Shown here: positions 1 to 48,991 of the stretch, piece by piece
Numbering within the stretch: position 1 is the first letter of the stretch
How the letters are laid out: every line of letters starts with the position of its first letter
From: a virus
IMG/VR virus record: IMGVR_UViG_3300010151_000018
Span: 1 to 48,991 of that record
Strand: one strand, 5' to 3'
Length of the DNA stretch: 48,991 nucleotides
The notes under the pieces: generated by a model
The model's input: the letters and a program-made list of their open reading frames with translations, nothing else
Told to the model about the DNA's origin: nothing
The model's database searches: none
Position numbers and translations under genes: made by a program

Positions 1-306
1 AGGATCTACCATACTGATACAATCTGTTTTAGATGTTACTAGAGGTAGGATATCTTTAAAGACATTCTCACGTTTCTCCGAGTCATATATGTGTACAATC
101 TCTTTAAACGTTTTATATGATATATTGTTTGTATGACGATCTTGGAATACTTCGAAGGCTTTCTCATAATCATTTGGCCATCCGAATCGACAATGTTCGA
201 AATTACCTTCCCAACTGATATTACCATCTTCTTTAAGAGTAAAGTAATAAGCATCTCCGTATCGATTGATAAATTTAACTTTTTTCATATCTATTGTGTT
301 TAGCAT
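1..306 (-). CDS. Partial small protein of unknown function, runs off left edge
   Basis: The reading frame stays open from the ATG at 306 to base 1 with no stop, so the C-terminus lies outside the window. About 102 residues are visible, starting MLNTIDMKKVKFINRYGD. It is charged and aromatic, with no signal peptide or membrane segment. I chose the ATG at 306 because it overlaps the stop of the preceding 36-residue gene (ATGCTAA), which suggests coupled translation; the ATG at 288 (MKKVKF...) is an in-frame alternative. Neither start has a well-spaced Shine-Dalgarno site: an AGGA sits only two bases before the ATG at 306. I do not recognise a family. Small uncharacterised genes such as this are common in T4-type phages. 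Confidence 0.6.
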   Translation of the reverse strand, partial: MLNTIDMKKVKFINRYGDAYYFTLKEDGNISWEGNFEHCRFGWPNDYEKAFEVFQDRHTNNISYKTFKEIVHIYDSEKRENVFKDILPLVTSKTDCISMVDP

Positions 307-410
307 TGTCCTGAGATTATAGCGTTAAACCATAGCGCTGCTGTAACTAATACTATCGCGCCTACTAATACTCCAATTGCTTGTAATGCTTCTTTATCTG
401 TCTTATGCAT
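300..410 (-). CDS. 36-residue single-pass membrane peptide
   Basis: A short frame of 36 codons starts at the ATG at 410 and ends with TAA at 300-302. The product begins MHKTDKEALQAIG, followed by a hydrophobic stretch of about 20 residues (VLVGAIVLVTAALWF) and a short polar tail ending in Cys. That is one predicted transmembrane helix with a short charged N-terminus. It lies three bases after the stop of the 96-aa gene, and its stop overlaps the next start, so it fits a compact operon. There is no clear ribosome binding site. Function is unknown; small phage membrane peptides can act in lysis, superinfection exclusion or takeover, but nothing here tells which. Confidence 0.5.
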   Translation of the reverse strand: MHKTDKEALQAIGVLVGAIVLVTAALWFNAIISGQC

Positions 411-413
411 AAC

Positions 414-704
414 TTATTTATTTATAATTTTATAATCTACTTTTCTACCACAATCACTATCATGATCTTCCCAATTTAGGACAAGCTCAAAACAGTGTCC
501 TAAAACTTCGTTAATTTCAACAATCTGCTCAAAGTATAATTCTTTCCAGTAACCAAACCTTAACGTAATAAAAGAATCTACATTTCTACTAACTTCACCA
601 TTTACCATGGTAAATTCATCTATAGTACCTTCTGTACCTACTTCAACATCGCACTCTGCGATCTCTTGTATTTTAACTAATTTATCTAAATCTATTCTGT
701 ACAT
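414..704 (-). CDS. 96-aa protein of unknown function
   Basis: The product is an acidic 96-residue protein (MYRIDLDKLVKIQEIAECD...) with alternating hydrophobic and charged residues, suggesting a small mixed alpha/beta fold. It has no membrane segment or recognisable motif. It is the first gene after the glycosyltransferase gene and is preceded by a promoter-like element at 739-753 shared with the DNA polymerase and bS21 genes. The leader before the ATG is CA-rich (ACACACACATT) with no Shine-Dalgarno sequence, unlike most virion genes here. I do not recognise the family. Confidence 0.6.
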   Translation of the reverse strand: MYRIDLDKLVKIQEIAECDVEVGTEGTIDEFTMVNGEVSRNVDSFITLRFGYWKELYFEQIVEINEVLGHCFELVLNWEDHDSDCGRKVDYKIINK

Positions 705-738
705 AATGTGTGTGTGTTTAACAGTTCTTGAATTTCTT

Positions 739-753
739 ATACTTAAATATACG
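739..753 (-). promoter_or_regulatory. Putative promoter, TATATTTAAGTAT class
   Basis: The minus strand reads CGTATATTTAAGTAT about 35 bases upstream of the 96-aa gene start. The same core occurs before the polymerase gene (7681-7696) and, with small changes, before bS21 (46837-46855). Position and recurrence support a promoter; no transcription start is known. Confidence 0.45.
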
Positions 754-782
754 AAGAGTTTTTCGGGGAGGCAACTATTTTA

Positions 783-3700
783 CTAGTTATTTTTCATTTT
801 AATTATATTATCAATACTACTTATCACTCTCGAGGGTGTGATAGTTTTAGTGCACTCAAACATCCTCTCAGTATTTTTGTGATCAGGACACCACTCCCAA
901 TCTCCTGCATCTAATCTAACTCTGTTAAAACATCCGCTGCATATATCACTATCTGTAGGGATTATTCTTTCGCAGTCAGAAAATTCAGAATAAGGTTTAC
1001 TGAATCCTGATATTAGTATAGTTGGAGTATCTAGTGACCATGATAACCAGCTTAATCCACTTCCTAATCCTATAAAAAATTCAGCATGTCTAATATCATT
1101 AACTCTATCCGCTATTGAGTAGTTTCCTGTTTTATCAATAACACCTTTTAGTGTTCCGCCTAATTTAGAATCATGCCAAGCATCTCCTAACGGCTCATGT
1201 GTTATCATTACAACTTTATATCCCTTAGCGTTTAGATAATCAATTACTGCTTGCCACCCACCAGGGCGATTCCAGTACTTTGCATGTGCAGATGCGTGAG
1301 GAGCTATACATACATACTTACCCTCTATCATAGGAGATCTTTTAGGAAACGATAAGCGAGGTTTTACTTCTTTAAAATCAATACCTAATATATCACATGC
1401 TGCTTGTGATAATGGATATACTCTAAAATCTTTAGAGTGCTCATCATAATTAACAGTGTCATCATCATTATATTTTAACCCTATACTATATCGAGCATAT
1501 ACATTATCTACCTCCGTACCTGGTTCTACGAATTCAAACTCTGGATACTCTTCTTCAAACCACTCGTTATGAAAGGTTGATGTAATAATTTTACATTGAT
1601 GTTTTTTAGCAAATCGCTCAACATGTGGAAACCATGATAGAGTATCACCTATAGCAGTGGAATTTAAATGAATATGTACTCTTCGATTTTTTAAATTTAA
1701 CTGATGTAGGTGGACTAGTTTATTAGTTTTCAAATCTATTACTTTTATTATCCAGTCTACGTAATAAGTCTTACTGCTTTTAGCCCACATATTAGTTTTA
1801 ATTATAGTACTAAACCGTAGATCACCTGTTGATTTATCAATAAATTCAACTCTATAATCCCTAATAGTATTCCCTACAATATTAACTACAGGGCTATCAG
1901 TGTAAGTTACAGTAACTGTATTAGTGTTCTCAGGCTCTTTATAATTTTCCACAAAATCTACAAGAGTAGCCTTACCAATTTCAGCAACTCTATCCCAATT
2001 GAAGTCACGGTGGATAATTTTAGCTTCTTCTAAAGCTCGTTGTTTATGGCTTGTATAGTTTTCAAAGGCATCCCTCATTACTGTAGCTAAATCATCAAAA
2101 TCTGGTTCAGGATATTCACCTAGTCCTGCATTTTTTCCTAAAAAGCTACCATATGAAATATTACTAGCTTCGGCATATCCAGATATTTTTACAGGTAGCC
2201 CTTTACCTTTAGCAAACTCCATTTGACCAGAATCTGCAGAATATATAGATGGTGTTCCACAAGCCATAGCTTCAATTAAAGGTAAATTCCAACCCTCACC
2301 GCGAGCACAAGATAAAAATACATGACCGTTTTTTAAATATGTAACATAGTCTTTACGTGATGGAAAATGTTTAATTTTAATTCGATCATCTACTAAGTTA
2401 TAGTGTTTTAACCTCTCTTCTGTAGTTTTAAATCCGTCCATTTGCTCTCCCCACGGATTATCAATTGAGATTATTAAATCTACAGGCTCTTCAGAAGTAA
2501 ACTCCCTTAGAAAGGTTTCAATAATTTCTTTAGTTGATTTTCTATAATCCCATCTACCAAACAATACGAACTTAAAGCGATCATCTACATAATCCAATAC
2601 TGCTTTAGGTTCTTCAGGAAAGAATACTTTAGTATCTACCCCTTCAGGTACCACTTTTACTTTAGCTGGATCTGCACCTTGATTTATAGTACAGCGTGCT
2701 TGCCACTGTGACGGTACCCATATCTGATCGAATTCTTTTAACTTATCAAAGAACTCTTGTGGCTGTAACGTAGCTTCCCATACATTATATGCGATTTTAG
2801 GACCTATATAATCTTTATAAAATAAGTGACTGTTTGTCTCACTTAACACTAAGTTAACATTATGTGTAAAATCGTTTTTATGATTAGTATATATGGGTTC
2901 AATTATCCATGAGTCTGCAGATCGTAGCGTTTGATTTACTAGTAGTTTTTTATCTGTACCTGTAATATATGATTCATTATTGTGAGGTTCATCTTCCATA
3001 TGCTCCCAAGATGCACCTACTGTACTGTTGTTCACCTTTACATCAATTATTTCTGATAAGGGGTTTAAGAAGTTTCTAGCGTGTTGATTATATCCAGTTG
3101 TTCCAATATACGGGGTATGAGCATATAGTCTTGGAATTTTCATACTATCTCTGTTATCTATATAAATTATAGCTTCTTTATAATATTCTAAAAAATGATC
3201 ATTCCATAAATCCCATGTAATATCTACACCATCAACTGAGCGTACTGTATAATGTTTAAACTTTTTTAAGATAGTATCTCTAAATTTTCTAAATTTCTCT
3301 TTATCGTCAGGAGAGCTAAAATGCCACTCCCCTACTATCTTTTTAACATTTTTTCTTACCCAAGGTAAATTTTCAGTTGAGAAAATATCATACTCTCCTC
3401 CTTCACAGTCAGTCTTCAAAAAATCAATTTTAGTTATGTTATATTCTTTGATAATGTCTTTAAATGGTTTCGCTTTTGCTACTACTGCTTTGTTAATATC
3501 GTTTCCAGCAATCCCAAATGTTTCATGGATTTCAAAATCCTCATCACCTATCCCATAAGGTATAGCTGTAAAAGGCATACCTTTAAGATTACTTTTCAAT
3601 ACCTGTAGTTGATAGGGTGAAGGCTCAATACAATAGATATGTTTATAATTTTTATCTTTTATAGAATAACCAAAAATCCCTATACTTGCGCCAATATCGA

Positions 3701-3836
3701 ATACAATATCTCCTGCTTCAACATCAAACTTATGTAAGTACACATTTTCATCACTGAAAATTTCTTCACCTATATATTCGCGGAACCACTTACTACTTTT
3801 ACCCCAATTAAATTTTTCTAAATTAACTTTATCCAT
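783..3836 (-). CDS. Three-domain FkbM methyltransferase / GT4 glycosyltransferase / BAHT-type heptosyltransferase-like protein
   Basis: This 1017-residue protein has three enzyme-like parts. Residues about 35-210 match the FkbM SAM-dependent methyltransferase fold, with DIGASIG as the SAM loop and FLKTDCEGGEYDIF as the typical acidic motif. Residues about 230-640 are a GT-B glycosyltransferase of the GT4 type, with IWVPSQW, VPEGVDTKVFFP, LFGRWDYRKS and the donor-binding EGWNLPLIEAMACGTPSIY. Residues about 690-1017 resemble the bacterial autotransporter heptosyltransferase (TibC/Aah) family, with AIGDTLSWFPHVERF, the sugar-binding HASAHAKYW region and GLGSGLSWLSWSLDTP. The last part keeps four cysteines, C966, C969, C983 and C995, like the iron finger of that family. 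Known members O-glycosylate Ser on beta-helical surface proteins. By inference it modifies virion fibres or a host surface. The start has AAAGG close to the ATG. It follows a 55-base gap that contains an inverted repeat. Confidence 0.85.
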   Translation of the reverse strand: MDKVNLEKFNWGKSSKWFREYIGEEIFSDENVYLHKFDVEAGDIVFDIGASIGIFGYSIKDKNYKHIYCIEPSPYQLQVLKSNLKGMPFTAIPYGIGDEDFEIHETFGIAGNDINKAVVAKAKPFKDIIKEYNITKIDFLKTDCEGGEYDIFSTENLPWVRKNVKKIVGEWHFSSPDDKEKFRKFRDTILKKFKHYTVRSVDGVDITWDLWNDHFLEYYKEAIIYIDNRDSMKIPRLYAHTPYIGTTGYNQHARNFLNPLSEIIDVKVNNSTVGASWEHMEDEPHNNESYITGTDKKLLVNQTLRSADSWIIEPIYTNHKNDFTHNVNLVLSETNSHLFYKDYIGPKIAYNVWEATLQPQEFFDKLKEFDQIWVPSQWQARCTINQGADPAKVKVVPEGVDTKVFFPEEPKAVLDYVDDRFKFVLFGRWDYRKSTKEIIETFLREFTSEEPVDLIISIDNPWGEQMDGFKTTEERLKHYNLVDDRIKIKHFPSRKDYVTYLKNGHVFLSCARGEGWNLPLIEAMACGTPSIYSADSGQMEFAKGKGLPVKISGYAEASNISYGSFLGKNAGLGEYPEPDFDDLATVMRDAFENYTSHKQRALEEAKIIHRDFNWDRVAEIGKATLVDFVENYKEPENTNTVTVTYTDSPVVNIVGNTIRDYRVEFIDKSTGDLRFSTIIKTNMWAKSSKTYYVDWIIKVIDLKTNKLVHLHQLNLKNRRVHIHLNSTAIGDTLSWFPHVERFAKKHQCKIITSTFHNEWFEEEYPEFEFVEPGTEVDNVYARYSIGLKYNDDDTVNYDEHSKDFRVYPLSQAACDILGIDFKEVKPRLSFPKRSPMIEGKYVCIAPHASAHAKYWNRPGGWQAVIDYLNAKGYKVVMITHEPLGDAWHDSKLGGTLKGVIDKTGNYSIADRVNDIRHAEFFIGLGSGLSWLSWSLDTPTILISGFSKPYSEFSDCERIIPTDSDICSGCFNRVRLDAGDWEWCPDHKNTERMFECTKTITPSRVISSIDNIIKMKNN

Positions 3837-3861
3837 AACCTTTATATACCCATAACTTTCT

Positions 3862-3877
3862 TACACTATTAAGTGTA
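3862..3877. repeat. Perfect inverted repeat TACACT-ATTA-AGTGTA
   Basis: A 6-bp perfect stem with a 4-base loop lies in the gap between the 135-aa gene and the glycosyltransferase gene. No T-tract follows it on the minus strand, so it is a poor terminator. A related TACACTAT...ATAGTGTA repeat lies upstream of the scaffold gene (46370-46398). It may be an operator or a transcript-stabilising hairpin. Confidence 0.4.
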
Positions 3878-3891
3878 CGCATTTAACTATT

Positions 3892-4299
3892 TCAATAACT
3901 TTTCTTAACTTTTATGTAAATTATTTCATCGACTTCTGTATCGATACGACGAAGACCTTCATCGTTGGTAAGCATAATACAATCTCTATAGCCTTCCCAA
4001 TCTAGCTGAAATGTAGTATCTAAAACTCCATTGTTATGTGCTTGGATTAAGTGATTGAGAGCATTGATTGTATATAATGTATTTGTGTATTTTTTACGGT
4101 GGAGAGATATTGTATCTTTAAGTATAGAATAATCTTGATTACGTTCAATATTATAAGTACATAATCGTTCATAATGACTATCTACATTTTTTAATACAAA
4201 TATCTTATTATAGAGAATATCGTAACTATCTACTATCTGATCTATAGTTTTACGCATAGATTTATCTGTTGTGAATGTGCATAGTAATTGTGTTCTCAT
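3892..4299 (-). CDS. 135-aa protein of unknown function
   Basis: A basic/aromatic 135-residue protein (MRTQLLCTFTTDKSMRKTI...) with predicted alternating helices and strands and no membrane segment. Its ATG overlaps the TAA of the 689-aa gene by one base (TAATG). An AGGTG lies seven bases upstream, so it is probably translated both by coupling and from its own site. The sequence YNKIFVLKNVDSHYERLCTYN suggests an alpha/beta domain. Small proteins of this look occur in marine T4-type phages, but I cannot name a function. It is probably cotranscribed with the 689-aa gene from the element at 6379-6390. Confidence 0.65.
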   Translation of the reverse strand: MRTQLLCTFTTDKSMRKTIDQIVDSYDILYNKIFVLKNVDSHYERLCTYNIERNQDYSILKDTISLHRKKYTNTLYTINALNHLIQAHNNGVLDTTFQLDWEGYRDCIMLTNDEGLRRIDTEVDEIIYIKVKKSY

Positions 4300-6368
4300 T
4301 AATCAACACCTAATTTTCTTCGCTCTTTTTTAGAGATTTCTGGTTCAGGTGGATACTCTTCTTTATTTGCACCATAAAGCGCTTTTCCAAAATCTTTTGC
4401 TATTTGAAATTCTAACCCAACACTGGATGCATAGCCTTGACCTTTCTGTCTAACCTTCACTTCTGCGATCGGTACTGCTGTTGCAGGTGGACCTTGTGAT
4501 GAATACACAAGGAAATTATTACCATCCTCATCTTCTTTCATAGTCAATCCTGCTTTAAATTCACCATATGAATCAATACCAAATACTCTTTTTAATGTTT
4601 TAGGGTCTGCAGAAAGCCCACCTATTGCCATTGATTCCTCTCCTTCGAATAGAGCTTTCATTGGTAATTTTTCTGCTAAAGCATTTAAGCACCCTTCTTT
4701 AGCTTCTTCATCTTCAACTAAGAATTGAATTGTGTCGTTTTGATATCTTTTTATAGAGCCTTCAGGGAATTTTCCATCCTCCCCTTTTTCATATCCAATG
4801 TGATTATTTAAGAATTCAAATGCAGTAGTTTTTTCAGTATTTCCTTCAGAAATTTCTTTTGCTCTTTGACATGCTGCATGCATAATGAGATATTTTTTGA
4901 ATCTTGATTTATCACTAGTTCCAAATGTTTGTTTAAATCGCAGTTCATCAATAGGAGGTGGTACTGGCATTGATTCTAGTTTAGTGATAATATCCTCTGC
5001 TTTTTTCTCAAGCCTATACCCTTTTTTAGCATCTCCAGAAACAACTCCGAGAGCTTGTAATGTCTGCCTAAGTTCTTTATTTTGCATAACCTCTGGAGAT
5101 GTTAAAGCTTGTTTATCTACCTGTAGTGTTTGAGCTCCCATACCATACTTCTTCGGTCTCTCTAGTTCACCTTTTTTATATTCTTCTATATCTGCAGATT
5201 TCGGAACATTCGATGCCCACTCTTTAATAGCAGTTACTACTCCATTAAAGATATTTGCTGTTGTATCTTTTTTAAGTGAGATTTCATCTAATACAGGCTT
5301 ACCAGTTACTCTTACTTTAACATACATGTCTGATGAAAACCCTTTATTTGCAGTATAATTATCGTTACCTAAAGCTTGAAATTCACCTGGTACATCCCAT
5401 GCACTTGCTTCAACTTCCCAATTACCTTTACCAAATTTAGAATCATATCTCTTTACTGTAACGTTTCTTACATACTTTACTGATTCTAACCAATCTTGTG
5501 TGACAACACCTTTACTACCTTTAGGATATTTCGAGACTTGCTCTTCGAGTTTTGATATGAATCCATCAAACTCGTCATCATCCATTCCTATTGCAGCCAT
5601 TGTAATTATTTCACCTGCTTGAGATTGTATCTGACCTGCACCAACACCACTCATGTAATCAGTTATCTTCTGTTTTCCATGTGTAGAATTCATTAACCGA
5701 GCAATAACTGTTTGATATTTTTTTGGTATCTTACCAGATTTAAAATACTCATCTAAATCTTCAGACTTAAGCTCATCTTCACTATTTTCATAAATAGAAT
5801 TTATAGGTCCGTTTTCAAACTCTTCATCATCTACACCTGTATCAGGATTAGTATACGTTTCGGAGTTTATAGTATCTGTATCTTTTAAGGATTTATCCTT
5901 TTCACTAAATTCACCTACATCGCCGTCCTCTTCACCTTTTTTATCTTCTGTATCTTCTTCACTTTCTTTTTCAGCTGCATCAGATCCAGGCTCAGGTGTA
6001 GTAAGCATTTTTTGCTTATAATCTCTACTATCTTCACCTGATTCTTCCTCACCCTCTAACTCTTTATACTTACCATCATCTGTCTTTTCATACTTTGTTG
6101 CATCATCATTATTCTCTTGACCAGCTTTAACATATATACCGTTCCCGATATGTGAGTACCTATCTTCTTTTTTTCCGTCCTCATCGGCTTCCACCAGTTG
6201 CGGATTATACACGCGTGTAACATATTCGGAGATAAATTGCTCAGAGCAACCGTATTGACGTAGAACATTCTCTAATACTTGTATATGAGTTCTGTTGTGA
6301 GGATCTGGACAACCATCGTTTACACGATATGCCCAATCTGCTAATGCTTTCTGTATAAAATATTTCAT
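4299..6368 (-). CDS. 689-aa protein with long acidic linker, unknown function
   Basis: I place the start at the ATG at 6368 (MKYFIQKALADWAYR...) because a TAGGA lies just upstream; an upstream in-frame ATG at 6392 lacks a site and would overlap the polymerase stop. The N-terminal ~60 residues look helical (ADWAYRVNDGCPDP). A highly acidic, low-complexity linker follows to about residue 210 (runs such as EKESEEDTEDKKGEE), then a globular C-terminal part. That part contains SSDMYVKVRVTGKPVLDEISLKK, loosely like the D...ExK spacing of PD-(D/E)XK nucleases, but this is weak. It ends in a charged tail (PEISKKERRKLGVD). It sits after the baseplate genes behind a late-type promoter element, so a virion or packaging-related role is plausible but unproven. 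Confidence 0.7.
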   Translation of the reverse strand: MKYFIQKALADWAYRVNDGCPDPHNRTHIQVLENVLRQYGCSEQFISEYVTRVYNPQLVEADEDGKKEDRYSHIGNGIYVKAGQENNDDATKYEKTDDGKYKELEGEEESGEDSRDYKQKMLTTPEPGSDAAEKESEEDTEDKKGEEDGDVGEFSEKDKSLKDTDTINSETYTNPDTGVDDEEFENGPINSIYENSEDELKSEDLDEYFKSGKIPKKYQTVIARLMNSTHGKQKITDYMSGVGAGQIQSQAGEIITMAAIGMDDDEFDGFISKLEEQVSKYPKGSKGVVTQDWLESVKYVRNVTVKRYDSKFGKGNWEVEASAWDVPGEFQALGNDNYTANKGFSSDMYVKVRVTGKPVLDEISLKKDTTANIFNGVVTAIKEWASNVPKSADIEEYKKGELERPKKYGMGAQTLQVDKQALTSPEVMQNKELRQTLQALGVVSGDAKKGYRLEKKAEDIITKLESMPVPPPIDELRFKQTFGTSDKSRFKKYLIMHAACQRAKEISEGNTEKTTAFEFLNNHIGYEKGEDGKFPEGSIKRYQNDTIQFLVEDEEAKEGCLNALAEKLPMKALFEGEESMAIGGLSADPKTLKRVFGIDSYGEFKAGLTMKEDEDGNNFLVYSSQGPPATAVPIAEVKVRQKGQGYASSVGLEFQIAKDFGKALYGANKEEYPPEPEISKKERRKLGVD

Positions 6369-6378
6369 AATTTTCCTA

Positions 6379-6390
6379 CTTATAAATATC
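6379..6390 (-). promoter_or_regulatory. Late-type promoter element GATATTTATAAG
   Basis: On the minus strand GATATTTATAAG overlaps the polymerase stop codon and lies directly before the TAGGA site of the 689-aa gene. It is one of nine related elements in the window. The very short distance to the ribosome site implies a short leader. Confidence 0.5.
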
Positions 6391-7666
6391 AACCAAGCAG
6401 TTTAAAATCAAAAGCTTTCATATTTTTATAATCTCTACCAGTCTTACATTTAACTGGGAATTTCATTAGGTTTGAAATATCTTTCATTATATTAGCTTCG
6501 GATGGATGTAGATCGAATAGCATTGCATCATACGTATATAGTATTAGCTTAGTCTTTTTATCGTTTAAGAATGTGTGTATATCTTTTATAACGTTAATAT
6601 TTTGCTCCGTCTCTACAGCCTGTATTGTATAATTAAATAATGTTTGTGGTTTTATATCACGTGATTTTAAATTATCTCTATAGATTTTACGTTTAAAAAT
6701 TGGTGTTTGTACATAACCTTTACGCTTATAAATATCCCAAACTTCAAAAATATACTTCTTTATTTCACTGAAGAATGGTATATTCTCGAATTCTTTAGGA
6801 ATCCCACCATATAGTATCTTAAACGTTATTGATTTTGATTCATTATATTCATCTTCTGTTAGTAGTTCTTTATCGAAATAGTACTTTCCTAAGTATGCGT
6901 GAATGGAAGTTTTCGGTAATTCGTAATCAATGATATTAGCAATCAATCTTAAGTGATATGCATCATAATCAAATTCAACTAATTTACCATCATCAAATCT
7001 ACTAATATATCGCTCTCTCGTTTCATCATCCTTATTCAAAGCAGCGTAATTTATACCATTAAATGCATTACTAGGACGACCTGTAATAGACCACGGATTA
7101 TACCTTGTATGCTCCAGTGTATTATCAGTTGTATATAACCCAGCAGATTCGATTTGCTTTAATTGGGGCAACATTACTTCATTATACTCTCTGAATCCAG
7201 GCTCTTTGCAGAGATGTAGTATAGGTAATATTATATCTTTAATTTTAGTACAATACTCTTTATGCTTAAGTAGTGGTATTATATCATTGATATTATCTAA
7301 CTTCCAACACCGGTTGTAGTAATATGTATGTGCAGTTGTATATAGCTCTGATATCTTAATGCTTGTAGATGTTGAAAAGTAATACAGTGCATCTATGTTT
7401 ACTGCATTCTGTATTCCACTACTGTACGTATATGTTAATCTGTCATTATTAATGAATGTCAGATCTGTGATGTTAAATACTTTATCGGAATGGTTTACTG
7501 GAATAATGAATTCTTTCTGCGTATCTATTATATAGATGTACAGTAGTGATACACGACTGAATACACGGTGCTTTTTGACATCACTGTATACCGGTATAAC
7601 TATGGATTCAGAATCCATATACTGAGCTTTTAGCTCACATAAAATTTGATCGTTATCTACAATCAT
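6389..7666 (-). CDS. Divergent family A DNA polymerase (polymerase domain without a recognisable exonuclease)
   Basis: Residues about 190-425 match the PolI/T7 polymerase domain. A TGRPSN motif (195-200) precedes motif A (FDYDAYHLR, catalytic Asp at D233), motif B (KSITFKILYGG, with K278, F282 and Y286) and motif C (LYTYDAMLF, D380). Both metal-binding Asp residues and the O-helix Lys/Phe/Tyr are kept. Three normally conserved positions differ when aligned by eye to E. coli PolI: E710 is His238, R754 is Tyr274 and E883 is Ala381. The N-terminal ~170 residues show no convincing 3'-5' exonuclease motifs, though strands such as YIYIIDTQKEFIIPV could be a degenerate remnant. At 425 aa it is short for the family. 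T4 itself uses a family B polymerase. An AAAGG lies six bases before the start, and a TATATTTAAGTAT element precedes it. The role could be replication or repair, or activity may be reduced. Confidence 0.85.
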   Translation of the reverse strand: MIVDNDQILCELKAQYMDSESIVIPVYSDVKKHRVFSRVSLLYIYIIDTQKEFIIPVNHSDKVFNITDLTFINNDRLTYTYSSGIQNAVNIDALYYFSTSTSIKISELYTTAHTYYYNRCWKLDNINDIIPLLKHKEYCTKIKDIILPILHLCKEPGFREYNEVMLPQLKQIESAGLYTTDNTLEHTRYNPWSITGRPSNAFNGINYAALNKDDETRERYISRFDDGKLVEFDYDAYHLRLIANIIDYELPKTSIHAYLGKYYFDKELLTEDEYNESKSITFKILYGGIPKEFENIPFFSEIKKYIFEVWDIYKRKGYVQTPIFKRKIYRDNLKSRDIKPQTLFNYTIQAVETEQNINVIKDIHTFLNDKKTKLILYTYDAMLFDLHPSEANIMKDISNLMKFPVKCKTGRDYKNMKAFDFKLLG

Positions 7667-7680
7667 TCAAAACCTTTATT

Positions 7681-7696
7681 AATACTTAAATATAAG
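7681..7696 (-). promoter_or_regulatory. Putative promoter, TATATTTAAGTAT class
   Basis: The minus strand reads CTTATATTTAAGTATT about 20 bases before the polymerase start. Over about 25 bases it closely matches the sequence upstream of bS21 at 46837-46855. It lies in the short gap after the 152-aa gene and would let the polymerase be transcribed apart from the baseplate operon. Confidence 0.5.
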
Positions 7697-7705
7697 AAAT
7701 ACTTT

Positions 7706-8164
7706 CTAGCTAGACAACTTAAATGCCTCTAAATCGTAAAAGTATTCTCGAAAAGCTTTATGTAATTTTGCTGATAGTGATTTACCACCCTCACGTATAT
7801 AGAATTCATTAACATCAGCTGTTGTTGGATTATCTTTAAATAACTCCTTCGGTACCTCAATACTATCTACTAATCTCCACTTAATACTTACATATGAATA
7901 TAGATCGATAGGGAGTGAACTCTGTCTCCTACTAGCCTCTATATTACTAATTTCTACAATACCACCATCATATCTAATAATAAAATGACGACGGAAGAAT
8001 CCCTTATTATATTCTTTTGCTCTAGGTACAGGGTAGTATGGTGTCACACCAGCATATGATTGATCTACTCTTTTATTTGAAATAGTAGAGTATGTCGCGC
8101 TATCTTCATTCTCACGTATAAATTGGTTGTATCTTTTCGCCCATTTTTCTAAATCTTCTGACAT
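7706..8164 (-). CDS. 152-aa probable virion protein, unknown
   Basis: A 152-residue protein (MSEDLEKWAKRYNQFIREN...) with a central GFFRRHFIIRYDGGIVEIS segment of predicted beta strands and a C-terminal helix. It directly follows the hub-peptidase gene, with start and stop codons touching, and has a strong GAGGAGG site ten bases upstream. This location is typical for a baseplate-associated or hub-assembly protein in T4-type phages, but no specific homology is visible to me. It has no signal peptide or membrane segment. Confidence 0.65.
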   Translation of the reverse strand: MSEDLEKWAKRYNQFIRENEDSATYSTISNKRVDQSYAGVTPYYPVPRAKEYNKGFFRRHFIIRYDGGIVEISNIEASRRQSSLPIDLYSYVSIKWRLVDSIEVPKELFKDNPTTADVNEFYIREGGKSLSAKLHKAFREYFYDLEAFKLSS

Positions 8165-16443: not shown

Positions 16444-18555
16444 TTATTCACCAAAAGTTGCACCGGTTGGCATAACATTAAAGTCGACTACAATGAATTC
16501 CGCTGCTTTTGCTGGCTGAATGTATATATCTCCCTTCATGATGTTTCTATCAATGATATCAGGTGTGTTATTCGTGTCATCCATTACAACTTTAAACGCA
16601 TATAATCCGTTATTCTGCTGTACTCTTTCCATATACGGAACAACAGTTGATAAGAATCTATTTCTAGTTTCATTTGTATTATTTTCGAATACAAGATACT
16701 TACTAGTAGATGCAATGAACTTTTTAAGGTTAATTAATAATCTTCGTACATTTACTCTATCTAATGCAGAAGACTTCTTTTGTAAAGTCTTTTGACCCCA
16801 TACTACAACTCCTTGTCCTGGGAATGTTGCTAATGGGTTGATACGTCCTGAGTATAGAGTGTCTCGATTTGTATGAGTTAATTTACGTTCAGCTCTAACT
16901 GCTACATCAACTCCACCTCTATTTAACCCAGCAGGTGCATACCATTCATGTGCAACTTTATCGTTAAATGCAAGTACACCTGGTAATACAGATCCAGCTG
17001 GAACCCATATAAGCTTATTTAGCTGATTGTCAGGTATCTGAACCCATGGCCAGTACATCGCTGCATAGCTTGAGTTATAATCTGCTGCTTCACCAACTGC
17101 AGTTGCAATTGATGATCCATACCCTACAGGATCTATTACTGCAAAACAGTCACCTCTAGCTTCAGCAACTTTCACTGCTTTATCTACGATAGGTGAGTGC
17201 ATGTTTTGATTAGCTCCTGGAATTAATATCATATTAATATCGTATTCATCTTGATTTGCAAGTAAATTTAATGCTTGTGTATAAGACGATCCACCGTTTG
17301 CATTATCTGCAGAACTTAAATCGTATCCTTGACAGTTACCCTCTACTATATTTTCATAGAATTTTGCTGGTCCAAGAATATTACCATCTGCACCGCCTAG
17401 GAATGAACCTGATCCAGCTGTTGGTAATGATTGTGATGCAGCTGCTACTCTAACATCTCCATTCTCATCTAAATAATCGACAGTTTGTTTAAGAACTTCA
17501 ACACGAATATACCGTGATTTATTTGAGTATGATCCTGATAATTGTAAGTATGGATCAGCTGTGGTACCACGTACTGTGTACACCATATCACCGATAACTT
17601 TACTAATATAGTTTGTTGCATTTGGATCTAATGATAGGTTACTCCATGTTTCAAGAGGTATCTTAGCTACACTACTATCATTACCACGTCTTACAACTAG
17701 ATTAAATGTACCTGTGTTATTGTCTACATTTGTAACTTCCCATCTAATGTTATCTTTCGAGCCACTCTCTAGTACATTGTTAGTACCTTCTGATGCTTGA
17801 TAATTATTCAGATTATCACCTTCTGATAACGTTCTTACTTTAAATGCTGTTTCTGTTGCTCCATTAGTACCATTTGCAAATGATATTAAATCTGTAGTAA
17901 TAGTACCAGAACCAGTTTCAATTGAAATTGTTTGAACTCCATTATCTGTTGCTGTAAATTCTACTTGTCCTGCTCCAGATACAGCGGTTAATGCTAGTGC
18001 AGCTACAGTGTTTACTTTAGTTACAAAGTTAGTAACAGCTGCTCCTACGGTAGAGCCTGTTTGATAATAAAATATCGGAGACTCATCTACTGGTACTGAA
18101 ACTTGATCACTTGCTATGAAACGATACTCTACACTACCTTGTGTTATCTGTATCTCACTTCCATCTGCTGCAAATGGATTGGCTGCGTCTACAGATGCTG
18201 TAAATGCTCCTGATGCTGCTGTACCTGTACTCGGTGTCTCACCAGTAGCTACAGAACTAGAAGCATGGCTAAACCCATCTCCTGCAATTCTAACTACAGT
18301 TAATGGTCCACCGTTCTTAAGATATTGTTCCGCTGTATGGGATGTTAAATATTGTTGGTAGTCACTACCACTTTTGAACGTATTTCCAAATAGATCTACG
18401 TATTGTGCATATGATGTAACCTGCGTAGGGATACCTACAGGTCCTTTAACTGTTGGACCTACAATTGCTGCACCAATCTCACCAACTCCTTGTGGTAAGA
18501 ATGATAAGTCATTTTCACGCGTAAATACGCCGGGACTTATAATTTTTTCAGCCAT
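16444..18555 (-). CDS. Contractile tail sheath protein (T4 gp18-like)
   Basis: A 703-residue protein. The N-terminus (ISPGVFTRENDLSFLPQG followed by IGAAIVGPTVKGP) and the C-terminal domain (VWGQKTLQKKSSALDRVNVRRL, then DIYIQPAKAAEFIVVDF) are hallmarks of T4-type sheath proteins. The middle part (about 110-400) holds Ala/Thr/Gly-rich, variable surface domains. The subunits surround the tube and contract during infection. The gene has its own late-type element, an AGGAG site eight bases from the ATG and a 97-base leader. It precedes the tube gene as in T4. Confidence 0.93.
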   Translation of the reverse strand: MAEKIISPGVFTRENDLSFLPQGVGEIGAAIVGPTVKGPVGIPTQVTSYAQYVDLFGNTFKSGSDYQQYLTSHTAEQYLKNGGPLTVVRIAGDGFSHASSSVATGETPSTGTAASGAFTASVDAANPFAADGSEIQITQGSVEYRFIASDQVSVPVDESPIFYYQTGSTVGAAVTNFVTKVNTVAALALTAVSGAGQVEFTATDNGVQTISIETGSGTITTDLISFANGTNGATETAFKVRTLSEGDNLNNYQASEGTNNVLESGSKDNIRWEVTNVDNNTGTFNLVVRRGNDSSVAKIPLETWSNLSLDPNATNYISKVIGDMVYTVRGTTADPYLQLSGSYSNKSRYIRVEVLKQTVDYLDENGDVRVAAASQSLPTAGSGSFLGGADGNILGPAKFYENIVEGNCQGYDLSSADNANGGSSYTQALNLLANQDEYDINMILIPGANQNMHSPIVDKAVKVAEARGDCFAVIDPVGYGSSIATAVGEAADYNSSYAAMYWPWVQIPDNQLNKLIWVPAGSVLPGVLAFNDKVAHEWYAPAGLNRGGVDVAVRAERKLTHTNRDTLYSGRINPLATFPGQGVVVWGQKTLQKKSSALDRVNVRRLLINLKKFIASTSKYLVFENNTNETRNRFLSTVVPYMERVQQNNGLYAFKVVMDDTNNTPDIIDRNIMKGDIYIQPAKAAEFIVVDFNVMPTGATFGE

Positions 18556-18597
18556 GTACTTTCTCCTAATATTGCAATATGAGTAAAATTATTCGTA

Positions 18598-18607
18598 TAT
18601 AAATATA
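18598..18607 (-). promoter_or_regulatory. Late-type promoter element upstream of sheath
   Basis: The minus strand reads CATATATTTATATACG, matching the element before the fibre gene at 19793 almost exactly. It lies about 43 bases before the sheath start. Confidence 0.5.
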
Positions 18608-18652
18608 TGAATAAAAGTGCAAAAACTACTTTACCAAGAGTAATTATGTAAA

Positions 18653-19759
18653 TTACATTATTGCAAGAGATGCAGTGAATACAGAATCATCTGCAATTGT
18701 TGATGCACCAGTATTCCAGAAATTTAATGAAGCTGTTTTAGCTGACACCACATTAGCGGTAACAATAGATCCTGTTATTATAGCTCCTGATCCTCCAATT
18801 ACGTTAGCTAATATCACTGAATTTGCAATAATCGATGAATTATATACTGTTACAGTCCATCCTGTATCTACTGCTACACTGCTTTGTAGTTGATTCGTAA
18901 TTTCACATCTTTGTCCATTGACACTATGTACTGCACTATCTGCAGATGAGCCTGTTTGAATATCTTGATCTAAAGTAAGGTAACCTAATCTACCACCATC
19001 AATATACGCTATACCATCGATATATAAATTTTGCCACTCGAATCCAGGTGAACCTAAATCCCAAGTACTATCTTGTGATGGTATTAACGATCCACTTAAT
19101 GTAGTGATCGAAGCAGTTGAAAAGCTTTGAATTGAACCTTCTATTGAAGAAACAGTCCCAAGTCCAGAAATGTGATCTAGATAAGCTGTTCCATCTACAT
19201 ATAAATCTTTCCATTGTTTTGTAGATGAACCTAAATTCCAAACATCATCACCATTAGGTGTTATTGAACCTGAAGCTTCTATTGAACCTGAAGCTTCTAT
19301 ATTATCAACATATAACCTACTCCATTTTTTGTGCTGAAGGCCTAAGGTTCCAACACTATCCACACTTGGGTATACGGAACTACTTGCAAGTACTGAACCT
19401 GAAGCTTCTATATCATTAACGTATAATCTATTCCATGATCTATCAGTATTACCTAACGTATATTGTGTACCATTAACAGGTACAATATGACTACTTGCTG
19501 TTATAGTTACATCTGGTGAAATTAAAAGCTTAGTGGCCACAGAATTTGCTGATAAGCTTTTCCAGTTCTTTGAAACTGAACCCAAATCATATGTGTTATC
19601 ATCATTAGGAATAATACTGGAACTAACTTCAGCTTGAATAACTATATTATCTGTATCAGCGTCTCCAATAGTAAATTTACCAGTTGTAGTTAAGGATCCG
19701 GATACTGTTACAGTATCGCCTGAATTCGGGGTTATTGTATTGACGTATAATGTGCTCAT
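18653..19759 (-). CDS. Fibre-like virion protein with repeated LGS..W..LYV units
   Basis: A 368-residue protein built largely from five imperfect repeats of about 40-50 residues of the form (Y/W)-x-LGS-x(3)-(K/E)-W-x-x-LYV-(D/N), for example YDLGSVSKNWKSL, YTLGNTDRSWNRLYV, GTLGLQHKKWSRLYV, WNLGSSTKQWKDLYV and WDLGSPGFEWQNLYI. Between them lie Ser/Ala-rich strands (ASGSVLASSS). Such repeats are common in marine phage tail fibres or decoration proteins and suggest a beta-solenoid. The start has CGGAG and a late-type element at 19793-19802. It is transcribed between the tail completion and sheath genes, so its gene product is probably a tail appendage. No catalytic motif is seen. Confidence 0.7.
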   Translation of the reverse strand: MSTLYVNTITPNSGDTVTVSGSLTTTGKFTIGDADTDNIVIQAEVSSSIIPNDDNTYDLGSVSKNWKSLSANSVATKLLISPDVTITASSHIVPVNGTQYTLGNTDRSWNRLYVNDIEASGSVLASSSVYPSVDSVGTLGLQHKKWSRLYVDNIEASGSIEASGSITPNGDDVWNLGSSTKQWKDLYVDGTAYLDHISGLGTVSSIEGSIQSFSTASITTLSGSLIPSQDSTWDLGSPGFEWQNLYIDGIAYIDGGRLGYLTLDQDIQTGSSADSAVHSVNGQRCEITNQLQSSVAVDTGWTVTVYNSSIIANSVILANVIGGSGAIITGSIVTANVVSAKTASLNFWNTGASTIADDSVFTASLAIM

Positions 19760-19792
19760 TCTGCTTCTCCGTGAGTTATAGTATTAATCGTA

Positions 19793-19802
19793 TATAAATA
19801 TA
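19793..19802 (-). promoter_or_regulatory. Late-type promoter element upstream of fibre gene
   Basis: The minus strand reads TGTATATTTATATACG about 35 bases before the start at 19759. It is the same element as at 18598. Confidence 0.5.
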
Positions 19803-19850
19803 CAGTTATAACTAAAAGGTTTGTATTTTCATTGTTTAATTTATTTTTAT

Positions 19851-21194
19851 TTAAAAAGCCTGAATTCTTATTTGGGCGTTTTCATTTAATCTTAAAGATC
19901 CTATATTAGTAACTTCACCTGTAGTAGTAGTTCCAATATATATAGGACCATACCAATGGGCTACTTGACCACTTGGAAAGCTAACTATATTAGTTATATA
20001 TTGATTGTTACTACCAAATGTTCCTGTATTAATAATAACTTCTTCATTATTTTCATCACTTAATGTAACTGTATTGCTATCTACTTCTACTGTTACATCA
20101 GGTTGAATACTTTGAATAGTTAATGTAGCTCCATCTTCAATTCTTAATTTTATATTAGCAGTAGGGACATCATAAGAAGGGTGAATTTCTACACCATTAA
20201 TATAAATACCATCATACATAGTACTTGTACCACCCCCAATCTGTATACCTACATTACCGCTTCCTGGTGTATAGCTAGTATAAGTACCTGGTATATTGTT
20301 CCCTACAGTCCAATATGATACTTGATTTACTGGAATTGTAGTGCTTTGGAGAATCACTGATGGATTACCGTTATTGTTGTTATATATAATGATGTCTCCA
20401 CCACCATTAACATTTGGATCACTTATAGTAACTTCACCTGTGTCTGAATCTGCTATTACATCAGGTTGTGGACATTGAACTTTAAATGTTGATCCTTCTA
20501 GTACGCGGACTACCACACCTTCAGCAATCTTAATATAGCAATTATCACCTACCCCTGTCATTACATTTATAGAAGGTGAAGCGCTCGTACCTATATTAAG
20601 AGATTGTGAAATTACACCAGGTTGTGTCATTACAGCTTCTTCGATAGTAACATTTGAGTTACCTGCCATTAATACACCTAGTGTACCATATGTAAGCTGT
20701 CCACCTTGAAGAATATCTATAGACATACTTTCAAAACTATAGTTACCATATGATCCAGATACATCTAATGATCCTGATATCTCAACACCTGTTCCAGCAG
20801 TATAACCTCCACTAAGTCCAATAGGGTTTCCTGAGAATACATACTTTCCTTGAAAGTCATGTGGGGTAGTGTGACTAGGTCTAATTTTTAATGAACCTGT
20901 TAATTCTAAAGGAACTGTTTCTTTAGGACCTAATGATATTCTACCAGCACTTACTGATAATGCTTCGAATGTATCTTTAACGTATATATCAATTTTATCA
21001 CCTTGTGATCGATATGTACCACCTAAATCAATATATGTTGATGCAGACTCCATAGCACGTAATTTTCGTACTTTCATACCGTCAGCTGTTTTACGCTTTT
21101 CAAAAACTTGCTTTGCATCCTCCTGTACGTATGTAGTTACTTCACCACTCGCGCTTGTAAATCTTATTTCATCTCCGGTTATTTTAACTGCCAT
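19851..21194 (-). CDS. Probable beta-rich tail fibre / virion protein
   Basis: A 447-residue protein rich in Gly, Thr, Ser and Asn. The N-terminus (MAVKITGDEIRFTSASGEV) resembles small fibre-anchoring modules. The rest is predicted beta strands with two related units: one around EGSTFKVQCPQPDVIADSDTGEVTISDP and one around DGATLTIQSIQPDVTVEVDSNTVTLSDE, so an internal duplication is visible. Each unit is followed by segments such as IPVNQVSYWTVG or FPSGQVAHWYGP. It follows the gp15-like gene after 15 bases and has an AGAGG site. I infer a virion appendage; no enzymatic motif is present. Confidence 0.65.
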   Translation of the reverse strand: MAVKITGDEIRFTSASGEVTTYVQEDAKQVFEKRKTADGMKVRKLRAMESASTYIDLGGTYRSQGDKIDIYVKDTFEALSVSAGRISLGPKETVPLELTGSLKIRPSHTTPHDFQGKYVFSGNPIGLSGGYTAGTGVEISGSLDVSGSYGNYSFESMSIDILQGGQLTYGTLGVLMAGNSNVTIEEAVMTQPGVISQSLNIGTSASPSINVMTGVGDNCYIKIAEGVVVRVLEGSTFKVQCPQPDVIADSDTGEVTISDPNVNGGGDIIIYNNNNGNPSVILQSTTIPVNQVSYWTVGNNIPGTYTSYTPGSGNVGIQIGGGTSTMYDGIYINGVEIHPSYDVPTANIKLRIEDGATLTIQSIQPDVTVEVDSNTVTLSDENNEEVIINTGTFGSNNQYITNIVSFPSGQVAHWYGPIYIGTTTTGEVTNIGSLRLNENAQIRIQAF

Positions 21195-21209
21195 GGTATT
21201 ACCTCTATA

Positions 21210-22253
21210 TTATCCTGCATTTAAGGTACCAGTGGTACCATCTGGATTAGTTTTATTGTCAACACTCGCTAAATCTTCTATAACCGCACCTGTAACATTT
21301 ATTGTTCCATAGTTTTGAATATCTATCTCAACAGTCAATACTCCTATTACAGTTAGCGTTATACCTTGTGGTACAATTATTTCTGCTGCTACAATTGTAT
21401 CCATATAGAACGTAGTATTCTCTGTCAATGTTACAGCTTCATCTACTCTACCATCATCCCACTCTTCACGAGTTACACCTCCAGTACCATCACCCACTAT
21501 ATGCTCAGTAAACGATACTTTCACCGGACTAAACGTCTTTGTACTACTTTGCTGAATTTGCTTCTGTATAGTATTGGGTATTATGTGCCCGTTTATAGTT
21601 ATCGTAAATTCTGATTTAACCGCTCTATCTTCACCTGATACTAATTCTGTTGCTGAAGTGAAATCGTCAATCTTAGCTTTTACTAGAAACTTATTTTTAT
21701 CTCCCCAATATGATCCTTCAGCGTAACTAATAGCTTCTACTAGTTTATTCATTTGAGTAACATACTCAGTCCACACTACACATTCATATGTAGCTATTAC
21801 ATGATCAGGTATTACTACGCGTTGATATGCTTTTGCTCTACGTCTACCTTTTAGTATATCGAATTTATCATACCTATTTTCTTTAGAGTATACATTTTCA
21901 ATAAAATGGTATAGAGGGTTATTAACATCAACCTTCATACCTAATTCACGATTTTTAGATATACTAGTCCGCTTATACATTACTAGCGGTAACTGCACTT
22001 TACCTTTCGAGTCTCTATAAAAGTTTGACTTCTGAGCACTCTTCCAGCGCTCAGGTGATCCGTATATTATAGGAACTACTTGTTCCGCTCCATTGCTATC
22101 TGCTATCTGTAGCTTTACAACATTCTCGAAATAGTATTTAATAGTTTCGTCTAAATCTAATAATCCTAATGACACATCTTTTAATGTATCAGTATCACGG
22201 CGAATATGCTCTACTCGATTAACTTGCTCTCTATGTGGCTTATTAACGTCCAT
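21210..22253 (-). CDS. Tail completion / sheath stabiliser (T4 gp15-like)
   Basis: A 347-residue protein. The first ~230 residues show the T4-type pattern VVPIIYGSPERWKSAQKSN, then QLPLVMYKRTSI, a YECVVWTEYVTQMNKLVEAI segment and a C-terminal strand FTITINGHIIPN. This matches, at the level of pattern, gp15 proteins that cap the head-proximal end of the tail. The last ~115 residues (TENTTFYMDTIVAAEIIVPQG, then LTVIGVLTVEIDIQNYGTINV) look like a beta-solenoid extension, which T4 gp15 does not have. It follows the gp14-like gene with a one-base overlap (TAATG) and GAGGT upstream, in the T4 order 13-14-15. Confidence 0.6.
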   Translation of the reverse strand: MDVNKPHREQVNRVEHIRRDTDTLKDVSLGLLDLDETIKYYFENVVKLQIADSNGAEQVVPIIYGSPERWKSAQKSNFYRDSKGKVQLPLVMYKRTSISKNRELGMKVDVNNPLYHFIENVYSKENRYDKFDILKGRRRAKAYQRVVIPDHVIATYECVVWTEYVTQMNKLVEAISYAEGSYWGDKNKFLVKAKIDDFTSATELVSGEDRAVKSEFTITINGHIIPNTIQKQIQQSSTKTFSPVKVSFTEHIVGDGTGGVTREEWDDGRVDEAVTLTENTTFYMDTIVAAEIIVPQGITLTVIGVLTVEIDIQNYGTINVTGAVIEDLASVDNKTNPDGTTGTLNAG

Positions 22254-22759
22254 TAGTATACCTCATTAGACCTAGGACCCTGTGTATTTTCTATTGATAA
22301 TCTTGAGCGACGAGTTAAGTGAGCGGAAGCTACTATAGATATACTTGCTCCTCCGGATAGATTAGCATCATCAGGTCGTCTACCTCCCCAATATTGATTT
22401 TCTACTGCGCTATCTACTTCCCAAAATGCATTATCATGGTCAATAATATCACCAGCTTCTATTACTAAATTAGCTCTATCAATTAGCATATCTTTCAAAA
22501 ACGCAAATGTTGCAGTTTGATTTACATCAACTCCAAATTCTGAATCGGACCATTCTTGATCCTCTTTAGTTACCAAACACGGTACCCGAACACAGCTTCG
22601 GTATGTTTTACCGGTTGATGATTCACCATATAAATTATCGTTCGTTACATTTACATCAAGCTTATATATATGCACGTTTTGCTCAATTATGTCACCAATT
22701 AGTTCATAATTAACCTTGGTAATAAATTCTACATCTTTTGCTGAGTTGAATAGTGCCAT
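22253..22759 (-). CDS. Neck protein (T4 gp14-like)
   Basis: A 168-residue protein with VTNDNLYGESSTGKTYRSCV near residue 38, then FAFLKDMLIDRANLVIEAGDII and AFWEVDSAVENQYWGG. This order of LYGE, a beta barrel strand set and a GD(I/L)I segment is seen in T4-type neck proteins that seal the portal and join head to tail. It is shorter than T4 gp14 (256 aa). It sits one base after the gp13-like stop region, with AGGAT upstream, and overlaps the gp15-like start. The assignment relies on order and weak motifs. Confidence 0.55.
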   Translation of the reverse strand: MALFNSAKDVEFITKVNYELIGDIIEQNVHIYKLDVNVTNDNLYGESSTGKTYRSCVRVPCLVTKEDQEWSDSEFGVDVNQTATFAFLKDMLIDRANLVIEAGDIIDHDNAFWEVDSAVENQYWGGRRPDDANLSGGASISIVASAHLTRRSRLSIENTQGPRSNEVY

Positions 22760-22760
22760 A

Positions 22761-23909
22761 TTATCCTACGTAAATATTAAGTGGTATTTTATTGATAGTA
22801 TCTTGCTGGAATTGTGCTTCTTCGCTATTACGCTCCATCATGTTCCGTCTTGAAGATTGCTCGAGATCCTCTCGTAATTGCTCTATTAATACATCTCTCT
22901 CTGCTGCACCTTCAGAACGTAATGTATCACCATCTAATGATGTTTCTCCACCTGGAGTAGGTATTGAGGGGTACTTCCCCCTAACAATTCCAAGTAATTC
23001 TTTAGTCAATGCTAATGTATATTTTCTAATCCACTGCTTACCTGGATCATTGATATCACTATATAATGTATTAGCGTAGTTAATATTTGAATAATCAGAT
23101 ACAACTCCTGCAGGTGTTCTTAATACATTATTCCTATCATCTACCTCTATATAATGTAACCATAGGGTTGAAGTTTCTGTAGGTTTAGGTAATATAGTTA
23201 GCTTATTATTAGTTAATTCAAAACTATGTGCTGATTTACGTACATGATCGTTAAATTCAATGGCTTGCACTCGCAATAAGTCATCATATAGTGGCATCAT
23301 AAGGTAGTTTATTGCAGGTGAATAGCTACCCCATCCCATAGATGTTAACATTTGCTGTGATCCTAAACCTGAGCCTATATGTGGATCAAAGAATCGAGTC
23401 ATAGCTGGTGATGATTCATAGAATACTCTACGAACTTCAATATCTTTTGCGGTAGCTGAATTAATACCTATTAATGAATCAAGATCATATGTCTGTGTAC
23501 CTGCAGTTAATGTGATTGATGCAGAGTGAAATGTAACATCTCCTCCTACTCCAGCTTCTGTCCCATATTGCTTACTAATAGCTACTTGCGCTCCAAGATT
23601 ATGTGATAAATTTCTATGAGATAAATTTGAAGCAGTACTCGAACCTTTTGCCATTAATAGATTTTCACGGATGTTAAATCTATTTACTTGCGCTGTATAC
23701 TCTAATGCAGCTTCCTCAAAACATGCCCAGAATTGTATTGCTTGAAGTTCAATATCAACCATAGGGTATCCTAATCGTCTAGCGCACCATAAAGTTGCAT
23801 TATTACAATCAGTTTCAAATGATACCTCACTTCCATACGTTCCTATAGGTACTTCTTGATACGCGTTTGCAAAAAGTTCCGTTCCATCATAATACGACGA
23901 TGTTGCCAT
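22761..23909 (-). CDS. Neck protein (T4 gp13-like)
   Basis: A 382-residue protein. It has CARRLGYPMVDIELQAIQFW near the N-terminus, a helix-rich start typical of portal-ring adaptors, and a C-terminal region WIRKYTLALTKELLGIVRGKY followed by PGGETSLDGDTLRSEG. T4-type gp13 proteins share this C-terminal PGG...L..G pattern. They complete the head and bind gp14. The gene has an AGGAG site and a late-type promoter element 22-33 bases upstream. It starts a gp13-gp14-gp15 cluster, matching the order in T4. Confidence 0.6.
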   Translation of the reverse strand: MATSSYYDGTELFANAYQEVPIGTYGSEVSFETDCNNATLWCARRLGYPMVDIELQAIQFWACFEEAALEYTAQVNRFNIRENLLMAKGSSTASNLSHRNLSHNLGAQVAISKQYGTEAGVGGDVTFHSASITLTAGTQTYDLDSLIGINSATAKDIEVRRVFYESSPAMTRFFDPHIGSGLGSQQMLTSMGWGSYSPAINYLMMPLYDDLLRVQAIEFNDHVRKSAHSFELTNNKLTILPKPTETSTLWLHYIEVDDRNNVLRTPAGVVSDYSNINYANTLYSDINDPGKQWIRKYTLALTKELLGIVRGKYPSIPTPGGETSLDGDTLRSEGAAERDVLIEQLREDLEQSSRRNMMERNSEEAQFQQDTINKIPLNIYVG

Positions 23910-23931
23910 GTTCTCTCCTAGTTAGTTATAT

Positions 23932-23943
23932 ATTATAAATATA
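23932..23943 (-). promoter_or_regulatory. Late-type promoter element upstream of neck genes
   Basis: The minus strand reads TATATTTATAAT then ATATAACTAACTAGGAG, ending at the gp13-like start. The arrangement is nearly the same as before the 55-aa gene at 14761. Confidence 0.55.
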
Positions 23944-23982
23944 CAGATAGCACCATATTGTGTAGTTTATCGTGATTTATAT

Positions 23983-26900
23983 CTATACGCGACTGCTCGT
24001 TTCAGGTACTAACGGACTATCTTTGAGCGGCATTGCTCTAACTGCAGCTGGATCAAATACCACTGTGTCGTAGGAGCGTTCTATGTTCGTAACACCTACA
24101 CTTCCTCCTAAGGAAACATTTGATAACATGTTATTTGACCTAGTAGCTGGTATTATAACATCATCTATAGGGGTATTATAGTAAGGGAAATGAGCGATTA
24201 AATTAGGTGCTCCCATGAGTGCACGAGGATTTGCATACTCATGTTGGTCAAGTAGTCTACTTCGGAAGTACTCCATATCCTCTACTTCTTCATACCAAAC
24301 TTGGTCAGAGCTCGGATCCGTGTCTAAGTGTGCATATACAGATGGGTTAATTCGCTGCATCGCTTTTTTTAAAGGTATTCTATCAAGCAGCTCGGTACCA
24401 AATACACGTTTTGTGTCATGCATAACTGGATCCCCGTATACGCTTTCATGTAATGAGCTTTGTGTTGTGTATGGTGTGCAGTTTGTTGTATCAGGTATAT
24501 AGTTACGATATGCGTGTGTTTGCAGCCAATCTTTAGCTTCTGCTTGTGTCAAATCTCTCTTCTTCTGAGCGTATAATGCTAGTAGACCAACAACCTGGGG
24601 TCCTGCCATTGAAGTTCCGCTCCTTTGTCCGTATTTAGAATATATTCTACCTGATCTACCTTGCGCTGTTGATGTCTCTTTCATGATAAATGCTCCGATA
24701 TTAGATTGTGTAAGATAGGTATCAAGTTTTAAAGAAGCGCCTCCTGAGAGCAGGCCTGGGGTAGTATATCTAGACTTAGGATAATCCCTTTTACTCATAT
24801 CGTACATATGTTCAATACAATCTGGTTGCATGAAATTATAAGGTATGCTTGATAGTATATTCACACCAGGTGCCCATATATCTACACGTGGTCCAGTATT
24901 ACTAAAAGTTGCTTTTTGATCAACAGCCATTCTATCAGCTGACCGTAGGGTTCGTATGGCTCGATTATAACTAGTTACCTTCATTGAAGGCTTTAAATGA
25001 TTTAATGGTCCACCCATATTTAACCAAGCTTCATGCGCTACGCTATTATAATAGGATTGATTCTCATAATCACCGGGAAAAAATGAACTAGTTCGCGGGG
25101 AAAATACTTCTCCATTTTGGTGTGGCTTGTACCCGAATGTACCAAATGGCTCTTCGTATTTACTTAATCGGTGACCTGGCCAGTCAAGTTCTTCTGTTAT
25201 ATATTGATGCGCGATAGAACTATGGATACCATGAACGTGTAGTGTATCATCAGGGTAGTTTGGCCAACCTTCTGAATTAGCGTACGCTTGAACTCCTGTT
25301 TTATCCCAATCGATGTCTCTATCACCGCGCTCGTCGAAATACATGGCAGGGTCTTTTAGAAAAGTGCAATCTGAAGCGCCTACGCATATTACCTTATCGT
25401 CTGCCACCAGTGCTGTTGGTAAATCACCCATTGGCATCCATCCCATGGTATGCACATTTTCCTGTACCAGCACACCATCTTTATATTCGTCCCAAGATCG
25501 TGTGTGTGCATAGAAACCTGGGTCCTGCCAGTAGTTTGTAGAATATCGTAGTGCATCTCCATCTATACCGCTTGCAAAGTAAGTGTCTGGGCCGGGATCA
25601 ATAAATGGTGCGGTACCTGATGCAGTAGGATATGCAAATCCATGATTGGGATCTGAAAATAGAACCGATGTGTTCTCTACACTACAAGTATTTTCAAAAT
25701 CTGCGGATTCTCGTAATGCAGATATTGAATTCATTACAGAATGACCGTTACCAGATGAATAAACCCAGATAGCACCTTCTTCCATAGATTGATCTCTGAA
25801 TAGAACTTTTGCATATCGCTTATTAATCATATCACTTATATACCAATGTCGATTGAATTTGCCGTAATTATAAGGGCGCTGGGGTTTGTCAGCAACTGAT
25901 CCAGTGCCAGGGAATATTGTACCGTTAGTACCAAACCTGTACATATAACGTTGCCATTTATAGCGACCTAGGAAGTTTTGCATAGTTTGTAGTTGAGAGC
26001 GTAGAGCGGGATTGCCTTCTTGAGATAGTGAACCAGTATATAGTTCCCATGGACTATATGACTTACCTATTACTGGTAATGATACTTGGAAGTTGTCGAT
26101 AATTTCAGTTCCAGGACCTGCAACTGAGCCTGTTTGTACGGATACATAATGTGATAGTAAGTCTGCAGCTTTATTTAATTCCAAGCGGACCCAGAGGTTT
26201 TTGGACCCTAATTTCTCATTAGTATTATATGCTAACCCCAGATCACTCATATTACTATCAAATTTAGCTTTGAGATTATCCATAGAAACTGTAGGTTCAA
26301 CACTATCATATGCAAAATAATAATCGAGAGTGGGTATACTATTTGGCCCACTATATGTAGACTCTGAATCTGATGGTATATCAAGGGGATCACTCGCTAT
26401 GAAGCGAAATAAAGTTGTAGTCATACCGTCTGGTGTTGTGCGATATGTATCAAGACTCCAACCTGGCACGATTACTGATACTTCTTCAGATGTGAATGCA
26501 GCTGTTGATGCTGTATTTGTATTACCAACTGGATACATACCGCTAAAACCATCGACTCTCGTAAGGTGTTGTCTATTATTTGTTGCAGTGTGAGTTAGTT
26601 CCCATGGGTTATTAACGAGGGCATCAATCGCATCTACGTTTTCTACAGGATTTGTACTTTCCCAAGTATACCCTGTTTCAACGGATACCTCTCCATCAAG
26701 GCCTACCACTTCCCTATCCGGCTGCGGCACTACATCATAGCTACTAGTAGTTGCTCTAACTAAGTCATTATAAAGTGATGGAGCTCCAGTATTTCTACCA
26801 AATCCATATGAGTTGTTTATTATAAGAGGATTGTCGATACCGGCTGCTTTCTTTAATATTTGTAAGTAATAAACGAGCTCCTCGTCACTGGCATCATTCC

Positions 26901-27570
26901 ATCTAAATCCTGAATACCATTTAGAGGCTAAATGGTAGACATTAGCTTCATGTGCCCAACCCATGGTACGGCCGGAAACAGTCCCAGCTGTATGTGTACC
27001 GTGCTCATGATCTGGTACATAAGCGCACATTGAGCTCGAGAATCCTACCGTATGTCCTGTTGCAGGATCTATATAATCCATACTACCAGTAACATCTATC
27101 CCTTCAGGTGTAGGGTTCTCATTTTTTATATCTTTATAAATATCCCCCCTTACATAAGACACTTCTGGATTACTGATAATCCCCTCCTCTCCAATATCTT
27201 CTACGCTATTTACTACATCAGGAAAGTCTTGACTTTCAATCAAGTGACTGATATAGCTATGCATTTGTGCAAACGTAAAGTCTCGGGCGCGGAATTCATC
27301 CCATCCATCTGAACCTGATAACACTAATCGATCTATATGCTTTGCTAAATAATTCCAGTCTACCAGTTGAACACGTGTGTCTGCGGTCTCTGTGTTAGTA
27401 AATTCGTAGTGAGTCGGATCAATAGCTCTATCAATAGCCATTACATCTACATCCTTACCTGTCCAGCCGTTCTGTGCTACAGTTGATGATCCAGTTATCC
27501 ATTGTGGTGCGAACCTGGAGTAATTGTGTAGGTTTGAAAATCCATTATACATATCATTTAATTTTTCCAT
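23983..27570 (-). CDS. Subtilisin-like serine protease (S8) in fibre cluster
   Basis: A 1195-residue protein with a complete S8 set: Asp in DVMAIDRAI (D47), His in HEHGTHTAG (H190), the NNSYG strand (about 252-256), oxyanion Asn in WVYSSGNGH (N608) and Ser in GTSMAGP (S987). Other subtilase blocks are present (VICVGASD and VDIWAPGVNILSSIP). Insertions of about 350 residues between NNSYG and N608, and about 380 between N608 and S987, make it far longer than a plain subtilase. There is no signal peptide. It is cotranscribed with fibre genes, with an AGGAG site, so it is probably a virion-bound enzyme that acts on host surface proteins or processes the fibres. The last ~200 residues (after S987) have no recognised domain. 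Confidence 0.88.
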   Translation of the reverse strand: MEKLNDMYNGFSNLHNYSRFAPQWITGSSTVAQNGWTGKDVDVMAIDRAIDPTHYEFTNTETADTRVQLVDWNYLAKHIDRLVLSGSDGWDEFRARDFTFAQMHSYISHLIESQDFPDVVNSVEDIGEEGIISNPEVSYVRGDIYKDIKNENPTPEGIDVTGSMDYIDPATGHTVGFSSSMCAYVPDHEHGTHTAGTVSGRTMGWAHEANVYHLASKWYSGFRWNDASDEELVYYLQILKKAAGIDNPLIINNSYGFGRNTGAPSLYNDLVRATTSSYDVVPQPDREVVGLDGEVSVETGYTWESTNPVENVDAIDALVNNPWELTHTATNNRQHLTRVDGFSGMYPVGNTNTASTAAFTSEEVSVIVPGWSLDTYRTTPDGMTTTLFRFIASDPLDIPSDSESTYSGPNSIPTLDYYFAYDSVEPTVSMDNLKAKFDSNMSDLGLAYNTNEKLGSKNLWVRLELNKAADLLSHYVSVQTGSVAGPGTEIIDNFQVSLPVIGKSYSPWELYTGSLSQEGNPALRSQLQTMQNFLGRYKWQRYMYRFGTNGTIFPGTGSVADKPQRPYNYGKFNRHWYISDMINKRYAKVLFRDQSMEEGAIWVYSSGNGHSVMNSISALRESADFENTCSVENTSVLFSDPNHGFAYPTASGTAPFIDPGPDTYFASGIDGDALRYSTNYWQDPGFYAHTRSWDEYKDGVLVQENVHTMGWMPMGDLPTALVADDKVICVGASDCTFLKDPAMYFDERGDRDIDWDKTGVQAYANSEGWPNYPDDTLHVHGIHSSIAHQYITEELDWPGHRLSKYEEPFGTFGYKPHQNGEVFSPRTSSFFPGDYENQSYYNSVAHEAWLNMGGPLNHLKPSMKVTSYNRAIRTLRSADRMAVDQKATFSNTGPRVDIWAPGVNILSSIPYNFMQPDCIEHMYDMSKRDYPKSRYTTPGLLSGGASLKLDTYLTQSNIGAFIMKETSTAQGRSGRIYSKYGQRSGTSMAGPQVVGLLALYAQKKRDLTQAEAKDWLQTHAYRNYIPDTTNCTPYTTQSSLHESVYGDPVMHDTKRVFGTELLDRIPLKKAMQRINPSVYAHLDTDPSSDQVWYEEVEDMEYFRSRLLDQHEYANPRALMGAPNLIAHFPYYNTPIDDVIIPATRSNNMLSNVSLGGSVGVTNIERSYDTVVFDPAAVRAMPLKDSPLVPETSSRV

Positions 27571-27578
27571 AACATCTC

Positions 27579-29759
27579 CTATGCGCTCGGTACATCTACA
27601 CTAAATGAGTTGTTAGCAACTAGTAGATACAAATTACCAGGTACCATATTACCTATTCTATTGCTGTTAAACCTTGGCCACCATACTAACCCAGTGTTCA
27701 GATCTTTAAGTTGGGTGATGGCTGCTACATGTTCTGCAAATATTTCTTCAGGATTTAGTTCACGGTTAACAGGTACAGGTAAATAATTCTCTCCTGCCAC
27801 TATGTTATATGTCGGGTGTATCATAGTATTACCTGGTATTCGTAGATTAAAGCTCTGTAGAGTATTTATTTCATCTAACCATTCAATAGTATACCCTGTT
27901 TGTATATCATAATATATATCTCCTACATTTTCTGTTGGTGAATATACTATTTCCTGTGTTGAAGCGTTTCTTATCTGTTTAATATACTTACCGATAGTAT
28001 CAGGAGTGATGGGTACCTCATTGTTATGACCTGAAGCTTCAAATGCTTTTGAGTAGTTTTCAAATATATATTTAACAGTTGTATTAGAGTTATCAATCCA
28101 GCTAGAGAATACACTCTTGAGCGATATAATTGTGTTTACATCTATATTAATTTCTTGATACTGATTCTCTAATACTACAGGTGGATTAGATATATTAACA
28201 GTATTACTTACTGGTATGGTAAATGCTTCGTGACATCTGAGTTGATATCCTTGACCTGGCAGCATTTGTCCCATTCCATTAAATTCAAATTCTGGCCACC
28301 ATACATGAGCGTCATTATCTTTTAGTAGTTGCACTACATCATGTAGCCCTTCAAATAATACTTCGGGGTAAATAGAATTTATAAACGGGTAAGCTATGAT
28401 ATTCCAACCTTCGATCATTTCCATAGTCATTGATTGAATTATAGGTCCAGTAATTTGCAATTGACATAGCTGGTGCGTTCTGACTTGATATCCTTCATTA
28501 GCATTCCAAGAACCAATTCCCTGGAAGTCAAATTCAGGCCAATATACGTCTGCATTATTGTTTTTAACGATATGTATATAGTCAACAATATCCTCAGGTG
28601 CAATAGTATTACCATGTTGATCTCGCAAACATTCCTTAAATATTTCTCTCACGTCTCCATCACCGATATTACTAACATCAATATATGTTGATATTATATT
28701 CCACCCCTCAATCAGAGTTATAATTTGTGTATCTATTTCATTAACTGTATCTGTACTAGGATATATACATAATCCACTCTCTTGATCTGCATTTGCATTG
28801 TAATTTAGAGCTGCGGGATCCATACAACCTATAATTGGATCTCCATATTCACAAGTGTAATCATTAACATTAGCAGTGGGATCATAATTTATAGCAGTAG
28901 GATCTGTACAACCATAAACTGTATCTGGTGTATAATTACATGTCCCATCATCTATTGTTGCTGTAGAATCATAGTTATTAGCTGTTTCATCGGTGCAACC
29001 GAGTATTGGTGCAGGTACGTACTCACAGCTACCGTCATCAATTTCAGCTAATGGGTTGTAAGTATATGATTCTGGATCTGTACATCCATATACTGGTAAG
29101 TACCCCTGTGGATCTGAAGTTATTTCATAGTCACCTGTTGTACCACTAGTACTAGGATCTTCTGATTCGTCAAAATCTAGCGACCACTCTAAATAGGTAC
29201 TTACTTCATCTATAGGTACCGGTGGTGTAGCCGGTAAGGATGATGCACTAGCAATTGATCCTGATGCAAAATCTTCGTTCGGTAATGTACATCTTGTAAA
29301 TCCCCAATTAGTAGCAACAGTTGGACCTGTATAGTCAGGGGTTCTGATGACTCCCTTAAACGTGCAGTAGGTTAATTGTGTATCTCCAGGTAACGCTGCT
29401 GCATCATATATTATATTATTTTCAGTAGTACTTGTTGATATTTGCAAATCACTTCGATTACTCGGTGGAAAATGGAAATAGTTCTCACCGATTCTCACAG
29501 TTTCAATGTCTTGTTCCCAAATCATATGATTTTCAATCAAAGAATCCATGTTGTCGGTAATACTGGATTTAAGCGATACAATATTCGCGGTATCCATAGT
29601 GCGTATGTTGAAATTACCTTTTACTATTACACGAATAAGATTCGGCATTGAGTGAACGTATTGCGAAATCTCTATATCACCATTATTAATATGTGGCCCT
29701 AGAACAGTATTAATAAATTCTTGCTTAGAGATTTCTTTAATTATTATTGTATATATCAT
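27579..29759 (-). CDS. Virion protein with GCTD..DGSC repeats and GWN modules
   Basis: A 726-residue protein. Residues 225-333 hold four cysteine-paired repeats of about 24 residues (GCTDPESYTYNPLAEIDDGS, and three more), a pattern I know from marine Bacteroidota surface proteins. The C-terminal ~380 residues carry three or four modules with GWNII, a (V/I)xxLKDNxAxVWWPEFEFNG-type strand and a PGQGYQLR end, separated by Leu/Ile-rich strands. These are typical of surface or secreted beta domains. The N-terminal 220 residues are unfamiliar. AGGAGG lies nine bases before the start. It sits between the 2762-aa fibre and the subtilase; I infer a tail appendage component, perhaps receptor binding. 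Confidence 0.75.
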   Translation of the reverse strand: MIYTIIIKEISKQEFINTVLGPHINNGDIEISQYVHSMPNLIRVIVKGNFNIRTMDTANIVSLKSSITDNMDSLIENHMIWEQDIETVRIGENYFHFPPSNRSDLQISTSTTENNIIYDAAALPGDTQLTYCTFKGVIRTPDYTGPTVATNWGFTRCTLPNEDFASGSIASASSLPATPPVPIDEVSTYLEWSLDFDESEDPSTSGTTGDYEITSDPQGYLPVYGCTDPESYTYNPLAEIDDGSCEYVPAPILGCTDETANNYDSTATIDDGTCNYTPDTVYGCTDPTAINYDPTANVNDYTCEYGDPIIGCMDPAALNYNANADQESGLCIYPSTDTVNEIDTQIITLIEGWNIISTYIDVSNIGDGDVREIFKECLRDQHGNTIAPEDIVDYIHIVKNNNADVYWPEFDFQGIGSWNANEGYQVRTHQLCQLQITGPIIQSMTMEMIEGWNIIAYPFINSIYPEVLFEGLHDVVQLLKDNDAHVWWPEFEFNGMGQMLPGQGYQLRCHEAFTIPVSNTVNISNPPVVLENQYQEINIDVNTIISLKSVFSSWIDNSNTTVKYIFENYSKAFEASGHNNEVPITPDTIGKYIKQIRNASTQEIVYSPTENVGDIYYDIQTGYTIEWLDEINTLQSFNLRIPGNTMIHPTYNIVAGENYLPVPVNRELNPEEIFAEHVAAITQLKDLNTGLVWWPRFNSNRIGNMVPGNLYLLVANNSFSVDVPSA

Positions 29760-29772
29760 AACTTCATGCCTC

Positions 29773-32700
29773 CTAACTTTGTGGCGGTTGACCTGCTAAT
29801 AGAAATGTTGATGTGTCAAGTGGTATCTTTACCCACTTATCATTATATGGTTGGAACATGTATAGTTCCCCTTCATTTTGATGTTCTGTTAATGTTTCTT
29901 GTATGTATACTAGGGATTCGTTTGTGCTTCCAAAATACGTACTTGAGTTATGTGCTGAGGGTGTAGTGTTAGCACCTAGTTCTGCAGAATAGTATCCACG
30001 GGTAACCTCAATGATATGCCAAGAAAATGATGATCCATCAGTTTCTGAAGTAACCTCATTAACATACATGTATTCACTACCAATTAATATCACGTCACCT
30101 TGAACAGGCCATCGTAATGATATACCATTTGATGCTAGCCACGCGTTATTATCTCCATCTCCATCATTATAATATTCAAGCTTGATGGTTGTTTCCGTCT
30201 CACTAATCGCGTTATTGTTTGCGATCCATACCCCTGTTAATGTACTATAGTCAGTTGTTACATCTAATACATCAGCTAAGAATGCCACTTCACCACCTCG
30301 TAGCGATCCAGTGTTGACAGCTTGTAGATCAGCAGATGATGTAAACATTATCGGTGTTACCAATGTATTAAATGGTAAACTAGATCGTGGGCTATCAACA
30401 ATTCCGTTTATTAATAATGATGGTGTGTGAAATTCTATTTTAGAATCAGCATCTCTTGTAATTATGCGGACTAATTTTTCTGATGTTACATCTCGATTAT
30501 ATGTAGTTATTTCAGATGCAATATCTGTCGCGAGTGGTGTGCCATTCCATTTTAATACACCGTTATCATTATATAATGTACTTGTAGTATTATTTGGTAT
30601 ACCAGCTAGAGTTATCCCTCTACTAACAACATCATTATTAAATCTAGCTACATTGTCTACCCATAAATCAGACTGTACATATACTTCACCAATATTACCA
30701 TCTAAAGATAACGGGGATAGTTGCAATGTATAATTATTAGAAGTGATTATACCAGGCTCTTCTGAATCAATAAAGAACTCAGCTGAATTTGCTAATTTAA
30801 ATGAGCCAGAAACATATACATCTTGCTTAATATCTACATCATCATGTAATTCGATAGAGCTAGATACTGATAGGTGAGATGATGATATAAAAGCATCACC
30901 GGAATGGTTAATACCTAGTATTAACTTTTTAGATTCACTCTCAAACCTAATCTCAGGTAAACTTCCAGCTGATGCAGATAGATGAATCATAGCTTTAGGT
31001 ACAGCAGTGTTTATACCTAATCTCGGAATACCTCCTGTAAACGTAAACCAATCATGTGATAATTCGGTACCATACTCTAGATCTAATTCATTGTAATTAA
31101 CATCCATATAAGTGGATTGACCAGTTAATGAGAATGCAGTATATGGTAGTACTTGATTATCATATGAAGCAACGTCTGTGACGAGTGTTTTAACTAACTC
31201 ATCACTAGATGTATGTATACTAACAGATCCAGATATATTAAGGTCATTTATAGTAACCTTTTCTGAATCTACTGTAGTAAATATACCATCACCTGTACCA
31301 CTAATACCGGTTAACCTAGAGCCATCACCGGTAAATACCATTGCACTTATATTCCCAGCTGCTGTTATATTATCTGCTATTATATCACCAGCTGCTGTTA
31401 TATTATCAGCTGCTTGTACTGATCCAGCTGCAATTTTTCCAACTGTATATGTAGATTGTTTAGCGTCGATGTGCCCACTTGTTACAGTGTATCCTGAGTG
31501 GAATGTACTATCACCGGTTACTATAACGTTACCTGTGTGTATAGTATCACTCTCTACATCGTTAGCCCCTATTATACTAAATCTGCGGAGATCTAAATCC
31601 TGTGTAGCTTCGTGATTACCTAAATTATCACCTCCAGCGGTAATTGCAGCTAATGAATATGATATATCAGGGAATCCATCCAGCGCTAAATTACTAGCAG
31701 TAATATCATGACTTGCACTTATATTTCCTGATGCACTTATATTTCCTGATGTAATTATATTTCCTGTACTAGCGAAGGTGTTACCAAAGATTACATCACC
31801 TTGTATAAACGAAGATGCAGATATTGTTCCATCTACTTGTACATTACCTCCAAGAATAGCAGCTGATCCATCACTGTCAATTGCGTTAAGTATAAGGCTG
31901 TTTGCAACTATACCACCTTTCACATCTATACTTGCAAGTGAGGCTGTTCCGCCTGATATTACAAAGTCACCACCAGGAGGTTTTATACCTGTAAGTTTAG
32001 ATCCATCACCATAAAAATATGGAGCTGATATGGTATCGCTTGCGCTAATCGTACTTGCTGTAAATGGTCCTGAAGCGTGTAGTGTTGATCCTGTTAATGT
32101 TGTAATTGCATCTTTTAAGTATACTGCTCTACCATCTGATAATGTAAATATAATATCCTCGCGATTAAAATCTGCGTCTGTGACATGCGCGCCAGCTGGA
32201 CCTGTTACTCCAGCTGGACCTGTATTTCCTCTAGATCCCTGTGGTCCTACAGGTCCATTGAGACCTATAGGTCCTCGAATTTGGCCTACGTTCGACCAAG
32301 ATGTTCCGTTAAAAACTATACCTTCACCAGCTGTTGCATCTATTCCATTTGCATTACCAGTATCTGAACATATCCACATATGACCGGCAAGCATATCAGT
32401 TAAGCCAGTTATATATGCAATTGTACCTGTACCCTGTATTTCAGCTGAAGCTCCAGCTGCTCCAGTTGATCCAGTTGATCCTTGAGCTCCTGTACTTCCT
32501 TGACTTCCTTCAAATCCTCTCTCACCTCGAAGTTCAAGTCTAGCATCAGTTAATGTTACTTGGTTTGAATCACTATCAGTAAATACTATATCATCGTTAT
32601 TGAACGCTGCATCAATTATACTTGGACCGGCTGTTCCTTGAGCTCCAGTTGATCCTTGAGCTCCAGTTGATCCAGTGTCTCCTTTAACACCGCTTGTACC

Positions 32701-35700
32701 ACTTGAACCATGTGATCCAGCTGCTCCAGTTGATCCATGTGAACCAGCTGCACCAGTTGATCCTGTATCTCCTTTTACTGGTCCGATTACTGTAGTCAGT
32801 GATGCATCTTGATGATTGAGGGTTATCATCCCTGTAGCGGAGTCATATATTGCATCTGCCCAACCGAGTACTGTTAGATCAGTGATTGAACTCCAGGTTC
32901 CACCACTTTTCCTAAATATTTTATCTGTTGATGTATCGTAATAAAAATCATTGTTACTACCTCCTGCATCACCAGGTGTAGCACCTCCGCTATACCACTG
33001 TGTACCTGCGATTCCATCTGTTCCACTTGTACCACTTGATCCAGCTGCACCAGTTGATCCAGTTGATCCTGTGTCTCCTTTAGATCCTTGTGGCCCTGTA
33101 GATCCATCATCACCTTTAGTTCCTTGAGGTCCCGTAGATCCTTGCGGTCCTGTAGATCCTGTATCTCCTTTAACACCACTTGTTCCACTTGAACCACTTG
33201 ATCCGTGAGAACCAACTGCTCCAGTTGATCCTACATCTCCTTTAGATCCACTTGTTCCACTTGTTCCATGAGATCCAGCTGCTCCAGCTGCTCCAGTTGT
33301 TCCACTCGATCCACTCGTTCCACCTGAACCAGTTGATCCTGTGCTTCCTTGAGATCCTATTGGTCCTTCTGGGCCTATAGGTCCTCGAATAGCTCCTATG
33401 TTTGTCCACTCTGCACCATCCCATACAATACCATTACCAGGAACAGCAGTTATATCTCCTACAGTTGCAGAATCGGATGCTATATACATATCACCAGCTG
33501 ATAGGCCTGCTGGATTTAGATCAATTATGTCAATTAGCCTTTTTGTTCCTTGAATTAAGGTAGATGCTCCATCTGCTCCACTTGTACCACTTGAACCATG
33601 TGATCCAGCTACTCCAGTGTCTCCTTTAGTTCCTTGTAATCCAGTTGATCCGGTTAATCCTGTAGATCCTTGCGGTCCTGTAGATCCTGTATCTCCTTTA
33701 ACACCACTTGTTCCACTTGATCCGTGTGTTCCACTTGATCCGCTTGATCCGCTTGATCCGCTTGTACCATGTGTTCCTTGAATTCCTTGTTCTCCTGTAG
33801 ACCCTTGATCTCCTTTAGTTCCACTTGTTCCGCTTGATCCATCTGTTCCACTTGATCCATCTGTTCCACTTGTACCATGTGTTCCTGTAGATCCTTGAAT
33901 TCCTTCTATTCCTTGTAGTCCTTGAATTCCTTGAATTCCAATTGGTCCTACGTCACCTGTATCTCCTTTAACACCGCTTGAACCACTTGAACCACTTGTT
34001 CCATGTGTTCCAGCTGATCCTGGATCACCTTTAACTCCACTTGAACCACTTGAACCGCTTGATCCGTGAGATCCATCTGCACCGGTTGATCCTATATCTC
34101 CTTTAGATCCACTTGTACCACTTGTACCATGTGATCCAGCTGATCCAGTTGATCCAGTTGATCCAGTTGATCCTTGTAGTCCAGTTGATCCTTGTGGTCC
34201 AACAGGACCTCGTACAGCTCCTACATTAGTCCAGGTTGTACCCCACACAATACCATCACCAATAACAGCTGATATTCCATTTGCTTCAGCATTATCTGAA
34301 CATATCCACATATCACCAGCTGTTAGATCTTCTTGATCTAACCCAGTTATATATGCAATTGTACCTGTACCCTTAACTGTAGTAGCTGCTCCGTCTACAC
34401 CACTTGTACCATGTGATCCAGCTGCTCCAGTTGATCCAGGTAATCCTGTAGATCCTTGTGGTCCTGTAGATCCAGCATCACCTTTAGTTCCTTGTGGTCC
34501 TATAGGTCCTTGAGATCCATCCACCCCACTTGTTCCGCTTGATCCATCTGTTCCGCTTGATCCATCTGAACCTGCATCACCTTTAACTCCACTTGTTCCA
34601 CTTGAACCATGTGAGCCATCTGAACCTGCATCACCTTTAGTTCCTTGTGGTCCTATAGGTCCTTCTATTCCTTGAATTCCTTGAATTCCTTGAATTCCAA
34701 TTGGTCCGTCTTGCCCAGTTGATCCTGTGTCTCCTTTAGATCCTTGTGGTCCTTCAGGTCCTCGTGGTCCTTGAATAGCTCCTACATTAGTCCACCTACC
34801 TCCATTGTATACAATACCATCACCAACTTGAGCAGATACTCCGGTTGCTGAAACAGCTTGGTTTGAACATATCCACATATCACCTGGAGATGCTTCTGAC
34901 GTATTTATATTTCCAGTTATATATTCAATTGTGCCTGTACCTATAATTGTAGTAGATGTACCATCTGCCCCAACTGAACCTGTTGATCCAGTTGATCCGG
35001 TTAATCCTTGAGGTCCTACTTCTCCTTGAATTCCTTGAATTCCTTGAATTCCAACTGCTCCAGTTGATCCTGTATCTCCTTTAACTCCACTCGTTCCACT
35101 CGTTCCGGCTTCTCCAGTTGATCCAGTTGATCCAGTTGATCCAGCGTCTCCTTTAGTTCCTTGTGGTCCTATAGGTCCTTCAGGACCCACCTCTCCTTGA
35201 ATTCCTTGAATTCCTTGAATTCCAACTGCTCCAGTTGATCCTGTGTCTCCTTTAACACCACTTGTACCACTTGAGCCACTCGATCCAGCTGCTCCAGTTG
35301 ATCCAGTTGTTCCTATTGGTCCTTCTGGTCCTATAGGTCCTCGGATAGGTCCTATATTAGTCCACTCTGTCCCATCCCATACAATACCATTACCAGGTGC
35401 AGTTGCTTGCGCGTTAATAATTCCTGTATCTGATGTTATATACATATCACCATTTGATAATGTTGCTGTGTCTATATCATCAATCTCTTGTGTCGTTTTC
35501 GTTCCTTGGATGTAGGTAGACGCTCCATCTTGCCCAGTTGATCCGGTTAATCCAGTTGATCCGGTTAATCCTTGAGGCCCTACTTCTCCTTGAATTCCTT
35601 GAATTCCTTGAATTCCAACTGCTCCTGTTGATCCTGTGTCTCCTTTAACACCACTCGTTCCACTCGTTCCGGCTTCTCCAGTTGATCCAGTTGATCCAGT

Positions 35701-38061
35701 TGATCCTGCGTCACCTGTGTCTCCTTTAGATCCTTGAGCTCCTGTAGATCCTTGAGGTCCTACTTCTCCTTGAATTCCTTGAATTCCTTGAATTCCAACT
35801 GCTCCAGTTGATCCTGTGTCTCCTTTAACTCCACTCGTTCCACTCGTTCCAGCTTGTCCAGTTGATCCGGTTAATCCTGTTGAACCAGTTGATCCTGTGT
35901 CTCCTTTAGTTCCTTGTGGTCCTTGTGGTCCTCGTGGTCCCTGTATTTGTCCTACATTAGTCCACCCTCTTTCTGTACTATAAGCTATTCCGTCACCAGG
36001 ATCAGCTGAGACTCCACTCGCTTCTCCTGAATTAGTACATATCCACATATCACCAGGCTCTGGGTTAGGTAAACTAGTTATATATGTAATTGTATCAGAT
36101 CCTTTAATTTGAGTAGATGTTCCGTCTGCTCCTGCTGTCCCGCTTGATCCACTCGATCCATCTGTTCCACTCGATCCATCTGTACCACTTGTTCCACTCG
36201 ATCCAGTTGATCCTGCGTCACCTGTGTCTCCTTTAGTTCCTTGTGGTCCTATAGGTCCTTCAGGACCCACCTCTCCTTGAATTCCTTGTATTCCTTGAAT
36301 TCCAATTGGTCCTACGTCACCTGTGTCTCCTTTAACTCCACTTGTACCACTTGATCCATGTGATCCAGTTGATCCAGTTGATCCAGTTGATCCAGTTGAT
36401 CCTGTGTCTCCTTTAGTTCCTTGTGGTCCTATAGGTCCTTCAGGTCCTACTTCTCCTTGTATTCCTTGTATTCCTTGAATTCCAATTGGTCCTACGTCAC
36501 CTGTATCACCTTTAGTTCCTTGAGGTCCCGTAGATCCTTGCGGTCCTATAGGTCCTTGAATAGCACCTACATTAGACCAAGCTGATCCATCCCATACAAT
36601 ACCATTACCAGGGTTACCAATTACACCACTTGCATCACCTGAATTAGTACATATCCACATATCACCTGCTACTAGATCTGCTGAAGGTAAACTAGTTATA
36701 TGTTGAATTGTATTAGATCCTTTGATGAAAGTAGATGCTCCATCTGCTCCACTTGTACCGCTTGAACCATGTGATCCATGTGAGCCATCTGAGCCATCTG
36801 AGCCATCTGATCCTGCTTCTCCTATGTCTCCTTTAGATCCTTGTGGTCCTGCAGGACCTACAGGTCCTTCTATTCCTTGTAGTCCTTGAATTCCTTGAAT
36901 TCCAACTGCTCCTGTTGATCCTGTGTCTCCTTTAACTCCACTCGTTCCACTCGTTCCAGCTTGTCCAGTTGATCCAGTTGATCCTGCGTCACCTGTGTCT
37001 CCTTTAGTTCCTTGTGGTCCTATAGGTCCTTCAGGACCCACCTCTCCTTGAATTCCTTGAATTCCTTGAGTTCCAACTGCTCCAGTTGATCCTGTGTCTC
37101 CTTTAGTTCCTTGTGGTCCTATAGGTCCTTGAATAGGTCCTACATTAGACCAAGCTGATCCATCCCATACAATACCATTACCAGGTATAGTATAGTAACC
37201 GTTAACATCTCCTGTATCAGATGCTATATACATATCACCATTTGATAAGGTACCTGTATCTAGGAGATTAATCTCTTCTATTGTTTTCGTTCCTTGGATG
37301 TAGGTAGACGCTCCAGCAGGTCCTGTACTTCCTTGTATTCCTTGAATTCCAGGTGGTCCAGGGTCTCCTTGATCTCCTTTAGATCCTTGTGCGCCTGTTG
37401 ATCCTGCTGATCCAACTATAGGTCCAATTGTATGCTGAAAAGCATCGGAACGAGTAATCACGAGATTATCACTGTCAAAGTTTATGTCTTGTATACCAAC
37501 TCCTGGAGATCCTGCTGATCCAGTATCTCCTTTAGTTCCTTGTGGACCCACGTATAGGTCTTCTGGAAATGTAAAAGTTATAACAGTCCCTGAACCTTGT
37601 GGAGTAAAGTCTACTGTTGGGGTACCTCCTAATGGACCTACAGTAACATCTGGATTAACTGATATATCAGGTGTTATATCTGCAATAAAATCTTCATAGG
37701 TAAGTCCTTCGGGATCCTCTTGTAAGGTTAACCATATTTCGAAAGCAGATAAGCCGTCAATACCGTCAGAAGGTGTTAAATCATCTCCTGTATCTACAGC
37801 AATCTTTGCCCAGTTTTCAACTACATCAAAGTTTGTTGGATCACTGCCTGTATACATGTGGTAGAATCCAGTTGCTTCATCTTTCACAATACATCCAGGA
37901 GATGCGTGATTACTAGTTATAATAGTAGCTACCTCGGCAATGGTAGGTACTACCCTAACGTTACCTTCAATACTATTAATATGTACTAAAGGAGCTGTAC
38001 CACCGTATATGTATATACCAGCACCGTAATTAATACTATAATGGCTTGAATCCATTCCCAT
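29773..38061 (-). CDS. Giant collagen-like fibre protein, 2762 aa
   Basis: The N-terminal ~170 residues are a non-collagen head that ends in GLSAFEIWLTLQEDPEGLTY, a segment common at the start of phage collagen-like proteins. From about residue 175 to 1955 the protein is Gly-X-Y repeats (GPQGTKGDTGSTG, GIQGIQGIQGE, GSSGTSGVKGD), broken by eight copies of a ~58-residue module with GDMWI or GDMYI, then GDGIVW or GNGIVWDG, then W(S/T)N(V/I)G. From about 1960 to the end is a beta-rich tail with ASGNISASGNISASHDITAS and VFTGDGSRLTGI motifs seen in phage fibre tips. A trimeric triple-helix fibre with a C-terminal receptor-binding tip is the natural reading. It has AAGGAG nine bases upstream and touches the 882-aa gene. 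Thr/Ser are very frequent in the X and Y positions. Confidence 0.88.
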   Translation of the reverse strand: MGMDSSHYSINYGAGIYIYGGTAPLVHINSIEGNVRVVPTIAEVATIITSNHASPGCIVKDEATGFYHMYTGSDPTNFDVVENWAKIAVDTGDDLTPSDGIDGLSAFEIWLTLQEDPEGLTYEDFIADITPDISVNPDVTVGPLGGTPTVDFTPQGSGTVITFTFPEDLYVGPQGTKGDTGSAGSPGVGIQDINFDSDNLVITRSDAFQHTIGPIVGSAGSTGAQGSKGDQGDPGPPGIQGIQGSTGPAGASTYIQGTKTIEEINLLDTGTLSNGDMYIASDTGDVNGYYTIPGNGIVWDGSAWSNVGPIQGPIGPQGTKGDTGSTGAVGTQGIQGIQGEVGPEGPIGPQGTKGDTGDAGSTGSTGQAGTSGTSGVKGDTGSTGAVGIQGIQGLQGIEGPVGPAGPQGSKGDIGEAGSDGSDGSDGSHGSHGSSGTSGADGASTFIKGSNTIQHITSLPSADLVAGDMWICTNSGDASGVIGNPGNGIVWDGSAWSNVGAIQGPIGPQGSTGPQGTKGDTGDVGPIGIQGIQGIQGEVGPEGPIGPQGTKGDTGSTGSTGSTGSTGSHGSSGTSGVKGDTGDVGPIGIQGIQGIQGEVGPEGPIGPQGTKGDTGDAGSTGSSGTSGTDGSSGTDGSSGSSGTAGADGTSTQIKGSDTITYITSLPNPEPGDMWICTNSGEASGVSADPGDGIAYSTERGWTNVGQIQGPRGPQGPQGTKGDTGSTGSTGLTGSTGQAGTSGTSGVKGDTGSTGAVGIQGIQGIQGEVGPQGSTGAQGSKGDTGDAGSTGSTGSTGEAGTSGTSGVKGDTGSTGAVGIQGIQGIQGEVGPQGLTGSTGLTGSTGQDGASTYIQGTKTTQEIDDIDTATLSNGDMYITSDTGIINAQATAPGNGIVWDGTEWTNIGPIRGPIGPEGPIGTTGSTGAAGSSGSSGTSGVKGDTGSTGAVGIQGIQGIQGEVGPEGPIGPQGTKGDAGSTGSTGSTGEAGTSGTSGVKGDTGSTGAVGIQGIQGIQGEVGPQGLTGSTGSTGSVGADGTSTTIIGTGTIEYITGNINTSEASPGDMWICSNQAVSATGVSAQVGDGIVYNGGRWTNVGAIQGPRGPEGPQGSKGDTGSTGQDGPIGIQGIQGIQGIEGPIGPQGTKGDAGSDGSHGSSGTSGVKGDAGSDGSSGTDGSSGTSGVDGSQGPIGPQGTKGDAGSTGPQGSTGLPGSTGAAGSHGTSGVDGAATTVKGTGTIAYITGLDQEDLTAGDMWICSDNAEANGISAVIGDGIVWGTTWTNVGAVRGPVGPQGSTGLQGSTGSTGSTGSAGSHGTSGTSGSKGDIGSTGADGSHGSSGSSGSSGVKGDPGSAGTHGTSGSSGSSGVKGDTGDVGPIGIQGIQGLQGIEGIQGSTGTHGTSGTDGSSGTDGSSGTSGTKGDQGSTGEQGIQGTHGTSGSSGSSGSSGTHGSSGTSGVKGDTGSTGPQGSTGLTGSTGLQGTKGDTGVAGSHGSSGTSGADGASTLIQGTKRLIDIIDLNPAGLSAGDMYIASDSATVGDITAVPGNGIVWDGAEWTNIGAIRGPIGPEGPIGSQGSTGSTGSGGTSGSSGTTGAAGAAGSHGTSGTSGSKGDVGSTGAVGSHGSSGSSGTSGVKGDTGSTGPQGSTGPQGTKGDDGSTGPQGSKGDTGSTGSTGAAGSSGTSGTDGIAGTQWYSGGATPGDAGGSNNDFYYDTSTDKIFRKSGGTWSSITDLTVLGWADAIYDSATGMITLNHQDASLTTVIGPVKGDTGSTGAAGSHGSTGAAGSHGSSGTSGVKGDTGSTGAQGSTGAQGTAGPSIIDAAFNNDDIVFTDSDSNQVTLTDARLELRGERGFEGSQGSTGAQGSTGSTGAAGASAEIQGTGTIAYITGLTDMLAGHMWICSDTGNANGIDATAGEGIVFNGTSWSNVGQIRGPIGLNGPVGPQGSRGNTGPAGVTGPAGAHVTDADFNREDIIFTLSDGRAVYLKDAITTLTGSTLHASGPFTASTISASDTISAPYFYGDGSKLTGIKPPGGDFVISGGTASLASIDVKGGIVANSLILNAIDSDGSAAILGGNVQVDGTISASSFIQGDVIFGNTFASTGNIITSGNISASGNISASHDITASNLALDGFPDISYSLAAITAGGDNLGNHEATQDLDLRRFSIIGANDVESDTIHTGNVIVTGDSTFHSGYTVTSGHIDAKQSTYTVGKIAAGSVQAADNITAAGDIIADNITAAGNISAMVFTGDGSRLTGISGTGDGIFTTVDSEKVTINDLNISGSVSIHTSSDELVKTLVTDVASYDNQVLPYTAFSLTGQSTYMDVNYNELDLEYGTELSHDWFTFTGGIPRLGINTAVPKAMIHLSASAGSLPEIRFESESKKLILGINHSGDAFISSSHLSVSSSIELHDDVDIKQDVYVSGSFKLANSAEFFIDSEEPGIITSNNYTLQLSPLSLDGNIGEVYVQSDLWVDNVARFNNDVVSRGITLAGIPNNTTSTLYNDNGVLKWNGTPLATDIASEITTYNRDVTSEKLVRIITRDADSKIEFHTPSLLINGIVDSPRSSLPFNTLVTPIMFTSSADLQAVNTGSLRGGEVAFLADVLDVTTDYSTLTGVWIANNNAISETETTIKLEYYNDGDGDNNAWLASNGISLRWPVQGDVILIGSEYMYVNEVTSETDGSSFSWHIIEVTRGYYSAELGANTTPSAHNSSTYFGSTNESLVYIQETLTEHQNEGELYMFQPYNDKWVKIPLDTSTFLLAGQPPQS
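32190..37540 (-). repeat. Collagen Gly-X-Y repeat tract with interspersed modules (coding)
   Basis: This is the repeat part of the 2762-aa gene. At DNA level near-identical blocks recur, notably tandem GGAATTCAAGGAATTCAAGG units coding for GIQGIQGIQG and GATCAACTGGA units coding for GSTGSTG. Eight 58-residue modules interrupt it near 37140-37310, 36560-36740, 35950-36120, 35350-35520, 34785-34960, 34215-34385, 33390-33565 and 32280-32450. Confidence 0.9.
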
Positions 38062-38062
38062 A

Positions 38063-40711
38063 CTAGCTTACTCCTTGTATCCTTACATAATCATTTGGTA
38101 CAAAATTACCTTGTAAATTAGATACATAAATATCAAACTTTAAAGTTTGACCGTTTACTGTATATTCGAAATCATCTTGTATTTTAGTTATTGCAGTAAT
38201 CATCGGTGTAACAGGATTTGATTCAAATCTTATATCCGTAATAGTGCCGTAGTATGATGGTATTGCTATGTAATTATACAGAGGTCCACCTGGTGCATAT
38301 AGATCCGTTGGATCACTTGTAGATAAAGCGTTTGTATCAAATACTGCTACTTGAGCTGATATACTATTAAGTAGTGCTGTAAAAGCAGCAGCATCAGATT
38401 CACCGTCTAGCTCAGTTGCATATTGTCCGAGATACTTCGGTGTTGATACATTTATTGTTAGTACATTTACTGTAGGGAAACTAAAGTCGGTAGCCATATA
38501 CGTCGCCTTTACATACATTCTATGTCCTTCTTGTGTATTAACAAACGTATCTGGATCTTTTTCTAAAATCTCTTCTGATGATAAAGTAAATGGTGATGCC
38601 TGTATCATTCCACCAGCAGCGGAGAATGGTTGTACATCTTGTTCGGATGTTACAGTCTGAAGCATTCCAGAAACATTTTCAGCATTAAATTGTTGAGTCC
38701 AATGTATACTGTTAACAGCTATTGAGTTACCATATTGAATTGTTTGGTTGTTAGTTACAGTTGAATTATTACTATCTCGTGCTGTGAAGGTGTGTAGTAA
38801 CCCTACAGCTGCTACTTGTGGAAGAATAAACATTTTTCGTAGTATCGACTCAATCGTATCACCAACATTAAATATATCTCCTTCTTGTATACCTCCTACA
38901 CTATAGTCACATTCAATAGCCTCTTGCAATAATCCCGCGCCGCTTCCAAGACCATCTTGACCACTAGGGATTGTAAAATTGATTACTGGATTTGCGTCTG
39001 TACTCGAATCATCATGTTCGACGGCTGGTAAGGTACCTGGGAGTCCTGCTGTTACTGGTCCAAATGATATACTAGGTGTTGAACCTGCTGCTCCAGTTGT
39101 TCCACTTGTACCACTTGATCCATGTGTTCCTGCTGCTCCAGTTGCTCCACTTGTACCACTTGATCCATCTGTACCATTTTGACCTCTAACATCTAGTGTA
39201 GAGAATTCTAAACCGTCATTTGAAGAGAAGTCTATTGTCCCATATGCTGAATTATACTGTCCCTGAGTCCATCCTTGACCACTTGTACCATTTGTTCCAC
39301 TTGAACCACTAGTTCCACTGGATCCACTTGTTCCACTCGAACCACTAGATCCACTTGTTCCTTCTGGTCCGACCGCTCCACTTGTACCACTAGATCCACT
39401 TGTTCCTTCTGGTCCAGTTGCTCCACTTGTTCCACTAGATCCACTTGTTCCAGCTGTTCCTGTTCCACTTGTTCCACTCGAACCACTTGTACCACTCGAA
39501 CCACTGGTTCCGCTTGATCCGGAGGTTCCACTTGAGCCGCTCGTTCCACTTGAACCACTAGTTCCGCTTGATCCACTTGAACCACTTGTACCACTCGATC
39601 CACTTGAACCATTTGTTCCGCTTGTCCCATCCAATCCTCGTATAGTACCTATATTAACCCAAGCACCGGCGGCAGTATATACTATAGCATCTCCTGCAAA
39701 TACACTTTGTCCAGAATCCATAGTACCAGCTGTACTAACAATCCATATATCACCTGCTGTAGGACCTACTGTATCTTCAATAACAGTAATAGTAGCTGTA
39801 CCTTTAACTCCTAATACACTCGTACCATCTGCTCCATTTGAACCACTTGTTCCACTTGAACCGCTTGTTCCGTGTGTTCCTTGTGGTCCTATATTTCCTT
39901 GATTTCCGCTTGTTCCACTTGATCCACTTGATCCACTTGAGCCGCTCGTTCCACTTGATCCACTTGATCCACTGGTTCCGCTTGAACCGCTAGTTCCGCT
40001 TGAACCGCTAGTTCCGCTTGAGCCGTCTGTCCCGTTAGATCCACTTGTTCCGCTTGAACCACTTGAGCCACTCGTTCCACTTGATCCTGAAGTTCCACTT
40101 GATCCACTAGTTCCATTTATTCCACTCGTTCCACTTGATCCTGAGGTTCCACTTGATCCATCTGTTCCATGTGTACCATTGGCACCTTTGAGATTACCGG
40201 TAGTGAATCCCAGGCCATCATTAGATGCGAAGGATACTTGACCAGTACCTCCGTTATAACCTGTACCAGCAACTATCCAACCTTTACCGCTCGATCCATC
40301 TGTTCCGTCTGATCCACTTGTCCCGTGAGAACCAGCTTCTCCTGTTTGACCTTTAACATATCCTGCAGAAATGGGAGTACCACTATTACTTATAGTTATT
40401 TGTAGATACCCATCACTATCAACAGTTGCAGATGAGATAGTATTACCAGCATCAAGAATTGTAGCTAATTTTACCCAATTATTATTAACATCTCCCCATT
40501 GCTCATCTGTAGTAAGTCCGTGTGTGTATATATAATACTCACCCTCAGTATTAACAATAGTACCTGTGTGTCGAATATACGATTCCATCGCGTTTAAGTA
40601 AGCTGTACTGAAAGCTGGCAGTGTGTGTACACCACCCTTTATATTATTTGTATCAACTACAGGCATCCCATCTACAGATCGCTGTATTATTGAAGCTACA
40701 TTTACTGCCAT
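38063..40711 (-). CDS. Collagen-like fibre protein rich in Gly-Thr-Ser / Gly-Ser-Ser
   Basis: An 882-residue protein. Residues about 1-135 form a globular head (TAYLNAMESYIRHTGTIV and ISAGYVKGQTGEAGSHG). A repeat region to about 560 is almost only (GTS)(GSS)n units such as GTSGSSGTSGSSG, with one GDIWIV...GDAIVY...WVNIG module in the middle. A C-terminal beta-rich domain of ~300 residues begins near GLLQEAIECDYSVGGIQEGDI. Proline is scarce, so stability of the triple helix may depend on Thr/Ser, perhaps glycosylated. The start has AGGAG seven bases upstream, and the stop is followed one base later by the 2762-aa gene start region. It shares the C-terminal organisation (FxxGDTIESILRKM) with the 633-aa neighbour, so these are related fibres. 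Confidence 0.85.
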   Translation of the reverse strand: MAVNVASIIQRSVDGMPVVDTNNIKGGVHTLPAFSTAYLNAMESYIRHTGTIVNTEGEYYIYTHGLTTDEQWGDVNNNWVKLATILDAGNTISSATVDSDGYLQITISNSGTPISAGYVKGQTGEAGSHGTSGSDGTDGSSGKGWIVAGTGYNGGTGQVSFASNDGLGFTTGNLKGANGTHGTDGSSGTSGSSGTSGINGTSGSSGTSGSSGTSGSSGSSGTSGSNGTDGSSGTSGSSGTSGSSGTSGSSGSSGTSGSSGSSGSSGTSGNQGNIGPQGTHGTSGSSGTSGSNGADGTSVLGVKGTATITVIEDTVGPTAGDIWIVSTAGTMDSGQSVFAGDAIVYTAAGAWVNIGTIRGLDGTSGTNGSSGSSGTSGSSGSSGTSGSSGTSGSSGTSGSSGTSGSSGTSGSSGTSGTGTAGTSGSSGTSGATGPEGTSGSSGTSGAVGPEGTSGSSGSSGTSGSSGTSGSSGTNGTSGQGWTQGQYNSAYGTIDFSSNDGLEFSTLDVRGQNGTDGSSGTSGATGAAGTHGSSGTSGTTGAAGSTPSISFGPVTAGLPGTLPAVEHDDSSTDANPVINFTIPSGQDGLGSGAGLLQEAIECDYSVGGIQEGDIFNVGDTIESILRKMFILPQVAAVGLLHTFTARDSNNSTVTNNQTIQYGNSIAVNSIHWTQQFNAENVSGMLQTVTSEQDVQPFSAAGGMIQASPFTLSSEEILEKDPDTFVNTQEGHRMYVKATYMATDFSFPTVNVLTINVSTPKYLGQYATELDGESDAAAFTALLNSISAQVAVFDTNALSTSDPTDLYAPGGPLYNYIAIPSYYGTITDIRFESNPVTPMITAITKIQDDFEYTVNGQTLKFDIYVSNLQGNFVPNDYVRIQGVS
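39060..40190 (-). repeat. Gly-Ser-Ser / Gly-Thr-Ser repeat tracts (coding)
   Basis: Two long low-complexity tracts code for GSSGTSG units, about 40190-39840 and 39630-39060, separated by one module. The nine-base period and the purine-rich sense strand produce long overlapping frames in other phases that are not genes. Confidence 0.85.
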
Positions 40712-40720
40712 TTTATTCTC

Positions 40721-42622
40721 CTATGTTATAGTCAACCGGTCTAGAGCTGTCATTTGTCGTTCTTGTTCTGATATATACACATCTACGTTATAAGTAAAAT
40801 CAGCTGTACCAACACTATTTTGAATTGGTATATCTTCTGCTAATAATGTCCATGTTGGATTTGGTATCTGCAGTGAAAATCCATTACCATCTACTATATT
40901 TGCGATATCTGGTATTTGAGACGGATACACTATATATGTAAAATTATCTTTTGTCTGTGTTTCTTCTGTACCATATACAGTCCAATTAACTGCGGCTGTT
41001 AAGGTAGAACGCTGTGACTTAATAGTATTTACCATTGTTTGGATTGCAGCATTATCTATTACACTATCACCTGTTAGTATTATTTCAGGATATCCACCTA
41101 GATATGCGTACGCTTTAAAAGCTGCTGTTTTAGTTTTAGGTGTTCCACCACTCCATGTTAATCCCATAGTTACTCCTCCAATAGTTGATCGTGTAATTGT
41201 CTGTGGTGTAAAATATGCTGGACTCGTATCACTTACATCGATCAATGTAGGTACTCCGAAATCAACATCAGCATTTGTACTAGATATCCCACCAATTGTT
41301 ACACCTTCTCCCGTTACAGTAAATACTACATTATCAATTTTCACGTCTGTACCTATTTCATTTTCTGTATATGATATTTCACTAGATCCTGTGTAGAATC
41401 CATCAAAGGCTAGTGCTGCAGGTATAGGTGGTTGTGATTGACTTAGCATTGCTCTCAATACCGACTCAATTGTTGATCCAGCTGCAAATGTATCTCCATT
41501 TGAAATATAACCAACAGAGTAATTAGTTTGATAGTCTGCCCAAAGTGATGCGGTGATATCAGCATATAATAGCCCGGAGCCTATAATATCGCCGTCACCT
41601 GGAGGTCCTTCATCTCCTACCTCTCCTTGATCTCCCTTCAATGATGCGAGAAATGCTGCTGCATCTCCTACATTACCTTGCTCTTGCCAAACTTCGAGCG
41701 CTGATTGTCCTGGTATTCCGCTAGGTATTCCAAATTGCAATGATGCATTTGACGAATCAGATCCCATCTCCGTTACTGTAGGGGACTGTAGATGTGATAA
41801 TCCTACTGTTGAGTGAACTGTTACTGTACCAGCTGGACCTGTTCCCCCGGTTGGTCCTTCTGGGCCTTCTATATCACCTAAATTTTGAACTGGAGTATCG
41901 CTGGTTAGTTGTACAAATAATTGAGTTCCGTCAAGATATATATTACTTATACCTACACCGTCAAAGTAATCAATACCCTTTACAGGAGTTGTACCGGACT
42001 CACCCTTTATTGATCCCACACTAGGTAGATAGGTACCATTTGATAAACCTAAAGTAAGCATTCCGGTATTTGAGTTATATGAAGCGCCATTAACTGAATT
42101 ACCTTGCAAGCCTTGTAGGCCCTGTGGACCAGTAACTGGTCCTGAGTTTATCCATTGTGCTCCAGTCCACGATATACCATCCCCGATAGAGCCAGATATA
42201 TTATTACCTTCATCACCTGTATTAGTTAATATATAAAAAGATCCTGTAGGTAGTGAGCCGGAATCAATTGTAGTAATATATTGTGAGGATGTCGCTGCTG
42301 TTACTACAAACGTTGTTCCATCCTGTCCGCGATATCCTCTGTTCCCTGTTGCACCTATAGGTCCATCAGCACCGGTATCCCCTAGTTTACCCTGTGGACC
42401 GGGCTCAATAACTTTTACAGTGTTTGTTCGAATAGTTTCTGTAGCTACCGTTGCAGTATCGCTAGAAACCGGAGTTATGGTAGTTACAGCTCCTTCATCA
42501 ATAATTACATTATTATCAGGAAGGTCAACAATAATTACTTGGCTAGCTAATTTACTATTATCTACAACCTCTATCCTACCTACCGGAATGGTAATTTTTA
42601 CTATGTTTGGTGTATCTGACAT
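40721..42622 (-). CDS. Short collagen-like fibre protein, 633 aa
   Basis: A 633-residue protein with several short Gly-X-Y stretches (GPQGKLGDTGADGPIGATG, GPQGLQGLQGN, GPEGPTGGTGPAG) and one copy of the shared module (GSFYILTNTGDEGN..GDGISWTGAQWINSGPV). The sequence GQSALEVWQEQGN matches the linker seen in phage collagen-like proteins. A C-terminal domain (about 370-633) begins DTFAAGSTIESVLRAML and resembles the C-terminal part of the 882-aa protein. The start lies one base after the stop of the 135-aa gene and has no ribosome site, so it is probably translated by coupling (TAATATG). It forms a cassette with the next two fibre genes. Confidence 0.85.
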   Translation of the reverse strand: MSDTPNIVKITIPVGRIEVVDNSKLASQVIIVDLPDNNVIIDEGAVTTITPVSSDTATVATETIRTNTVKVIEPGPQGKLGDTGADGPIGATGNRGYRGQDGTTFVVTAATSSQYITTIDSGSLPTGSFYILTNTGDEGNNISGSIGDGISWTGAQWINSGPVTGPQGLQGLQGNSVNGASYNSNTGMLTLGLSNGTYLPSVGSIKGESGTTPVKGIDYFDGVGISNIYLDGTQLFVQLTSDTPVQNLGDIEGPEGPTGGTGPAGTVTVHSTVGLSHLQSPTVTEMGSDSSNASLQFGIPSGIPGQSALEVWQEQGNVGDAAAFLASLKGDQGEVGDEGPPGDGDIIGSGLLYADITASLWADYQTNYSVGYISNGDTFAAGSTIESVLRAMLSQSQPPIPAALAFDGFYTGSSEISYTENEIGTDVKIDNVVFTVTGEGVTIGGISSTNADVDFGVPTLIDVSDTSPAYFTPQTITRSTIGGVTMGLTWSGGTPKTKTAAFKAYAYLGGYPEIILTGDSVIDNAAIQTMVNTIKSQRSTLTAAVNWTVYGTEETQTKDNFTYIVYPSQIPDIANIVDGNGFSLQIPNPTWTLLAEDIPIQNSVGTADFTYNVDVYISEQERQMTALDRLTIT

Positions 42623-42623
42623 A

Positions 42624-43031
42624 TTACGATGATATAGTAACCTCTTTGGTTAGATTTATTTGACCAGTTAATATTTTATTTACTGTTACAGGAGCACTAC
42701 CACTGTATACTTCTAAGTCATATTGTGCTGCTTTAAAATCAAATGCTGATGAACTAGCAGCAGATATATAAATGCGCATTGATCCGGATGATTTTGGTAA
42801 AGCATCACCTCCAGTTGGATTCGGTGGTTTCATATTAATACCTGTTAGATCATCTTGCAGTGATGATGATAATGTAGCATATAAGGTAGTGGATCCAGCT
42901 GATGGACGTATATCCATTCTAGCTTCATATTCTGTTAGATCAATCGCTACCCCTGCGCTATCAGTATAATTTATTGTAAAATCTACTGTCGATCCTTGTT
43001 CAATTTTAAAGTTGTATCTACCTGCAGCCAT
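42624..43031 (-). CDS. 135-aa probable virion protein with Ig-like strands
   Basis: I choose the ATG at 43031 (MAAGRYNFKIEQGSTVDFTINY) because AAGGAT lies eight bases upstream; the longer frame from 43070 would overlap the PhoH gene end and lacks a site. The protein is rich in beta-strand-forming residues and looks like a small beta-sandwich, with VDFTINYTDSAGVAIDLTEY and a C-terminal KILTGQINLTKEVTISS. Similar small proteins often precede fibre genes in marine phages and may connect a fibre to the capsid or tail. No catalytic motif is seen. It lies one base after the PhoH-like stop. Confidence 0.65.
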   Translation of the reverse strand: MAAGRYNFKIEQGSTVDFTINYTDSAGVAIDLTEYEARMDIRPSAGSTTLYATLSSSLQDDLTGINMKPPNPTGGDALPKSSGSMRIYISAASSSAFDFKAAQYDLEVYSGSAPVTVNKILTGQINLTKEVTISS

Positions 43032-43032
43032 T

Positions 43033-43716
43033 TTATAATCCTTTGCGGTACTTGTAATTTTTATAGACATCTAATACATCATCTAGTATAGGATGCCTAT
43101 GATTGTTTAATAATTCTATTGTATGTAGCCCTGGTACGCTAATTACAGATGATAAAAACTTAAAGCCTGTTTCACTCTCTTTTTTTAAATCAATTTGATC
43201 TGTATCACCGCAAAATATCATTCTACTATTTAATCCGATACGCTGTAATATCATCAATGTCTGTTCATGGTCTAAATTTTGACATTCATCGACAATAACG
43301 CAACTATCTAAAAACGTTCTACCTCTCATGTACGATACAGGTACAATTTCTATTATACCATTCGATACCATCTTTTCAACTCTCTCTTTACGTAACAGTT
43401 GAAACATGTTAGCATATATAGGAGCCACCCATGGAGCCATCTTATCTTCTAACCCACCAGGTAAGAAGCCTAAGTCCTCTTTGGAAATAGTCGGCCTTGT
43501 TATTACTATCTTTTTCTTTCGTTTCTCTAACACTTCTTGTAGTGCGATTTGGCAAGCTAATAATGTTTTTCCAGAACCTGCTTTACCTTTAATGATTGAC
43601 AATGTGTTTTCTAATATTACTGTTTTCGCTTGCTTTTGCTCTTCATTCAATGATAGCAAAAATCTATACCCTTTTTTATTATTTTTAGGGGTACTCTTAT
43701 TAAACTGTAGACTCAT
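43033..43716 (-). CDS. phoH: PhoH-like ATPase
   Basis: A 227-residue protein if started at the ATG at 43716 (MSLQFNKSTPKNNKKGYR), which has a strong GGAGGG site; the longer frame from 43752 would start inside the promoter. It has Walker A GKAGSGKT (44-51), then RPTISKEDLGFLPG, Walker B-like CVIVDECQN with the conserved Gln/Asn, and FCGDTDQIDL. This is the typical PhoH/superfamily 1-like core found in many marine phages. Its role in phages is unsettled; phosphate starvation response or RNA-linked ATPase roles have been proposed. It starts an operon with the fibre genes after a strong terminator. Confidence 0.92.
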   Translation of the reverse strand: MSLQFNKSTPKNNKKGYRFLLSLNEEQKQAKTVILENTLSIIKGKAGSGKTLLACQIALQEVLEKRKKKIVITRPTISKEDLGFLPGGLEDKMAPWVAPIYANMFQLLRKERVEKMVSNGIIEIVPVSYMRGRTFLDSCVIVDECQNLDHEQTLMILQRIGLNSRMIFCGDTDQIDLKKESETGFKFLSSVISVPGLHTIELLNNHRHPILDDVLDVYKNYKYRKGL

Positions 43717-43733
43717 TAACGCCCTCCATATGT

Positions 43734-43743
43734 TATAAATATC
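43734..43743 (-). promoter_or_regulatory. Late-type promoter element upstream of PhoH / fibre operon
   Basis: The minus strand reads GATATTTATA then ACATATGGAGGG before the ATG at 43716. It lies about 30 bases after the capsid terminator, so the fibre cassette may be transcribed on its own. Confidence 0.55.
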
Positions 43744-43770
43744 GAAGTACAATATTTTTATAACTAAAAC

Positions 43771-43802
43771 AAAAAAAAGTCCTGATTTCTCAGGACTCTT
43801 TT
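43771..43802 (-). terminator. Rho-independent terminator after major capsid gene
   Basis: On the minus strand AGTCCTGAGAAATCAGGACT forms a perfect 8-bp stem with a GAAA tetraloop, followed by a T8 run. It starts about 22 bases after the capsid stop. It matches the terminator after the tube gene apart from one stem base. Confidence 0.9.
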
Positions 43803-43823
43803 AAATGAATATATTAATTACTA

Positions 43824-45374
43824 TTAGTGAATAGTAACATTAACTTTACCATAGAATTCAGGACGAACAACTTTCTTCGCGTAGCGAGTCATTACACCTT
43901 TTCTAGGAGTGAAGTTTTGTGGATCATAAACCAGTGGAGTCATGATTAATGGAATATACGGCGCATAAACTGCTCCAGTTTCCAAGAATTGATTACCACG
44001 GAAGCCCATTAAGATTCCATCGTTAGTAGTACGATATGGATTCTTATAGATAGTATATCTATTAGCAAATGAACCAACTTTAGTTACACCAGCTGCAAAT
44101 TGTGACTTAGTACCATCTGTATCAGCAGCAAATCCTGGAATCGATTCTACGATAGAAGCAATTTCCGGCGACATTACTGCGAAGTTAGCACCACCACGCA
44201 TTGTACCTTTGTGAATTTGGTTAGAAACTTTCTGCATTTGGTAACCCAATGTTTGAGCCCAAGAACCGAAGTCGTAACGAGCTGTTGTACCAGTAGTAGC
44301 CTGTGTACCAACATATCCTTTCTCAGAACCAGAAAGTACAAACGTTTCACCTGTGTGAAGCGCTGCGTTATCTAGCATTGCAAGAATTTCAAGATCAATT
44401 TCCATTGATACATATTCAGAAAGCATTGAAGTTAATTCTGCTTCAGCATCAATTGAGTGATAAGCGTTTAAATCTTGAGCGAACTCTGGTGACCAAACAA
44501 CTTTCAATTTACGCGTTTTAGCAACAATTGCTTCATTTCTTAACTGAACATTCAATTCAGGAATTTTTAACGAAGTAACTGGATCACTTGTTTGATCCTC
44601 AAAGTCACCTCTGTTAGCAGATCCTTGTGCATTACGATCTTCATAGTATACTACCACTAAAGGTTGAGCAGCTGGAATGGTTTGGCTTAATGTAAAGTAT
44701 AAATCAGCACCATCTGCACTTACAGCAGTGTTATCTGTTACAATAACATCAGCTGAACCGTCAGCTGCTGATCTAGATACAACATAAGCTGCACCTGCTA
44801 AGTCACCGTCAATTCCTGTCATGTCAGAAGCACTGAAATTCATTATAGCATTATCACTAGCACCAGCTGTGTGTGTAATTGCTAACTCTTTTTTAGCAAG
44901 TGTAAATGCTGCTTTTGCACCATACTCACTACCAGAGTGTCCAGCAGCATTATATAAGCCACCTGCCGGTGTACTAGATGCAGAAGTGTTACCCATGATA
45001 TCAGTACCATTTACATGATTACCGTGATCTGATCCATATTTGAAATCTAACCAGAACACTAGTCCTGATGGTAGATTCATCGGTTGAACTGAAACGAATT
45101 CCTTCGCAAAGATCTCACCGAAAATTCTACGTACTAAAGGAAGAGCAACACCATTCCAGTCTTCACCACCGTTACCGGTATTAGAAGTAGCTTCTGAAAT
45201 AAGTTGTCGAGCCTGATTCTCTAAAAGGATTGCAGTATTATGCTTTTCATAATCTGTATCGATTCCTTCTAAAAGACCAGTCTTGTCCCATTTAGTAACG
45301 TATTGCTTAGTCTCATTCAACTGTAGTCGATATGTAGCGTCAGCATCGTTTAATAATTGAGAAATATTTGACAT
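43824..45374 (-). CDS. Major capsid protein (T4 gp23-like)
   Basis: A 516-residue protein, close to the 521 of T4 gp23. It has WNGVALPLVRRIFGEIFAKE followed by VSVQPMNLPSGLVFWLDFKY, and near the C-terminus TIYKNPYRTTNDGILMGFRG and GVMTRYAKKVVRPEFYGKV, all typical of the T4 capsid family. The motif LISEATSN near residue 61 fits the prohead protease rule (I/L-x-E), so cleavage after E61 is likely, like E65 of T4; this is inference. The gene follows the scaffold gene by 26 bases, has GGAG before the ATG and ends at a strong terminator. A prohead protease and portal are not in the window. Confidence 0.95.
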   Translation of the reverse strand: MSNISQLLNDADATYRLQLNETKQYVTKWDKTGLLEGIDTDYEKHNTAILLENQARQLISEATSNTGNGGEDWNGVALPLVRRIFGEIFAKEFVSVQPMNLPSGLVFWLDFKYGSDHGNHVNGTDIMGNTSASSTPAGGLYNAAGHSGSEYGAKAAFTLAKKELAITHTAGASDNAIMNFSASDMTGIDGDLAGAAYVVSRSAADGSADVIVTDNTAVSADGADLYFTLSQTIPAAQPLVVVYYEDRNAQGSANRGDFEDQTSDPVTSLKIPELNVQLRNEAIVAKTRKLKVVWSPEFAQDLNAYHSIDAEAELTSMLSEYVSMEIDLEILAMLDNAALHTGETFVLSGSEKGYVGTQATTGTTARYDFGSWAQTLGYQMQKVSNQIHKGTMRGGANFAVMSPEIASIVESIPGFAADTDGTKSQFAAGVTKVGSFANRYTIYKNPYRTTNDGILMGFRGNQFLETGAVYAPYIPLIMTPLVYDPQNFTPRKGVMTRYAKKVVRPEFYGKVNVTIH

Positions 45375-45400
45375 TATTTTGTCTCCAATATTTTTTTAGT

Positions 45401-46300
45401 TTATAATAAACCAGCTAAATGTTTCATTCTATTAGCTAATTCGTTTGATTCAACAATTACTTCTTTCGAAGGTTTTGTTGATTTAATTGTTTTCGAAGCA
45501 AGTCCTTCTGCAATTTTACCTTTCGGTGCGTTATTGCTGAATGATTCAGTTAAAGTAGAGTAAACTAATTTTACTTCACGTAAGTTAGCCGCTCGATCAA
45601 AAGTTTCAATAACTTTTACTTTTTGCGTTTCACTTAAGTTGTTAGACTTGAACAATTTGTTAGAGAAAAGTAATTTTGCATTAAGCAAGTTTACTTCTTG
45701 AAGAGTTGATTGTAAAGATTTAATAGTAGCGTAAGCTTCTCCTAATTCTTTATCTTTATCTACTTCTTCGTCTTCTTCATCATCATGTTCATCTTCCTCT
45801 AATGATTTAATAATCTCATCGAGATTAAGTTCATCTTCAGTAAGTTCATCTTCTTCTTTTAATTCATCAGTTGATTCTTTAGTACCAATGCTATCAGATG
45901 TAGCAGCTTCGAATACTTCTTCGTCATCTTCAGCTGGAACTTCTTCTTCGTCCTCACCTTCTAATTCACGAATGATAGCTTCTAGCTCTAAATGATCATC
46001 ATCACCTGGTACTTCGTCGTCAGCAAATGGATCACCTGCTGCATCGTCAGCAAATTCTTCACCTGGTACTTCGTCAGCTGTTACATCTAACTCTTCTTCT
46101 CCAGCATTAATTGCTAAATCAACACCATCAACATCTTCTTCTTCTTCATCTTCATACATGTCTTCAGAAATTTTAGTTGATAACATTGATTGAAGTTTCG
46201 GAGTAAAAGCTTCTTCAAGTGCAAGTTTTGCATTTGCAATAGCAGTTTCACGAACAGCTTTAGCATCAGCGATTGCTTCTTTTAATAAGTTTTTTGACAT
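45401..46300 (-). CDS. Prohead core scaffold protein (T4 gp22-like)
   Basis: A 299-residue, very acidic protein with long Glu/Asp runs (MYEDEEEEDVDGVD and KSLEEDEHDDEEDEEVDKD) and a helical C-terminus that carries NLLNAKLLFSNKLFKSNNLS, then KVIETFDRAANLREVKLVYSTL. It ends LANRMKHLAGLL, a signature ending of T4-type scaffold proteins. These fill the prohead and are removed by the gp21-type protease; several (I/L)xE sites are present. The start has GGGAG six bases upstream and a ~100-base leader with two hairpins below a late-type promoter. It directly precedes the capsid gene. Confidence 0.88.
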   Translation of the reverse strand: MSKNLLKEAIADAKAVRETAIANAKLALEEAFTPKLQSMLSTKISEDMYEDEEEEDVDGVDLAINAGEEELDVTADEVPGEEFADDAAGDPFADDEVPGDDDHLELEAIIRELEGEDEEEVPAEDDEEVFEAATSDSIGTKESTDELKEEDELTEDELNLDEIIKSLEEDEHDDEEDEEVDKDKELGEAYATIKSLQSTLQEVNLLNAKLLFSNKLFKSNNLSETQKVKVIETFDRAANLREVKLVYSTLTESFSNNAPKGKIAEGLASKTIKSTKPSKEVIVESNELANRMKHLAGLL

Positions 46301-46330
46301 TATAGTCTCCCGTATATTTTAATTGGAAAT

Positions 46331-46398
46331 AAGGTTATTAGGAACCTTAATAGAATTTTATTATGTAGCTACACTATATAATGAACTGCGATAGTGTA
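46331..46398 (-). promoter_or_regulatory. Scaffold leader with two perfect hairpins
   Basis: Two inverted repeats lie between the promoter element and the scaffold start: AAGGTT/AACCTT (46331-46336 and 46343-46348) and TACACTAT/ATAGTGTA (46370-46377 and 46391-46398). Neither has a T-tract on the minus strand. They may stabilise or regulate the capsid mRNA. Confidence 0.45.
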
Positions 46399-46409
46399 TT
46401 TTGTACACA

Positions 46410-46419
46410 TATAAATATA
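46410..46419 (-). promoter_or_regulatory. Late-type promoter element upstream of scaffold / capsid
   Basis: The minus strand reads CATATATTTATATGTG, about 110 bases before the scaffold start. It matches the late-type elements before sheath and fibre genes and follows the bS21 terminator. Confidence 0.5.
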
Positions 46420-46439
46420 TGAATATATATTAAACACAT

Positions 46440-46478
46440 AAAAAACCCGGAAAAGTTTTTAATTTTTCCGGGGTTTCT
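46440..46478 (-). terminator. Terminator after bS21 gene
   Basis: The minus strand forms a stem ACCCCGGAAAA / TTTTCCGGGT with one bulged base, a loop of about nine A/T-rich bases and a T6 tail. It lies about 30 bases after the bS21 stop and separates this gene from the scaffold/capsid unit. Its shape would also work in the other direction. Confidence 0.8.
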
Positions 46479-46505
46479 TAATTAATTTGATATATTTATT
46501 GTATT

Positions 46506-46820
46506 TTATACTGGTTTACCATCTACTATAGTAGTCCATGTTATGTCTTCCCAAAATGCCACCTCCTTCTTGTGCTGTAGCGCTTGGCGCCGTTTTGCAT
46601 CATTCATCTTTTTACGACGAGCGGTGGTAGGTTTAGTATATTCTGTACGAGCTCTTAGCTCTAACAGTATACCAGATTCTTTTTGTTGACGTTTGAAAAT
46701 TTTCAAACCTTTCTCTAAAGCGTAGGATGTACCATCCGGTATCTTTACACCTGATGGTTTTCCTGGATTAACGAAGTCTCTATTAGAGTAACGTTTCGGT
46801 GATCTACGATCTTTGTACAT
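46506..46820 (-). CDS. rpsU: Phage-encoded 30S ribosomal protein bS21
   Basis: A 104-residue basic protein. Residues about 33-82 align to bS21: LEKGLKIFKRQQKESGILLE followed by LRARTEYTKPTTARRKK, which shares the G(V/I)LxE(V/L)RxRxxYxKPTT core of E. coli S21. It has an N-terminal basic extension (MYKDRRSPKRYSNRD) and a C-terminal extension ending EDITWTTIVDGKPV, so it is longer than the ~70 aa bacterial form. bS21 sits near the anti-Shine-Dalgarno end of 16S rRNA. Phage copies have been reported in marine and freshwater phages. It is transcribed from a TATATTTAAGTAT-like promoter, has no Shine-Dalgarno site, and ends at a terminator. Confidence 0.92.
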   Translation of the reverse strand: MYKDRRSPKRYSNRDFVNPGKPSGVKIPDGTSYALEKGLKIFKRQQKESGILLELRARTEYTKPTTARRKKMNDAKRRQALQHKKEVAFWEDITWTTIVDGKPV

Positions 46821-46836
46821 AAATGTAATTTAGTTA

Positions 46837-46855
46837 TTAATACCTTAATATAAGA
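46837..46855 (-). promoter_or_regulatory. Putative promoter, TATATTAAGGTAT class
   Basis: The minus strand reads CTTATATTAAGGTATTAAT ending about 17 bases before the bS21 ATG. Over ~25 bases it matches the sequence before the polymerase gene with only a few changes. Confidence 0.5.
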
Positions 46856-46875
46856 AAAAGATTTCTAACTACCAA

Positions 46876-47784
46876 CTAGAAGTTAGAATAATCTCCTTTA
46901 GCTAATTTAGCAGCCTTTTGCTTTATTTCAAGTGCATATGAATTTGATGACTGTTGTCTGTAGTTACCATATCCACCCTCTTTCTCTTTTTCTGCTTCTT
47001 TTTGATCGCGTACATAACGAGCATAGGTTTCTAGTAATTGTCGTATTTGAGAACCAGCTTGACTAACATCGTAACCAGTATCACCCATCTTTAAATTAGC
47101 ATATTGATCTAACTCCTGAGCTTTGATAGCGGCTTCTATATCACTGTTAACTTTCTTAAGAGTTTTACCTACTAATTCATCGATCTTACCTTTGTTGTTG
47201 GCATTAGCTTGTAATATTTTCTTATAGCGAGCTAAATTATCTTTCTTAATCTTACTAGCATCTTTCAATGCTAAAGCACCTTTCTTTTGATCTTGACGTG
47301 TTCCTACTTTATCTTGTACATCAAGTGCAGTTCTTTGATAGTCAACATGAAAAGTTACATACGGCATTTCAGACATTGCTGCAACACTACGTGCACCTCT
47401 CATATCCATACCAGCTTTTGAACCACCGGTTCTTGAAGGTCTACCTAATCCGTTGGAAGTAATGTATGCAACTTTACCGTTATACATCATACCAATTAGT
47501 TGACCTTTCTTAATACTGTTCTTCCATCCCCATTGGCCTGATTCTTTAAAATCAAAATCTTGAGATGCAATGATAAGGTATAAACCTTTTTTACCATAAA
47601 GTTGTTTAGGTGATTTATTTATTTTCTTAATATCTGAATCTTGAATTTTATTTAAGTCGATACCTTGTCTAGGCAACGCTTTCATCATAGATTTAACTTC
47701 CCATCCTGAGAAATTAGAGAATATTCTTTGGAGGACTGAAGATCCAAATTTTTCGTTAAGTGGTAGTAATGTTGTCAGTTTCAT
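46876..47784 (-). CDS. 302-aa head-region protein of unknown function
   Basis: A basic 302-residue protein (MKLTTLLPLNEKFGSSVLQR). The first ~140 residues have alternating strands (KGLYLIIASQDFDF, GQLIGMMYNGKVAYITSNG) and the rest is helical and Lys/Gln-rich, with a C-terminal KQKAAKLAKGDYSNF. There is no membrane segment. It begins one base after the 209-aa stop region with an AGGGA site. It lies upstream of the scaffold and capsid genes, as do uncharacterised head proteins of marine T4-type phages. It may be an internal or DNA-associated head protein, but this is only positional. Confidence 0.6.
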   Translation of the reverse strand: MKLTTLLPLNEKFGSSVLQRIFSNFSGWEVKSMMKALPRQGIDLNKIQDSDIKKINKSPKQLYGKKGLYLIIASQDFDFKESGQWGWKNSIKKGQLIGMMYNGKVAYITSNGLGRPSRTGGSKAGMDMRGARSVAAMSEMPYVTFHVDYQRTALDVQDKVGTRQDQKKGALALKDASKIKKDNLARYKKILQANANNKGKIDELVGKTLKKVNSDIEAAIKAQELDQYANLKMGDTGYDVSQAGSQIRQLLETYARYVRDQKEAEKEKEGGYGNYRQQSSNSYALEIKQKAAKLAKGDYSNF

Positions 47785-47785
47785 A

Positions 47786-48415
47786 TTATGTCCCTATAGT
47801 TTTTTCTAATTCTTTAGCAGCTCTTATAACATCTGCAGCGGCATGATGTAAAGGTACGCTACGGTATTTAGCAATTTTTTTGATTGCCATCATTACAATT
47901 CGCTTTTCTTCTCGCGATGCACCTTCATTCATTATAGTTTCCATCTTCATAGATTTCTTGATAGCATCATCTTTACTATCCATATATTCTTCTTCATCTG
48001 GTTCTTCCAGACCATCACCATCCATATCACCTTTATCAGCTTCATGGATATCATAATACTTACCAAGTTTATGACCCATATCTTCATATACAGATTCTAA
48101 CCGTTGTTGCATCTGTGACATTTCATGTGCTGTTTTTTCAAATAATTTTACGGAGTTAGCAACTTCTTTCATATCACGCTTTACTGTTACACCATCAAAC
48201 CAATCATCGGTTTCTTGTAATGCAAGTGTTGAAGCACCTGATGCCATTTCTTTAATAGCTCTGACCATCTCTTTAATTTCATCTGTTTTATAAACTCTTG
48301 ATCCGAAATCATTGAATTTAGAAACTGAATCCATAATTCCTGATTTCTCTTCGCGAGTTAATTGACGCATCATCTGCTCTTTCTTACTCTCATGTAATAT
48401 GCTTTTTAATTTCAT
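47786..48415 (-). CDS. 209-aa helical protein with EF-hand-like loop
   Basis: A 209-residue protein with long amphipathic helices (MRQLTREEKSGIMDSVSKF, MSQMQQRLESVYEDMGHKL) and a metal-binding-like loop DMDGDGLEEPDE, which has acidic residues at positions 1, 3, 5 and 12 and Gly at 6 as in EF hands. The C-terminal part (IVMMAIKKIAKYRSVPLHH) is a helical bundle. It has an AAGGAG site and overlaps the preceding stop by one base. Acidic DxDGDG loops of this type are known in marine phage head-region proteins. Function is unknown; a head core or internal protein is likely from position. Confidence 0.65.
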   Translation of the reverse strand: MKLKSILHESKKEQMMRQLTREEKSGIMDSVSKFNDFGSRVYKTDEIKEMVRAIKEMASGASTLALQETDDWFDGVTVKRDMKEVANSVKLFEKTAHEMSQMQQRLESVYEDMGHKLGKYYDIHEADKGDMDGDGLEEPDEEEYMDSKDDAIKKSMKMETIMNEGASREEKRIVMMAIKKIAKYRSVPLHHAAADVIRAAKELEKTIGT

Positions 48416-48991
48416 TACCGTATTCTCCTTGATAATAATCGTTTTGCTGTATCACTAAGGAATGATTCTCTTACAGATTCTTTTTTATCTGAATAGAAAG
48501 GGGATTTAGGACGAGTATCACTACCTTGCTGTCTCTCTATATTTTCATAATCTACTTTATGAGCGATAGCATTATCTTTTAAAGCTTTATTTAACTCTTC
48601 AACTTGATCTCTGGAAATTGATGCTTGCGTATCAATTATCATATCTTCTATGAATGTGTCTGCTTGTGGATCATCAGAATGTAAATAAGCTTTAAGCGCT
48701 TCAGCATGTTGATTAACCATATCAGTAACAGAAGTTTCACCACCTAAGTCACCAATAATGTTTTCAACTGCATCGTCAGCTGCTTCATATGCATCTTCAG
48801 GACTTATATTTCTGTTAATACTAGTTCTCTTTAATTCATCTTCATAGTCCGAATCACTCATTCCATCATTTGATTTAGGTTCACCTTCTTTACTCTTAAA
48901 TAAATCAGCACCTTTTACTTTTTCACCTGAGTCATCGGAGTCACCACCTTGCTTTGCTAACCATGCTTTCTTTGCAGGGTGATCATCCGGA
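48415..48991 (-). CDS. Partial acidic head-region protein, start outside window
   Basis: The frame is open upstream of the internal ATG at 48861 to the window edge: PDDHPAKKAWLAKQGGDSDD continues in phase, so the start lies beyond base 48991. About 191 residues are visible. They are polar and acidic (SDSDYEDELKRTS, AYEAADDAVENIIGDLGGE), end in a basic tail (FLSDTAKRLLSRRIR), and have helical character. The gene precedes the 209-aa gene by one base of overlap. Its position suggests a head core or maturation protein, but I recognise no family. The ATG at 48861 has no ribosome site, which also favours an upstream start. Confidence 0.65.
   Translation of the reverse strand, partial: PDDHPAKKAWLAKQGGDSDDSGEKVKGADLFKSKEGEPKSNDGMSDSDYEDELKRTSINRNISPEDAYEAADDAVENIIGDLGGETSVTDMVNQHAEALKAYLHSDDPQADTFIEDMIIDTQASISRDQVEELNKALKDNAIAHKVDYENIERQQGSDTRPKSPFYSDKKESVRESFLSDTAKRLLSRRIR

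Follow-up and report, generated by a model that had tools for sequence, protein, structure and literature searches.

What does a phage do with one protein that joins a methyltransferase to two glycosyltransferases, and on what molecule would such a protein act? The question is raised by an IMG/VR virus record of 48,991 bases, an incomplete genome (a fragment), which we analyzed over its full length and refer to as the window. A single open frame on its minus strand (783-3836) encodes, from an ATG, a 1017-aa protein (P0001). A first-pass annotation had proposed three sugar-modification modules in this one protein, and profile matches bear out all three. The N-terminal module (about aa 1-232; 3141-3836, minus strand) is an FkbM methyltransferase, matched over aa 47-189 by Pfam PF05050 (E 7.6e-12) and also by NCBIfam TIGR01444 (51.9 bits vs. 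a cut-off of 37.7). It is followed by a GT4 glycosyltransferase (about aa 233-640; 1917-3140, minus strand), with PF00534 matching aa 418-543 (E 2.1e-9). The C-terminal module (about aa 641-1017; 783-1916, minus strand) comprises a beta-barrel, a GT-B catalytic part and a putative iron finger. It is matched by the Pfam heptosyltransferase model PF01075 (E 3.8e-9), and over aa 659-1011 by TIGR04414, the model for the autotransporter strand-loop-strand O-heptosyltransferases TibC and Aah, at 318.7 bits (E 4.7e-95) for a curated family cut-off of 200 bits. The best solved structure by sequence for aa 662-1009 is TibC itself (PDB 4rap, E 1e-60). The Pfam model TibC_1st scores 15.4 bits on the 1017-aa protein, under its cut-off of 27. 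We thus have, by Pfam, NCBIfam and PDB matches, an FkbM-GT4-TibC/Aah-type heptosyltransferase fusion.

How far does the likeness to TibC extend? An AlphaFold model of aa 638-1017, built from 39 sequences, has a pLDDT of 88.8 and a pTM of 0.87, and the comparison with TibC that the annotation had suggested comes out clearly: TibC is the top Foldseek match (E 2.9e-33, TM 0.85 over 379 columns), end to end, with both the N-terminal beta-barrel and the overall TibC fold present in the model. The fold is also akin to the LPS heptosyltransferases WaaC and heptosyltransferase II. A model of the full-length 1017-aa protein (pLDDT 52.2, pTM 0.44) was set aside.

The roles of the TibC residues, namely catalytic base, donor binding and iron finger, are taken from PMC4358343, and we counted conservation over 84 rows, P0001 and 83 viral proteins. 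Asp731 (1644-1646, minus strand) is the equivalent of the catalytic base Asp110, and K853, R911 and W930 are those of Lys230, Arg286 and Trp305; the Asp, Lys and Trp sites are each kept in 84/84 rows, and the Arg site in 80/84. The annotation had also noticed a four-cysteine finger like that of TibC/Aah enzymes. It was right: C966, C969, C983 and C995 (852-941, minus strand) align with TibC C339, C342, C358 and C370, and each is kept in all 84 rows. At the donor-binding site Thr226, P0001 has Ser849 (Ser in 81, Thr in 3 of the 84 rows), and at Pro300, the residue that sets the donor stereochoice in TibC according to the same paper, the rows have Gly (81), Ser (2) or Ala (1).

For TibC, PMC4358343 describes a beta-hairpin thumb whose hydrophobic tip, Phe265-Val266, is required for the dodecamer; with Asp in place of either residue, the dodecamer falls apart and activity is lost. 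This tip aligns with Asp885-Ala886 in P0001, and the AlphaFold model has a helix at that position. Since the thumb tip is not conserved, we do not assume a ring assembly, and regard the module as a phage form of the bacterial autotransporter heptosyltransferases (BAHT): sequence, fold and active site place it in that family, whereas the thumb tip and the autotransporter partner do not. By its sequence and its model, the C-terminal module probably belongs to a phage branch of TibC/Aah-type protein O-heptosyltransferases, with a predicted transfer of heptose to Ser.

The donor is a point at which this prediction could go wrong. It may be that the module is a protein glycosyltransferase of TibC-type fold whose donor is not ADP-heptose, a reading that we consider rather unlikely and still the strongest of the alternatives. 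It draws on the Ser and the Gly at the Thr226 and Pro300 sites, and on the divergent viral members, which vary at the Lys230, Arg286 and Trp305 sites (in a count of 26 rows that includes 6 without the finger cysteines, which look like partial matches to other glycosyltransferases). It draws as well on the patchiness of ADP-heptose pathway genes among the carriers. Against it, P0001 keeps the equivalents of Lys230, Arg286 and Trp305, with Arg286 contacting the adenine in TibC according to PMC4358343, and HldE-like kinases are found in 6 of 24 enzyme-carrying records. All of these kinases are under the cut-off, as are the HldE adenylyltransferase-like genes present in 3/25 records; a GmhA-like gene is in 1/24. 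We considered a full supply of ADP-heptose by the phage, and downgraded it because every HldE or HldD match is under its curated cut-off; supply by the phage is only partly supported. No ADP-heptose pathway gene was found in the window, a fragment, and therefore the host may supply the donor.

Is this protein a singularity of one phage? We scanned IMG/VR with the TibC-type module, keeping the best 80 of 179 coding loci, and with the GT4 module, which gave 53 loci, in 53/53 of which GT4 and TibC-type modules lie in one frame. Other loci were added, from Microcystis phage Mel-JY01, from two huge phages and from one MAG contig, and the window is excluded from the counts. The total, from the best 80 of 179 plus these additions, is at least 136 viral loci with the enzyme, which form 73 groups at 95% identity: 42 without a P0001-type GT4, 29 with GT4 fused, and 2 with both FkbM and GT4 fused. 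Relatives L030 and L034 score 333.4 and 336.0 bits against TIGR04414. Besides P0001, L231 and L252 have the triple fusion. A sibling of the window's protein that is 93% identical (L005) lacks exactly the FkbM module, and in L228, L229 and L242 the GT4 fusion is directly preceded by an FkbM gene. In the stand-alone cassettes, GT and FkbM genes adjoin each other, and in the 735-kb phage LR756501 a GT4 of a 315-aa type is joined to the TibC-type module. Because TibC-type, GT4 and FkbM modules have been repeatedly fused or placed side by side, this argues for one shared pathway.

Some candidates in these data did not hold. A single origin of the FkbM fusion was downgraded, as there are three changes on the tree, a weak result, since the branch of L252 is very long and its row was trimmed by length. 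The 315-aa GT4 proteins and the TibC-type proteins were rejected as one family; their shared cluster stems from a huge-phage fusion (L003). A collagen-type GT25 transferase in the cassette has sub-threshold matches only, and is a lead.

The position of the enzyme gene tells us about its company. Relatives usually have the fibre genes first, then GT genes, the TibC-type gene, a gene of 82-83 aa, tail sheath and tail tube; of the 60 groups whose sequence extends far enough, 49 have the sheath gene at most 3.5 kb downstream of the enzyme. The window encodes the same tail module (15925-18555, minus strand), with a tail sheath at 16444-18555 and a tail tube at 15925-16413, both common to enzyme-bearing relatives (sheath relatives in 75 loci, tube relatives in 70). 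It differs in that the enzyme gene is found on the opposite side of this cluster. The annotation had named membership in a host capsule operon as a finding that would speak against it; no such operon is seen, and the neighbours are phage tail genes.

The window's tail tube is nearest to that of Mel-JY01 (52.5%), then to that of Flavobacterium phage immuto (47.5%). A scan of species genomes gave one locus, a phage-syntenic contig in a Winogradskyella MAG. Because of these tail-tube relatives and this contig, Bacteroidota are the probable hosts for much of the group. The TIGR04414 cut-off is passed by 1 of 395 Bacteroidota genomes, the centre genome of that set, and weaker matches in 78 others are, judging by score, presumably ordinary GT9 enzymes. 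A recent host gene was rejected on these two results.

Which fibres does the window have to offer as acceptors? The annotation had pointed to long Ser/Thr-rich repeat fibres and, through the known targets of the family, to repetitive beta proteins. The fibres are there; their repeats are collagen-like Gly-X-Y, and not beta-repeats. The best candidate acceptor is an 882-aa fibre (38063-40711, minus strand) with Ser/Thr at 76% of X/Y positions over 101 counted triplets, 33 of them Gly-Thr-Ser and 33 Gly-Ser-Ser. A 2762-aa fibre (29773-38061, minus strand), with 395 triplets and 43% Ser/Thr, is another candidate, and a 633-aa fibre (40721-42622, minus strand) has a short collagen-like stretch. 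The strand-loop-strand target repeat TIGR04415 occurs in 0/25 records, with a positive E. coli control, a result on which we set AIDA/TibA-type beta-repeat targets aside and which leaves the implied beta-protein substrate without its repeats in those records.

We then say that an ORF is collagen-like if its Gly-X-Y triplets, counted in runs of at least 6, number 12 or more. Upstream sequence of 6 kb or more is available for 36 enzyme-bearing groups. The locus has such an ORF in 33 of them, upstream of the enzyme in 28 of the 33; the three without are L004, L254 and L022. Collagen with at least 50% Ser/Thr at X/Y is in the locus of 22 of the 36, and 11 have only Ser/Thr-poor collagen there. The rest of the contig was checked for four of these 11: three (L011, L014, L016) have collagen with 65-69% Ser/Thr elsewhere, and in the fourth (L049) it reaches only 45%. 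As an enzyme-free control, we used the 80 loci whose tail tubes come nearest to that of the window, none of which has the enzyme in the locus; removing identical tubes and asking for at least 6 kb upstream of the tube leaves 33. We observe a collagen-like ORF in just one of these (L111), vs. 33/36 with the enzyme. Restricted to groups with a sheath, the comparison is 27/28 with the enzyme vs. 1/33 enzyme-free. In whole contigs of at least 20 kb, the collagen model PF01391 matches 19/21 with the enzyme (window included) vs. 2/17 without it. The two enzyme contigs lacking a match (G023 and G027) have less than 2.3 kb upstream of the enzyme. PF01391 also matches in Mel-JY01 and LR756501, but not in the huge phage LR756504, which likewise encodes the enzyme.

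The association can also be read in reverse, starting from the collagen. Scanning IMG/VR for DNA encoding a GTSGTSGTSGTS-like repeat (Gly-Thr-Ser collagen) gave at least 80 loci, and among the matches listed there are 51 contigs of at least 20 kb, 50 of which were searched for TIGR04414. The enzyme is above the cut-off in 18 of these 50 listed contigs and below it in one more, or in 16/48 without the two contigs already known; in the new ones it is often joined or adjacent to GT and FkbM genes. It is absent from 32 of the 50 listed, many of which are fragments; five of the 50 have no ORF with at least 12 triplets, and all five are without the enzyme. A matched scan with a Pro-type repeat, GPxGPxGPxGPx, gave 44 contigs of at least 20 kb among the matches listed. 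The enzyme is in 1 of the 27 listed with a collagen-like ORF and in none of the 17 listed without one, and that single contig is L235's, which also has a collagen with 95% Ser/Thr (L437). By Fisher's test on the matches listed, ignoring relatedness and host group, p = 0.0017 for 18/50 vs. 1/27, and p = 0.0033 for 16/48 vs. 1/27.

From all this we conclude that these phages most likely use this enzyme to build a glycan on the virion, by O-glycosylation of tail fibres of their own that are collagen-like and rich in Ser/Thr; we put the probability at roughly 0.55. The computed basis is the domain make-up and fold of the protein, the conservation of its catalytic and iron-binding residues, modules that are clustered or fused time and again, and the company of Ser/Thr-rich collagen. 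From it we infer which molecule accepts the glycan, which donor is used, in what order the sugars follow, and what the benefit is, which could be protection or tuning of the fibres. The self-glycosylation of fibres that the first-pass annotation had put forward thus survives in part, carried by an association that runs in both directions, uncorrected for relatedness and host group, and by a gene that in relatives usually lies between fibre and sheath genes; its beta-repeat fibres do not survive. Counting against the idea in the window itself, the collagen-like fibres are about 26 kb from the enzyme gene.

Could the enzyme instead remodel the host surface, altering LPS, capsule or a surface protein, for instance to block superinfection, with the collagen link a reflection of shared phage clades? 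FkbM and GT4 proteins are frequent in polysaccharide clusters, and the TibC-type fold is related to WaaC and heptosyltransferase II. We find this unlikely. The LPS heptosyltransferase models score far under their cut-offs on this protein (RfaQ 32.7 bits vs. 467, heptosyltransferase III 21.4 vs. 170.2, heptosyltransferase I 18.9 vs. 185.3) with TIGR04414 well above its own, the enzyme genes are found within the tail cluster, and the reverse scan, among the matches listed, ties the enzyme to Ser/Thr-type and not to Pro-type collagen. Quite improbable, finally, is another virion acceptor beside the cassette (a receptor-binding fibre tip, the sheath or a beta-structured spike) with collagen a mere neighbour: the steady place next to sheath and fibre genes in those 49/60 groups, the beta-helical nature of known targets and the carriers with Ser/Thr-poor collagen or none would fit it, but the target repeat is absent from all 25 records and the Ser/Thr bias of the associated collagen is left unexplained.

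Under the preferred reading, glycosylation of the collagen-like fibres, the C-terminal module would transfer heptose or a similar ADP-sugar onto many Ser (perhaps Thr) hydroxyls of the phage's fibres inside the infected cell, the sites of the first sugar being the Ser of Gly-Thr-Ser and Gly-Ser-Ser triplets. The GT4 module would add a further sugar onto the first, and the FkbM module would cap the glycan by O-methylation. In relatives, the same activities would come from neighbouring genes flanked by those for the fibres and the tail sheath. The TibC sites reported in PMC4358343 are Ser in beta-helix loops, not collagen; two Ser sites mapped in TibA come before Gly or after Thr. That context is loosely like the Thr-Ser-Gly of the fibre, and is a lead only.

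We give even odds to a broader proposal: a widespread, unnamed phage self-glycosylation system in which an iron-finger heptosyltransferase of the kind that serves bacterial beta-helix adhesins, together with fused or adjacent GT4 and FkbM, dresses the whole collagen-like Gly-Ser/Thr fibre with short methylated glycans, and in which phages bearing HldE-like genes help to make the heptose donor. If true, an enzyme class known until now from bacterial adhesins would be at work on the collagen-like tail fibres of phages, in a compact fused glycosyltransferase set acting on collagen-like sequence. A concrete enzyme, acceptor and mass shift become testable. The proposal bears on the protease resistance of fibres, on host binding, and on why such repeats are rich in Ser/Thr.

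How does this compare with known systems? The BclA-type collagen-like glycoproteins of Bacillus spores have repeats with O-linked methylated sugars; they differ from the phage fibres in belonging to the spore surface and in their other glycosyltransferases. Mycobacteriophage virion proteins bear glycans on the C-termini of capsid and tail tube proteins (work cited in PMC12619734); the proteins and hosts are different, and collagen fibres and TibC-type enzymes go unmentioned in the excerpted parts of that paper. In mimivirus, the collagen hydroxylase/glucosyltransferase L230 glycosylates the virus's own collagen-like protein (PMC9614988), with another fold, another chemistry (glucose on hydroxylysine) and a eukaryotic host. 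In the open-licence literature, as represented by titles and the openings of abstracts, we found no description of a phage TibC/Aah enzyme or of phage collagen glycosylation. The closest known system is still that of the BAHT enzymes TibC and Aah (TIGR04414; PDB 4RAP, 4RB4). Unlike them, the protein we describe is encoded in a phage genome, is fused to GT4 and FkbM, does not conserve the thumb tip, and has collagen-like fibres as its putative partners in place of proteins with strand-loop-strand target repeats; like them, it has the sequence of the whole module, the fold, the catalytic Asp, the Lys/Arg/Trp set and the four-cysteine finger.

The tail cassette in which glycosyltransferase (GT), FkbM and TibC/Aah-type heptosyltransferase (TibC-type) genes lie between the fibre genes and the sheath gene also occurs in L089, a 17-kb contig (JABDKL010000107.1) of a Winogradskyella sp. 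MAG that is bacterial by binning. Its synteny with the phage cassette (collagen, GTs, FkbM, TibC-type, sheath and tube) marks this contig as phage DNA despite the bacterial bin, and the bin itself hints at the phage host. In two contigs (G454 and G483; loci L401 and L402) a GT4 fusion of about 700 aa and a stand-alone gene (396 and 415 aa) together make a pair of full-length TibC-type genes, and shorter partial matches flank them.

The 636-kb phage LR756504.1 (W03) has a stand-alone 389-aa TibC-type gene (L004:11941-13110) and also a GmhA-like gene, but no collagen match was found in it. Judging from this gene content, the acceptor of its enzyme must be something other than collagen.

As for the donor, large phage contigs with the enzyme carry HldE-like genes (L092:10519-11265, L093:8063-8467 and L104:2142-2894), of which the heptose-7-phosphate kinase (about 125 bits) and the adenylyltransferase (102 bits) both score under the curated cut-offs; the phage itself could possibly make ADP-heptose. 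In some contigs the glycosylation cassette includes a NodU-like carbamoyltransferase gene (L049:8296-9933, L075:8314-9939, also L025; 153.7 bits vs. a cut-off of 1000), a position that hints at carbamoylated sugars.

In the window, an 1195-aa protein encoded between the fibre and sheath genes (23983-27570, minus strand) has a subtilase domain (PF00082, E = 5e-16). Elsewhere in the window, a 425-aa protein (6389-7666, minus strand), whose sole match is a C-terminal one to DNA polymerase A (PF00476, E = 1.1e-9, aa 299-401), is a putative short or split polymerase.

Finally, a cassette GT of 660-1130 aa (L034:6254-8965, L014:4971-8354, L089:1826-5167) has a weak C-terminal match to GT25 (PF01755; E-values 2e-4 to 0.011, under the cut-off), the family to which the collagen galactosyltransferases belong (cf. 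GLT25D1).

Follow-up and report, generated by a model that had tools for sequence, protein, structure and literature searches.

Previously, the ribosomal protein bS21 was connected with start-site choice in Bacteroidia. According to the accessible parts of McNutt et al. 2023 (PMC9976891), Tyr54 of Flavobacterium johnsoniae bS21 packs against A1534 and guides the 16S tail into its pocket, and the Y54A mutation, deletion of the C terminus or depletion of bS21 each raises Shine-Dalgarno (SD)-led output. These published data bear out the premise, made in the initial annotation of the locus described here, that bS21 helps to hide the anti-SD in Flavobacterium. The host rpsU gene, which encodes bS21, autoregulates through an extended and very strong SD of about -13 kcal/mol, and its translation falls to ribosomes that lack bS21; the same text also discusses whether bS21 is exchanged on the ribosomes of Bacteroidia in the course of an infection. 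Among viruses, bS21 is described as the commonest ribosomal protein gene, and a late ribosome takeover by phage bS21 was first proposed by Chen et al. 2022 (PMC9723584, accessible text), where it is also cited that bS21 of Pelagibacter phage HTVC008M enters E. coli ribosomes. SD use of the phage genes is not treated in the accessible text of Chen et al. (PMC9723584), and among titles and abstracts of the open-licence literature we recognised no work on how bS21-bearing phages use SD. Late takeover was thus already proposed in 2022; the split in SD use between a phage bS21 gene and virion genes, reported below, was not found in print.

We analysed a stretch of viral DNA of 48,991 bases, hereafter called the window, which is a far-T4 myovirus fragment covering mainly the virion module. 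It carries capsid, sheath, tube, baseplate and PhoH genes, nearly all on the minus strand (Table 1). The capsid protein is related to those of Flavobacterium phage immuto (48.6%), Microcystis phage Mel-JY01 (48.3%) and Rhodothermus phage RM378 (37.8%); in the match ranking immuto, Mel-JY01 and LR756508 come first, then RM378, and T4-like relatives reach 25-30%. The far-T4 phages, to which RM378, immuto and the Lake Pavin contigs belong (PMC4360716, accessible parts), resemble the window in their capsid. The window gave no Rfam match and no tRNA, and no photosystem gene was found in five records. The 299-aa acidic protein is kept in relatives, and a family search with it returned no match. Elsewhere in the window, positions 783-3836 encode a single 1017-aa protein with FkbM methyltransferase, GT4 and GT9 glycosyltransferase domains, and positions 27579-29759 encode a likely fibre protein that has no Pfam match and whose repeats follow the pattern GCTDPxAxNYxPxAxxDDGSC.

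Table 1. Features of the window relevant to SD use and the phage bS21 gene.
Feature	Position	Strand	Remarks
Source record	1-48,991		IMG/VR IMGVR_UViG_3300010151_000018; 48,991 bases, virus
96-aa gene, no assigned function	414..704	-	no SD; homologue in G006 (35%) also without SD
Virion module: baseplate, hub, tube, sheath, neck and fibre-like genes	7706..42622	-	SD sites on most
Tail tube protein	15925..16413	-	phrog_4542; AGGAG site
Tail sheath protein	16444..18555	-	tblastn to tail sheath proteins; AGGAG site
Major capsid protein	43824..45374	-	phrog_138; GGAG site
299-aa acidic protein, between capsid and bS21 genes	45401..46300	-	GGAG site
bS21 (rpsU-like), 104 aa	46506..46820	-	PF01165; remainder of the 46506-46855 interval is bS21 leader
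Arg77 codon, aligned with F. johnsoniae bS21 Tyr54	46590..46592	-	profile alignment; position derived from ORF start
bS21 leader, no SD	46821..46875	-	promoter-like TTG (46875-46873) N20 TATATT (46852-46847)
bS21 leader motifs	CTTATATT 46854-46847; TAACTAAA 46836-46829	-	compared with relatives

The bS21 gene lies between the genes at 46876 and 45401, two genes from the capsid gene, among virion genes and on their strand. The freshwater Bacteroidetes phages of Chen et al. also carry bS21 beside myovirus virion genes, but on the opposite strand, and all 61 of their bS21 proteins are aromatic at position 54, where the window protein has Arg77 (PMC9723584, accessible text). The core helices of the window protein are covered by PF01165 (39.5-40.2 bits against a cut-off of 27), a relative at locus L002 is 89% identical, and the closest PDB match, 9i5v_9, resembles F. 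johnsoniae bS21. The retained core and the Arg can be read directly from the alignment. At the Tyr54 column, 135 virus rows, some of them from loci that overlap and one from a duplicate of the window, have R in 61, K in 36, Y in 15, L in 14, F in 4, A in 3, H in 1 and a gap in 1, and the best 80 of 483 genome matches have Y in 79 and K in 1. Two further features set window-type phage bS21 proteins apart from that of F. johnsoniae, which lacks both: a basic extension at the N terminus and, in most of them, a tail at the C terminus bearing a conserved W-T motif.

We defined an SD site as a match of at least 4 nt to AAGGAGGTG at positions -20 to -4. Such sites precede 22 of 30 window genes, compared with 23% of 240 in-frame internal ATGs. 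With automatic ORF calls the count was 23/31, and virion genes exceeded the others (19/22 versus 4/9, Fisher p 0.027). The initial annotation had assigned strong AGGAG-type sites to nearly all virion genes; SD use holds for the 19, and the AGGAG type fits most but not all sites of the window because GAGGT, GGAG or AGGA sites also occur besides AGGAG, AAGGAG and AGGAGG. Most late SD energies are about -7 kcal/mol, weaker than the -13 kcal/mol of the autoregulated host rpsU (PMC9976891, accessible parts). The claim that bS21 and the 96-aa gene lack an SD was borne out, as neither has a match of even 3 nt (duplex energies of +2.3 and +1.0 kcal/mol, respectively), and the genes at 40721 and 42624 likewise have no clear SD. 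The PhoH gene (43033) looks SD-less from its TTG start, yet a GGAGG-type site precedes its first ATG. Because the lack of an SD on bS21 is conserved in related phages, it is beyond chance, and the original observation is confirmed in a stronger form than first stated.

SD use of this kind differs from that of phages of Bacteroidota, in which SD counts are low: 8/106 genes in phi14:2, 5/56 in 11b, 8/67 in P12002L and 20/100 in crAss001. The window is therefore unlike these phages, in which SD is avoided or goes unused. Among the far-T4 relatives, immuto, without bS21, avoids SD (15/210 genes, background 27%) and RM378 has no SD preference, both unlike the window; the long contig G015 has SD on 10/255 genes (17%). 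T4 (167/244, background 13%), Mel-JY01 (101/231, 12%) and HTVC008M (103/177, 22%) use SD. Across the 35 records searched, bS21 was present in 25, and all five low-SD records (G015, G018, G031, G032 and immuto) were without it; since the set was chosen partly by bS21, this association is only suggestive. Five SD-rich far-T4 contigs (G012, G016, G017, G019 and G020) have no detected bS21. The notion that phage bS21 always accompanies SD use was rejected by LR756508, whose bS21 carries Met at position 54 and in which 0 of 13 virion homologues have SD.

For comparison among phages, distinct bS21 proteins were sorted by eye into groups I-IV, leaving ungrouped 11 L-type rows and L065; starts lacking ATG fell back to GTG or TTG, and neighbours were genes within 6 kb. 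Group I, the window type with R or A at position 54, has SD on 1/25 bS21 genes versus 169/234 neighbours (binomial P 8e-13, ignoring kinship; 1/12 by 60%-identity clusters). Group II, with Y, F or H, is alike in having SD on 1/19 bS21 genes versus 127/205 neighbours (clusters 1/8). Group III, the Mel-JY01 type, has SD on 29/32 bS21 genes versus 176/252 neighbours, and group IV on 9/9 (-9.5 to -12.0 kcal/mol) versus 71/115. The nine group IV loci (L112, L117, L118, L122, L127, L131, L135, L138 and L144) carry very strong extended SD sites, like self-regulating host rpsU. Since group II combines an aromatic residue at position 54 with SD-rich neighbours, Arg cannot be the whole story, and the loss of Tyr54 as a general rule explaining SD use was rejected.

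These counts bear on the explanation that the missing SD serves only to free bS21 from the autoregulation seen in hosts or to keep its amount low and constant. Phage bS21 would then leave the anti-SD hidden or neutral, and the virion SD sites would matter through something else, for instance strong transcription late in infection or an altered initiation factor. Group II, with its SD-less bS21 genes and SD-rich neighbours, fits this explanation, as do the extended SD through which host rpsU autoregulates (PMC9976891, accessible parts), such a site being carried by group IV phage genes, and the contig G017, which is split in SD use without a detected bS21. The window bS21 gene, with no SD, differs from autoregulated rpsU. 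However, the explanation leaves the replacement of Tyr54 by Arg in the window type unaccounted for, and a search for another translation factor, limited to bS18, found none in 24 records. We consider it improbable.

The leader of the window bS21 gene has a promoter-like motif that fits sigma-70 and Bacteroidota spacing alike. In group I, 19/25 bS21 genes have CTTATATT or TTATATTA within 110 bases and 0/25 have ATATTTAT. In three long relatives (G001-G003), CTTATATT precedes 17/89 genes in SD-less segments versus 10/299 elsewhere; TAACTAAA precedes 5/51 SD-less genes versus 0/115 elsewhere in G001, and no gene of G002 and G003 has it. The window bS21 leader, with its TTG-N20-TATATT and both of these motifs, thus shares marks that are commoner in the SD-less segments. 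The late-type motif ATATTTAT or TATTTATA lies upstream of eight window genes, all eight with SD. The ATATTTAT(A) motif, which recurs before virion genes (14978-24000 and 43033), is probably a late promoter. Over seven contigs, SD sites occur on 9/34 genes with vegetative-type motifs versus 79/109 with late-type motifs; after motifs at most 22 bases from the start were dropped, the counts became 10/19 versus 58/73. The link between promoter type and SD is modest, and the timing of expression that we infer from it would have to be read with the same reserve.

The split extends along whole contigs in some relatives. In clustering tests, which ignore kinship, SD use was clustered in G001, G002 and G003 (each p <0.0005), and also in G021 (p 0.006), G022 (p 0.015), G017 (p 0.026) and cyanophage S-SKS1 (p 0.013); it was borderline in G011 (p 0.052), which is nearly SD-rich throughout, and in LR756508 (p 0.061, 240 kb of 484 kb). 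No clustering was found in T4, Mel-JY01, G024, immuto, G015, G006, G008, G016 or HTVC008M, the last of which also has a phage bS21 but uses SD uniformly along its genome (p 0.33). Two-state segmentation gave SD-less segments with SD on 6/51, 1/26 and 0/12 genes in G001, G002 and G003, respectively, versus 68/115, 82/130 and 33/54 outside them, the virion genes being SD-led. These segments consist of small genes and are probably early, judging from gene size and promoter type. A partial split, with SD-less and SD-led genes in one genome, is seen in G021, G022 and G017; no bS21 was found in the 152 kb of G017, and G016 has SD-rich virion genes with no bS21 detected. The closest long relatives, G006 (104 kb) and G008 (63 kb), are SD-rich throughout and have no SD-less segment; as both are incomplete contigs, their counter-evidence is weak but real.

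The SD-less segments of G001-G003 carry a second mark, an excess of A at -13 to -11 of +0.21 (95% 0.15 to 0.27), which is absent from the SD-led parts of the same contigs. The mark is +0.10 to +0.19 in six phages of Bacteroidia type (immuto, phi14:2, 11b, P12002L, crAss001 and, presumably of this type, G015), +0.11 in host genomes with Tyr54, +0.24 and +0.17 on group I and group II bS21 genes, respectively, and +0.13 in the SD-less part of G022. It is absent (-0.03 to +0.02) from T4, HTVC008M, S-SKS1, Mel-JY01, G024, RM378 and hosts with Arg54, and not clear in G021 (0.02) and G017 (0.05); the score of +0.41 on group IV bS21 genes is due to an A run before the SD. The two kinds of start region in these three relatives can thus be read from the DNA itself. 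An artefact of wrong starts or spurious small ORFs might be suspected, as starts were taken as the first ATG and some motifs in the promoter test lay too near the start. However, when the best of the first three starts was allowed (at or below -5 kcal/mol), the split survived, with 9/51 versus 58/115 genes in G001, 4/26 versus 82/130 in G002 and 1/12 versus 34/54 in G003. False starts would not leave a mark at so constant a place as -13 to -11, and in seven comparison phages no clear A mark emerged when SD-poor genes were selected by energy. Survival of the split and the fixed mark count against an artefact, which we regard as very improbable.

The host is the best single doubt on a switch. 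The initial annotation had suggested identifying it by a spacer match; there was no convincing match among 395 Bacteroidota genomes. In the same genomes, the capsid protein had no match at E 1e-20 (0/395), and a 19,219-base stretch of the window gave matches in 67 that seem short or of low complexity; neither outcome carries weight for or against a host. The best 80 of 483 genome matches to the window bS21 are nearly all from Bacteroidota, but a host call by bS21 similarity was set aside as these scores barely differ from those of other bacteria. Far-T4 viruses are predicted to infect marine Bacteroidetes (PMC7198788, accessible parts), though an earlier far-T4 study could not settle the hosts (PMC4360716, accessible parts).

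Promoters gave no further help. A Bacteroidota promoter pattern is TTG-N17-23-TAnnTTTG. It is enriched in crAss001, phi14:2, G015, Mel-JY01 and G024, and not enriched in immuto, P12002L, G001, G002, G006 or the window; immuto and P12002L are phages of Bacteroidota by name, and the absence of the pattern is uninformative on the host, and assignment by promoter type was dropped. In Mel-JY01 (PP395634.1; L308-L317), the pattern lies upstream of genes 22 times versus 1.1 expected, and because of this excess its recorded Microcystis host may be wrong, the true host being, for instance, a Bacteroidota companion in the culture.

Among the 395 genomes, 319 have a bS21 match, and seven (G073, G099, G124, G176, G348, G392 and G418) have two, the second of which may be either a paralogue or of phage origin. 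The best 30 loci have Arg at position 54 in 19 and Tyr in 11. We sampled stretches from 10 of the 11 Tyr54 and 10 of the 19 Arg54 genomes. All ten Tyr54 stretches were below their own SD background (18/169 genes versus 305/1178 internal ATGs), and the ten Arg54 stretches were mixed, with no SD avoidance (40/161 versus 176/952; G110, G137 and G040 use SD). Residue 54 and SD avoidance therefore go together in hosts, and because part of the Bacteroidota has Arg54 without SD avoidance, a host that reads SD in the normal way, the case named in the initial annotation as refuting the switch, is also conceivable for the window.

This observation opens the reading that the phage matches its host and switches nothing. 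The host, for example a Bacteroidota outside Bacteroidia, would have a bS21 with Arg or Lys at position 54 and a free anti-SD, which we think unlikely; the phage protein would copy that of the host and maintain or boost translation, and the virion SD sites would be ordinary, a view that we likewise doubt. The Arg54 loci and genomes above favour it, as do the missing SD-less segment in G006 and G008 and the phages Mel-JY01 and G024, which combine Bacteroidota-type promoters and SD use throughout the genome with a K54 or R54 bS21 whose gene has an SD. It leaves unexplained why window-type bS21 genes lack an SD (1/25) when those of the Mel-JY01 type have one (29/32), and why G001-G003 contain SD-less segments with an A mark that Arg54 genomes do not have. 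The A mark of G001-G003 suggests hosts of Bacteroidia type that hide the anti-SD as usual, and the bS21 of these phages carries Arg; a switch requires just this combination.

We tentatively favour, at a little under an even chance, a switch in which phage bS21 would take the place of the host protein in the 30S subunit and so alter start-site choice. The bS21 gene, with its vegetative-type promoter-like leader and an apparently SD-independent start region, could be translated by unmodified host ribosomes whose anti-SD is hidden, that is, by complete ribosomes, unlike host rpsU, which is translated by those without bS21 (PMC9976891, accessible parts). The protein keeps its core and has Arg where bS21 of Bacteroidia has the tail-turning Tyr54, the same position that controls anti-SD access in F. 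johnsoniae, where Y54A raises SD-led translation. If the window phage infects Bacteroidia, host ribosomes that take up the protein into 30S subunits would then expose the anti-SD, and such ribosomes would later prefer SD-led messages, namely the virion genes. The translation switch of the initial annotation is partly supported: Arg in place of Tyr54, the conserved lack of SD, the SD-less segments of G001-G003 with their A mark, the leader motifs shared with these segments, the tie of Tyr54 to SD avoidance in hosts and the predicted Bacteroidetes hosts of far-T4 viruses speak for it, while the lack of a host match, the unsplit G006 and G008 and Arg54 Bacteroidota that do not avoid SD speak against it. 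Group II, G017, G016, LR756508, the nearly SD-rich G011, the clustering in S-SKS1, the modest late SD energies, the clustering tests that ignore kinship and the weakened promoter link also count against it. We regard the switch as a good, still unproved explanation.

Here both halves of a possible switch, the ribosomal part and the favoured messages, are readable from sequence. The switch predicts that the phage protein, replacing host bS21 in F. johnsoniae, raises SD-led initiation. It is possible, though we hold this more tentatively, that a far-T4 lineage follows a two-stage programme in Bacteroidia, in which early genes and bS21 would be made by ribosomes with a hidden anti-SD and Arg54 bS21 would then allow SD reading of the virion genes. 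If so, the phage would restore SD-led initiation where the host has mostly abandoned it, and one small viral protein would change the start-site rule of host ribosomes.
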